A stretch of 64,000 bases of DNA, from contig NC_088295.1 in the NCBI RefSeq assembly GCF_032854445.1, positions 77,590,028 through 77,654,027 of the forward strand, written 5' to 3'. The translations under genes and the position numbers were made by a program. Source of the DNA: Liolophura sinensis. Lineage: Eukaryota > Mollusca > Polyplacophora > Chitonida > Chitonidae. Below, piece after piece: positions 1-64,000 of this stretch (its first letter is position 1; the number at the start of each line of letters is the position of its first letter). The notes below the pieces were generated by a model. That model was not told where the DNA came from. It searched no databases and saw nothing but the letters and a program-made list of their open reading frames with translations.

Positions 1-3000
1 CCTACTCTCCTGTAACATTAATATAGTTTAGTTCCATCATAAATTGAAAATTTTAGAAAAGTACAGCAAACACATCACTAGTTGTCACCAGACCTCTTCT
101 CCATTTCCTTCCGGCCATCATCGCCCCCAGCATCTCTTCTGATCTCCACAGTTACACATCCCACTATTGCGACCTGCAGCAAAGAACTTCACATCCTCCT
201 TCTCTGGGGTCACCATCGAAAACGCATTCGAAAACTGAAACGTAAATCGCATGCTAATAGAGAAAACAAGTAGGAAATAAAGAAAGAAGTAACACTTAAG
301 GTAAGTTTACCTTTTGTCTTTCTTGCCCCAGTTAGGTATATTTAGAGGCCTTTTATACACTTTTACACGTAGATTTTGAATTTGGCAATACATATCACTC
401 CATGCCAATCATTGGAAAAAACATCATACTTACCTCAAGTGTCAAGAGAGAACCTGGTTTGTTAGTGCACCTGTAGAGCATCTAATCATAGACATACATA
501 TGTATATACTGAAACGCATTAAAAAACACACCAAGGTAAAAAGTGGAATTGACGCCAAACCAAATTTTATTTGGTGTTGGCTGTGTATTACATTCACACT
601 CGGATAAGTCAGTTACGTACTAGTTATGACAACTGTCATTGGAAAGTACACAATTTTAATGTAAAGGAAATGGAACACGCAAGAGGTCCAAAGACAAAGA
701 CAAAAGACCACCCATGTTTCCATGATTGGCGCATTAACCAACAGCGCTAAGTCACTGGTGTACAGTATTGGCACTGATAATTATCGCCGATGTATGATGA
801 GCCCTCACAATCTGTCGGTCTTCCCTTGCTGTTGTCACACATGTTTGCCCTAGTCTATGGTACTTGCTCTCTCCTGAAATCGCCTGTTCAGTCTTGTGAT
901 GGTATTGTGGTGACATCAAAACCCTGCTGCAATGGCCCTTCTAGTGCTATTCCTCAGGTGTCAATCGTGGCAGTGTATCTTCAGTGCCATCCACTGCTAA
1001 AGCGATTATGCAGATAACCTTTGAACACCTTCTCTTTATACCCCATTTCTGCATGCACAAGTAATGACACTTTGTACTTTACAGGAGTATACAAATGTGT
1101 TTTTCAGTCCTGTTCCCTGTTGCGTATTGGTGACAACTCACACAAACTCTATCAATCCTGACAACATCTTTGGAGCTTCCTTAATCTCCAACCATGGAGA
1201 TTTTCATTGTTAGTCTCAAACTATCATGATATTTTCATGGATTCATGTTGGTGCGTTTTTGAAGCAGGTCAATATATTTATGAAGAACTTGTATAACACT
1301 AGACTTGAATATCTGATTAAATACCCTAAATGACCTAGAATTTCGCACACAAAAGTTCATTTTTAGAGGCAAATAAATGTCACAAAATATTATCTTTTGG
1401 TGCTGAAACTCTTAATTTTCCCATAGAGTATCATCCCAAGTTCCGGGTAAACCTCAAGACACCTTTCCAAAATCATTACAACTCTCAGAATCAGAAAAAA
1501 GGGGCAAGTTAGTCATGGACAAAAGTTATGGTCATTTAGGGTAGATTTGGTACCAAAATTACCCTTAGGAGATGGGTATGATTACATTTTTTCTCATGCA
1601 CAAATACAATACAGCACAGTATAATCATGAAATTGCATCAAAAATCTCTACTGATCACACGGTAATTGTATTCTCCACTGCATATGTCTAGCTTTTATAT
1701 CTGACCACACCCACCTTGGTAGCTGAGCAGTCATACTTCATGGGTAACAGACACTTTTCTGACTCGTCCACGAGAGCTTTGATCTGTTCTGGACTGGCTC
1801 CGTCATATTTCACAGGGATGTCAGTCACCCCAATAACAGGTGCATCCTCCACATTAGTTGGTACAATGGTAATACCTACATGAATAAAAAAAGTAGGAAA
1901 ATGCTTCTCCTGTGGACAGGCAATGTATGATATTCTAGGGCTACATACATCACACACATGTAGGTATGCATTACACAAGCCATAACATTAAAAGGCACTT
2001 ATTAAAAAACTTACAAATTATCAAACTCCTCTTACAGCTAATACTTTCAGTAGTACATGTATATCTTTCTTATTCTTAATAATGGCGAATGTTTAACTAA
2101 TGATACACAAAGCTTTGCAAACTGGTGGTTTACCTTTGCCAGGATTGGTATCCATGTCACACATAACCAGGAAGGGGTCTACTTCCCTGCCTGGCCAGAT
2201 CAGGGCTTCTCCTGTCTTGTAACCCCAGTCTAGAGCCTGCTGGCAATCCTCAGGCAGATCTGAAGGAAAAGATAATCAATGGGCTAGAAAACAACCTACA
2301 CTTTCACTATGTTGAATTAATTTATCATTTCTAACATTGTCATTCATACAATTTGGGTTCAGGTTTTAGCACTTACCGAATGGCTTGGGTCCACACCTGA
2401 GGTTGCCCACTGAGAAGGAAGCCTCTGCTCCTTCCTCAGTCACTCCGTCAGATTTTACACCAGTGACAGGTAAGATGTCTCTGTTTGTCACAAAGTCTCC
2501 TTCCTCTGCTTCCATGGGGCCCACAGCGTCACACCTGCACTTTTTCTTGTCAGGGCAGGTACCCAGTACCACACAGGCACAACCGTCCTTGTCCCCATTG
2601 TCAGCCCCAGCAAACTTGGTCGACTCTTTTCCATCATAGCCCAGGAAAGCTCCGCCAGCTCCCATGAGGGCAGCCTTCTTACACTTGTATTTCATACCCT
2701 GGAGCAACACATGCTGTCAGTTTCAATACCAATGCTAAATGACAAGTGCATATTATGTTTATTAATGCATCTTCATAAACATAACATCATTTTCAACAAT
2801 ATTTGCCTTGAAGCAGGCCAGACCAAATACCAATATAAATTTAGTGTTGAACCACTGAAACACTATTATAGTGCCATATTAAAGTCACAAGACATAATGC
2901 CCCACCCAATCACATCATCATGGCACACCAGGACTACTGCTAATTAGGCTGAGCATCAGGTGAGGATGTAGCAAAGTCATAGATTTGAGGTCTTAGGTAT

Positions 3001-6000
3001 GACTTGTGCCAGGATTGAACCCTGGATCTATCACATACACGGTAGACGCGGCACACACTGCAATGCCGCCGCAGTTGGTCAACAACTTCTGAATTTTAAA
3101 ATTATATTTCACAAGTTTCATAAAACCAGGAGACAAAAGCATCAATGTAAATAGCACAAGGTGATAATACTGTTACATCCTTCAATGCACTAGACCTACC
3201 TGCAGACAGAATTCTGAAGCCTGTGCCAGCTCATGAGCTTGTTCAGGGGTAACTTCATTATAACTGACAGGTTGTTTCAATGCTTTTTCCCCAACAGGTA
3301 TGTCCTCTTCAGCATCGGATGGTATCTGTACAAATATGGGGTGAACATGCCAAATCAAATCATTCTGGCCATTTAGTGAACAATTTCTTAATGTATAATA
3401 CTTAAATGGACACAGTATAACATCTAATACATCAGCTAACATTCTGTTACCCTAGACTACCTTAAGTTTCCCCCGGGCTCTGTCCGGTTTCCTCCCACCA
3501 TAATGCTGTCCGCCGTCGTATAAGTGAAATATTCTTGAGTACGGCGTAAAACACCAATCAAATAAACAAATAAATAGACTAACTTATGTATTACCCCAGA
3601 TAATTTACACCTCAGTTTTTTTCCTATCTGTGAGGTTACAGATACATCTATCTGACACTGAATTATCATTCAATACTGTATGCAAAACCTCCAAAAATAC
3701 ATTTGTCAAACATTACTGAATCATAGACAAGCATAATTGTCTACCTCAGTAATTCCAATCTCTGGGTTGGTTCTGAAGTCACAGTCCACAGAGAAAGGCT
3801 CGACACCACCGGGGCCATCAGGATCAATTCCGTAGCGACCATCCCAGTTTGGATTCTTGTCCTGGCCAGCCACCTTGATTTCATGACAGGTTTTGAACAA
3901 AGCTGAAATTAAATATAACATAACTCTACAGACAAACAAACCAATAACTGTCACTTTCTATACAATTTCTCCTCTGTAAAGCAAAATATGTAATAAAACT
4001 TCAAACAATCTTTTTGGTGTACTGCATGTTTATGGTTACACAAATATTGGAACACACAACAATCCTCAGTGATATTTCCCCCTAAACCCACCAGCAATGT
4101 TAAAATTCCCATGACCTAAATTAAACAACTACATTAACAAGTTGAATATTTGGACATACCAAAACAGCGTAGATCCTCTACTTTGAGTTTACGAGTCCCC
4201 TTCTGTGTTGCCGCGATGTTAATTCTGGATATTGGGAGGACTTTCTTGTCCAGCAAGCTGCCACCATCGGTATATTCCTTCCCATCAGTCTTGTCACATT
4301 GGCACTTACCACCCTTACAGCCATCTTTACCTCCTACAGATAGAAATAAAAATAATCAAATCAGATGAATTAATCAGATGTTGAGGTTTAAAGGTAATCA
4401 ATGTAGAAAGAGTTGCCTACATACACAGGGTTCGTACAGCTTAATGATTTCAAATTTCCAGGTCCAAAATTCATATTTTGGAAGCCTGGAACATTTCGAA
4501 GTCATGCAAGCTTAAATTATATTTATTATATATATTAATATATATTAAATCCGTATTAACGTACACAGCCATGTATTGATATATTGGAAACAAATTTCTC
4601 CAGGAGAATTTCAGTATGAATACATGTAAAGTGACTTCTGTTGGTTCTGTACTCTGTTCATAGATCAGTTCACAGTGTGTGTGTCAGGATAATCCTCAAT
4701 TTCAACTTTCCAGGCCTAAGTAAAAAAAAAAACACCAAAATGAATTTCCTAGCTTTTCAAGACCTGGAAAACCTGCTTTCAATTTCCAGGGGTCTCCATG
4801 TCTTCAATGCTCCACAGCCACCCTGCATACCCTAGGCAAAGAACACTGATCTTACCTGAGTTTCCAGCCCAGTATGGTAAAGCTTGACCCTCTCTAGAGT
4901 AGGCCCCAAACTCTCCTCCCAATTTGAGAGCTGCGTCTTTGCAGATGTAACTCATTTCCTGGGTGCAGTATTCTGAGACCTCCGTCAGGGCTCTCAGCTG
5001 CTCTGTGGTGGACGACTTATACTCTACAGGAATGTCTTTGCCTGCAGCTGGGATTTCCTCTGGTTTTTCAGCCTTGGGCTCTATTACCTGACAAAGAGGA
5101 GAAATAAGTGTAATATCTTCCTGTAAAAATATCATTACTGCCTAATTTCAAAATGTTCCTTGCACTCATTGTTCATAAAGCTGTAGTGGCAACAAGTAGT
5201 CAACAGCATTCAGCAATGTCTTCCATCAATATGTTCTGCCTCAAAGGCAGGGAAAGCTGTCGGCAACTTGCCAGAGTTTGGTGATTCACCCCAGGCAGTG
5301 GTTTCGTCCACTCAGAAAAATTATTGTAAAACAACACTCAAATAAATAATAAATAAATAGTTAACAAACACACATGTATGTTATCCAATGAAAGAATATA
5401 GATTTAAACCTTTTTTGGTTGCTCTGATGTGTTGGATGACAATTTCCATCCAAATGTATCTATGACAAAGACCTACTGTTATGCCAATAGGGGGTCCTTT
5501 TAGCATTTCACAGTAAACAGGGAATGGTGGCAGAGGTCCTAGCTGGTCAGGATCGATCAACCAAGGCTCACTGAAAATGGGTTCCCCAGGAGTCTTGGAG
5601 TTTCTCAAGTCTTGACAGTCCTTGGGTATACCTGTAGTAATAGGATTGCCGAAATCGTTAGCTGCTGATTAAGAGTATATGTACGTTCTGTAGGTAAAAT
5701 ATATGTGGGCAAAAAAAATTTCATTTTTATTAAAGCTGATTTGTTGCATCAATTCAATGAATTCCATATTAAAATGGAAAATACAAGTCTATTTAAAAGG
5801 ACACAGTCTAAACTATTTTGACTAGCTGGTATGACATAGGCAAGTCCATACCCTCGCCTAGGCTAAATTTAGGTATGGCACAGGTATAACAAAGGTTGCA
5901 GGATTTAACCCAAGAATCCTGATCTCTACTGTCAGTCAATCAGCATCGATTCTGTATTTCTTTAATAAACCGCATGCAGACGATTTGATTTGTTGACTGC

Positions 6001-9000
6001 CAAGTACATGTTCTATTTTCATTCGAAAGTTAAACTAGACAGTTTAATCAACATTTATAAAGATAAACTGGTATACAAACCAAACTGTGTGTTGCTGCAC
6101 TCAAGGGATCCCAAAAAGTACTCTGCAAATCGTGTCTCTGACTCTGGGACATCCTTCTCATCCAGGCCAAAGCAGATTTCTGAGACAGGAAGCAACTTCT
6201 TTTCGATGAAGAGGCCCTGGTCCTGTCTACGATCTTGGTCACTAATGTCACAGTTACAGGCTCCACCTCCCTGACATTTGCCCACTTCTCCACATGCACA
6301 TTTGTCGCCTCCAGCATTACCAGCCCAGCCTTGTGAGAAAGGAAAGAAAATATGTAGGCGTTAAAGGATGTTGGAGAAGGAAATACAATGTGTACACAAA
6401 TACAACTTTATGTACGTAAATCCTTTAATACTTATCATGAATTAACGTATCATGATATTTCAATATAATCAAAAGCCCTACAAACGTAGATTTGAAGACA
6501 AAGTACTTTGTTAAATAACAAAAAAGAAATATCTTTGACCATAATAATTGTTTGATTGAATGCGGTTAAATACTATACTTATACCAGAACATATTTATAC
6601 AAGAGTAGTCAGGTTTATGGCAAATGGGCAGACATTGGAGAAAATCATGTACTTGAGAAATCTCCTGAATTAGAGGAGCAGAAAGCGAACTCGTTGGTAA
6701 AGGACTCAACAGCTAAAATGGGACACTTTAGCAGAATGATCCAGAGAGGGCTGATAAAGATAAACGTAGACAGTAAAGTCGACACATCCTTGTATACAAT
6801 GAGTTAACCAATTGGATAAGACTAACCTTGCTGTTTCTCTCCATTACTGGACTTCCAGAAAGCATTCTTAGTTAGCGACGCATGCTGACATGTGAACTTT
6901 CCAAACTGTCTGCAGAATCCAGATTTCTCTGTCAATGCCTACAAATAGTTTCAGATATCCAAATAAATGATGGAATGTAAAGCATAATAATCACCTCTGT
7001 TGTAATAAAACTAAAATATGTCATGTAGAAATTCAACCTAAAATCATAGTGTTAATGATTTTATATTTAACAGCCTCTTAAACACATCTTACCTCCAACT
7101 GTTCTTTGTTAGCATTGGCATACTGTGGTTTGAAACACTGAGCCCCTGGTCCACGGTTTTCAGGAACATCCGGCAAAGCATAGTAGTTTCCAGCTACAAA
7201 ACAGGAGGCCACATGTTATAACTTACATGTGCCTTTTTGTTTCATGTTTTACTCAAAAGTCAGATGACTTTCCATGTTATAAATTTCATGGAGAAACAAG
7301 ACATGACACAAGGATGAATCTGACAATGTTTAATTATGAGGATGAACAGAGTGGGAGCTTGGTTTGAAGACAAACTTTATTAGTCTTGAGCATACCATTA
7401 ACCAGTAAGCAAGGTTTTCATCACTGAGTGAGAAATGTATCATGTGATGCGTCACTTGTGTGAAATGACTGTAGCATACCCCACAATGCCACATACCAAA
7501 TCAATACCAAAAAAAAAACACAAATAAGCTGTTAAAACAGGTAAGACAACCAAATGGTAAGACACAGACTTTCATTATCCACCAATTGATTTCAAGTTAA
7601 TGCTGCAGTGGATCAAATTGCGTATTACTTACACTATTACATGTAAAGACGGTTTATTGATGAAACAGAAATAGCATTTGATTTCACACATTTTGAGAAT
7701 ATTTTAATAAATTTGAACAAATAATAAACTCACTCAATGAAGAAGGCAATATTTAGTAAACCTCACAAATTTACCTTCTATGTCTACAATGGTTCTTGGG
7801 AAGTGGCAATAGACTTCAAAGGGATCCTGTCCTTGCGGGCCGTCAGGGTCAATCATGTACCTTCCATTGGGTGGCATGTCATTGTGAGGGCGCTTCTTGT
7901 AGAACTGCTGCATGTGGTAGCAAGTCTCAAACACCTCTGTATTGACAGCAAGTAATTTGCTATATAAATTCACAAGATCAAATACTTCCATAATGTGGAT
8001 GGGGAAAATATATAAACGCAAAAACCAGGAGAGAAACATTAAGAATGTGTCTGCATGATTATACCATTCAAATACTAATTTTCTGAACTCTCTACATTTC
8101 ATTGTTATGAACACTATCCTTAAGAATTTTACTTGTAAGGTGGAAATCAACCAACCTTGACCTTTGTTGATAGCCATTTGAGGAACACTAAGGTAATACT
8201 GATCTAACAGAGAAGGTACATGCAGAAATGATATATATGGACTACTACTACTGATTATGACTAAGCAGCAGTAATTCTTACTGCTCCTTTATATGTACTC
8301 ACCAAAACACCTAAGTTTTCCAAGAGTATGCTCCCCTAAATCATTGGCATCGTCACCTGTGTCCCCGAACGCCAGTTTCAGTACAGGTAGATCATCTTTG
8401 TTTGACAGAAAACCCTTGTCAACCCTAAATGGTGAAAACATACAAAATTAGTGATGCAAGTGCAATGGGGTGCGGGGGAATGTTGCCTGTATGTCTAACA
8501 CAAATCGAAGTGGTGTAATCCTTTAGCCTTTCGTAATATGTCATTGTTTCTGTTATACTTGTAAAGAATACAGGAGGTTCACAACGGACAACAGGTGTGC
8601 TTTTACACAGCTTGGAACCAGCTTGTGTAGGCAGAAATTGCTGAGCACTCATACCCATATAACAAATAAAACCTAATTCGTAAACAGACACATTTATTAC
8701 ACACTTACACTTCCTTGGGGAGATCAGCATCACAGTTACACACAACATCCTTCCCTTCACAATTCCCTTCAATACCACACTGGCACATGGAACCACCGAC
8801 TCCTGCAAAGTACTGCAGCTTCTTTCCATCTCTTCCTATCCAGTAGGCAATGGGGTTCTTTGGGTCATCTGGAAGAAGGGGTGCATTGTAATTTGTTACA
8901 TACACACCACGCACACAAACAGCATAACATGGACAATTTTGATGTCCACAAATACATTGATGATTATTTACAACAGATGGAAAATGAAGGCATTTCCCTG

Positions 9001-12000
9001 ACAATTCAAATAACTTTAATACCAATAATCTCCAATGCATCATTCAACAAAAACAAAGAAGAGAAAAGATTATGTACATGTATGTTCACACATGAGTTGA
9101 TGCAAAACAAGAATAGTGATAGTAGTTGTACTGCATATAGATATACAGGTGACCTCAGAAAATATCCAAATTTATATGGAAGATTTATCATGTATTTTAT
9201 ACATGTGCAAACAAAATTTCTTTCATTTATGGACTTTTTCACTTATGTTGTGTATAACTGCTTGTATACACTTTTTAGCCATTTCCTGTGTGTGGACTAT
9301 CTCACCTGTTGTGTATGATTGCCTGTTTACACTTGTTACCCATCTCCTGTGTGCAGTGTATGTTTTATCTCATCTCCTGTGTACATCACATGAATGATCT
9401 TACCTATGTCAAGTACAACTGCTTGATTACAATTACCAACGATCTCCTGTGTACAGTGTGTAGACTATCTCACCTACGCTGTGTATGACCACCTGTTTGC
9501 ACTTGTAAGTCATCTCCTGTGTATAGTGTGTGGACTATCTCACCTACATGTATGCTGTGTATGACCACCTGTTTACACATGTAAGTCATCTCCTGTGTAC
9601 AGTGTGTGGACTATCTCACCTACATGTATGCTGTGTATGACCACCTGTTTACACATGTAAGCCATCCCCTGTGTACAGTGTGTGAACTATCTCACCCATG
9701 CTGTACATAACCGGCGGTTTACACTTGTAAGCCATCTCCTGTGTACAGTGTATGGACTATCTCACCTATGTTGTGTATGACTGCCTGTTTACACTTGTAA
9801 GTCATCTCCTGCGTACAGTGTATGGACTATCTCACCTATGTTGTGTATGACCGCCTGTTTACACTTGTAAGTCATCTCCTGCGTACAGTGTATAAACTAT
9901 CTCACCTATGTTGTGTATGACCGCCTGTTTACACTTGTAAGCCATCCCCTGTGTACAGCGTATGGACTATCTCACTTATGTTGTGTGTGACCACCTGTTT
10001 ACACATGTAAGCCATCCCCTGTGTAGAATGTATGGACTATCTCACCTATGTTGTGTATGACCACGTGTTTACACTTGTAAACCATCTCGTGTGTACAGTG
10101 TATGGACTATCTCACCTATGTTGTGTATGAGTGCCTGTTTACACTTGTAAACCATCTCGTGTGTACAGTGTATGGACTATCTCACCTATGTTGTGTATGA
10201 CCATCTGTTTACACTTGTAAACCATCTCGTGTGTACAGTGTATGGACTATCTCACCTATATTGTGTATGACCACCTGTTTACACTTGTAAGCCATCTCCT
10301 GCGTACATTGTATGAACTATCTCACCTATGTTGTGTATGACCACCTGTTTACACTTGTAAGTCATCTCCTGTGTACAGTGTGTGGACTATCTCACCTATG
10401 TTGTGTATGACCACGTGTTTACACTTGTAAACTATCTCGTGTGTACAGTGTGTGAACTATCTCACCTATGCTGTATATAACCGTCTGTTTACACTTGTAA
10501 ACCATCTCGTGTGTACAGTGTATGGACTATCTCACCTATGTTGTGTATGACCGCCTGTTTACACTTGTAAGCCATCTCCTGCGTACAGTACGAGGAGTGA
10601 TCTGCCAAAGCTGCCAACTGCTCAGGACTGGCCTCATTGTAAGTCACAGGTTTGGTGTAAGATCCTGGCTCTTCAGCATCATCAACTTTGGTCTGAAATG
10701 ACATACATTCAAAGTGGAAAAAATGGAGCGTTAAGATAAGATCAACACCACATAGATTAAAAAAAAACAGATTCGAAGACATTTATTGTATTAGTCTGCC
10801 AATTTACCGACAAAACAATTATCACAGCACATGTATGCAGACTAAGATAAAGTTTATATTTACCGGTTTCTCAGAGTCATGTCCCACAGTGGTGATTCCA
10901 ACAGGCTTGTCATCTATCATTTCACAAATAACAGGGAACGGGGCCAAATTATTCCCACCTGAGTGAAAAAGATAACAAAAATACATAGAAAAGAATACCT
11001 AACCAGTTTGGTTTTAGTAAGTATTTTGAATAGCATGTCTAAAGGGCTTACATTTGTCTCAAAAATGTCACAAATACAGTTGACTGTTGCTTACTGTCCA
11101 TATAGATACAAATGTTCCTTATTTACATGTATATACTTCTTTATATATACATGGACAGATTGACAAGTGCAAAAACAAACTTTTGGGCCAAATTTCCCTC
11201 AGAGATAAATATGTAGTGTAAAATAAGGGGAGCCACTGTGATACCTACCTCCACTGTCAGTGGAAACTATTGGCTCATCAGCTCTCCTTGGCGGTCCGTC
11301 TGGGTCAATGAGGTAGGTGTAGTCATCCGTGTAGCCCTTCTCTCTATACTGCTGACACGTAGGCTCAATACCTGAAAGGTCAAAATATAACCATACTTTA
11401 GTATCGAAATAACGTTAAAAAAATAGGCTGACATCAATGTTACTATTTAATCTCCTGTATGACATGGATGATCCCAATGAGAACAAACAGATGGGCACGC
11501 ACACACAAAGATAAGGCCATGCCTGCAAGGTGCACAAAAGTAATTAACGGTTGATTTTATTGTGGCCTAATCCCACTTTAACAATACTGCAATCAATATT
11601 TGACATAAGCAACAAATGATAAAAAAAAATTCCCAGAGCAATGCAACACTGTCAGTAACTAAAACATAAAGTTTTCAATCACATTTTTATCACTAAAGCT
11701 CTACTTTATATTTCGATGACTATCTGAGTCTCCAAAGAACCACTCCTCTCTTCAATGCAGCGGATATATCTCAATTTCCATCCTGTTAAGTCAACATATA
11801 AAATCCCTCCAAAACACATAAAAGAACGTCTGAGAAACTCACCAAATTGGTTCTGTCCACACATCAGAGGCCCCACGGACAATGAGCCTTTCTTGTCTCC
11901 TCCTACCTCCTTCAGAGTCACGGATCCCACAGGAAGATCAGCTTTGTTGATGATCAGACCAAAATCTTTCCTCTCTTTGCCATCAGCAATGTCACAGTTA

Positions 12001-15000
12001 CAGTTGACCTTGGGGTCCTCGCATGACTTTGTCACCCCACACCCACACATCTTCTCCTGTCCCAGGCCACCAGCCCAGTATGTTCTCTTCTTCTTATCTG
12101 TGCCTGACCAGAAACTGTCTTTGCCCATTAAACCAGAGTTCTGGAGGGTAACAGAGATTTTTGCACCATGACAAGTCAAAATATTAAAAAACTATATTTA
12201 TCTGCTTTAAAATAAAATAAATTAAATAATGATAAATAAATAATAAATTAAATAAATGATTTAAATAAATGAAATAAATTAAACTATATAATGATAAACA
12301 CCATAAGTAGATTTTCTATGTCCCTCACCAATATTCTACACCTTCTGTGCATTTGTCAGATAGATACAAAAGAGTATGCACGTAATATTCCCATTATCTT
12401 TATTCTAAATTAATTGAAACCTACCGTGCATGTGTAAGACATTTCCTGAGAACAGAACTTGGAAGTTTCGGTCAGTTTTTTAACTGCCTCTGGTTTCACA
12501 GGATACTCTACAGGAATTTCACCAGGTGTATCTGGTTTATTCTCCTCTGGACTAGACAGAAAAGAGGAAAACAAATTAAGCTAAAAAACAAATACTCGGA
12601 TACAGCTACTAATAAGGCGGACCTAATACTGTCTAAAAACAACAAAAGTCACTTCAATAGGCATCCCTTACATGTAATGTAATTACATGCGTTTACATTA
12701 GTATGTCTTGAACTTGTACCTGGCATCAATAAACCCACATACAAATGGATTCATTGTCATGGCCTTACTATTAATACTATAACAGTCTTGAACTATGTGT
12801 ATCACAATTTTATTTTTGAAGGTATATTTTTTTCAAAATACACATGCCACACAGCATACAGAATGGAATTGTTTGAATTACAATAAAGTATAAGAAATTC
12901 CACAGTTGGACAAAACACAAAACATCTGAAAATCAGTATGACAATCTAAAAAGGAACTCACAGCGTATTGGGGATGATGGTGACCCCTGTGCTGGGATAA
13001 GATGTCATATCACAATCAGCCACAAAAGGTTCCAGGTTTCCAGCCTCATCTCCATCTGGGCCATCCACATCAATTAGCTGAGGACCATTTCTCTTCTGAC
13101 CATAATTCCTGAGAGCATCGTCACAATCAAGGGGAATATCTGACAATTAAAAACACCACTTAAGAAAACTGGGCCCAGGTATTCTGTAAATATTAGGATG
13201 TCTGTCCTTATGGAAATAACTCTATACCCTGAAAAGCTGTTATCTAAGAAATAAATGTATGTCATAATAAAGAAAGAAAAGAAGACTTACACATTTGGCT
13301 ATGTTAATTTATTTATTCATTTGATTGGTGTTTTACGCTGTACTCAAGAATATTTCACTTATACAACTGCTGCCAGCATTATGGTGCAAGGAAACCAGGC
13401 AGAACCCGGGGGAAACCCATGACCATCCGCAGGTTGCTGTCAGATCTTCCCACGCCATGTTAATGACATGTTCATAAAAAGTAGTTGTACTCACAACATT
13501 GGATTGACTTAAGGAAGGGCTACATTATAAATGCAAGTGTGAATCCTGGACTCCTGTGGGTATATGGTTAAATACACTTATACCTACAGAGGTTTGCAAA
13601 TTTCCTCAACGAAGCCACATACCTGGCTGCTCCATCTACCTCCCCGAAACAGTGTCCTAGACTGAACACCGTGATCAAACAGTTTACGATAATAATTTTG
13701 CTTCCCAAGAACATTTGCCCTTTTTATTCCTTTATCAGCAAACCTGTGTACAAATCCCTTACCAGGTATTTAGAGAATAACATCACATGGATAACAACTT
13801 CTGATTTATTTCATTTACAACACTGCAATGAACATTCTAACACAGTCAAGCATCAACCAAGGTACTTGTACATTGCCTCAATACTTCCTTAAGCATAATT
13901 CAAACTTCTGACTCCCAACTTTTAAATGATGTTCAGCAAAACAGCTCCAACTGAGCTATGAATTCAGATGGGATGAAGTCCAGTTACAAAAAGTGGATGA
14001 TTTCCACATACTTATATAACATCAACATAAAACATTTTATTCCAATCCTGAGTTTGAGTTTAAGAGCCAATGTAAAAAAAATACCTGTACTATTATTAAG
14101 GCATGCTATTTTAGTAGGCCATCAACTATAGACTTTAATATTGTGAAGTCTTCGTATTAACAGAAAATGTAATTACTCACCAAACTGTTTGGGTCCACAC
14201 ATGAGAGGTCCCACAGAGGACGCTGCCTTCTGTCCTTTATTCACCCCACCAACAGTAAAGGCTTTCACAGGCAGCTGAGTCTTGTCAATGATCTTAGTCT
14301 CATCCACCTGATCTCTCATTGGAGTTCCGTCACAGTTACACTGGCTGCCTGGATTGGCGCATGTACCCAGCATCCCACAGTAACACTAACAAACACAAGC
14401 ATGGCAAAATAAGCCTAGGAAACACATTCTCTTCAAAACCTTGACAGAAAAGGGTCACACTTGACTCATATAATCAAAATTGCTCTCCTGTTAATAGCTT
14501 AACTGAATTACATTAATAATATGATGACATTTCAAAAACAAACCAAACAACCAAATTAAGATGGGTCAAATCAACATGGCTGTATATGCGACAGGATGGA
14601 TGTATTTGACCAGATATATCCAAACAGATTTTATTTCTAAAGTGAATAGAGTGGACATTAATTGTCCAGTGCTCACAAGTGTTTAAGTAATATGGCTGAC
14701 AAAAAGAAATGGTCACTTTTTAATCTGCAAAAACAACATTACCTTTCTCCTTATTAGGGGTCCACCCAGGTACTCCTGAGGGACACCTATTGAAATCGTT
14801 CGGATTATTATTATTATTTATTTGATTTTATGTGCAGCATATAGCCTAGACCACTTGACCGATTAACTTGAAATTTCGCAGTATTATTCCCTGATGGCTG
14901 AAGTTGTGCACTACGGAGCCCGATTTTTGTCAAGTCACATGGTTTGGAGGCCATATTGGATTTTATATGAAATTGTTTAAACATCTTCTTCTCAAGAGCC

Positions 15001-18000
15001 ACTGAACCAATCGTTTTGAAATTTGATATGCAGCTAGACTGTTGGTAGTTACAATAAATTTGAGAAAATTGTTGACTTCCGGTGAAAACTTTAGAAGCTC
15101 GTCAAAGTTGTAACGTCACAAAAAGTTTTGAAATTTCAATTTTTTAAACATATTCTGGTGTATTTCGAGCAACTGATTCCTAATCTGCTTTAGTTAAATT
15201 TAGTTAGTAATTTCAACGACTTGTAACTCGAGAACTATGTGAGCAAGAAATGTGAAAACTTGCCACAAATTGTAGCCCAAGACATGCTCTTTCAGTAGTA
15301 TGCCAACAGATCTGAGCTACGATCATTAGTCATAGATGTTAATCCTATTGCTTTACATGGAGTTAGATGGGAACTGGACTAGGTTTATGGTATTTCACTT
15401 AATGCTTTCTGCTGCACTGTCCAAGATTTCCCTAAATAAGTGTCTTATGACATACAGCTATGCTGTCTTCTATTTGATAGCGTGGAATAATTACAACAAC
15501 AAACAACGTGAACTCTGGCTGAAACTGCGGGGCTTAAAATTGATAGTGCTTAAGCTAGCGACACTGTTATTGCAGCTGTCGGTGTTAGGGAGACAATTTA
15601 TAAGTAGCCGTGTTTACATTGGTCCGATTCTTTCTCTTTGACTGGTGTTTCGCGATATTTACTGGATTCAACAGACGCAGATTGCAATTCAAGCGATGCG
15701 GATGGGACGAGTCTTTAGCCTTAGTGTAGAAATATGTGTATGTTCAAAAATCTTAAAGTTCACTGTCTTACATGTAACTCGACAATTATTAGAGTTAGCT
15801 TGCACACAATTCTAGCCCAAGACATCCTCTACTCCTACAGTGTTACGGACTTGAGCTATGATTAACAGTTTTCTCACTAGAGTCTTTTCAGAAACACATA
15901 TTAATGCCATTGTTTTGTTCTTTCATTACATGGCCACCAATCAGGTATATAACTTGTTGACTTGTTACTTTTATACTGCACTGTAAATGATTTCCCAAAG
16001 CCGTTCTGCACTTAGATATAGCTATTCTGTCTACCGTTTGACAGTGTAATGTGATAACTACAACAACAAACGACGTGGACCCCGGCCAAAACTGCTTTGC
16101 AGTTCTAGTTTCATTTGTTCCTATACAAATGCCAGAAATGTAATGACTCATACCTTGTCAAAGGGTTTGTCAGCATTATCCTTATTGGTCCAGCTTCCCA
16201 CACCTTGTAGTTTGGCTCCATTACTACACTTGTACCTGATTGAGGCAAAAAGCAAAACAAATCAGAAAACAACATGTGAAGGCTGCATAAAAGTTGAGGG
16301 AAAAAAAGAAGAAGCAATTAATGGGCTGCATATGATTTTGTAGACAATACTGAAAATACAGAAGATCTGCACAGGATATATATGTAGGCCTTTCAGATAA
16401 ATGGTATAACAATACACAACAGAATACACGGTGGTACTGTGAAATTATTGTATTTCCCTTGTAACATGGGAGTTCTTATGGACATGTGGGGACCTTAACA
16501 GGATTATTAGTCTAAGGCACTGTTCTTGCCAGTACTGATCAACACAAAAAGGCTACAGGCTTGAATCCACCTCTTGCTGGTTCGCTGAAGCTTGTAGAGG
16601 CCTGTAATGTACCTGACCAAGGGTTAATTTGAGTCCAGGAACCGAGGATTCCTACACTCACAAACTTTAGTGTCATTATACAAGAGAAAAATTCTCAGCA
16701 TTACACACCAATAATATAGACAAATAATTCTGTTTCACTGGTGGTAAATCAGACCTGCATACCCCTAGTGAATGTAATGTGTACAAACACTCATGTTTAC
16801 ATGTACAAATCCAACTTTATGTGTACAAAATTGTGCCGCACCTATATTTTCAATCCTTCTTTGAAATCACTTCAAAATTATAAAAACCCCAATGCAAAAT
16901 TTTAATTAACCTAATTAAGTTTTAATTAACCTTTTATACTTGTGTGACTAAAACTGAGATGTCAGAAATTTCAAAAAAAGAGAGTAAGGTGCCCTTGAGG
17001 GAAACAAAAGATGTTTTGTGTTTTAGTTTGGGTCACAGGGAGGAAAATTCTGCATGTTCTTGTCCATGCCATTGTATTTCAAGACAATCAGACAGAATTA
17101 ACCATTCTTTAGTATGTTTAGCTGGTGCATAATCTTTGTCGTGTTCAGTATATTTCGTGAAGCTCATTTCAACAGACTGCTTTCTGTGATGTTAAAAAAA
17201 ATTGCAGGTTTGTACAAATCTCACTCTTAAATAATCATGACGGGATGAATATTGGGTTTATTGACAGTTGATTGAGTTGAAGTAACTTCAATGGCATTCA
17301 AGACTAACAGAAAACGGACTTTTTGTCCTGTAGTGATCGTGTGATGATGAGGATTTGTCCAGCTGCAACTCTGAGAATTAAAGGGGATTTGTTCAAGACT
17401 GTAAGTGATTTTGTGTTCATTCATATCTGCTTTCTTCCGCAATATCACCACCAGCCGCAATTTTGTGCGGAAAAGCATGTCCAACGAAAAAGGCTGACAT
17501 AAAAAGACGGAATAAACAGGTCACCATTCGGAAATCCTTGACACGCTACCCTTTACTCTTTACACCATATAGTTGGGGGTTTCCCCACTCAATCTTTCCT
17601 GTAATGAGATACTAAAAACAGACCTGTATTCAAATAAAAAATGAAATTGGACTCGATTTTATTTTCTTCCATGTATGGCGTCGAAGCATATTTTCTACTT
17701 CTTCCGCATACAATCGTATTTTCTACATCTATCAAATCTGTCCATAGTCTTACTCTTGTTGCATGTGAAAATTGTACAACTGTAGATTTAACAAACAACA
17801 TAACTGAATTTTGCAAAACAAAGAATCTGATTCATGTATTTAGATTTTCATGGATTACAAACACATGTGGGTACTCACAAGACATTCTGGTAGCAGAACT
17901 CTGACACATCTATCACAGCTGCTATCTGCTCATCAGTTTTGCGGTATTTAACTACTTTCTTCTCAGGTTCTGGAGACTTCACAGCTTTCGGACTCTGAGA

Positions 18001-21000
18001 GTTACTTGGGATGACAGTAATTCCTATGTCTGGTCTGATCACACAGGCAACCTGTTCCACAAAAGAAATAAAATATGAACTAAAGTAGCTTGATACACCA
18101 AAGAAAGAAGCAGGAAGTGATGTGGATGTCACTGAATCAAACAGAATACATAAACCAACAGGAGAGTCCTGATATGAAGGCATTTTAAATCAGCATAAAT
18201 CAGACATGTATAATAAACAAAAAACTACTGCTAACCTACATGTAGCTATCTCCTAATTTAAGACGTTCATTATTTGAACAAAAATTCTCATGGAAGAACA
18301 AGCTTTTACACTCACAGTAAATGGTGGTATGCCTCCAGGTCCATCAGGGTCTATTTTGTAGGAGCCACTCTTAGACTCTGGGTTCTGTAGTCTCACCTCA
18401 TCACAGTTACGTGGTAACCCTGGAATGAGTTGTAGTCCATGTATACATATGAAAATTATCATCATTAATGGTCATCAATTAGCGAGATAAACACGTTATG
18501 TGGTACATGTAACTCTGGAGTATTTCATAGTTCATGAATGTACATGTTCATCATTTATTATTTAACAATAAAAAAATTCTCCTGTACAAACTGTGTTACA
18601 TTTTTGTTGTAGTTCTGTATATACTTGCACTGACATATTCTTATGTTTAAATACCATATAAAATGTTCCCCCTGGTTTACATGAAGCAAATGTAGAGACA
18701 TAAAATAAATGGATTACATACTTGTACTAATTTAACTGGTCTTTCTCAATTCTGTGTTTAGAGCCAACCCTACCTATACAGGCAATGCCATCTCCCATGT
18801 AGCCATCCTTACAGACACAATCATAGCCACCTCGTTTGTTCTGACAATCAGCATTGGGATTACACTCAGATGTCTCCTCTTCACACTCATTTACATCTGA
18901 AAAATGAGAAAATTCAGCAGGTAATGTGATAAAACAAACAATTCATGCCCACTTTTAATGTGGTATATCAAACCGAACAGAAAACCAAAACCCCACTCCA
19001 CAATAACAACAACGCGAGTGTTTACCTTCACATGTTTGTTTGCCATCTCCCTTGTAGCCCTTCTGACACTGACAGTTGCCGTTCTTACATTCGCCCAGGG
19101 TATTACAATCAGCATCCGTCTTACACTTTGTCAGACCTGGAAGATACACCAATCATTAAAGCAAAGCTACAGAATGATCTTTGTAAATCTTTGAAAATAT
19201 TTTTCAAAATATATGAAAGAGGAATAACAAATAACGAAACTGACTTCAATAAATGATGCAGGTGTATGTGATTCTTGTAGTAACTGGATAACGAGTGTAA
19301 ATGTTAGACAGATCTCTAGTGACTAATTTACTTGGAAATGGACTGGAGGTTGCAGGAATTTGTCAGAATACTTTAGAACTTTTTTCAAAAATATAAAGTT
19401 CAATATATTGTATTTTATGTGAAATTTAGCCTTTAAAATTGCACGAAGCACATACATTAAGGCCTTAAAACTATATGTTAGATGTCAATACTTAAGTGTT
19501 CCTGATAAGAAACTTCACAAAAACATATTTAGTGACTTTATAAGGTGGATGAATCAAGCGAAATGTGTCACCTGAAAAAAGGTAAAATTCAGGTGAAATT
19601 TAGTATTTTGGACTTGAAGTGAGCAATAACTGCAGGGTTGTATGATTAGGGCTACTGCTGGAATCAAATAAATGGTGTACCACTGCAAGTAAAAATTGGT
19701 GACACCTGTAGTGGTTTGTCCAAAAACTTTTTCACGTTCTATGAACAGACAGCGGAGTTTAAACATATTAAAGGTGTCTTACTTACTTATACACTGGTCT
19801 CCCGATCTGACAAAACCTGGTTGACATTCACACTCGTACCCCCCATCACGATTCACACATTTGGCTCCATCTGGGCATGGGTCACCCTCACTACACTCAT
19901 CAATGTCTGACGTTAGAAGAAGAGAATACACAAGTCAGAACGAAAGTATACACTTCTTACATCTATAACCTGGCACACACAGGAGGTTAAGACTCTACTC
20001 ATGATCTGGTCGAGTTGGTTCCAGTTGCTGATGACTACTTCAGGATTGAACTGCAAACATGTACTGATTCCAAATGAGTCGAGTTGCTATTTTACATATT
20101 CCAGCGCAGAACCCTGTTATCTGTTCTACAGGAATTTTGTTAGGTATTAGCATAAAGAAAATGTTGTACAGGAGCCAAGTAAGCATCGGGCACATGTAAT
20201 TGTAGCATACATGTATATTATGACACTGCTCACATTTTTCTTTAGCACGTAAAATTAATAATTACATTATATACAACTCACCTGCACAGGCATCTCTGCC
20301 ATCTCCCATGAATCCCTTCTTGCAGCGGCACTGTCCAAAACTGCATTGAGCATTTTCATGGCAAACATCATCAAATACACAGGGAGTGTTTCCTACAATA
20401 ATCACATTGGTAATTCAGATCATTTTTACATATATTCTCAAGACTTATTATCATATTTAAGCTAAAATTCCACATTTAAGGATGTTGACACAGACACAAA
20501 GGTGAGTACCAGTATGAGTGAGTCAAACAGCTTTTGCCACATGCTGGTGTTCCTATTAGTGTTGACCCATGATTACTAACGCAAAGAAAAATGGTTGTAA
20601 ATTTAAACATTTCCTTCAGTCATTCATCCGATCTGCCTACTTGATAATATCTGACAATGTCAAATCATACAGCAGTGCCATCAACAGTTTTGAAATAGAC
20701 ATGGCAACTGTATAAGCTGACTGACAACAAACAATTCTGCACTGATGGAACCAGAAAAATCAGGCAAACAGTGTTATAAATACTCTCTTGTCCACCAGGA
20801 TAAAATCTTACCTCAAGGAAGTGAACAAATGCATAGAGACATGAATCCTATGACTGCATTTGAGATAAAGCAATGTTTGTTTGAGGAAACTAAAGTTTGA
20901 TAGTTCCAGATGATCACCCTGTTGTGGAATTACATGTATTCATAACAACTGAGCATATCAATAAAGTAGACAGAGTTAATGACCTCATGGTACCATAGCC

Positions 21001-24000
21001 AAAATAGCCAAATACATGGTACTATATAACCATTTATCCCCTCTTACGCTAAAATTTCCCAATGCTGACACTGTTTATGAGTGGTGACAATGATTATAGA
21101 GTCAGATTCTAAACTGTAAATCCAGATTAAAATCACATGCACATGTGCACATTCACATCCTTTTTCTAAGGTCCCCATGGTTCTGGAACCCAAGGTTACA
21201 TAATTCTAATTTGAATGTCAAAGACAAACATTGAAAAGCAATGATTAATTCATCCAAAAATGTTAATTCTGAAAGACACGGCATGTAAAGGGAATAAACT
21301 GATGCTACTTACGGTACTCGCACAGATAGGGCAGTTCTTGTTCACAGTTCTGATCATTCCACTGGTAATTGTCATGCTTCACCATAAGCACACAATTATT
21401 CTTGTCCACTTTGTCACTGGGTTGTTTATTACCCCAATTTTTGTAGTTCACCTCAGACTTATCAGACCAGCTGTATTCCCCATCAACACCTCTTTCCACA
21501 AATCCTGTAAAGAAAATCTTATGACTCGATTTAAGGTTTACAAAGAAACAGTGCTTATAAGTCCTTATTCCTCATTGAAATGTGGAATACATAAATCTCA
21601 CAATCACTTTTGAAGATACAGGTTTACATGCTTGGGATTTAGCATGGTTTTCAACATTATTTAACTCAAATCGTGACGGTGTCTCCAAAGTCTGACATAT
21701 CACTGAGCTGTGTCAATGGATATCCATATCAGTGACACTCATCATAGCCCATGAACTATTAAATAACACCATCAACACCTTGGCCTATCCCATTATGCTG
21801 AGAATCAAGCCAGGAAAGTACCAATACTGCCGATTTTAAATCTTACATGTATTTATTTATATGTATATGTATTTACATGTATGTATTTATCTGATTGTTT
21901 AGCACCAGTCTTACATGTAGATACCATATGACCGGGTTAAGGATTGAACTTAAAAGAGAAATGAAGATGAAATATGCGACTTACCTATCCATGGGTTTAG
22001 TATTTCTGTCTGGCTATCAAGGTACCGGCCGATAACATACTGTTCATACTGAGAGTGAATGCTGACCAGTCCTCCGCCCATTTTCCTACAATCTTCTTCT
22101 GCGTCTGGCTGGGGTTCAGGTTTCAGTATGACCTTATAACAGTTCAGTCCTATTCTGATTGAGCCCTCAGGACAGCGTTCCTTCACTACAATGAAGACAC
22201 TACTTGTGATAACTAATATAAAACACAGTACAAGAATGTGTCTTATTTTTGGAGGCAGCAAAATTTTGTTGATGGCTCAGAAAACTTTTAGATATTCGAC
22301 GTAATACAGGAAACATACACATACCAACAACAAAACAATGGCACAAACTGACACATTGGTGATTTGTTTATTAACGTAAGATATGGAAATTTTTTTCAAC
22401 TGAAATTACCTTGTGAACCCTAACATACATGTAAATCTAACTATTAAACAACTATTTGAGGCTTTCAATTAATAAACGAGCCATGTAAGTGTAGAAGCTG
22501 TAAAATAGCAATACAGGCAGTATCACAAATCTTCTGATCACACCTACCAAATGAAACACAAGTGATGATTATTCTACAATCATTTAAACTGTTTGTGTGA
22601 CATACACACCTTTTTGGTTGCGCTTGCAGATATAGTTGTACTTGGTGTCACAGACAACAGCGTTCCACTCCATTTTCTCATTCAGAAACACACATCTGGG
22701 TGAGCCCTGATACAGTGGCTGACCCTCTGCCCAGTTGGTGTAATCAAGTTGCTCTCCATCTGTCCATGCAAAGGTTCCAGCAGATGAATCTGGGAAGCCT
22801 TGTACAGCTCCAATCCACATCTTGGCGGTCCCGTTCACGTCAGCCAACAAGCTTACAAGAAATTCATATAAGAGTTACAGAAAACTTTCAACATGCATTC
22901 ATGAGCCATTCTATGAATTATTGGTCAGGGATCACACCGGGTCAAGGATTACAGTTTCTGTTTTACATCAAGTATCAAATCAGAGTACAAGGATCCTCTC
23001 TAGTTTTTTTTTTCACATATGTATTTTTTTCTATTTTATTTTTATATATCATTTTCAATGTCTCATTTGTTCCTTCATCAACATATACATGTAGAAACTA
23101 GGAAATCTGCACACTCTGAATGGGCACAGCATAGCCCTTCACTGCAGAATATCCAAATCATCATAAGCATAATCATATAGTTAACAAACAGAACAGTTCC
23201 TTGTTTCAAAAAAAGGTGATAAAACCTTACTCCTCATAGATGAAGTCTTCTTCATCCTCAGATAAGATAGAACTGAGGTCCGCTGCATGTACAATACAAG
23301 TGAGGTATGCTTCAATAAAGCTCAGCTCGAACTGGAAATAGTGGTAACACTCTCCTTCGTACATGTACCATCCCCGCGGACATGCCGTTAGCTGGAGCGC
23401 TGCAGATGACAAACACACAAGTTCAAATTAACATGTACATGAAGATGACACACTTAGGATCTATTGTGACAAATAAAGGCAAATGACAGTGGAATACTGG
23501 CAGAAGTCCGAAATGGAAGGTATTTCATCATTTTAGTGATGCTGAAGCTTTGACGGTGTACATACGTTTTCGACAGACGAAGTTAGCTTGGAGTTCACAA
23601 CTGTGTGTTGTGAACTTGTACTCAGATGTGTCTCCCATAGCAACGCAATCCCTGGTTGCTTTGCCTTCCTCCTTAGGCTCTCCTTCTGCCCAGTTTTGGA
23701 AGTCAGATGCTGAATCATCCACCCACACATAAATACCTACAAGACAATAACAAATGTCATCAATTCACACATGAACACCTCAAAATCAAAACATGTTTTG
23801 TGCTGGTTTGTTTCCTATCAAACGGTTATAATATTAAAGACACATAACAGATAAAATCAGTGCCATGAGTTACTACTGGGATAACCTCTGAGACATGACA
23901 TAAATTTTTGGCCCAAGGAGACGTCCTTGACTTAATCTTAATTAACAATGTGACATGTTTCCTGAACTCGGGTTTGAACATAAATGACAATTTTCAGTTT

Positions 24001-27000
24001 TGCTACCTTATGATATTAGTCTATAATAAGTAGAATACATCTCATTTAAGTCTAAGACTGTTTAGGCAGTTTAATTATCATGGGACCAGAAGAATTTAGT
24101 TATACTAAAGATTCTTCAGGTTCATCAGCTCAGAGGGGAAGAAACGTTACATCTGTCAAAGACAGTTCAGAACCTACATTCATACATGTACTACCCGGTA
24201 TGTGTGTATACAAAGTTGAACAGTTTTGAATATCAGGTCAGACTACATGTCATGTAGCAGCATACATGCAAAATGAGTGACGTGTCCCCTCATTATTAAC
24301 CAGCAAGTTACATGTAGCCCATGTATTATGGTACATATTTAGAGTAAAATGAGTTACATGTGCCCACACTATTATTTGCCTAGTTACATCTTCCAGTAAC
24401 AATATTAGAATATTCCATACATATTTAGTGACACTGATTTGCTCAACAATCAGCATGTACTACTGATTTTTTGATACTGCTTCATAAACCAAGCTTCATA
24501 CCATCCATTTTAGCATCTGTGTATCCAATCCAAAACTGGCCTGTCAGTCCAAGTAATATCATCTGCTGTGTGACAAACTCTATGTCACGATCATTAATGA
24601 GGGAAGCCAAGTCACCTCCCTCAGACTGGCACTGTTTTCTCGCATCACTAAATGTTTTTGGAGTTTCTTTGAATGAATAGCACCCATCTAGATGCTTGAT
24701 GAACCCAGGGGGACATGCAGCTGCAAAACAAACCAAAAAAAAAAACATAAAACATAAAACATGTCTGTGGTAAAAATAATCAACAGTACATTCTATCCAA
24801 ATGGGGAACAAGACAGTCCAAATGGGGAACAACGCAGTCCAAACCAGGAATAAGACAGTCCAAACCAGGAATAAGACAGTCCAAATGGGGAACAAGACAG
24901 TCTAAATGGTATACCGTTTTGTTCTTTTCAGTAATATGTCACTGTTTCTGTAAAGTTGTGCTCATAAAGCAAATAAGGAAGATCACAAGCACTGCAACAC
25001 AACGGCAGCTAATGATGTGTTTTTACAAAGCTTTAAACTGACTTGTGCAGGCGGAAAATGGTGAGTCATCACAATCATTGCAGAACTCATTATCACCTAT
25101 GAAGTCATATGTTAATAGTTAACCCTTTCGGTACTGCATTCCTTTGACACCATATGTCATAATGACCTAGATTAATTTTTAGATAACGACAGCATTTTTT
25201 TCAAAAGCGATTTTGGGTGAGAAGAATTCATGTAAAGTCAAAACACATAATGCATCATTTGTAGGAAATTGAATAAGCTTTCAGAATATACATAATTTGA
25301 AGGTGTAGGTGCCCCCCCCCCCACAAATGTAAGGGGGGGGCAAATCCCCCACCTTCTAAAAAAATACACAGATTGACAATTTTGTGATTGTTTTCTTACA
25401 GAAGTAAAGGAAGATATTTATTTTCAGTCATCACATGAATGAAACAATTGTTGGAAAGGTAATAATGTTTCAGAATATTATTGTTTTAGGTTGTACGTGC
25501 CCCCCCCCCCCCCCCCAAAAAAAACAATTGTGTCTGAGGGGGGGGTGTGGCTGTAAAGTCACCTCCTATCCCTCTGAATATGTGAAAAAAACAATTTCCA
25601 AAACAAGATATTCCCTTTCCTACAGAAATAGAAATAAGGGTCTGAGTTAGTATCACCGTCAGAATCTGCTCTATCGGCGTTGATTTGTTCATTATTTGAG
25701 TCCTTATCTGACGTGCCAGTGACAGAATGAGCACTTGGTTCATTGTCACTTCCGCCATTATCGGTATTGGACATGTCATGTTCACTGTTTTGTGCATGTT
25801 GTAGTTGTACCTCGGCAAAATCACGAATTTTGATGTCAGAATTATCCTCACTAAATGTGTCATTTTCGTTGTCAAAGTCATCATCACCTGAATCACTATC
25901 GGCTTGAAGTTCCTCCAGCACCTCCTGAACTGTAAACCTCGCCGCCATTATCAGCTGACCACGAAAACAAAAACAAAATTCCACGTCGAACTCTGTAAAA
26001 CTAGCTATCAAGATGGCTGCCTATCGACATGCTGTAAATAGAAAAGGTCTTCCCCAAGATCACGTGACTCCTGCCGTTGATGTTAAAAATAACCTAATTC
26101 CCGGGATTCCCCCTATTACGCGTCATATGACAGGTGTGATACTCGCTCGACTGGAGTCGAGCCTCGGCCGTGAAACGAGTTTTTCGTGGCTCGACTGCAG
26201 TCGAGCGTAGGTCTCAAAGAGTTAAAATACAGCCACAGATGACCTACGGACTCTACACCCTGTGGCATCCTCTCCCTTGAACCCATCTCCCATGGCTCCC
26301 TCAGGACAAACACAGGCTGATGACTCGTCAGGTAGGAGGACACAGTCAGCAGATTCCACACACAGCTCCTTCTGGAAGACTGAGCACTCCACAGGCTTCT
26401 CTGGCTCCTTGGGTTTGTTCTCTGATTTAAAAAAAAATGAAAATATCTCACCATCATTTCACAAACGAGATCTTTAGCCCAATCAAAACATTTTGAGTTT
26501 CATCTGATTTCTTGTCTTTGAATTTAAATTTACCTGTGCACACTCTGCCATCTCCAGTGTATCCTTCCAAGCATACACAAACATATGATCCTTCATCATT
26601 CCTACACTCAGCAAACGGTGAACACAAGTCTGTTCCGTCCAAGCATTCATTTACATCTGAAGATAAAAACACATACATGTAGGCGACAAATACAACATAA
26701 CTGTAATAAACAATATGTGTAAATACTTTCAATAAATTTTCTGCTGCATCATCAGCTGAAACCAAAACTTTTAAAAGATATGTGAAAAGGAACTAAAAAC
26801 AAAGATTATGGTTCTGGGGGAAATGAAGAAAATTTTGTCAATATAAAAATGAAAATGTTTTGGAAATGAATCTGCTGAGCACCTCTCATTCCCCTCAGAA
26901 AACAAAACAAAGCCTTTCATGTCTCCTTTACTATAGATGTGAACGTGGATCAGAGAAAGCCATCCATTCATCCTACCTTCACAGGTAAATCCATCCCCAG

Positions 27001-30000
27001 TGAATCCTGATTCACATACACAGTCATAGCCACCGTGCTGATTCACACAGCGGCAAACTGATCACACTTATGCTGACTCAAGAGCACTCGTCCTCATCTG
27101 AAAGGAAGATAAAGTTAAAGATATATATATGAATTTCCATATACATGAAAGAAATTTGGATGAGTTCTCCATTTTACAATGAATACCAATAACTGCTGCC
27201 CATTTTAGAAACTGATTAAACCCTATGTGAAGTTCAATTATCTGCACAACAAAGACTATGTCAAACAAGAAGTAATTAAGACATCTTTCACTGGTAAAAT
27301 AATTTCTGGAAAAGACCTTATTTATACATGGTTAAATTAACTTCAAATAAATTTCCTTGGTTTAGAGCCTCCATTAAATCACTTGACAGCGTCTGATTTC
27401 CTACCATAACAGTCTGTTCCTGATCCCTTGAATCTGCTGCACATCTACAGTTACTTGAACCATCGGCATGATGTAACATTCTCCATGCTCATGACACTGT
27501 ACGGTGTTGTCGCAGTCAATCTCTCCTGGATTCACACACGTACAGAGAGCAGTACAGCCTATATCAAACCAAGACCTCTTCCAGCTGAAACATGGAACAC
27601 ATAATGAAGCTGAACTAATTTGTTAAATTTGAAAACCATTTTACATTGATTCCAAGTTACATTGTCAGCATCCTTTTCTCAGTATCTTTCCAGATATTAA
27701 AAGCATGCTTATGAATGTCAGAGACACATTGGCAATTTATCGTTCTGGGCTCTATCAGTAATATCCCTGTAGTAAGTTCAAAATTAGATATCAAAGTTTT
27801 AGTGATAGAGCGTAAAAAGCCGGGCAAACTTTAGATGAAATTCTTAAGGCATTAAAATGTGCTGACTGCCTCCCTAGCATAACCTACCATGTATTGTAAC
27901 CTGATGTACACTAAGAATCTGCTAATTCCTTCCTCATTTTTTTTTCTGACTGATTTTTTTATACCATACTCAAGAACTTATCACTGGTATAAAGGTGATT
28001 CTATGCTTTACCCTGTTTATGGGTGGAAACATCATAGCAGACCCACAGCACATCCAGTCAATTTCAGATTTTAGAAATGAAAAAAACAATCCTTCAAAAA
28101 AAAAAAATTTTTAATTTCACTACAAACCTTGTAGTAACTGGCACCGCCCACACTACAGCCACACTGTTCAACAAGGATACACTCTGTACCACTCAAAACA
28201 TAGCCTTCGTCACAGAAGCAGCCACCTGCTGGTGGGTCTGGGCAATGTAAAGGTCCTTCTAAGTCCAAAGCAGGATGGTTTACAGGCAGTTCCAGAGGCT
28301 TTATAGTGCATGTTCACTGGGCAATTCATAGCTGGAATAAAAATACATTATACTATTAAATCCTCCTCATTTATGTAATCATAAAAATAACTTTTTTTTT
28401 GCAAGATGAAACTGCTTTGACATAACTAACTAAGATTATCAATCGCAAATTCTTAACTAGTCTGCTTTAAATTATAACATCAACAGTTACATTCATTTTA
28501 TAATTAATATAATAAGATATACAAGGTCAAGTCTCATCAGGATAATAAAAACAAATCCCAACCATGACTTGACCAATAGCATTAACCCATTCGCAAGCAA
28601 TCACTCATCCAACTAGTCATTCTTTACACCATTTCAATACATCCTGAGTTAGTCAGTTCGAAAACAATTGGTTAAATGTTACGAACTATCATGAGGATAG
28701 ACAGTATGTTGGAATGACAAAGCATACTTGAAAGGACATGTTTTTTTTTTTTTTACATATGGCTTTAAAAAGCCTTTCAGCCAATCTGATTACCAAAAAT
28801 GTTGACTTTATATATTTAATGCTATGAATGTATTATTCATGCAATGTTAAATAATTATGCGATGTGAAATAATGTATCTTTAATACCTCAAATTACAAGA
28901 AGAAAAAGGAGAAGAGATGCAATGATCAGAAGTGAGGAGCTTGCTGCACATGTACTTACGACATCTGTCTTTTGTTCGCCAATTTACAATGTGTCCTTTA
29001 ACTTCACATTCCATGGCAAATGCTTCAAATGATGGACAGAGTAAGGTGTCGTCATCTACCATACTACACATGTCGTAGACACAAGATTCCTGATACTCCA
29101 TGGCCTCCTCTCCCAGGGTCGTCAGACACTCAGCAAATGGTCCACTTTCATCTGTGATCAACTTACACCTTTCAGTGGCTCGGAGGATGGACTCCTGACT
29201 ACAGGACTCAGGTGGGGGTGTCTTCTGCACACACCTACAGACAGATATATATATATATATTATTACAAATCAGTTTTGTAGGGAAAATTTCCTCCATGTC
29301 ATGTATATCAGTTCACTATGCCTGTTATACAGGAAATGTTGCCACAAATTCAACAGTAAAGGCTGATGAAAGAGATAGTGGTGTTGAAATAAAATGTGGT
29401 GTTGAAATAAAATGACTCTAAAAATGCTTCACATGCTAGCCTAATAACCCTCTTTGGTATTTTATCTCAGCTGTTCGCTACACAATGCTCAAAAGGCTCA
29501 GATATATGTTATTATAAATGCACATTTCCAAGTACAAGTATGATAAAGCGTTGTTCTCCACAAAGTCACTGGATTATACATTCACATGATATGAATTCTG
29601 TAATGATAACTGTCTCAAGCAAGGCAATGTTCCACTCAAAAAATAAAATCCTACTTTCAAAAGGCTATAGCTAATCATCACATACATTTAATTTGCTACA
29701 ATTATACTGCCTTGTCTGTTCTCTATAGTTTGCATGCCTGGATGATGGTTTTCTCAGCCTCTGACCTACATGTACATGAACAACGCAAGCAATTTCAAGT
29801 AGCTACAGAGCTTTTGTGGTATGAAAAAAGCATATGGTACACACTGATGGATGGGATATTAGGAATTTTAAGCTCTTAACAAGTTAACACGCTGATAATT
29901 CATGATATTTCATCCCATAGCATGCATTACAGGAACAATACTTCACAATCTTTAATGATTAGCCATGACATACAATTTTTCAATCAGGCTCTTGCATCAA

Positions 30001-33000
30001 CAAAGCAATTCACTAGAAAGAAAATCTTCAGACAATACCTTGGATCATCATCCTTCACTCCCCAAGAGTCACCAAATTCAGTAGCTGATAACCAGTCAAC
30101 AACAGTGCCATCAAGTTTGCGGAAATCATTCCTCCATTTGCCATCGTAGTTTCCACATAATCCACACATGTGGGACTTAACTGTGCTAGGCACTTGGATC
30201 TCAACTTTCCTCTCTCCATCAAATAAAACTCGAAGCCCAAAGTCTGTCACTAATTCCAGGCCATAAATATGTGGTTTAATTTCCAGGTACGATCCAGGCC
30301 AATCCAATGAGGCAGGTTCAAACCTTTTTGGCACAGTAATCTCGACATCATCTATCTGATAAATAACAGTCAGAAATGAGAGATTTATCAGCAGTAATAA
30401 AGTAGCTTATAAAGGCATATTAAAGAATGTACATGTATGTTCGTATGCTTGGCTTTTTACCTCGTACTTAATAATTGTTCAGTCATATGACGAAAAGGAG
30501 TCATTAGATGTGTGTACATAAACTGTGCCTTCATGTGGCAGGGTGAGTCTATGCCGCTAAAGTGATGCTGCCACTGACCTACCATGCCAAAAACACCAGA
30601 CATGACACCTGGGCTAACCTATCCTCTTTCCTTGCTTAATGTCTCAGTCCTGAGCTTGTTGCTTGTTGGTCCAAATTTATATTTGAATATTTTATTGAGA
30701 TGCAATGTAAATTACCTAAAATTTGGTTCATGACTATTAGTTGCTCATTTTTCCTGATTCTGAGAGCACAATTGATCTTAGAAAGGCATTCTATGGTTTG
30801 TTTGAGATAGGATGATTTCCTGCTGAAAACGTATGTTTCAGCACCAAAAGTAATATTTTATCACATTCATTTCCCTCTAAACCTGTCATTTTAGGGGTGA
30901 AATTTTAAGTCAATTCACATTAATGACTGACATTCATATATCATGATTATTTTATGGATTATATGGAGATTAACAAGTAGGTTAAGAATGATCTGCCAAT
31001 TTAATCTAACTGAAGCTGAACCTGATTTTCTAAATATTTGATTGCGTATATCAAAATATGTTATATGTATATGAGTATGCAGGGACAGCCTAAGGACTGG
31101 ATTCATCAAGCAACCAAGGTCCTCAATTAAGTTTAAATCTACAGAGAAACTATACAAAAAATCTTTAGCTTTATAATCATATTCATAAAACAAATATTCA
31201 TTTTATGTCTCACCATCCACTGTTTTCCGCATAAAAATGGTACCGTGAATTTCAATGCATTCAAATTTTTGGACAGATTTGACAAAGAATAAAAAAATGG
31301 CTGAATGGCTGTTCAGCCATTTTAGATCATACTTACTATAACCACTAAATTCTGCTCCATCAGAATCTTAAACCCATAAACTTCCACGAATACATTCCTG
31401 GCCTGGGAGAGAGGTGTCTTTTTACCAGTATATCCAATAAAGCGGTTTTTGTTGATGACTTGGAAATTTGGGACTCCTCCCACATCATAGCATGGTTCTG
31501 CAAGCCTGTACTTGCACACACCCTGGTAATCAAACTTTCTGTTGTCAAATGAGACGATATGAGGGTCCCCATAGACCCGGCATCTAGCTCCCTCTATAAT
31601 ATGTAGAAACAAATAAGAAGGTATAAAAGTTAGCGTCAAACTTACGAATAAAAATAATATTAATGGCAGAGTTATACATAGGATTTACTTCATAGATGAA
31701 AACTTTTCCATGTCCATAGTTTGAATGTATGATTGATTTTTCAATGTTCCTTAGTCCTTAGTTACTCAGATGTGCAGTAGAAAAAAGCTGAGGAAGATCA
31801 CCTAATCAAATATAAGCCTCCTGATGTGAAGCAAGTGGAGCAAATGAGAGCCAAATTCGAACAAACCACCTCAGGTACAAACTCTGCTCAGCCAGTGCAG
31901 GCATTACAATACAACGGACAGCAAATATATAACAGGATAGTTTTAGCATCAAAAATAGGTTCCTGCATTCCAAGGATCACAGAATTACATGTGACAATGC
32001 AGATATGCAATTCATACTCTACTTACCATAACAGTCAAATCCATCCCCAACAAATCCATTTCTACACTTGCATTCAAATCCACCAAATATATTGAAGCAG
32101 TCGGCATTTTCATCACATTTGGCAGTTCCATCAAGGCATTCATCTTGGTCTAAATATCAACACGAGAATTACAAGTTTATACACAATGTATAACCAAAAT
32201 TGATTAAGTTTATTTATATCCCATTAAGCTTTGAAATAAAAAGCTAACACATATGGATTTCTAATATAGAGTATTTTCTCACCAAGATCAAAATACTGTC
32301 TAATTCTGAGCTAAGCATATATGCCCAAAACATAGTTTACATAGTTATGTAACCCATATTTAAGCTTTATTTAAGCAGGGATTGCCTATCTCTCCTGTTA
32401 GTCATTCAGAGTTCAATTTCTCTCGTTTTCAGCTTCACATCTTCATACGCAAAGAAGAAATGTATCTTTGGAGATATCTTGTCAAAATAAAACTATGAAT
32501 ATCAGCAGATGTATTAACAATAAATGGAGAAAAAATCATAAGCATACAAATACTCTTAAAGCCTTACATCAAATATAAATTGATAAGTGATTTATTTATT
32601 TATTTACTTGATTGGCTCAAGAATATTTCTCTTATACGGCGGTGGCCAGCTGGAGTGCTAACCCCCTAGGCCACAGATAAATGATAATAAGTTAATGATA
32701 AACTTAAGATATAATGTGATCACATCAGTTCTGGAGATCTGAGTACTGGTAAACTTACGGCAAACCTAATATTTCTGCGATGTTTCAACCACATTTATTA
32801 TCATAGAAATTGCAAAGTAAATTTCAAAAAGCATTGAAAAATTTAAATTCTCAGATCTATAACCTTCAACATATTTTTAATTTGTCCTGTTTTTTTATTC
32901 AACAACTAATGTTATCACACACTTTTGACTTGTAATCAGGACAGCATTCCAGGCCACTAAACAGTGCTCAATGTGACACTGGCTGTTCTAATAGCAAAGT

Positions 33001-36000
33001 GCTCATCGGGAGTAAGACATTGGACAACTCTAAAATGTCTCTAAAAATATGTTTATCGGTAGCCTATTGATTTTTTTTTTATTTTACCCAGTTAAATGCA
33101 TTTAAATGTTTGAACTATAAGGTGGGTTTTATGCACCTTACTGCCAGTGGCAAAATACTCAGACATCACATTAGCTTTTATCCTTTATATTCATCTGTGG
33201 CTGAGCAAATTTTCATGACTGCATCATTTAAATGATCTTTTACTCATGGGTATCAATAAGAGTTATATAAAACGTTATCATAAAAGCTGTGTTTTAGAGA
33301 TGAAACAACTCATTATGATCTCAGACTACTTAACACCAGCTTTATAGCTCATGCAGCACACTGTAAAATTTGAATGTTCAAAAGCCTTTCAATATTTTAA
33401 AAATCTAAGAAAATAAATTAATGTATGTCTTCACATAGTTCTCAGTAGACTATCTGATTAGCTTTACTTTATTTTTTTAAATTTTCTTTCATTTTCATAC
33501 CTAGATGATATCTCACCTGGTGGACATTGTAAACGAATTTCATAATCTTCACACAATTTATCCGGCTGATTTTTGTTAATACAGACTATTCCTCCTTCTG
33601 GAGTGCATGGTACACTAAGGGTGTCTTCGGTCTCATTCCAGGGTGTCTGAGTGTTTACTGTGCGGCACTCGATTCCCATAGGATGAGGACAAAGGAAAGG
33701 ACATCGCTACAATAAAAAAACAATTTGTCATATTTTCATATTTTCTATCACAAAAGTATTGAATATGCCAGCTTCCTCTCCGACCTTATGTGGGAATGTC
33801 TGTCAGCAACTTGCGGATGGTCGTGGGTTTCCCCCGGGCTCTGCCCAGCTTCCACCCACCATAATGCTGGCTGCCGTCATATAAGTGAAATATTCTTGAG
33901 TACGGCATAAAACACCAATCAAATAAATAAATAAATTCAATCTGCCACAGAAATGTATGAAGTCATTTTCTTCTGCCACTTGTCTGCCCATATTTGCTTA
34001 TGTGTGTAATTTTCTGTCAGCAGTACTCATAGGATAACTTGATACTTGCAATATGTATACATCTACCATCTGTGCACAAATCCATCAGCCATGTCTGATT
34101 ACCAAATATAGAGTTTTCTGATTTGCACAAAACCAATACATGCTTAATACTTACCCCATATGTAGGAGATAACTCAATGTCAGCCACTCATGTCAAATAC
34201 ACAGGGCCATCAGTGAGCTGTTCTATTTCACTCATTTCACAGAAATTACCAGAGTTAACTATTCAACATTGGTGTGAATGGGAGAAGGTAAGTTTTTTTT
34301 TTCTTTTTCTTTTCTTTTCTTTACTTTCTAGAGACAGTCAATTTTTTACTGTTCTGATTTCAAAGTATCGGTACTTGAGAACTGGTTTTATTCTACTGCC
34401 ATGGTTCATGTTGGAAAACTAGGAATATACAGTATACGACAATAAAATTATTTTGATAGGCCTTGCACTTGAGAAATTGAAGAAATTTTAAAAAAAAAAG
34501 TTTTTAGAAAAATATGTTTCATGTAGGGCCTAGTCAGAATGTGTCTAGCCTTCAAATATGATGGTTACAATGTCTTGTAGCACATCGAATATTAGGAATC
34601 CGTAAAAATCAGCGTTAAGCCCATTTAGCTCCATGTTATGTATTCAGCTGTTTTTCAGACCGGCTTTTAGGCCGACCCTCCTTTGGGTCAACCCTGATCA
34701 CCCGTTATCACACGTTCTATTCGATCCCTGGTTGACGCGCATTCGATCACCATAACGATCTTATGCTTTCAACACTTCTTCCTCCCGCGATCGTCTGCAG
34801 TCTCGCAAGACACTTATCCGACCAAACATAACTTCATAGGTAGAAGAGTTACTTTCCAAATAGCCTAGATCACTGGGAGTCAAACCGTATATATAGGTCG
34901 CACAAGAGATATGCCTTTGACAAACAATTAACAAATCATTTACGAATAGAATCACCTTAAGAATCCTGTACACGATGTATCACCATGCCGTCTGATTCAT
35001 GTAGATCTAGCTTGTTTTCATGTACATACACGAGACCTATAAGTTAGCCTATAAGTGGTAACTTCTAACTTCTAAATTCAAACTGCAATTAGTTACAAAT
35101 TGAAGTTACAAATTACAAGTTGAACCGTAACTTCTAACTAAATGTCCCTAATGATACCATGTAGGCCCCATGGAGATGTGTAGGTCTATATATTAGTCCC
35201 ATGTCCAAATGAACATTGTTGCAAGAACCGTGGTAGGTCTACTTGTTAGCCTATACTGGTATGTAATTTATTGATTCGATTGCTCTTCAGTTCCGTTTAC
35301 GAGGTCTGATCTAGAGAGGAATAAAGCGGTGAGTCCAGAGTAAACCATGCACCCACCTTCATCAAGAAGGCCCTAGGCCTGTATACACCTAATTAATAAA
35401 CAGTCTACATATAGATATCTAACGAACTTGGAAACGACGTGGAACTGCACAACGAGCACGAGTCTGTACACGTGGCCAGTAAAATAATATCGGTGATATA
35501 TATTTTCACTCAGCAATCTTAAGGTGGAAGGCGGGAGATCTTCAACGAAATTCATGTAGGGCCTAAGACTAAATAATCGGCCATACGAAGTCTGTTGGAG
35601 GTTATCAGCTACATAAGCGCACGAAAGTGTTCAAACGTTCGTAGTTAATCATGGTCGTGCGACGTCTTAATTTCGCACTGCGTCGTACCGCTGCCATACA
35701 AGACCGTTCTAAATGGTAGTCTATACGGAGCAGTTCGTTCGCACCAACTGTCTGGACCTTGACAAATATGTATGCGTTGTATTAAATCGTAATTCTGTTT
35801 TTGGGGCATAAGTATTGCATTGGTCATGTAACACGTTCGTACTACATGTACACACAGTATAGTTTGTACACGTGTGAGCACCGTAGGCCCCATACTGAAT
35901 CACTCTCAGTGAACAGTACAAGGCGTTCTGCAGGTTCGCAATTATTTGAGAGGGCTTTCAACCGCTAGACCACGACTTGTACCAAGTATCTATAGTATGT

Positions 36001-36564
36001 CACAGCTTAGTCCCATCATCATTCAAATACATTTATCTTCACATACGGTGTGTTTTTAATAATAGTTGTAACGCTAAATTAAACAGTGATCCAACCAACT
36101 TTTAAAAGCACTTGTATGTTAGTATTTATTTGACTGGTGTTTTAGGCTGTACTCTAGAATATTTTACTTATACCTTATACGATGGTGGCCAGCATTACGG
36201 TGGGAGGAAACAGGGAAGAGCCCAGGGAAAAACCACGACCATCCGCATGTTGATGGCAGATCTTCCCACGCATACCTACTGCCGGAGAAGAAACCAGAAT
36301 GAGGTGGACTTGCACTCCCTTGATGAGAGGTTCTTGGGTCATTGCGCCGCGCTGGCATGCTAACCACCTCTGCCACGGAGTCTCCTCATCGTTTTGCATG
36401 TCGGTCTTTAAAAAAAAAATAATCCACCAAGTCTGATAAATGGTTTTACTTATAACGAACCTGTTGAGCATCCATACGTAACAGACGCGGTATTTCGAAC
36501 TCTCTCCAGTTTTTGTCGGGATCCCACTGGTCACACCATTCCGTCCATTCTCTCGGGGGTTCCA
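1..36564 (-). CDS. Giant multi-exon gene for a mosaic extracellular protein (WxxW, VWD, EGF, C-type lectin, tandem fibrinogen-like modules)
   Basis: About fifty exons on the minus strand can be joined with GT/AG junctions and consistent reading phase. Order from the N-terminal side: mucin-2 WxxW domain, Ca-binding EGF, VWD-C8-TIL, EGF-like domains, three C-type lectin domains, four EGF-like domains, seven CNTNAP-like fibrinogen-like modules. All these domain families are extracellular, so the product is inferred to be a secreted or matrix/mucus glycoprotein; no transmembrane segment was seen. Every domain starts and ends at a phase-1 intron, typical of exon-shuffled proteins. The first exon with a signal peptide was not found, and a possible acceptor (plus-strand bases 10-11) suggests the gene continues off the left edge. 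Four exons carry single-base frame breaks. It could be two adjacent genes, but the phase continuity from WxxW through the last module argues for one. Confidence 0.8.
80..2259 (-). CDS. Fibrinogen-like (CNTNAP-type) module 7, last in the window, 3' exon frame-broken
   Basis: Exons 2134-2259 and 1715-1875 are clear: LPEDCQQALDWGYKTGE, PFLVMCDM, GITIVPTN, then CLLPMKYDCSATK. IDPDG has been lost (reads LIWPGR). A third exon starting at 234 continues in phase: FSNAFSMVTPEKEDVKFFAA, GRNSGMCNCGDQKRCW, as in the YWAG...CxCG part of other modules. After CW the frame meets a stop; shifting one base at about 136 gives DDGRKEMEKRSGDN. The exon's low-side end is not identifiable (about 80-100). Confidence 0.6.
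1322..1543. mobile_element. MITE with 14-bp perfect terminal inverted repeats
   Basis: Starts TACCCTAAATGACC and ends with its exact reverse complement, 222 bp apart. It has no coding capacity. A diverged relative in opposite orientation lies at about 30690-30905, sharing blocks such as TTTTGGTGCTGAAAC and CTCTCAGAATCAG. Both sit in introns or flanks of the mosaic gene. Confidence 0.75.
2377..3902 (-). CDS. Fibrinogen-like (CNTNAP-type) module 6
   Basis: Exons 3745-3902, 3200-3325 and 2377-2698. Landmarks: LFKTCHEIKVAGQ, GRYGIDPDGPGGVEPFSVDC, EIGITEIPSDAEE, EFCLQGMKYKCKKAALMGAG, CACVVLGTCPDKKKCRCD, RDILPVTGV and FSVGNLRCGPKPF. Complete, with all cysteines of the family in place. A SINE lies in the intron between the first two exons. 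Confidence 0.83.
2955..3090 (-). repeat. Possible tRNA-related repeat
   Basis: The minus strand contains AGGGTTCAATCCTGGCAC, a B-box-like motif, preceded about 50 bases upstream by GTTGACCAACTGCGGCGG. It is intronic. The evidence is limited to this promoter-like pair. Confidence 0.3.
3462..3585 (+). repeat. SINE (main family), 3' part
   Basis: Contains the family block from CCCCGGGCTCTG through CCACCATAATGC and ATTCTTGAGTACGGCGTAAA to an AAATAAA-type tail. It lies in an intron of the mosaic gene. The tRNA-like head is absent. Confidence 0.85.
4160..5631 (-). CDS. Fibrinogen-like (CNTNAP-type) module 5
   Basis: Exons 5477-5631, 4856-5087 and 4160-4333. Landmarks: IPKDCQDLRNS, WLIDPDQLGPLPPFPVYCEM, IGITVIEPKAEKPEE, SEYCTQEMSYICKDAALKLG, ALPYWAGNSG, CKGGKCQCD, KKVLPISRI and LKVEDLRCF. 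The C part is shortened: the CxCGxxxxC half of the double-cysteine motif is missing, leaving one C-x-CD. Confidence 0.78.
6081..7936 (-). CDS. Fibrinogen-like (CNTNAP-type) module 4
   Basis: Exons 7775-7936, 7093-7193, 6827-6938 and 6081-6329. Landmarks: VFETCYHMQQFY, GRYMIDPDGPQGQDPFEVYC, CFKPQYANANKEQLE, FGKFTCQHASLTKNAFW, CACGEVGKCQGGGACNCD, KKLLPVSEI and LGSLECSNTQFG. In the first three-exon stretch it is the most divergent module: GIT is missing and the middle segment reads IEAGNYYALPDVP. Phase 1 at both module ends. Confidence 0.78.
8303..11371 (-). CDS. Fibrinogen-like (CNTNAP-type) module 3, interrupted by a splice-site minisatellite
   Basis: Exons 11249-11371, 10864-10958, 10536-10692, 8709-8868 and 8303-8424. 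Landmarks: IEPTCQQYREKG, YLIDPDGPPRR, PFPVICEM, VGITTVGHD, YCTQEMAYKCKQAVIHN, DDPKNPIAYWIGRDGKKL, CQCGIEGNCEGKDVVCNCD, DDLPVLKLAFGD and LGKLRCF. The donor of the 10536-10692 exon (ATAG|GTGAGATAG) is repeated in the 70-bp array that follows it. Which copy is used cannot be read from sequence, so the low-side end of that exon is uncertain. Its A part is split over two exons, unlike the other modules. Confidence 0.78.
8505..8665 (+). repeat. Dispersed intronic repeat, copy A
   Basis: Shares with 24925-25080 the order CGTAATATGTCATTGTTTCTG, AGGTTCACAACGG, TTTTACACAGCTTGGAAC and CTTGTGTAGGCAGAAATTGC. Same orientation in both introns; no coding capacity seen. Confidence 0.6.
9231..10595 (-). repeat. 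70-bp minisatellite made of an exon end plus its 5' splice site (about 19 copies)
   Basis: Units recur every 70 bp from 9641 to 10551 (markers CCxCCTGTTT at 9711, 9781, 9851, 9921, 9991, 10061 and so on to 10551). Two older units are 76 bp, and units below about 9490 are degenerate. On the minus strand each unit reads as the end of the adjoining exon (TQEMAYKCKQ-VIHNI) plus the donor ATAG|GTGAGATAG. The unit nearest 10600 is continuous with the real exon. The array therefore fills the 5' part of the intron between two exons of module 3. Confidence 0.93.
11843..13139 (-). CDS. Fibrinogen-like (CNTNAP-type) module 2
   Basis: Exons 12962-13139, 12425-12541 and 11843-12140. Landmarks: IPLDCDDALRN, LIDVDGPDGD, EPFVADCDM, GVTIIPNT, KFCSQEMSYTC, RTYWAGG, CGCGVTKSCEDPKVNCNCD, KADLPVGSV and SVGPLMCGQNQFG. 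IDPDG has become IDVDG. Compared with module 1 the C half is in one exon rather than two. Phase 1 at both ends. Confidence 0.82.
12183..12298. repeat. AT-rich AAAT/AAATA simple repeat
   Basis: Imperfect AAATAAAT/TAAATAAATTAAAT tract in the intron between two exons of module 2. Confidence 0.85.
13305..13460 (-). repeat. SINE (main family), 3' part
   Basis: Reverse orientation: tail ATTTATTTATTCATTTGATT, then TTTTACGCTGTACTCAAGAA and CCAGCATTATGGTG, ending near the ACCATCCGCAGGTTGCTG block. Intronic. Confidence 0.85.
14181..18419 (-). CDS. Fibrinogen-like (CNTNAP-type) module 1
   Basis: Exons 18316-18419, 17879-18051, 16154-16235 and 14181-14385. Sequence landmarks: NCDEVRLQ, GSYKIDPDGPGGIPPFTVAC, then GITVIPSNSQSP, EFCYQNVLYKCSNG, CYCGMLGTCANPGSQCNCDG, TQLPVKAF and SVGPLMCGPKQFG. 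The order and cysteine spacing match the fibrinogen/COLFI-like region of neurexin-IV/CNTNAP proteins. The best-conserved marker is the block C-x-CG-(5-8)-C-(5-8)-CNCD followed by LPV and SxGPLxC. The intron between the second and third exons holds about 1.6 kb including unusual repeats. Confidence 0.8.
14800..15180. repeat. Probable dispersed repeat of unknown class
   Basis: Unlike the surrounding intron, this stretch has a distinctive text (ACTTGACCGATTAACTTGAAA, CTTCTTCTCAAGAGCCACTG, AACCAATCGTTTTGAAATT) that I associate with a common invertebrate repeat. No second copy is in the window, so this is a weak call. Confidence 0.3.
15230..16100 (+). repeat. Two diverged tandem copies of a roughly 550-bp intronic unit
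   Basis: Blocks at 15270-15545 (TAGCCCAAGACATGCTCTTT, GAGCTACGATCATTAG, TTTGATAGCGTGGAATAATT, CAACAACAAACAACGTG) recur in order at 15805-16095 (TAGCCCAAGACATCCTCTAC, GAGCTATGATTAACAG, TTTGACAGTGTAATGTGATA, CAACAACAAACGACGTG). It lies in the module 1 intron. Confidence 0.7.
18774..18896 (-). CDS. Calcium-binding EGF domain exon, last before the fibrinogen-like modules
   Basis: A 123-bp exon reading DVNECEEETSECNPNADC and then GGYDCVCKDGYMGDGIAC. It joins module 1 of the fibrinogen-like array through CIG|LPRNC. Clear six-cysteine Ca-binding EGF pattern. Confidence 0.88.
19026..19136 (-). CDS. EGF-like domain exon
   Basis: Reads LTKCKTDADCNTLGECKNG and then CQCQKGYKGDGKQTCE. Phase 1 at both ends. 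A short EGF-like repeat of the same build as 20282-20392, showing an alternation of plain and Ca-binding EGF exons in this segment. Confidence 0.85.
19787..19906 (-). CDS. Calcium-binding EGF domain exon
   Basis: Reads DIDECSEGDPCPDGAKC and then DGGYECECQPGFVRSGDQC. DIDEC and GGYEC place it in the Ca-binding subtype. The donor lies in a duplicated GTAAGTAAG; using the first GT gives the phase the next exon needs. Confidence 0.85.
20282..20392 (-). CDS. EGF-like domain exon
   Basis: Phase 1-1 exon reading NTPCVFDDVCHENAQCSFG and then CRCKKGFMGDGRDAC. Six cysteines with EGF spacing, without the DxNEC calcium-binding start. Confidence 0.82.
21313..22195 (-). CDS. C-type lectin domain 3, two exons
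   Basis: Exons 21985-22195 and 21313-21504 join at G|GA. Landmarks: RCPEGSIRIGLNCYKV, EEDCRKMGGGLVSIHS, PWIG, YSWSDKSEVNYKNWGNKQP and CEQELPYLCEYR. WND is present (YQWNDQNC), and the upstream motif reads QPS, one residue from the galactose-type QPD. Of the three lectin domains this one is the most likely to have kept a Ca2+ site. It is followed by an EGF-like exon. Confidence 0.9.
22610..23399 (-). CDS. C-type lectin domain 2, two exons
   Basis: Exons 23231-23399 and 22610-22851 join at GA|C. Landmarks: ACPRGWYMYEGECYHYF, MWIGAVQGFPDSS, FAWTDGEQLDYTNWAEGQP and CDTKYNYICKRNQK. The Ca2+-site positions read QPL and WNA instead of QPD/EPN and WND, so canonical carbohydrate binding is unlikely. 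Intron position within the domain is comparable to lectin domain 1, fitting duplication of a two-exon unit. Confidence 0.88.
23566..24720 (-). CDS. C-type lectin domain 1, two exons
   Basis: Exons 24502-24720 and 23566-23736. The fold's markers are visible: ACPPGFIKHLDGCYSF at the start, SDARKQCQSEGGDLASL, FWIGYTD, FQNWAEGEP, and CELQANFVCRK at the end. The usual sugar-binding Ca2+ residues are altered: the EPN/QPD position reads EPK and there is no WND. Sugar binding through that site is therefore doubtful. Boundaries are phase 1. Confidence 0.88.
24780..24908 (+). repeat. 21-bp tandem repeat, about 6 copies
   Basis: Units alternate between AAATGGGGAACAAGACAGTCC and AAACCAGGAATAAGACAGTCC. 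It lies about 60 bases on the intron side of the acceptor of lectin-domain exon 24502-24720. Confidence 0.85.
24925..25080 (+). repeat. Dispersed intronic repeat, copy B
   Basis: CAGTAATATGTCACTGTTTC, GATCACAAGCACTGCAACAC, TTTTTACAAAGCTTTAAACTG, ACTTGTGCAGGCGGAAAATGG. It aligns with 8505-8665 over about 150 bp. Confidence 0.6.
25119..26225 (-). mobile_element. Internally deleted piggyBac-like transposon in an intron
   Basis: The element is bounded by TTAA at 25119-25122 and 26222-26225, the target site used by piggyBac. Its ends are imperfect inverted repeats starting CCCTTTCGG on the left and CTCTTTGAG on the right (read inward). On the minus strand an ORF with an internal ATG at 25948 begins MAARFTVQEVLEELQADSDS and continues as a long acidic, Ser/Asp-rich stretch, as in the N-terminus of PGBD-type transposases. 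The catalytic core is missing, so it is non-autonomous. It contains two C-run/G-run hairpin-like stretches (25313-25346 and 25500-25548). Confidence 0.75.
26248..26421 (-). CDS. Cysteine-rich EGF-like exon preceding the lectin domains
   Basis: Reads ENKPKEPEKPVECSVFQKEL and then CVESADC, ACVCPEGAMGDGFKG and TGCRV. The six cysteines and the final CxCPxGxxGDG resemble an EGF-like fold with a long first loop. Entry and exit are phase 1. The donor (GTCC|GTAGGTC) lies only about 22 bases from the end of a piggyBac-like insertion, so the downstream intron was reshaped by that element. Confidence 0.7.
26534..26656 (-). CDS. Calcium-binding EGF domain exon
   Basis: Intact 123-bp phase 1-1 exon reading DVNECLDGTDLCSPFAEC and then GSYVCVCLEGYTGDGRVC. 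DVNEC plus the aromatic residue in the C-terminal half marks the Ca-binding subtype. It follows the two damaged EGF-like exons and precedes a less regular EGF-like exon. Confidence 0.88.
26977..27097 (-). CDS. Ca-binding EGF exon, two bases short of its sister exons
   Basis: The 3' part reads VNQHGGYDCVCESGFTGDGF and the 5' part starts DEDECS, as in a Ca-binding EGF. The exon is 121 bp, whereas the intact Ca-binding EGF exons of this gene are 123 bp. Restoring the six-cysteine pattern needs two single-base additions, near 27084 and near 27050, both next to T runs. In the given sequence the exon contains in-frame stops. Confidence 0.55.
27405..27584 (-). CDS. Cysteine-rich EGF-like exon after TIL, frame-broken
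   Basis: One frame reads WFDIGCTALCTCVNPGEIDC, matching the stretch that follows TIL domains in mucin-like proteins, then an EGF-like start (DNTVQCHEHGEC). To continue as EGF (HADGSSNCRCAA, then KGSGTDCY) the frame must shift twice by one base. A further adjustment seems needed at the 5' edge to join the TIL exon. Splice sites at both ends look normal. Confidence 0.5.
28128..28331 (-). CDS. TIL (trypsin-inhibitor-like) domain exon with a one-base frame break
   Basis: The 5' part reads MNCPVNMHYKASGTACKPSC and the 3' part CPDPPAGGCFCDEGYVLS followed by CILVEQCGC, a typical TIL domain after C8. The two parts are in different frames. The run TGCTTTGGAC near 28268 fits if one T is extra. Either the exon is defective or the assembly has a homopolymer error. 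The low-side boundary uses a weak donor (AAG|GTTTGT), so the end is approximate. Confidence 0.65.
28960..29234 (-). CDS. C8 domain exon following VWD
   Basis: Single exon reading CVQKTPPPESCSQESI near its start and then CVYDMCSMVDDDTLLCPSFE. The cysteine pattern, and especially CVYDMC, is characteristic of the C8 domain that follows VWD in mucins, zonadhesin and SCO-spondin. It joins the VWD exon at AG|G and the TIL exon at C|CT without breaking frame. Confidence 0.88.
30039..31593 (-). CDS. von Willebrand factor type D domain, two exons
   Basis: Exons 31337-31593 and 30039-30355 join in phase 0. The start shows the family signature CRVYGDPHIVSFDNRKFDYQ. The second exon contains the CGLCGNYDGKWRNDF motif with the CxxC pair associated with disulfide-linked assembly in mucins and von Willebrand factor. 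It continues directly into a C8 domain. In known proteins VWD-C8-TIL assemblies mediate multimerisation of secreted gel-forming or adhesive proteins. The role here is inferred. Confidence 0.9.
30455..30665 (+). repeat. Second SINE-like family, copy B
   Basis: Shares with 37827-38110 the order CTCGTACTTAATAATTGTTC, AGTCATTAGATG, TGTGGCAGGGTGAGTC, AACACCAGACATGACACC and CCTTGCTTAATGTCTCAG. Intronic, next to the inverted MITE copy. Confidence 0.6.
30690..30905. mobile_element. Diverged copy of the 222-bp MITE, inverted orientation
   Basis: The reverse complement aligns over about 200 bp with 1322-1543, including TTTTGGTGCTGAAAC and TCTCAGAATCAG in the same order. Its terminal repeats are eroded (CCCTAAAATGACAGG on one side). 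It lies in the intron between the two VWD exons. Confidence 0.6.
32027..32149 (-). CDS. Calcium-binding EGF domain exon
   Basis: A single 123-bp, phase 1-1 exon reading DQDECLDGTAKCDENADC and then FGGFECKCRNGFVGDGFDC. The DxDEC start and the six-cysteine spacing are those of a Ca-binding EGF domain. It sits between the WxxW domain and the VWD domain. The same 123-bp exon length recurs at 26534-26656 and 18774-18896. Confidence 0.85.
32150..33515. other. Intron between the WxxW domain and first EGF exon
   Basis: AT-rich, no exon with proper phase or similarity. It contains one deleted SINE fragment at 32588-32680. Confidence 0.6.
32588..32680 (-). repeat. SINE (main family), internally deleted fragment
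   Basis: Tail and tail-proximal part are recognisable (TTTATTTATTTACTTGATTGG, CTCAAGAATATTTC, GCCAGC), followed directly by head-like AGTGCTAACCCCCTAGGCCAC. The middle is deleted. Confidence 0.65.
33516..36564 (-). CDS. Mucin-2 WxxW domain, two exons
   Basis: Exons 36461-36564 and 33516-33706 join in phase 0. The first gives EPPREWTEWCDQWDPD, with the tryptophan pair that names the family (WTEW). The second supplies the cysteine-rich half: IECRTV, then VPCTPEGGIVCINKNQPD, then CEDYEIRLQCPP. This order (WxxW, then ECR, GxxC, CxDYExRxxC) matches the WxxW repeats of gel-forming mucins and related matrix proteins. The domain enters and leaves in phase 1. Between the two exons lie about 2.7 kb of intron with two SINE copies. 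It is the most N-terminal domain I can place with confidence. Confidence 0.75.
33797..33936 (+). repeat. SINE (main family), 3' half
   Basis: Runs from CAACTTGCGGATGGTCGTGG through CCCACCATAATGCTGG to CACCAATCAAATAAATAAAT. It sits in the intron that splits the WxxW domain. Confidence 0.85.
36118..36385 (-). repeat. SINE (main family), nearly full length
   Basis: About 265 bp in reverse orientation from the tail (ATTTATTTGACTGGTG) to a tRNA-like head (GCGCTGGCATGCTAACCACC, TCTGCCACGGAG). The head read on the minus strand has an A-box-like GTGGCAGAGGTGGTTAGC. It is the most complete copy in the window and defines the element. Confidence 0.85.
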
Positions 36565-36876
36565 CTGGAAAAAGAAAATCGGCAGGGTTATAAGACGCAT
36601 CGGCCTGGTGGATATTCCTCTGCCTTCTACTGTGCACAGAATTGTGTCAGCTTCCATGATCTCTTAAAGCGTTTTTAACGAGTATGCCATATTTCATTAT
36701 TTTATTGCATATATACATTTCGTTGTAGAGTTAAATGTTTACTGTTTAAATCTCATATATAATATAGTGTAAATCATGAATATATGTATACCTATATGGA
36801 ATGAAAAGTACTCACCTTCGTGCTCTCAACAAAGTTATTGGGACATCTGTTGGGTTTCATCAGTACTTTCATCATA

Positions 36877-37148
36877 ACAAACATTCATCACCCTCATACT
36901 CGAAAAGTGTACTTCCGTCATAACAAACATTCATCACACTAACACTGCAAAAGTGTACTTTCGTCAAAACAAACATTCATCACACTAATACCCCAAAAGT
37001 GTACTTTCGTCATCACAAACATTCATCACACTAACACTCCAAAAGTGTACTTTCGTCATAACAAACATTCATCACACTAACACTCCAAAAGTGTACTTTC
37101 GTCATAATAAACATTCATCACACTAACACTCCGAAAGTGTACTTTTGT
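36877..37148. repeat. 46-bp minisatellite, about 6 copies
   Basis: The unit begins ACAAACATTCATCACACTAA and ends GTGTACTTTCGTCATA. The last copies diverge at 37130-37148, and a partial copy near 37188 repeats ACTCCAAAAGTGTACATT. It lies just upstream (in gene sense) of the first WxxW exon. Confidence 0.9.
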
Positions 37149-40100
37149 CTTTGTGTACGCAAGTATGCAATACATTATGCACGCTAATACTCCAAAAGTG
37201 TACATTCTGAGACCAGCACATACATTAGCAAATAAAGTATACAACTGTGTCAGAACACAAGTGCGTGGAATATCATTTATAAAACAGCAGGTAATAATCC
37301 AATGGTATGTGCATAAAATAAGTACATATTCAGACATATTCAGTTCTTTGTGAACGCTAAAAGTACCCCAAAGTGCTATAAATTTTCAAGACCTTGACAT
37401 TATCTCTTGATGGTTCTGGATCTGAAACTGTTAAACAAAAGAGAGCATTAGAAAACGGTTAATAGGTGACTGTGAATGTATTATTAAGTACATGAGATGG
37501 GTGTAATATTATATTTGGCTGATGTTGAATAGCTACATGGGTGTGCAGTTGTTACATTGTACAGGTATTGGGTTAGTGAATGTGTCACAAGTTACTGGAT
37601 AATGATGATTGATGAAGGATTACAGGCTTGGTACAGGAAAGACAGTTGGGTGGGCAGTAACTCTGAGATCGGTTGGACATGTTCTCAGCTTAGCTTCCAC
37701 AACATTTCTGAAAGCTAAGCTGGGTAGAATGAATCAGATCTCAGACCCAGGTGAACAGGTACCTCTTGGTATTATCTTGGTGAATGCATGAATGAATGAA
37801 TGAATGAATGAATGAATGAATGAATGCCTGCGGTTTAACGTCGTACTGAACAATTTTTCAGTCAAATAACGATGCCGGGTCATTAGGTGAGTGTACATAT
37901 AGGCCTAACGTGTCTTCTTGTGGCAGATCGAGTCCATGCCACCAGTGCCGCCGCCACTGAAATATCATGCCGAAGACACCAGACATGAAACCCCAATCAG
38001 TCACTTTATACTGACACCGGACCAACCATGTTTTCTTGCTCTAGCCTTTCAGTGCAGAGCGCCGAGCGGTAAAGGTTGTAGGCTTATATATACCACGGAC
38101 AGACGTCACTGATGAAAATGTTATGTTTCGAATGTGCACTGATATTTAAAAAACTATAGACTGTGGACAGATTGGGATTATTTCAGGTGACAAGAATTTC
38201 TGACGTGGCACTTAGGCTGGGGAGGGCACTTATATCAGCATGAAGAAGACAATCATCATTAAGTGCTTTAGGTTCACTTTTAGGAAAACTAGAAAAATAG
38301 CCTGAAGTGTTGTTAAAAGTTGTCAGTTTAATTTCTTGAACTTTATATGTCAGCCATAAATACAAATGATTAAGGATGTCTTCACACTCAGATGAAACTT
38401 ACTTTTAATTAACTTTTCTCTTTTCATTCATTTCAGTGCACGTAGATCTACCGCATGACAGTATTGACGTCGTGACGCATTTCTGAAGCCCCTTGTTTGG
38501 GTGCATAATACTGTCATACTTCTCAGTTTTGGTTATATCATGTAGTCAGGAGATTTTCGTGGAAAGATTTTAAAATTTTTTAAAACGTTCTATCAAGGAA
38601 ATTTGTACATTTGCTTCCGTGAACCAAATGCGTTGTTGACTTGGACACCAAGTGTCCGGGGAACCAGTACCTGGGAATGTTCAAACAAAGTAAAATGCAC
38701 CTCAAAATTGTAATTCAAAAGAGAAAACCACATAAATGGTTACCTTGTTTGTGAAGAACTAAGTTTTACGTTCCTCTAAATATTTTTTTTTATTGAATAT
38801 AAAACAACTTTGGGTGATTCTTATTGGTTATAGGCCAAACTTTGTTGAACTCGACTCTTTATTACAGAAATTTGACAATAAATCCTCTATTAGATTTAGA
38901 AAGGCATTATACAACTAAAATAAATATATTTTGTTTTAAGACTTATGGCAAACCATGCTGTTAACGCCCGAGAGTAGAAATAAACAAAAAAAGTTTTTCA
39001 AATATAATTTATTGAAGTAGCTATTTTGCATATATTCATTATAATTTGATGCACTATGAAATGTAAATTACATACAACAATATAGGATGAATGGCGTGTT
39101 TAAACGCCTTGCGCGCGCGTATGGGGGGGGGGGAGGGGTGAATGGCTGTGTGCTTATGCCGTGGCTTCGTTGGCTTTCGTTATATCATCAATAGAAATCA
39201 ATGAAGAGGAGCGCTAGGATATGAACTGACAAGGGAGTTATAGTGAAAACAAGAAGACCGATGGTATGTATCGCTCAGGTCATGGTTATACAGCCATTGT
39301 AACCTAACAACAGGCATTGAATATTAAATGACCATCAACGCGAACATATGTTGACAGTTGTGGATCACTCGAAATGTCGCCCATTGAACTCTTATGGAGT
39401 AAGGAAGCACTTGCCTTTATTCTGCATTCAGAAAATTCTTTTGTTCAGCATAAGAGCATAGCTGTTATCTGTTCACGGTCGGACAGGTGTCATCAAGGAG
39501 AAAGTCGGAATCTGCTGACTTATTGTAAATACCGCTGAACAAACTGCGCGGTAACGGCTGAGCAGAGGTCGACCAAAGACGTCTGTAGGCCTATACGCCG
39601 GCTCAGGATAGGTCCACCAAAGACGTCTGTAGGCCTATACGCCGGAGCTGAACCGAACTTTTCAAGATAAATACAAAATGGGGACCCGGCTTTCGGATTA
39701 CGTCTAACATTACACAATACACATATAAAAATTCACCTGAATAATTCAAGTTAAGGGAAAGCTCAAAATGAAATATTATGTAAACATGAGACATGTTCTG
39801 TATAGTTTATTTAGTACCTAACTAGCAATATCTGATTAGGTTAGTTGATAGCCACCATGTGGAACGAAGGCACTGAAAATTACGCAAACTTCATAAATGA
39901 ATAGTGTTCTTCATAGCTGACTTAAAATTGTTTCATTGCCACAGACCTTATGAAAACAAAACTTTTACACAGCACTAATATGTTCTGTTTTTTTCCCAAC
40001 TTTAATTTTCCTGCGTTTTACGGACAAAAGAAAAAGAGAAGAAGGAAAATTAACGCATGTATGACGTACCTGGTAACGTTTTATGTTGTTACATAATGAT

Positions 40101-40244
40101 GTATGGCGTACCTAGTAACGTTTTATGCAGTTAGATAATGGTGTATGACGTAGCAACAATGCGTATTGCTCTCAAAGTATTATTCTCACATGACTTCCTA
40201 GTGACTAATATTTCGAAACACTGCTTCAAATGAGATGCACTTAC
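37149..40244. other. Gene-free stretch upstream of the mosaic gene
   Basis: No exon with matching splice sites and recognisable protein similarity on either strand. It contains a (GAAT)n microsatellite (37785-37826), a SINE-like repeat, a G-run (39122-39137) and a 44-bp direct duplication at 39566-39650 (ACCAAAGACGTCTGTAGGCC twice). Confidence 0.6.
37827..38110 (+). repeat. Second SINE-like family, copy A
   Basis: Begins after a (GAAT)n run and reads TTTAACGTCGTACTGAACAA, CAGTCAAATAACGATGCCGG, GTCATTAGGTGAG, then AAGACACCAGACATGAAACC and TGTTTTCTTGCTCTAGCC. About 200 bp match 30455-30665. Confidence 0.65.
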
Positions 40245-40290
40245 CACTGACAAACGTCCAGAGTTCGTCCAGACAAGGTGCTTTAGTCAT
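40245..40290 (-). CDS. Possible short 5' exon of the mosaic gene
   Basis: An ATG at 40290 opens 15 codons (MTKAPCLDELWTFVS) ending in a strong donor (G|GTAAGTGC) in phase 1, the phase the WxxW exon at 36564 needs. A stop lies in frame a few codons upstream. It has no signal peptide, which a secreted protein should have, so it could equally be chance. No protein similarity supports it. Confidence 0.2.
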
Positions 40291-42408
40291 CCCGTTGTCC
40301 CTTTGGGTCACTTATACAGTCTGTGTCGAAATTTGCGCTTGAAGTGTATATGTAGAGACGTCAGTAGGGTAGCATATGGCATCTTGGCCTGACAAACAGC
40401 GAGATCGATATCATAACGGATGAGGTGAGCACAGCACTTTGTTATCTTAATTCCTTGTCTTTGTGGAAATGTACTCAACAGTTACAATAGAATGGTTCCT
40501 GTTCTAACTTTCAGTAACTTTACTTATTTTTATATTCTCAAGAATTTTTCACTTATATAAGTTGGCGTTCAATGAGTGGGCGAAAGCGAAGTGCCCGGCG
40601 TAAACCACCGACATTTGGCAAGTTACTGGCAACTTTCCCACTTGTAACGTTACATATATACACATCATGTTAATGAAAGGCAAGTTGTCTTCATGGAGTG
40701 CATGCTAGACTGTGCAAGCCACCACACAACCGTCACTAATCAAGGCCCCACGAGCAGTGAGAGCGGAGAAATCTATAATTTCCCTGTCCATGACCGGGTT
40801 TGCACCCGTGGCGCATGTGTTCAAAAGATTAAAATTCTAACCACTCTAACCACTGGAAAGCTGTCCGCTGTCCGCTCCTATATAGATGTGTATGACTGGT
40901 CGGAAGTCATGTCTAGTATCTTCGGTTCCAATACGGCGACAATATAATCATCCGGGCATTTGACCAGCGTGTCTTTTTAAGTCGGACACCTTTGTAATAA
41001 TCCAACAGTTAAAGTATTGTTAAAAGTGTCCCTAAACAAACAATATACGAATGAATATGATGCTCCGTCGTCAATGCCATTTGCCAGGAAGCGGAGACCA
41101 GTTTCAAGAAGAAGAAAAAAACAATCCATATAAATATGCAAATATTAAGCCTTAATTTCAACTCATATTTAAGAACTACGGTTTCATCCATCCATAATAC
41201 CAGTGCAAAATTCTTGAGCACGGCGTCAGTCAGTCAGTCAGTCAATCATATGTTCAACGATTTATGTGGTCATGTTAAATTATGTGTGGAGAAAAGCACT
41301 TGAAGCACAAATCTCCTGGCGTTAAGCCGTCAGAGGAGCTGGTTTCGAACTCGCGACCTCGTATGATTTCCAGAAGAAATACAGGCTAGAGATGTAACAT
41401 ATCTAAGCTATTCTTATTTATAAGGCACGAATGATAATAACCTGTCCCTTGCCACGGCTAGATGTATAGTTCCTATAAATGTTACATTCATAATAATTTT
41501 TGTCTCATCATTTATTATAAATGAAAGACTTCTGCAGTAAACGAATTTTGTGGAAAACCTATGGCGTCAAAGCTGTTTGTACTGTATTGGGATGACTATG
41601 GTTCAAAAAGGGGCCAAGTCGTAAGTCTTATAACAAAGTTTGTTTAGGTTGTTTTTAGGTTGGCCGTTATATTGTATATAGAGGGTCGCTTTGTTGACGT
41701 ATCGTGAAGAGCTATACATGATACACAAGATCCGATCGGAGTAGCCTATATTTTACCACGTGGGGAACTAGTCCCAATTGCTATTATTAGACGCCCAAAA
41801 TGTCCACTACTTATCGTGCTGTGTACTGTAGAGCAGATCCAGTACATTCAGGGATCATGACTGCAGTTTTAGAGGACATTTTGTATATCAACAACAAAGA
41901 GCAATTTTCTGTAAATATAAAGTAATAATAACAGAGACATCAGGACCGAGTTTCACATAGACATTTTTCGAGAGAGAAAAAACAAAAAACAGATGGAAAG
42001 AGAGAGATGACCTCAAGGGTCGGTTGTGACCTTATTCCTGTTACTATTTGTGGGATCAAGGAACATTATTGTAATTCCCAGTATTAAGCCTCTGTTTTTC
42101 TTTATTTGGCCTTACACGTTTATCTGCTGGCGTCTGATTACTTCCAGTGACTTAAATGACTAACAAATATATACAATATAACCTGTTCTGCTTAACCACA
42201 AGAGATTTATATATATGAGTAACCCCAATAATAATGTAAGTAATAATATACTGTTCATCATCTTAATTTCTGATTTAAAAGACAACAACACATATTTATT
42301 CTTATAACGCTGGACCAAAGACGTCCGTTTTCAATAAGTTTCCTCCCTTGAGTGATGATTGTCTTACAGTATTCATGGTAGAGATAGCGAGACGTCTGAC
42401 TTTCACTT
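40291..42408. other. Gene-free stretch between the mosaic gene and the sulfatase cluster
   Basis: Nothing coding supported. It holds a SINE-like fragment, a (CAGT)n tract at 41227-41247 and AT-rich unique sequence. Just upstream, at 40055-40160, lies a diverged repeat with TATGACGTACCTGGTAACGT. Confidence 0.6.
40525..40650 (-). repeat. Third SINE-like family, copy in the gene-free region
   Basis: CTCAAGAATTTTTCACTTAT, GTGCCCGGCGTAAACCACC, GACATTTGGCAAGTTACTGG. Same order of blocks as 58840-58975, with a related but older stretch at 49913-50030. Confidence 0.5.
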
Positions 42409-43553
42409 CCGTATATACTCCTTCTCGAAGAAGCCAAGGTGACACTGAAAGTAGAAGCTAATCTGCTGATTATATTATCCGTGTGAAAGAGTTACAGGCG
42501 TAATGGAAATGTTGATAGAGGTTTGTGGACATGATTTATGGCATCGAATCATTGGTATATACAGCCCTCCCACGTACAACAGTTCGTTAATATAGGCACT
42601 GAATCCGTTCCCTGTGGTCTGTAAATTTTTGTCTGTGATCTGTTTTGATGTTGCGTACCCACATTTCCAGTCATATGAGTGGAATATCCCTATGTCTACA
42701 ATACTGCGGCATTATGGTTTCGTTAAGTGTTAAACCGTACCGCATCAGTGTGGATATCGTATCTTGATTGTGTGACCTTTGGTTGTGTAAAAATCAGAAA
42801 GTTAGCAAAGACACCTACGTGTACTAGTTCTGCATGTATGTTAGGTACAAGTCTTGTCGGTGTGTATCAGTTGGACTATACAACAGTTATATAACAGGTA
42901 TCAGGTGTCTGCTTCACCTGTGCGTATTTAGTGTATATCTCACCTGTCTACTCTCACCTGTGTATATTAGGTATCTGTCTCATTTGCGTGTGTTGGGTGT
43001 CTTTTTCACGTGTGTACATTGGGTATCTGCCTCATCTGTGTGTATTGGGTCTCTGTCTCACCTGTGTGTATTGGGTTTCGGTCACACCTGTATGTATTGG
43101 GTATGGGTCTCACCTGTGTGTATTGGGTGTCTGTCTCATCCGTATGGATAGGGTATCTGTCACATCTGTATGTATTGGCTGTCTTTCTCACCTCTGTGTA
43201 TTAGGTGTTGGTCTCACCTGTGTGTATTGGGTTTCAGTGTCACCTGTGCGTATTGGGTATGTGTCTCACCTATGTGTATTGGGTATCTGTCTCTCATGTG
43301 TGTATTGGCTGTCTGTCTCACCTGTGTGTATTGGTTCTGTCTTACCTGTGTGTGTTGGTTGTCTTCCCACTTGTATGTATTGTCTGTCTATCTCACCTGT
43401 GTGTATTGGATGTCTGCTAATCATAAGTGAACTCCGAGTAGGAGTACAAATCGGCTGCAGGTAGTAGTTGTTGAGAACTATCGCTTCAATCGCTAGGGAG
43501 TCGAAATTTGGAGTGGAGATCCCCGGGCCATGAAAACTCGCGTCATCCCAACC
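42409..43553 (-). pseudogene. Arylsulfatase B-like locus 1, gene fragment
   Basis: Exon 2 (43397-43553) reads GWDDASFHGPGISTPNFDSL and then QPICTPTRSSLM, with the sulfatase active-site CxPxR in which the cysteine becomes formylglycine. Its upstream flank reads CTGTAC where an AG acceptor should be. An exon 3 relic at about 42665-42755 (LTLNETIMPQY) is then frame-broken. An exon 4 relic at 42409-42444 starts CHLGFFEKEY (family WHLGF) with a stop soon after. Exon 1 is absent from the matching duplicated block, and exons 5-8 were not found. It is a dead copy generated by duplication with locus 2. Confidence 0.8.
42890..43430 (-). repeat. 26-bp splice-donor minisatellite at sulfatase locus 1
   Basis: About 20 units of the type CTGTCTCACCTGTGTGTATTGGGTGT (plus strand). 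On the minus strand each unit equals the end of exon 2 (CCAATACACACAG) followed by its donor (GTGAGACAGAC). The unit next to 43397 is the real exon end. Confidence 0.93.
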
Positions 43554-44274
43554 GTACAGCATGTACATGTATGACATCTTTCACCTGTTTAAGTTGTAGC
43601 GGGATGACTGGCGAATAACTCTATCCTAGCCTTGCAATAGAGACCAATGCACTTTCTCAAGTATTTGACCAACCTCCCCATGTTAGGTCAATTAAAAACT
43701 AGTCGCAGAAGGATTCCAAATGATTTTGAGTGTTCTATAAACATTTCTGACCAGATTTTATTTTTTTTAAGCCCACACAAAGACCACAAAAAACAACTCA
43801 AGCCTAATGGTAACTTTTTGCAAGCATAAATGAATACTAATAATAAAATTACACATAAAATGTAAGCCTAACAAATGAATCATGTATTCTTTGGTTGACA
43901 ACACCGATGATAACTACATGTGTCTACCTGGTGTCTCCGTGGCCGAGTTGATTATCACGCCAGTTCTCTTCAAAGTTATGGTAAAGCATGAAGTGAAAAT
44001 GGTACCCCTGTATTTTACACACCGGCTGCATCTGTTCTTCGGTCAATATGTTAAGTTAAATCCATTTGTCAATATTAATGACAACGATAATTTGAGGATT
44101 ATGTTCGAATAGTTTGTTATTCCGTTAATATAATGTACTGCTGGTTTGCACATAGTCCTTTTCTCATTTTAAAATGTGAACGATGCAGTAATCATTATGT
44201 CATCTACTTTAGTGAATAAATTTATCCCCCCCACCCCCCCCCCCACCCAAAAAAAACCAAAGAAAAAGAAACCC

Positions 44275-44490
44275 AACGCAGCGCATTGTGGTTGCAGTGA
44301 GTTCACGTCCAGCTTATGCTGATTTACTCTCCGCCTGTTCGTTGAAAAGTCTGCCAACAACATGAGGATGGTCACGGGTTTTCCCCGGGCTCTGTCTGGT
44401 TTCCGCCCACCATAATGCAGGCCGCCTTCGAAGAATTCTTGAGTACGGCGTAAAACATCAATCAAATAAATAAAAAAATAAATAAACAAA
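44275..44490 (+). repeat. SINE (main family), nearly full length
   Basis: Starts near CGCAGCGCATTG with the B-box-like GTGAGTTCACGTCCAG, passes CCCACCATAATGC, and ends GGCGTAAAACATCAATCAAA plus an AAATAAATAAA tail. The corresponding position of the right-hand segmental duplicate also has a copy (54395-54640), so insertion may precede the duplication. Confidence 0.85.
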
Positions 44491-45591
44491 TCATTTATAT
44501 ACCCAAACATAAGTCTAAATTCAGCAACCTGCCTTAATATACAAAATCAATTAGTGTAAATAAAACTGAGAACGATAGGAAGCCCGTCATTACGTAATCT
44601 TACGAAGAGTATAATCGAAACAAAGCCACGTACACACACTAGTGTCCCAGACAAGACCACATTAGTGAACTATTGATAGATAGCACGATATAACTCGCAG
44701 GTTAGCAGGCTATGAGTGTATCATCCAATGGTGATAACAAAAACATTGTTTGTCCTTGAGAATAGAGGCCAGTGCTATCTGTATGTGAACGTTGACCTTG
44801 ACTGTTGACTTTCTGTATACTTCACTGATCAATATTCACAACAGCCATAAAAAGAACTACCTGGCTAGAAAATAAGATTTTGGGTTTATTCAACCATCGA
44901 TAATTTAACACTTCCATTCGTTTTAGAGGATTACCCCGCACAAAAATCCATGAAAATGTCATCATTAAGATGACGTGATTTCACTTATTTTTCTGTTTGA
45001 AGGTCGTAGGCCCTTGCAGGACCGTTTAGGTAGTCTGATGCCGTTAAAGACGGCTTGTAATATACCGTGCAAAGCACAGTTCGTTAACAACTAGCTGAGA
45101 GTCGGTAAGTTCCGGTGTCATCTACCCCAAAAATAAATAATCGCCCTCACAATAATGGACAATTCTTGAATATTGCATTCAGTTACAATCAAACAAGGGC
45201 GTATTGCTGAAAGTGACATTAATCATGGTAAAAAAAGAAAAAAATGATTTTTCTTCTTTTCCAGTGGTAAATCGTTTTATAATACTGATACCAAACCACG
45301 GGCGATGGTATTACAGAAAGAAACAGCAGATTGCCCATTAAATTTTGGTCGAGCGCTAACCTTCTGTACTCGAACGTGTCATCGAAAATACTTCCTCGTG
45401 TACATGGTACGTGTGCTTTGGGATTCAGATCTTAATCACAGATGTACCCTAGTACCGACCAAAGAGGATGGTAGTGGGTTGATTGCATTTTCTCGTGCAT
45501 GACATGATACATTAAAATGAAGGTGGACGGTAGTACATCCATTTGACACATGATACAGCCTGATACACCTCCTGATACAAGACCAAGAACA

Positions 45592-45690
45592 AAACGGAGA
45601 GAGCAGGATTCGAACACACGACCTTGTCGGTCAAGTGTCGGATTGTCACAATGCGGCTTAACCCTCTGAGCCAGCGATGCGCAACCATCG
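45592..45690 (-). repeat. tRNA-derived SINE head
   Basis: On the minus strand it has an A-box-like TGGCTCAGAGGGTTAAG and a B-box-like GTGTTCGAATCC about 45 bases apart, which is normal spacing for a tRNA promoter. No full cloverleaf could be paired by eye, so it is called a tRNA-related repeat rather than a tRNA gene. Confidence 0.5.
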
Positions 45691-46396
45691 TGTATTGAAT
45701 GAAGAAAATGCTAAACAAGAACAGTCACAAAACTTTCCACGCATGGTAGAACACAGTTTGAATAAATACGTGCAATACACGCATTACATCTTGTCGATAT
45801 ATCAGCTCGGTGGTTCTGTTAACATATAAGTCTGCAGCGATCGTGCTGGTGGACTATAAATCAACCTAACAACAATGCCGGGATTCTGCTAGCGGACTAA
45901 GAATCCCTGCGGCCGGGATCCTTTGATTTGTTTTCATGTTAATCACCAAGTGTGATGGTAACACACCATTTTTAAGAATCCTGGACCAGTAATCTACGGA
46001 ACAGCTATCCAAAATCTCATTTTTTAAACCAAGTTCTGCTGATGTACTGTTTGTATAGAGTTTTTTTTTAAGTTGCTACTATTTACCCAGTTAAATGAAC
46101 AGTTAGAATAATACCCTAACTGCATGAGGTAGATTAACAAGAGGCTGGATCTCACAAGTTACGCTCGACCGTTTGTCAGCCAGCACACTGCCGTCACTGC
46201 TCTGATATACTACACTACACGCAGTGAAGTCTATTGCGAATTTCACCAGGTCTATTTCACACTGAACAGACTATGCATTGTAACTATCATACATAATATA
46301 TGTATTCATTTTTTGTGTTAAATTGCCAACTTCAGTGCTATTCTGTTAAAAGGATTCCAAATTGCGACAAATGCTGCATAATATTTAATTTTAGCT

Positions 46397-46500
46397 CAAT
46401 TTATTTATTTGATGTTTTACGCCGTACCCAAGAATATTTCACCCATACGACCGCTGCCAGCATTATGGTGGGAACGAAGCCCACCACCATCTGCAAGCAG
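46397..46500 (-). repeat. SINE (main family), fragment
   Basis: TTTATTTATTTGATGTTTTA, then CGCCGTACCCAAGAATATTT and CCAGCATTATGGTGGGA in reverse orientation. Confidence 0.8.
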
Positions 46501-47157
46501 ACACTTTTAGCTAAATATAAAATAGGTGACTTCTAGCTGAAAATCGTTAAATCACAGTTATATTGCCATTATAATTTACGTTGGTATGTATTCAAATGAA
46601 AATGTATCTTGAATTTTTTGTCAAAATTCAAACAATTTATAACGGTGTATTGATCACTTATATGACAAATAATTGGCAGTGTGCAAAATGAGGTAATAGT
46701 GACTGTACTTATACATACCACGAGAAGACTGTGTGAATTTTCTGCAATTTAATACGTTATTCATTAGCAACATGAACTGCAAACAACCATTTGACTCCCG
46801 TTAGCTGTTAAGCGGCAGTCACGGTATATGGCAATCACGTTAAATGTTACTGTTGTTTGGGCTAAATAGGTCATGGTACATAGAGCAAAGGGCTTGTGAA
46901 AGACGCGGAAGAACGTATTCGTTATCGCAGATACGGTATCGTTTCGGTTATCGTATACGGTTTCCCGTATATATGCCATTAGGAAGAGACAATTCCTTCT
47001 AATTAAAATGAGTTCCAAATATTATACGTTTTTCCCATTCCAGAGATTATTTGTTGTCCATGGACAGTTGCTATAATACCAGAAAACAAGCTAGGGACTC
47101 CAGTTCTTCAATAAAATAGCAACACAATGCGAAATACGTAATGAGAATTATTAAATG

Positions 47158-50100
47158 TTAGAAGGTCTGTTTGTCCATCCAGCAACTCCAGGCCCCGTCG
47201 TAGTACTTGGGGTTGGCATTAGGATCGGTTGGTTTGTTTCGCGGTGGAACCGACGTTTTCCTATAGTCTTCGATTTTCTGGAGAAGCATCTCAACAAGGT
47301 TTGGATTTTGATCCGCGATGTTGTGGTATTCACAGGGATCAACGGGAATGTTGAATAAACAAGGAGCTTTCTTTGGCATGCAATTTGTTGAAAGGTTTGA
47401 AGGCTTTGGACCGCACTTTAGGACGATAGGAATGTCTTCTGAGCTGAATGTGACAGGGTTGCTGTCCATTGCTTGAGGTTCAACAATGTCGCCACCAGAG
47501 GGCGTGTCGTCCCCAGGAGGCGTGCATCCATACCAGCCATCGTTACGCCCGTTGGATATGTCCCCCGTGACCAGTTTAAAGTCGCCAACGCGAATCGAGG
47601 AGAAGTTCTGGATGGGGTCGATGTTGTGAAGAATCTCCTTCCTGACGTCAGCCCCACGGGAGTTGAGAACGTCCCACATGTCATAGCCGTCTATTGTCGT
47701 CATTTCACTGGGGTCTCCGCCCGCCACCCTGTAGATCGTGGGCAGCCAGTCCGCCACGTGCATCATGTGACTGGAGACATAGCCTGTGTTCTGCAGAAGA
47801 GGGCTGTACACAAATCCAGTTCCTCGGACCCCTCCCTCCCACATGGTGTTCTTTAAACCTCTGACAATAGAAAACACACACAGCATGTTGAATAAAAGCG
47901 CCACGTTGGATATAGGAGCAGTTGCACTCAAAGCGCAGCTGAGATACACACATTTTGATTAACGACAACTTATAAACTACTCAATGATTTGGGTACTGAT
48001 TCAATTTACTCGCCTCGAACATTTCTTGCGTTTTTCCGTGATCATTGAAAACTATTGACTCCTTATCTGCATGAATCCCTCGTGATATCTTACTATATTT
48101 GTATGGTTTCTTAGTTCTTTGGTGTTTTGAAAATTGGTCTTGCGATTCTAGATATTGATTTGGATGACGGCTGGTACATAAATGACTATTCCAACGCCTA
48201 GATACACGTGGAGTTTATGTCCAAAATCATCATTCCAAACACCTTCTAACATGTTACCTACTGTACACTCTCGTCACTTTCAATACTACAAAAGAATCTG
48301 TTTAAGCGGACCGTGGTTGCTAGTGTACTACAAGAGGATCTGTTAAAGCGGACCGTGGTTGCTAGTGTACTACAAGAGGATCTGTTAAAGTGGACCGTGG
48401 TTGCTAGTGTACTAAAAGAGGATCTTTTTTAAGCGGACCGTGGTTGCCAGTGTACTATATGGGGATTTATTTATTGCTAGTGTTCTAGGCTAGATAATTT
48501 TCTGAAGATCCTGATATGACAGTCACACGAGGTATGACTACCTGCATCTTCTTGGAACTGACACAGGTGTGGTGACTTAACATGACAGCATAGTTACATA
48601 TGACAGTTTTAACTGAGAGGACAGTCACACGGGGCATGGTACTCAAGAGAACGTGCCGATACAGGCTCGGTGGCCCAACGTGAGGGAACGGTTGTATATC
48701 GCCGTTTTACATGGCTGATGATAGTATAAGAGGTTTGGTTACCCGTTAGCTCACATATCGATGGTTGCATGTTGCAGTTTTACCCGGCCTGACAGTCACA
48801 CGAGGCATGGTTACCCGTGACAAAAGATACAGGCTTGCTTGCCCAACGTGAGAGGATGGTTGTATATGACAGTTTTATCCAACACATCAAAGGAGGCATG
48901 GTTACCCGAGACAAAAGATACAGGCACGGTGATTTAACTTGAGACAGTTGTAGTATGCACGCGTCAGTGTTACCTGAGGGGATAGTTACAGGCAGCATTC
49001 CCGTCGTACCCATTGGCTGGTCCTCCATTGTCCGTGGTAAAAATTATAACAGAGTTTTCCATCATTCCAGATTCTCGTAGCGCCCGAGTGACGTTACCCA
49101 CGGAGTCGTCGAGAGCTGACACCATGCCTGGTAATATTTAGAACATTTCGTATTAAATTATACATTTAGTTAGAGAGAGCCAAGTACAACATACCGGGCA
49201 ACACACCGGTTAACACTGAAAGGTACACTGCAATTTTTGATACAAACCATTCTTTATATTATAATAAGGTCATGCCTAGAAATTTGGGGATAAATTATCT
49301 ATAATATCAAAAGTTTATTTATTTATTTGATTGGTGTTTACGCCAGTAATAGTTTCCTCAGTAGTAGACCGAACTACTACTATTTCCAAATAAATTACTG
49401 ATTAGTACTACCCTCAGATTTTAATATTTCAGTATTACCGGCAAAGATTCGTCTCTTTTCATTTTGGATATTCAGAAACCTGTTGACATATTTGGCCGGA
49501 GCTTCCACTGCCTTGTCTTTGCCACCATTTCCGGCATGGACTGCTTGGTAAGCCAAGTACAGAAACAGAGGCTGGGAAGAGAACAGCGCAAAATTTAAAC
49601 ACGATACCGTACGTGGGAAGGTCTGGTAGTAACAGACGGATGGCCGTGGTTTCCTCCCATCATAATGTTGGCCGGCGTCGTATAAGTGAAATATTCTTGA
49701 GTACGGCGTAAAACACCAATCAAATAAATATAAATAAATAAATAAAGTAAATAAAAGAACACACTAAGCTGTGTATCTTTGTTGAAGAGGGTTTCTATAT
49801 ATTACAGGAGAGACCAGAATCATTGTTTACAGTATCAGGTGTTATATTATTTATATCAAGGAGTAAATAATGTGGTTCTAGCACTGTAGTGAAGGTAGGG
49901 AGAATGAGTCGGTATTTACTTGGGATTTAACGCCGTACGCAAGTATCTTTCACTCAGATGACGGCGGTCAGAGTTATATCGGTGGAGGAGTTCGGTCAGA
50001 TTCGGTCAGGTTTGTCAACATTAAATTACCGGAACACAAATAAGGTTTACCCGGCCGCTGATGGTTGTGTCCTGATTAAGGAAGATTTCGAACTTAAGGT

Positions 50101-53100
50101 CAGTAGGAAACTGGGATAGATGGAAGTAACATCATACCTATAAAAGTAGGTAAGAGCATTTACTTTTATACACATCCTGTTCCTGGTGGCATTGAGAGAC
50201 AAGTGCTTGTGCGAATGAGAACATTTTGGTATTGATCGGATATTTCGACAAGGGATGAAAAAAGAGAAGGTTAATTGTGATGCAGATAACTACTGGTGAC
50301 TACCTCTGAGGTATTATGAGAGAGGATAAAGACTGGTAATTACCTCAGAGGTATTGTGAGAGCGGATGATGTTCTCAGCAGCAGACGAGAAGAGTTCCGT
50401 ACTGTAGCTTCCGTTCTCATTCCGCACCACGTTCATATCCTGACGGAAGTCCAAACCTGAATACGTCTAAAATCAGGAAAATAACACATTATACTTGTCA
50501 CGTGTAAGTGAGGGGGAAACTGTATCGTAGTTCTGCATAGTCGTTCATTAACTGAATTCTGTCATCCGAAATGATAACAATTGTCAGCTGGCATGGTGCG
50601 CTTAAAATTCGACAATTACACATAATACAACTAAACTTTCTTCACACGACATTGCACGTTTAATCCACGATATCAAGATCGACTATACTTTTAACATTGT
50701 GGTATAAAAAGGTCTGTGATCGTGTGGTAGGCTTAGTTTTCATTTCTTTTGTTTTAATCAGGCTAAAGAGACGCTATCAGGCAAAATAAAATATCGGTCG
50801 TTATCAGTCATTTTGTTTCATTCCCCTTTGACACTCGATCGTTCACAAATATCTTTCAGAAGAGTTCATCAGAATTCTCCCCCTTCCCCATTTCAAACAT
50901 TACCATAGTGAGGACGACCTGGCCGAGTCATAAATGAAAAAAAATTGTATTACTTAGGACAGACAAATAAAATCTTGATCCACGTACATCGTCTGCCACG
51001 TGATCGAAGTAGTCCTCCTTTCCCAGCCAGTATCCGAAGTGGCTTTTGAAGCCTCGATATGTGGGAGTGTATTCTTTCTGGAAGAATCCAAGATGCCACT
51101 GCCGAGAGAAAACAAAACTATCACCGAATAAAGTAATTATTCATGGTCAAAGAAATCCGCTTTAGCAACCCTAATGTGTTTTTCCTCCCTCCCCCCCCCA
51201 CTTTCCCCCCAATTATCTAGTACTTACACAAACTGTATCATAATAGCAAATTATATACTTTCCCGTTTCCCCACTTTGTCCACTTTTGATCCTAGTCCAA
51301 AATAGGATCATTTCCTTTTCCCCATTTCTCAGGTATGTGCACCTTCGATACTAATCGATAATAGCATAACTTACTTTTCCACAGTTTATGCACCTTTAAA
51401 GTTCGAATCCATAATAAAACATCTTACTTCTTCACACATTCCAGCCTAGTCCAGCTTATTAACTTACTTTCCCCTAGTTCCCCATCCCGTGCACCTTCGC
51501 TCAAAACCCAGAGTAGCCTATTGTACAACTTACTTTTCCTACAATATGAGATGAATATCCTAACTTGTTCAAATACTGCGGCATAATTGTCTCGTCCAAT
51601 GACAATCCATACGGTTGAGGCCCCAGTATAACCGAATGCTGTAAACCTGTAGATAGAGAATTAAAAGAGGAAAAAACAAAACAAAAAAATCAAAAAAGAT
51701 GAAACACTGACTCACTTTCTCACCTGTATGTTTTAGGTGTCTGTCTCACATGTGTGTATTTGGTCTCTGTCTCTTCTGTATGTATTGGATGTCTCATCTG
51801 TGTGTATTGGGTGTGTCTCACCTGTGTGTATTGGGTGTCTTTCTCACCTGTGTGTATTGGGTATCTGTCTAACTTGTGTGTATTGGGTGTCTGCCTCAGG
51901 CATTTGTATTGGGTGTCCGTCTCACCCGTGTGTTTCAGGTGTCTGTCTCACATATGTGTATTAGGTGTCTTTCTCACCTCTATGTATTAGGTGTCTGTCT
52001 AATCTGTGTGCATTGGGTGTCTGTCTCACCTGTGTGTATTTGGTCTGTCTCACATGTGTGTATTGCGTGTCTGTCTAATCTGTGTGTATTGGATGCCTGT
52101 CTCACTTGTGTGTATTGGGTTTCTGTCTCTCTGTGTCTATTGAATGTCTGTCTCACTTATGTGTATTGGGTGTCTGCCTCACATGTGTGTTGGGAGTCTG
52201 TCTCACCTGTGTGTATTAGGTGTCTGTCTTACCTGTTTGTATTCCTGATTTCCCTCCTGTGTGTATTGGCTGACTGCCTAGCCTGTGTGTATTTGGTGTC
52301 TGTCTCACCTGTGTGTATTGAGTGTCTGTTTCACTTGTGAGTATTGGGTGTCTGTCTCACCTGTGTGTATAGAGTGTCTGTCTCACCTGTGTGTTTCAGG
52401 TCTCTCTCTCTCACCTGTGTGTTTTTGGTGTTTGTCTGCCTGTGTGTATTGGGTCTCTGTCTCTCTGTGTCTATTGAATGTGTATCTCACTTATGTGTAT
52501 TAGGCGTTTGTCTCACCTCTGTGTATTGCTTGTTTTTCTCACCTGTGTGTATTGGGTGTTGGGTGCCAATCGTATGAGTGGAATATCCCAATTTCTTCAC
52601 ATACTGCGGCATTATGTTTTCGTCAAGGGTTAAACTGCACGACATCATTGAGGATATCGTACCATGCTAATCTGTGGTTGTGTAAAAAAAGTACTTAGCA
52701 AAGACACCTGTGTGTACTGGTTGTGCATATATGTCTTAGCTGTGTGTGTTAGGCGCAAGTCTTGTCTGTGAGTATCAGCTGGGACAGTTATATAACAGTT
52801 ATATTAGTCCCAGTATCAGGTGTCTGCTTCACCTGTGAGTATTTAATGTATATTTCACCTGTCTACTCTCATCTTTGTATATTAAGTATCTGTCTTATAT
52901 GTGTTTTTGGTATCTCTCTCGCGTGTGTATATTGAGTGTCTGTCTCACCTGTGCGCAGTAGGCGTTTGTCTCACCTGCGTGAGAGTGTCTGCCTCATCTG
53001 TGTCTATTGGCTCTCTTTCTCACCTCCATGTGTTGAGTGTCTGTCTGATTTGTGTGTCTCACCTTTTTACATTTTGTTTCTGCTCACTTGTGCGTATTGG

Positions 53101-54904
53101 GTGCCTGCCTCAGCTGTGTGTATCGGGGGTCTGTCTCTCACCTTTTTACATTTTGTTTCTGTTCACTTGTGCGTTTTGGGTATCTATCTCACCTCTGTGT
53201 ATTGGGTATCTGCCTCATCTGTGTCTACTGGCTCTCTTTCTCACCTGTGTGTGTTGAGTGTCTGTCTGATCTGTGTGTCTTGAGAATATGTCTCACTTTT
53301 TACATTTTGTTTCTGTTCATTTGTGCGTATTGGGTGCCTATCTCAACTGTGTGTATCGGGGGTCTGTCTCTCACCTATATACATTTTGTTTCTGTTCACC
53401 TGTGCGTATTGGGTTCTGTCTCACCTCTGTGTATTGGGTGTCTGCCTCATCTGTGTCTACTGGCTCTCTTTCTCACCTGTGTGTGTTGAGTGTCTGTCTG
53501 ATCTGTGTGTCTTGAGAATCTGTCTCACCTTTTTACATTTTGTTTCTGTTCACTTGTGCGTTTTGGGTGCCTGTCTCAGCTGTGTGTATCGGGGGTCTGT
53601 CTCACTTGTGTGTATTGGGGGTCTGTCTCATTCGTGTGTATTGGGTGTCTATCTCATCTGTGTGTATTGGCTGTCTGTCTCACCTGTGTGTATTGGTTGT
53701 CTGTCTTACCTGTGTGTGTGTTGGTTGTCTTCCCACTTGTATGTATTGTCTGTCTATCTCACCTGTATGTATTGGGTCTCTGCCAGCTATAAGTGTACTC
53801 CGAGTACGAGTACAAATCGGCTGCACGTAGTAGTTGTTGAGAGCTTTCCCTTCCCTAAGTTGGAGTGGACTCCCAACCGTACAGCATGTACATGTATGAC
53901 ATCTTTCACTTGTTTAAGTTGTAGCGGTGTGACTGGTGATTAACCTTATCCTAGCCCTGCAGTAGGGACCAATGTACTTTCTCAAGTATCTGACCAACCT
54001 CCCCATGTTAGGTCAATTAAAAACTAGTCGTAAAAGGATTCCAAATGATTTTGAGTGTCCTGTAAATATTTCTGACCAGGTTTTATTTACATTAACCTCA
54101 CACAAAGGTCTTGTATTTAAATAATAACAACTCAACTTAGTGGTAACTTTTTACGAGCACAAATCAATGTTGATAAAATAATTACACATAAAATATAAGC
54201 CTAACAAATGAATCATGTATTCTTTGGTTGACAACACCGATGGTAACTACATGTGTTTACCTGGTATCTCCGTGGCCGAGTTGATTATCACGCCAGCTCT
54301 CTTCAAAATTATGGTAAAGCATGAAGTGAAAATGGTACCCCTGTATTTTACGCAGCGGCTGGATCTGTTTTTTGAAAATATGTCAAGCTCAAGCGCAGCG
54401 CAATAGCCCAGGAGCATCTCACCAATGTGGTCTCAGTGAGTTCAAGACCAGCTTATGGTGGGTTTCCTCTCCGCTTGAAGGTCTGCCAACAACCTGCCGA
54501 TCGTCATGGGTTATTAGTGGGCTCTGCCCGGTTCCACCCATCATAATGCTGGCCGTCGTCGTGAGTATTCTTGAGTACGGCGTAAAACACCAATGAAATA
54601 AATAAATAAATAAAGGAACAAATAAATAAATAAATAAATAAAACAGTTATATACCCAAACATAAGTTAAAATTCAGCAACCTGCCTTAATATACAAAATC
54701 AATTAGTGTAAATAAAACTATGTATTCATGACTTTTCTTTATGGACTTGCTGTGTGACATTAGGACCTGTACATTGAATTGTCTCACCAAGTCGTCTGCC
54801 GCGATTAGTATGATGTGTGGTCTGCTCGAGTTAGATAACGTCGACGATGGGAACAACAACATCACCGCCAAGCATATCCAGCATCCATGGTTTGGAACAA
54901 ACAT
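47158..54904 (-). CDS. Arylsulfatase B-like (N-acetylgalactosamine-4-sulfatase family) locus 2, exon 2 defective
   Basis: Exons: 1 at 54788-54904, 3 at 51534-51646, 4 at 50988-51098, 5 at 50344-50466, 6 at 49439-49571, 7 at 48974-49127, 8 at 47158-47860. They join in frame and carry family landmarks: [12 protein letters not shown] (metal-binding Asp pair), [74 protein letters not shown] and [17 protein letters not shown]. The family removes sulfate from glycosaminoglycans in lysosomes or outside the cell. The only exon 2 between exons 1 and 3 (53763-53878) is 41 bp short and has CTRTR for CxPxR. As assembled the gene therefore lacks its nucleophile. Exons 3-8 show no lesion, so misassembly or a haplotype swap is possible. 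Confidence 0.85.
48285..48475. repeat. 42-bp tandem repeat, 4 copies
   Basis: Unit TTAAAGCGGACCGTGGTTGC then TAGTGTACTACAAGAGGATC; copies start near 48303, 48345, 48387 and 48430. In intron 7 of sulfatase locus 2. Confidence 0.85.
48500..48975 (-). repeat. Degenerate repeats of the exon 7 donor region of sulfatase locus 2
   Basis: Plus-strand blocks of the form CAGTxTTAC...GACAGTCACACGAGGCATGGTTACC occur near 48604, 48775 and 48871. The real exon boundary (CAGTGTTAC|CTGAGGGGATAGTTACAGGC) lies at 48966-48990. AGATACAGGC follows in two of the copies. They look like old duplications of the exon end plus donor. Confidence 0.6.
49630..49746 (+). repeat. SINE (main family), 3' part
   Basis: GGTTTCCTCCCATCATAATG through ATTCTTGAGTACGGCGTAAA to an AAATAAATAAATAAAG tail. 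It is in intron 5 of sulfatase locus 2; a short reverse fragment lies at 49313-49343. Confidence 0.82.
50290..50385 (-). repeat. Two-copy duplication of the exon 5 end plus donor, sulfatase locus 2
   Basis: TACCTCTGAGGTATTATGAG followed by AGAGGAT at about 50301 copies TACCTCAGAGGTATTGTGAG followed by AGCGGAT at 50341. On the minus strand both read CACAATACCTCTGAG|GTA or its equivalent. The copy at 50344 is the exon end that fits the other loci; the other is intronic. Period about 40 bp. Confidence 0.8.
51715..52562 (-). repeat. 26-bp splice-donor minisatellite, locus 2 proximal array
   Basis: About 30 units of the same 26-bp family as 42890-43430. It lies immediately upstream (gene sense) of the intact exon 3 and is not attached to any exon 2. 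It probably marks the remains of an intron 2 whose exon 2 has been lost. Confidence 0.9.
52565..52665 (-). pseudogene. Extra, isolated copy of sulfatase exon 3
   Basis: Reads [23 protein letters not shown], homologous to exon 3 at 51534-51646 ([24 protein letters not shown]) and to the relic at about 42665. The 5' part of the exon is degraded (MSCS instead of QPYG) and no splice sites are evident. It lies between two minisatellite arrays, so it came with the segmental duplication. Confidence 0.7.
52820..53790 (-). repeat. 26-bp splice-donor minisatellite with higher-order repeat, locus 2 distal array
   Basis: About 35 units ending at the defective exon 2. Between 53040 and 53570 a higher-order period of about 230 bp is seen, marked by CACCTTTTTACATTTTGTTT at about 53070, 53293 and 53527 with extra copies between. 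A secondary amplification thus happened within the array. Confidence 0.9.
53763..53878 (-). pseudogene. Defective exon 2 of sulfatase locus 2
   Basis: Homologous to 43397-43553 but 116 instead of 157 bp. A deletion removes the WDD...HGPGIST part, leaving an in-frame stop after GWESTPT. The active-site motif reads CTRTR. As in locus 1, the acceptor position reads CTGTAC with no AG. It adjoins the 26-bp array at 52820-53790. Confidence 0.85.
54395..54640 (+). repeat. SINE (main family), nearly full length
   Basis: GCGCAGCGCAATAGCCCAGG head, B-box-like GTGAGTTCAAGACCAG, middle block ATAATGCTGGCC, tail CACCAATGAAATAAATAAAT. It is in intron 1 of sulfatase locus 2 and pairs with the copy at 44275. 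Confidence 0.85.
54788..54904 (-). CDS. Sulfatase locus 2 exon 1: signal peptide and first metal-binding motif
   Basis: ATG at 54904. [20 protein letters not shown] looks like a signal peptide, followed by [13 protein letters not shown], the start of the sulfatase fold with two adjacent aspartates. The donor TTG|GTGAGAC is in phase 0, matching exon 2 of the other loci. It is absent from the left duplicate. Confidence 0.85.
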
Positions 54905-54999
54905 TTTAACCTACCGAAACATGACATCAAATACAATGACAAGGATGAAAGTACAAACAAAATTATTCTGAGCTGATTTTGAGTATCAGAATGCCCAGC

Positions 55000-57298
55000 C
55001 CATTAAACTTTTCTTTTTTAATTAATTAGGCGTATACATGGATTAGCTCCTTGACGTGTGACCATTGACCTTATCACTTTTGAATAAATTTTAATTTGCC
55101 TGTGTATTCAGCATTTCTCCCTACTCACTTCTTTTGCATACGCAAGAAGCGCTGATCAGCTTTAAACAAAAGCCTAGGCCTACACAGAAAATGTGTTTTA
55201 CGAAAAAGGTTACGAGACTTACGAAGTTTTGTGAAGGTGACCTCTGATCTTTACCATGAAAGACATTTACGATTATCAATAAAATGCCCCTTAGGCTTCA
55301 CTCTGCACAATCGTGTTGCATGCATGTGCATTCTAACAAAAAAAAACACGTTACTCTGAACACAGTCTAGCTGCATGGCCACACATTTCCGCTCACGTGT
55401 TCACAAATTCAAAAATCTTGCAAATACAGTTCAATTCCTCACTGAATACTACATTTGGGGGAGAAAGCTAGGAAACCCGTCATTGCGTAATCTTACGAAG
55501 GGAATAATCAAAACAAAGCAGCGTACACGCATTAGTGTCCTCGACAAGACCCCATTAGTGAATTACTGATAGATAACACGATATAACTCGCAGGTTAGCA
55601 GGCTATGTATCAACATTGTTTATCTTTGAGAATAGAGGCCAGTGCTATCTGTATGTGAACGTTGACCTTGACTGTTGATTTCTGTATACTTCACTGAGCA
55701 ATACTCACAACAGTGATAAAACACCAGAATTACCGGGCTAGAAAGATTTTGGGTTTATTCAACCATCGATAATTTAACACTTCCATTCGTTTTAGAGTAT
55801 TACCCTGCACAAAAATCCACGAAAATGTCAGTATCAAGATGACGTGATTTCACCTTTGTTTTCAGTTTGAAGGCGGTACGTCCTTGGACCTTTAGGTAGC
55901 CTGATGCCGTTAAAGACGGCTTGTTATATACCGTGCAAAGCGCAGATCCCCAATAACTTGCCGAAAGTCGGTAAGTTATGCATTCCAGGTATTCCGGTGT
56001 CATCTACCACCAAAATAAATGATCGCCAGCCCAAAACTGCACAACTCTTGAACATTGCATTAAGCTACAATCAAACAAGGGCGTATCGCTGAAAGTTAAA
56101 TTAATCATGGTTAAAAAAAACAAAGAAAAAAAAACAACAACAAAGAAAACAATGATTTTTCTTCTTTTCCAATGGGAAATCGTTTTATGATACTGAGACC
56201 AAACCACGGGCGATGGTATCTCTGAAATGAAACAGCAGATTGCCCATTAAATTCTGGTTCGAGCGTTAACCTTCGGTAGAAGTACATAGCGTCGAAAATA
56301 CTTCCTCGTGTACATGATACGTGTACCCTGGGATTAAGATCTTAATCACAGATGTAAACCTAGTATCGACCAAAGAGGACGGTAGTGAATTTATTGCATT
56401 TTCTTGTGTATGACATCAAACATTAAAACGAAGGTGGGCGGTAGCACATACAGTTGACATATAATACACTGTATGCGCTTGTATTTTTGACATGCTCTGC
56501 ACGGATAGGGTACCGGTATGTTGTATGAACTTATCGTTACACGTGTCGCATTCACAGAATCTCTTACAATCATATTCTTCCCATTCGACATCCACGATGA
56601 GTCTTAAGAAAGTGACAATTTCAAAAAATAAGGGTTGGTAGCAAGATTGGATGAAACAGCAGATGGATTAACATTCCTGTTTACAGACATAAAAGTTCAG
56701 TTCAGACGCGAAACTTGTCGAATGACCAATTTGATTTAAGCAACTGGCTGTTACTGGTTGAATATACAGGTGTCCGTTTGACACTGGTCGTTTGGAAGCG
56801 TGCGGTTATTGGGATTTATTAGCTCTCTTACACTACGTGGCTTGGTACGTATTACAGCGAGAATGAATAAGAAGTAACAGTGAACTCTTTGAAACTGTTA
56901 ATACGATTCCTGAGGAGCAATTGCCCCCTATGCTTTAGCTCTCTACCCTCATGTATCTGGAGAAGAGCAGAGATTTTCTATTGGCGGTTTCATTGTAGGA
57001 TTATTGGTTGGTCACAAATATACAAAATCTTTATACTACTGCCAAATGTTATATAACATAGAACTCTCCTGTTTAAATTAATGCATTAAATGTCAATGCA
57101 TGAATCTGTATCTGTGATTGTTAGTTTCTTTGGATATCTAATTTATGCATTAAGCCTGAAACACAGTATACAACAGACATCAAACATATTCTGGATTGAT
57201 CGAGAGAAATTATCAATGCTATTTGACTACAGGGCTATGCCTATTACAACTGTTTGTCCTTCCACGGAACAAAAATAGATTTACATGACCACACAAAA
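55000..57298. other. Non-coding stretch upstream of sulfatase locus 2
   Basis: Most of 55450-56478 is the right segmental-duplication copy. The rest is unique AT-rich sequence with no supported exon on either strand. Any promoter of locus 2 should lie just above 54904, but no clear core element was recognised. Confidence 0.55.
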
Positions 57299-58839
57299 CT
57301 ATGCCTTAGTCCATCCACTGTACCCAGCCCCTTCATGGTAGAGCGGATTGGAGGCAGGGTCATTAGGCTTGTTCCTCAGCGGCACAGAAGTCAGTCTATG
57401 AGCCTCAAGTCTCTTCTCTAGCATCGTGATAATTTCTGGATTCTGTTCTGCCGGATTGTGATACTAACACGGGTCGCTTGGAATGTGGAATAGACACCGC
57501 AATTTCAGCGGCTGACAGGCTGTTGGCGTTCGCTGGGTTGTCTCCACACTCAACTTTCAGCGGGTTGCCTCCCATGTCATTTGCCGACCTTGCTGCGCTG
57601 CTCTCTTCTTCCGGTTCCACAAAATCGCCGCTAGAGTCGGGGTACAACCATACCAACTATCGTCTTTTCCGCTTGAAATGTCACCAGAAACCAGTTTGTA
57701 GTTCCCGTTCCGAATTAATGCGAACCCTCCAATTGAGTCTATGCTATGGAGAATCTCGTGTCGTATATTCGGGTCATTAGAACTGAGAGTATCCCACATG
57801 TGGTAACCATCAGTGTCCTGAAGTACTTCCGGGTCTCCACTGGCGACCCTGTAGACCGTGGGTAACCAATCCGCCACGTGCATCATGGATGATGAAATGT
57901 AGCCAGTGTTTTTCAGGGCCGGGCTGTATGCAAAACCCGTACCTCGGACAACACCTTCCCACATCGTGTTCTTAGTACCTCTGCAACCAGTACAGACAAT
58001 ACATCATGTTTTCGGTAAGAGGTTATAAGTGCTCGGTCTTTGTTCATTTTAAATTTTCTAGGTTTAAATGAAAATAAAAGATTGAGGTAAATCGCTTAGA
58101 ACTGAGCAGTCATTTAGGATTAAAACAAAAACATTATGAACATATAATATATGCAGAAGTACAGAATAAAGCAGCGACTTGTACTGTCCTGATTTGTGAT
58201 TCATCAAACGTGAGATAAACAAAAACTACCGATACTATTTTTTAGGCCTGTCAATTGGAACGATGACACAATAAGATGTAGATTAATGTAGGCCTTTTCT
58301 CTTTAAAAACTACAGTTGAGGTGAAACTTTGCGCACTTAACAACACAGGCAGATAGCTCCCAATTGTACCTTTCTCTTCAAAAAGAGTCTTTACGTGAAT
58401 CTTTAGCTAAGGCAACAGCTAAATAACAATTGTTACAGGTCATCTGGATTACGTGATGTGATATAGTTACATGTAGTTCTTTTACGTGATCTTTACATTT
58501 GGCACGTTACCTGAGAGGATAGTTACAGACAGCATTCCCATCATACCATTGGTTGGCCCTCCGTTGTCCGTGGTAAAAATGATCACAGATTTTTTCGTCA
58601 TTCCAGATTCTCGCAATACCCTAGTGATGTTGCCCACAGAATCGTCGAGTGACGACACAATGCCTGGAACAAAATAATATAAAAGTACATTTGTATCATT
58701 CTCTTTATGTTTTGATAGACATACTGGAAGTGTATATGAACAGTTGCAAATACATCGTGACAGAGATACAGATTTCTGGTTACATCATCAGTATTATTTT
58801 GTTATTTACTTTCCTTATCTCTTCTGATTGTCGTTTATT

Positions 58840-58975
58840 ACCATACTCATGAATTTTGCACTTATATGATTTTGATCTACTTTATGAGTAGAGAAATCCG
58901 GATTGCTCGGGGAAACATGGCCGTCCATCCAAAATGACAAGTTATTGGAGGGCAAGGTATTTTCCCACGCTTGAG
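58840..58975 (-). repeat. Third SINE-like family, reverse copy
   Basis: Shows CTCATGAATTTTGCACTTAT, then TGACAAGTTATTGGAG and TTTTCCCACGC. A related copy at 40525-40650 has CTCAAGAATTTTTCACTTAT, GGCAAGTTACTGGCAACTTT and CCCAC in the same order. Confidence 0.5.
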
Positions 58976-59404
58976 AGATATGCACACAATATTGATGGGA
59001 GATAAGTTGCTTTCAACGAATGTAAGACTGGACAAACGGTCAACGTCGACCACTGTCATCAAAGCCACAGGATCAATGAGAGACGGTTATCTAGAAATTC
59101 TCTGTTATGTTATAGAATCATGGAATAGAATCCTCCTCCATGATGTTAAGTTTATGGTTTAGGTGTCTGACATCTTATAATGTGGCCTGAATAAAAATGC
59201 CCAGAACCTAACAAGTCACTGCGCATAGTATTGTTCTGACCACTTGGAATGATAGCATTGCATGATTATGGTGGTTTATGTACGAATATCTAAGAGCAGG
59301 TAATAAGTCATTGCATGCAAGCATATTCTAACTGCTCTTCTTACCAGTTATATACGAATATCTAACTTAGCACCTTTTAAATCGCTTAAGGTGTTTAGCG
59401 ATCC

Positions 59405-59548
59405 AGCGTGGGGCAATGACCCAGGAGCTTCTCACCAATGCGGTCGCGGTGAGTTCAAGACCAGCTCATGCTGCTTTCCTCTCCAGCCGGTATGTTTGCG
59501 CAACCTGCGGATGGTCGTGGGTTTTGAGCGCGGTTTCCTCCCACCCAT
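59405..59548 (+). repeat. SINE (main family), 5' half
   Basis: GTGGGGCAATGACCCAGGAG, TCACCAATGCGGTCGCGGTG, AGTTCAAGACCAGC, then GCGGATGGTCGTGGGTTT; truncated before the tail. It lies where sulfatase locus 3 would be expected to have exon 6. Confidence 0.8.
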
Positions 59549-60835
59549 GTTATATTGGTAAGATATACGGTAAACACGTGGAAACATTTTGTGGCAAACC
59601 TGAGAAATGTTGTGAGACCGAATGATCTTTTCTGCCTCCGCTGTGAACTATATTTCGTGGAATGAATTTGTGGGATTGTTGTACAAATCTGTCGCATGTT
59701 GTTTGACAAAGCTATCAGCTGCTGTTATCAAAATGCAGGATGCAGATCTGTGTGGTTTGATTAGAACATGGAGATATTAGGGCAGAGACCTGTAAAAAAG
59801 TAGTAAAAGCTTCTAGGTTTCTGGTGACACACCTGAGAGAGATTGTGATGCATATAAGAAAAGATTTTGTTACGACAACCTGTTAATGGATATAATGGCG
59901 CATAATTGTGGAGCATTTATAGAATACAGGAGATATTTGTAACAAATCCTAGAGAGATTGTTTTAGATATTTGTTGAAAAGTCATAATCCTCATGTGAAG
60001 ATCAGTACCCGTAATGGCTGTCAAATCCATGATACAAGGGAGTGTACTCACGCCGGGAAAATCCCAGGTGCCACCACAGACGATAAAAGTGTACTGCCGT
60101 GTATATTGCACGTTTATAAAAGCCATTTGCATGGAGGACAAAATACTAAAGGTTTAAAGTAAGGTTTAGATATACAATACTTTATCATCATTATGTAATC
60201 TCCCCCACCCGATAAATTGTGAACGGGAGCAGGCCGTGATTAGTAGTGAAACATGTCGACCATTCAATCGGTATGAAACACGACGTGGGAGTTCAAACCT
60301 TGCATGTAACAGGAAATTGTTTAACAGGTCATGAGCCGTTTGCTCAGCCTACACTCGGTTAAGAAAGCCTGTCTTCCACTAATACGGGGTGTGTCTGTAC
60401 ACCTGGAAAAGTTTAAGAGTACCGGTTTCTTTCAACCATAAAAATGAACGGCAGCTTAGTGTGTTTAGAATTCTTGAATTTTGCCGTTAAATAAATAATG
60501 AAATATATAGTAAAAACAATGCCAGATTTAATGAAAATAATGATTCTAACAGGAGCACCTCAACTGAAAAAGTCACTTTATGGTCGTGCTATGTTTTTAT
60601 ACCTTGCCAACAATGTGTGAAGCATATCCGAGATTTCTCAAGTGTTCAGGCATGAGGTTTTTGTTTAAACCCAAACCGTAGGGTTGCGCAGATTGAATGA
60701 CACCATGTTGTAAACCTGACAATGGATAAAAATAAGTTCCAAACCTGGAAGAGGAAAACAATGTTAATTAAGGTAAGTGAGATCAAATGGCTTTGTTACG
60801 TGTTTTCAATTATATTTTGTTTTCCCCCAGTTTTG

Positions 60836-61140
60836 ACATTTCAACTTCTGGACATTTCTCCTATGGACTGTTCTCCTTGTAGACATTTCCCTTGACATAT
60901 ACTGTAAGATATCGGCTGCAGGATAAGGAAATATACACGTCCCCCATGTAACCGCTGCTGTTCAGTGGAAACGGGTATTTTCTCTGATGCAAGACAAAAG
61001 CCGTATGGAATTTATACCGGACTTCATGGTTGATTTGAACAACTAATTCCTCTCGCAGAATGTATACATTGCGTCGCAGACGGATCGCGGACATTCCCCC
61101 TATGGACAATGCCCCCATCGGACAATTCCCCCTAATATAT
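60836..61140. repeat. GGACATTTCCCC-TATGGACA type repeat cluster
   Basis: Blocks CTGGACATTTCTCCTATGGA (60848) and GGACATTCCCCCTATGGACA followed by ATGCCCCCATCGGACAATTC (61090-61130) recur inverted at 62613-62658 (AAATGTCCGAGGGGGAATTG, TCCATAGGGGGAAATGTC). They flank the fold-back element on both sides, so they may be the ends of a larger insertion. Confidence 0.5.
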
Positions 61141-61564
61141 ATACAGCTAAAACCAGGAAAAGAACACCAACATTTTTGATCTAATTTCATAAAATTCATT
61201 ACAAGTCTTTCACTGCGTATACCATGCAAGACATTTTTGCTCAACAACTTGACATTCATGGCAAATAAGATAGGCAAAACAATTTAATTTGCGTAACATA
61301 GTGTGTGTGATATATTACCATCATCTGCAGTGGCTGGTATGCTGCGATGATGAAGCAAATCTTTGTTTATAATTCCGTCCTGGTGAGGAGTGGTAGTATC
61401 CAGTCTTTCTCATAGTCACTCATCCCACTAACAGTAGAACTTTCATAAGACAATAAAATTAGCAATTATGTACAATCTTCACGATTCATGGATTAGTTTG
61501 ATAGATTAATGGGACAAAATGTGCTGTAAAACCCAATAACGGGAAGAAATTACATTTACTATAG

Positions 61565-62430
61565 TCTATTTCTTTTAGAGAGTCGCCTATATTCACCTGT
61601 CTGTATAGTCAATCAATCATACTAGCTACTAAAATTGCTAAAAATAGTGACGCGTAACAGCACCAGCTTTACACATGGGTATACTGGGAGTTCATATTCT
61701 TGCAAAGAAAGTCAAATTAGAAAACTTTTTCTAATTCATAATGGTAAATTCCATAAGCTTAGTTTCGACACCAAGAATTCATTGCCTCGGGTGACATAAC
61801 TATTTAAAAAAAAACAAGTGGCATGTAGGGGATTGGGTGTGGAGAGTAATTTGTTTTACAATAGGTGGCGCCAACATGCGGTAAGAATAAACTCCACGCA
61901 ATAACACAGCCTACACGACACTCCCAGCGAAAAGACTACATTGTTGTTTATAACAGAATTTCCTAACATCGAGCTCTAAAACCATGCTGTCGTGAGAACA
62001 GATAAAATCACATTCATTTATTGAGGTTATATTATACTAAAACGTGTAAACAATTTCAAATATGGCAGAGGCAGAAACAGAGTTTATAGTAAGATCGCCG
62101 GCAGTTTAGGAAACTGGTGACGCCCTCCGACAAAACATGTTGAACTCCGCCCAATATCCAGCATGCCACTGGTTTTTGAATAATTATGGCGTCACCCGAG
62201 GCAACAGGTTCTTGCCATCAAAACGGGGCTTATGGACTTCAACATTATGAAAAAGTTAGAAAAAGTTTTCTAACTTCATTTTCCATGCAATGCGGTGAAC
62301 TTGAAACATATCAATGTGTAGAGTTTGTGTTGTTACGTGTCACTTATCACAGGCAATTTTGGTGGCGAGTATGACTGATTTTACAGGCATCTGAAAATAG
62401 GCGACTCTCGAAAAGAAATAGGCAGTAGCT
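61565..62430. mobile_element. Fold-back (long inverted repeat) element
   Basis: The arm at 61565-61835 matches the reverse complement of 62145-62430 in order. It pairs TATTTCTTTTAGAGAGTCGC with a partner at about 62400-62425, TTAGAAAACTTTTTCTAA with a partner at about 62255-62275, and CCTCGGGTGACATAA with GGCGTCACCCGAGG at 62189-62202. The central loop is about 300 bp. No transposase ORF is visible. It lies in intron 2 of sulfatase locus 3. Confidence 0.7.
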
Positions 62431-62714
62431 GTGACGGCCACCGCTTTTGGTATCGGTTTAGAAAAAAACCGAAACACTGTATGCTGCTGCCTTTACAGAA
62501 ACATGAGCCATTTGGAATTTTACATAACGGAGTGGGCTGAAATGGACAATACAAATAACAATATAAATGTACAGATAAAATACACTTCATATTCTATTGA
62601 ATAAAACACATAAGAGGAAATGTCCGAGGGGGAATTGTCCATAGGGGGAAATGTCGAAGATCTCTCTGTTGCATTCTTTAGTCCCATTTGCGAAATTTAT
62701 ACCATCAAATCAGG

Positions 62715-63005
62715 TGTCTGTCTTGTCTATGTTTATTAGGTGTCTGTCTCATCTGTGTGCTTTGAATGTCTGTCTCACCTGTGCGTATTGGGTGTGTGTC
62801 TCACGTGAGTGTATTGAGTGTGTTTCAAACCTAATGTCTTTCTGTCCTGTGTGTATGGGATGTCTGTCTCACCTGTGTGAATTCGGTGTCTGTCTCACCT
62901 GTGTGTATATTGGGTGTCTGTCTCACCTGTGTGTATATTGGGTGTCTGTCTCACCTGACTGTATTGGGTGTCTTTCTCACCTGTATGTATTGGGTGTCTC
63001 CCGGT
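62715..63005 (-). repeat. 26-bp splice-donor minisatellite at sulfatase locus 3
   Basis: About 10 units, some of 28 bp (CTGTCTCACCTGTGTGTATA then TTGGGTGT), adjoining exon 2 at 62981. On the minus strand each repeats CACCCAATACACACAG|GTGAGACAGA, as in loci 1 and 2. Outer units near 62715-62850 are degenerate. Confidence 0.9.
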
Positions 63006-63763
63006 CATTATTGTACTTCGTGTAGGTGTACATATCGGCTGTACGTAATAGTTGTTGAGAATAATTACGCTCCTGGCCAGCTCGTCAATGTTAGGTGTGG
63101 AGATCTCCGAGCCGTGAAATCTCACGTCATCCCAGCCCTGTTTGTGACAAAATAACACAACATTAAGCAGTTTATCGAAAAGGGTAATATCCCAGTAACG
63201 TACAAAGTGTTCATGCGCATTGTAACGCAGTGGATACGTTCATTAATTTCTCAAGAGAGAAACGCTATAAATTTGTTTGAATAAGATTCAACGTCGCTTT
63301 CAGCCTTACCTCGACGATGTCTCTTCCTAGCACGTCGGTTCTAATACCGTTTTTTCCTGACAAAGCCAGAGAAAACTGGAGAAATCCATTTATAGATGAG
63401 AAACTTTTTTCACCGAAGGGTGACAGTTCTTGGTGATAGATTTTGGAAAAAAATCACTCCAAACAGGTAAATTACTGAGTCAAAAACTTGTAAACTGAGC
63501 GTCAAAGTCTAAGTCGATAATCGCAAGAACAACTTTAATCATCAAGCCCCACAGAAATATGGAAGAAACAATATGACTTGAGAGAGTTAAAAAAGGACAC
63601 GCACGGCACTAAATTAAAGCACCTGTGCGCTTACGAGATCATCGGAGACGATGAAATCAATGTGAGGTCTCTGTGCAGACCGAGCTGTGATATGTTTTAT
63701 CACACACCCAACACCGAGTAGGAGCACAAATACGTGCCCTTGTACAACGCTTCTGGGTAGCAT
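62981..63763 (-). CDS. Sulfatase locus 3, intact exons 1 and 2
   Basis: Exon 1 (ATG at 63763, 43 codons, donor CTC|GTAAGC in phase 0) carries a hydrophobic signal segment (HVFVLLLGVGCVI) and PHIDFIVSDDL. Exon 2 (acceptor AACAG at 63138, 52 codons plus one base) carries [20 protein letters not shown], the only exon 2 in the window with both a normal acceptor and an intact CxPxR motif. A truncated product could be made from exons 1-3, but not a whole enzyme. Confidence 0.85.
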
Positions 63764-64000
63764 AGTGCACAGTAACAGGTATAGCTTGACGTAAATAACA
63801 TTAAAGCTGCAAGGAAAAATTATGAATCTTACCTTGCAAAGGCACAGACAACGTACAGTCTTCGTGGCTTTTTCCTATCTGTGTTCAACCTTTAGTACGG
63901 TAAAATGTCTTTACCATTACGTGTACCTGATGGCAGAAAGTGATGTCATTCTCGATCCAATAGACATACTACATACATGTATGTTTGAAATGACGCGTTG

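Follow-up and report, generated by a model that had tools for sequence, protein, structure and literature searches.

A 70-bp array at the end of a coding exon

The window, by which we mean the whole stretch of 64,000 nucleotides of Liolophura sinensis that was analysed, carries on its minus strand three coding exons (A, B and C; Table 1) that form a single open frame of 137 codons plus a stop when the first copy of a repeated donor is used to join B to C. The intron between B and C contains a 70-bp minisatellite that continues into exon B. TRF placed this array at 9442-10589 (period 70, 16.2 copies, 89% matches, score 1677), and reading of the minus strand showed that degenerate distal units continue it to about 9231. 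The border 10536/10535 lies inside the TRF array, and the unit consists of the last 53 nt of exon B and 17 intron nt, that is, the exon-final CTGTAC...CAACATAG followed by GTGAGATAGTCCATACA. The preliminary description had proposed that the repeat contains the exon border; this is upheld by the in-frame join of the three exons and by a paralogue with the same border. The array is a real, non-chance feature.

Table 1. Features of the window (slashes mark exon–intron borders) and families of the exons that end at CAGGTGAGT arrays elsewhere in the genome
Feature	Position in the window	Strand	Evidence
Exon A, upstream coding exon, 95 nt	10864..10958	-	AG...GT borders; reading frame continues in exons B and C; paralogue exons match
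Exon B, 157 nt; last 53 nt form the exonic part of the repeat unit	10536..10692	-	A-B-C join; exon end at homologous residue in paralogue L002
Authentic 5' splice site ATAG/GTGAGATAG, first copy	10527..10535	-	G of GT at 10535; score 9.25; inferred from the reading frame
Minisatellite of about 19 70-bp units, in the intron and 53 nt into exon B	9231..10589	-	TRF and strand reading
Array-bearing intron	8869..10535	-	
Exon C, downstream, with stop codon; acceptor CTTCTTCCAG/ATGACC, score 4.3	8705..8868	-	In-frame join
26-bp array, donor 43397/43396 of an arylsulfatase-like exon	42906..43416 (TRF rows 42906-42982, 42952-43416)	-	
26-bp array, donor 53763/53762 of a second arylsulfatase-like paralogue exon, frame-broken	51718..53782	-	
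26-bp array, donor 62981/62980 of a third arylsulfatase exon, 63138..62981	62714..62999	-	Pfam Sulfatase E 2.3e-09
40-bp unit, 2.1 copies, donor 50344/50343 of exon 50466..50344	50285..50367	-	
L008, SNF2-related			Pfam E 7.2e-06
L009, TELO2			E 3.1e-06 for the whole; single stretches weak
L012, fucosidase			E 5.9e-04, below the curated cut-off; TRF array includes no more than the final three exon bases
L013, Fe-hydrogenase C domain			E 1.8e-12
L014, 2-oxoglutarate dehydrogenase (OGDH)			E 3.9e-49 to the last residue, GMPHR; Pfam only 0.0038
L015, TRPM			E 1.2e-12 for the preceding exon; TRPM2 chains, e.g. 6d73, reach residue 106 of 108
L017, ABCC (ABCC3)			E 1.1e-33 to the last residue; Pfam 7e-06
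L018, Tsr1/BMS1 C-domain, RIBIOP_C			E 3.7e-11
L020, SPT3			E 2.9e-07 to the last residue

The intronic copies keep splice signals. Eighteen tandem GT donors, including the authentic one, are spaced 70, 76 or 98 bases apart between 10535 and 9305 (two overlapping GTAGGT sites are excluded from this count), and a weak nineteenth (GTGAAAAAG) lies at 9242; the earlier reading of about 19 units, each made of an exon end and a 5' splice site, thus holds. All 17 further donors score at least 5.9 on a simple position matrix, and 16 of the 18 reach at least 9.25, the score of the authentic site, the remaining two scoring 5.9 and 6.9. The matrix alone is therefore unable to pick the donor that is used, which, judging from the reading frame, is presumably the exon-proximal one.

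Translation continued past the authentic donor yields GEIVHTLYTRDGLQV before it meets a stop. Use of a wrong copy had been expected to break the frame, and the predicted outcome is more disruptive than that, an in-frame TAA being reached after 15 codons in the first intronic unit. The candidate ACACAG/G acceptors described earlier are present in the array but weak, 12 AGs scoring at least 0 with a best value of 3.2 against 4.3 for the acceptor of exon C, and the cassette size, given as 44 bases, is corrected here to 43 (10368..10326).

Divergence from the unit consensus grows with distance from the exon (Spearman 0.59, p 0.009; 0.69, p 0.005 in the near copy of the gene described below), in agreement with the earlier observation that the units are regular near the exon and degenerate distally. 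The growth from the exon outward that had been proposed was not borne out, as likeness to the exon copy showed no significant fall with distance (0.31, p 0.21; near copy 0.43, p 0.11). Donor columns were less changed than other columns in both 70-bp arrays (4.5% vs 13.5%; 0.7% vs 7.8%), and across the 26-bp arrays of the window their conservation was inconsistent. We do not claim it as a sign of selected decoys, since it is absent as a consistent trend in the 26-bp arrays. Differences from the exon copy amounted to 7.3, 9.0 and 13.7% at the three codon positions, values that rest on a single exon copy and on units that are not independent.

Paralogues and age of the array

For the 137-aa protein Pfam gave no match and PDB none that was convincing (best E 0.058); it may resemble contactin-associated proteins in their cysteine-rich fibrinogen-like part. 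A near copy of the gene lies 159 kb off, with exon B differing at 1 of 157 bases and an array of about 15-16 units. A further paralogue in the same genome matched at C1:77918223 (61%) and 77918759 (57%), a C7 match spans the splice position with small gaps at 33-38% identity, and other matches were weaker. In the 61% paralogue (L002) the exon ends homologously, AACTTGG/GTGAGTTTG, with one GTGAGT donor, and TRF detected no array in the corresponding intron. As L002 has the same border without the array, the array is the derived state.

Distances between units were 0.144 and 0.116 within the two arrays and 0.131 between the arrays of the gene and the near copy, so that the array is likely older than the near-copy duplication. 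Its absence from L002 and presence in the near copy place its gain after the L002 split and before the near-copy split. Concerted evolution after gene duplication was considered and rejected, given that these within- and between-array distances indicate no separate homogenisation. The near copy and the window align in blocks of 83-99% with unalignable stretches between them. Because the heterozygosity stated for the chiton Liolophura japonica is 1.24% (PMC11068029), we favour the view that the near copy is a paralogue, a divergent leftover haplotype being the alternative.

Other donor-containing arrays in the window

Ten arrays were retained in the window (TRF period of at least 20 and score of at least 100; overlapping rows merged, and an AAAT-type run at 12208-12291 left out). 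Five of them, the TRF array at 9442-10589, the three 26-bp arrays and the 40-bp array, contain the donor of an exon, and in each the array reaches no more than one unit past the border on the exon side, namely 53, 19, 19, 18 and 23 bases, respectively, in the order of Table 1. For the other five no tie to exon borders was established, inspection having covered the two that are not at 24796, 39555 or 40057. The arylsulfatase-like genes are tandem paralogues with related 26-bp arrays, and we therefore count these three arrays as one origin. The array of only 2.1 copies may represent a young or nascent stage; its exon (41 aa) had no Pfam match, and the assignment to arylsulfatase was a reading by eye.

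The exon at 53763-53960, beside the array at 51.7-53.8 kb, which is the longest of the donor arrays, seems by eye to carry deletions that disrupt its frame, and this arylsulfatase-like paralogue may be a pseudogene. Elsewhere in the window, a 21-bp (7-codon) repeat of 5.4 copies at 24796-24909 overlaps a 139-codon open frame on the minus strand, and cross-matches revealed a short multi-copy element interspersed on both strands (3455-3609, 13293-13494, 33766-33985, 46378-46530 and 49610-49721).

Donor motifs in arrays across the genome

Searches for three motif copies at 29-59 bp steps returned 735 matches for CAGGTGAGT (292 + 443) and 30 for the reversed motif (14 + 16), match counts being inflated by long arrays. 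The same-composition null CAGTGGAGT yielded 79 matches (63 + 16) and its reverse 148 (91 + 57). Counted by a reader as distinct arrays, there were at least 14 for CAGGTGAGT in the first 46.4 Mb of C1 and 15 for CAGTGGAGT genome-wide, 4 of them on C1. Triple arrays of CAGGTGAGA also exceeded their control (369, 159 + 210, vs 101, 61 + 40). However, AGGTAAGT arrays were no commoner than those of the reversed control, with 626 (241 + 385) vs 468 (287 + 181) matches and 16 vs 15 distinct arrays in the first 72 Mb of C1, so that the enrichment may be special to GTGAG-type donors.

The acceptor-like motif TTTTNCAGG gave 370 triple-array matches (205 + 165) vs 120 (71 + 49) in the control; at least one third of the approximately 100 acceptor-pattern rows among the matches listed come from one array at C1 92.72 Mb. 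These counts neither prove nor exclude 3' arrays. Two arrays recovered with the control motif TGAATGGA, at C1:14407258 and C1:72125225, have donor-like cores all the same (AAGGTAAATA; other strand AACAGGTGAGCC).

The mitochondrial contig of the assembly carries COX3, ND3, ND2, COX1, COX2 and ATP6 on one strand and ND5, ND4, ND4L, CYTB, ND6 and ND1 on the other, as read by eye, COX1 alone being named by family search. Such a mitochondrial gene order is molluscan. Seven COX1 copies occur at steps of about 15.5 kb on one contig (G000:C99:8348-102844), which is either a concatemer of mitochondrial DNA that the assembly retained or a nuclear copy.

Exons at the edges of arrays

Of the 14 distinct CAGGTGAGT arrays among the matches listed, 9 have the end of an exon of known family at their first copy (L008 to L020 in Table 1), with the array of the TRPM gene beginning 11 bases past the donor according to TRF. 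The codons of the exon itself are visible in the unit at L008, L013, L017 and L020. The remaining 5 of the 14 listed arrays had no exon end at the edge (L010, L016, L019 and L021) or an exon that ends about 70 nt before the array (L011). A second array, of 75-bp units with CTCAGGTGAGC, lies upstream of the TRPM exon (L015:1-1566; C1:6947800 on).

In 10 control arrays, obtained with TGAATGGA, no convincing exon ended at the edge on either strand (0/10), and the sense frames at the edges of all 10 had no PDB match. Open frames reach the edge in two of these controls (L069 and L070), without a family match, and the flank of a third (L065) has a 7tm_1 match, the frame of which stops at 2013, 113 bases before the array. 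The contrast of 9/14 with 0/10 has a Fisher p of 0.002, which becomes 0.047 if L069 and L070 are counted as exons (2/10), for exon calls that were made by eye and not blind and with PDB searches picked for promising exons, so that the homology effort was uneven. With Pfam alone (E 0.001) the difference was not significant: 4/14 vs 0/10 (p 0.11), or 5/14 with a joined two-exon query (p 0.053). The challenge that repeats might be placed at random with respect to 5' splice sites is thus answered in part, by the exon ends found at the first copy in 9 of the 14 listed CAGGTGAGT arrays and in none of the 10 controls.

Among the first 10 AGGTAAGT arrays, 4 had an exon end at the array (L052, L057, L058 and L060), and L054 was unclear and was not counted. 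The sole family match among those four was a Core-2/I-branching-enzyme exon with a GTAAGT donor (L057; Branch, 1.4e-06); no Pfam match was obtained for L052 and L060, and neither a Pfam nor a PDB match for L058. The exon at L058 (C1:3803800-3806300) apparently stops at GCGAGT, a donor of the GC type, and the tandem copies behind it read GTAAGT or GTAAAT, so the donor in use may have moved.

Exons chosen regardless of repeats

A sample of exons independent of repeats was taken as the 30 best of 81 Myosin_head matches, with borders placed by score and some loci overlapping or sharing one gene. Two of the 30 donors (L039, and L047 by eye) and none of the 30 acceptors lay inside an array containing them, a difference that is not significant (p 0.49). 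At L039 the exon end GTGTGTGATCATCAG/GTATGTG recurs at 66-bp steps, with 6 further copies at 0-2 mismatches in 24. At L047, GGCAACAT/GTGAGTATGG was seen by eye to recur from about 59 bases on, and an automatic search with more exon bases returned one weak copy. In these 30 exons an array of any kind starts at 5 of the donors or no more than 100 bases past them, and at 2 acceptors one ends no more than 100 bases upstream; arrays near the donor but excluding it (L031 and L041) are as common as those including it. The 5'-over-3' bias raised in the preliminary description is therefore suggested, not proven, by 2/30 donors vs 0/30 acceptors, the arrays of the acceptor motif being mildly enriched too. 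One myosin exon of about 151 bases (L045, C4:1245672-1248818) is closely flanked by arrays on both sides: the upstream one stops 15 bases short of its acceptor, and the downstream one begins 14 bases past its donor. This is possibly an old case.

Origin of the arrays

We consider it quite probable that the 70-bp array is a mirage-like exon-border minisatellite, the tandem copies of which have spread into the intron with the nearest donor remaining in use, and that it is a by-product and not a splicing device. The best reading of the data taken together is that donor arrays are a recurrent class in this mollusc and not an isolated case. A short segment with the final bases of a coding exon and the adjoining 5' splice site would be duplicated in tandem, and the copies would multiply into the intron through slippage or unequal exchange. 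The acceptor of the exon would pair with the nearest donor, through exon definition or because that donor is transcribed first, such that the exon-proximal copy would be spliced and the remaining copies removed along with the intron. Duplications of this kind would be tolerated, the exon and its donor staying intact, and those that lengthen the exon would be purged by selection. This filter alone could confine the arrays to the intron side, so the direction of growth would need no active cause. The arrays would then lengthen introns as by-products, without working as an alternative-splicing device.

An account in terms of pure survivorship is possible, although we doubt it: duplication would occur everywhere alike in a minisatellite-rich genome, and next to exons only arrays from the donor onward would persist, with no seeding needed. 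Many arrays indeed have units that lack a donor motif, a downstream duplication leaves the exon intact, and in the myosin sample the arrays that exclude the donor are as frequent as those that include it. However, survivorship alone predicts neither the presence of the exon end in the unit nor the excess of 735 over 30 matches, unless such duplicates are favoured or formed more often. It strikes us as rather doubtful that in chitons the 5' splice site is a preferred minisatellite seed through a process tied to the donor (e.g. transcription- or splicing-linked breaks or R-loops at GTGAG-type donors), that such arrays are amplified at thousands of introns and are a main route of intron growth, and that they impose a strict nearest-donor rule on the spliceosome. 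The motif CAGGTGAG might itself be minisatellite-prone independently of any role in splicing, for example because recombination takes place or a protein binds there, and would then sit at exon ends incidentally. The enrichment of GTGAG-type motifs in arrays, with AGGTAAGT not above its reversed control, would fit this idea, but it is unlikely given that 9 of the 14 listed CAGGTGAGT arrays have their start where a coding exon of the same strand ends (at L015, eleven bases past its donor) and that other donor types, GTATGT at L039 and GTAAGT at L057, are also found in arrays.

The ladder of alternative donors or cassettes envisaged in the preliminary description exists as far as the candidate donors are concerned, but the in-frame stop would make its use disruptive. 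As a working device, in which several donor copies or 43-base cassettes would give isoforms or poison transcripts that tune expression, we regard it as very unlikely. That 16 of the 18 donors reach the authentic score, and that the donor columns are conserved in both 70-bp arrays, is what such a device would lead one to expect; every distal donor, however, adds an in-frame stop, the candidate acceptors are weak, the conservation of donors is not general and copy numbers differ between close paralogues. Assemblies are error-prone at tandem repeats and the border is known here from DNA alone, but it is scarcely credible that an assembly artefact or a mis-called exon has produced a repeat without a real border: the assembly is stated to be HiFi-based (PMC11068029), the paralogues share the border, and exon ends match homologous proteins to the last residue of the query (ABCC, OGDH and SPT3).

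Comparison with known systems and significance

The mirages of amphioxus, described in Adh3, the globins BflGb6 and BflGb9 and other genes, copy both 5' and 3' borders, and regular splicing was suggested to be undisturbed (PMC3087553); the tandem repeats of PGBD5 and a troponin C case come in addition (PMC3902484). Minisatellite-like boundary copies, many of them with splice signals, are common to those accounts and to the chiton array, so the likeness to mirages drawn in the preliminary description is apt in anatomy, but the host is a chiton and not amphioxus. The published mirages were treated gene by gene in cephalochordates, with units of 10-72 bp in Adh3, 150-160 bp in the globins, and 60 and 108 bp in PGBD5 (PMC3087553, PMC3902484), whereas here several unrelated genes of a mollusc carry units of about 26-70 bp. 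Furthermore, the chiton arrays were found via the donor motif, acceptor arrays having been sought only in the 30-exon sample and in one motif search. Amphioxus mirages are marked by copy-number differences between haplotypes and by somatic instability; in the chiton the copy number, about 19 vs 15-16 units, was compared between the gene and its near copy in one assembly.

Intron gain through tandem duplication of AGGT-bearing segments, an idea attributed to Rogers (PMC3087553) and illustrated by a potato RdRp case (PMC4974935), likewise involves a tandem duplication that carries a splice signal. In those accounts, however, a new intron arises in a former exon, whereas the chiton intron pre-exists, is shared with the repeat-free L002 and grows. 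Ordinary intronic minisatellites and VNTRs share the head-to-tail units, the degeneration at the edges and the change in copy number, and the chiton unit adds to these an exon end and its donor. No mollusc case of exon-border arrays was found in the titles and abstract openings of the open-licence literature, and the parts consulted of the chiton genome paper, which gives repeat classes, yielded nothing on exon borders (PMC11068029).

As presented in the amphioxus papers, mirages would otherwise be a curiosity of a few genes. The same anatomy in a mollusc, in unrelated genes and with the motif far above its reversed control, suggests an exon-border behaviour that is convergent or widespread. 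The arrays set near-identical donors, up to dozens at a time, against one another as a natural experiment, so that exon definition and the choice of the nearest donor should be readable from transcripts, and they tie tandem duplication to the lengthening of introns.
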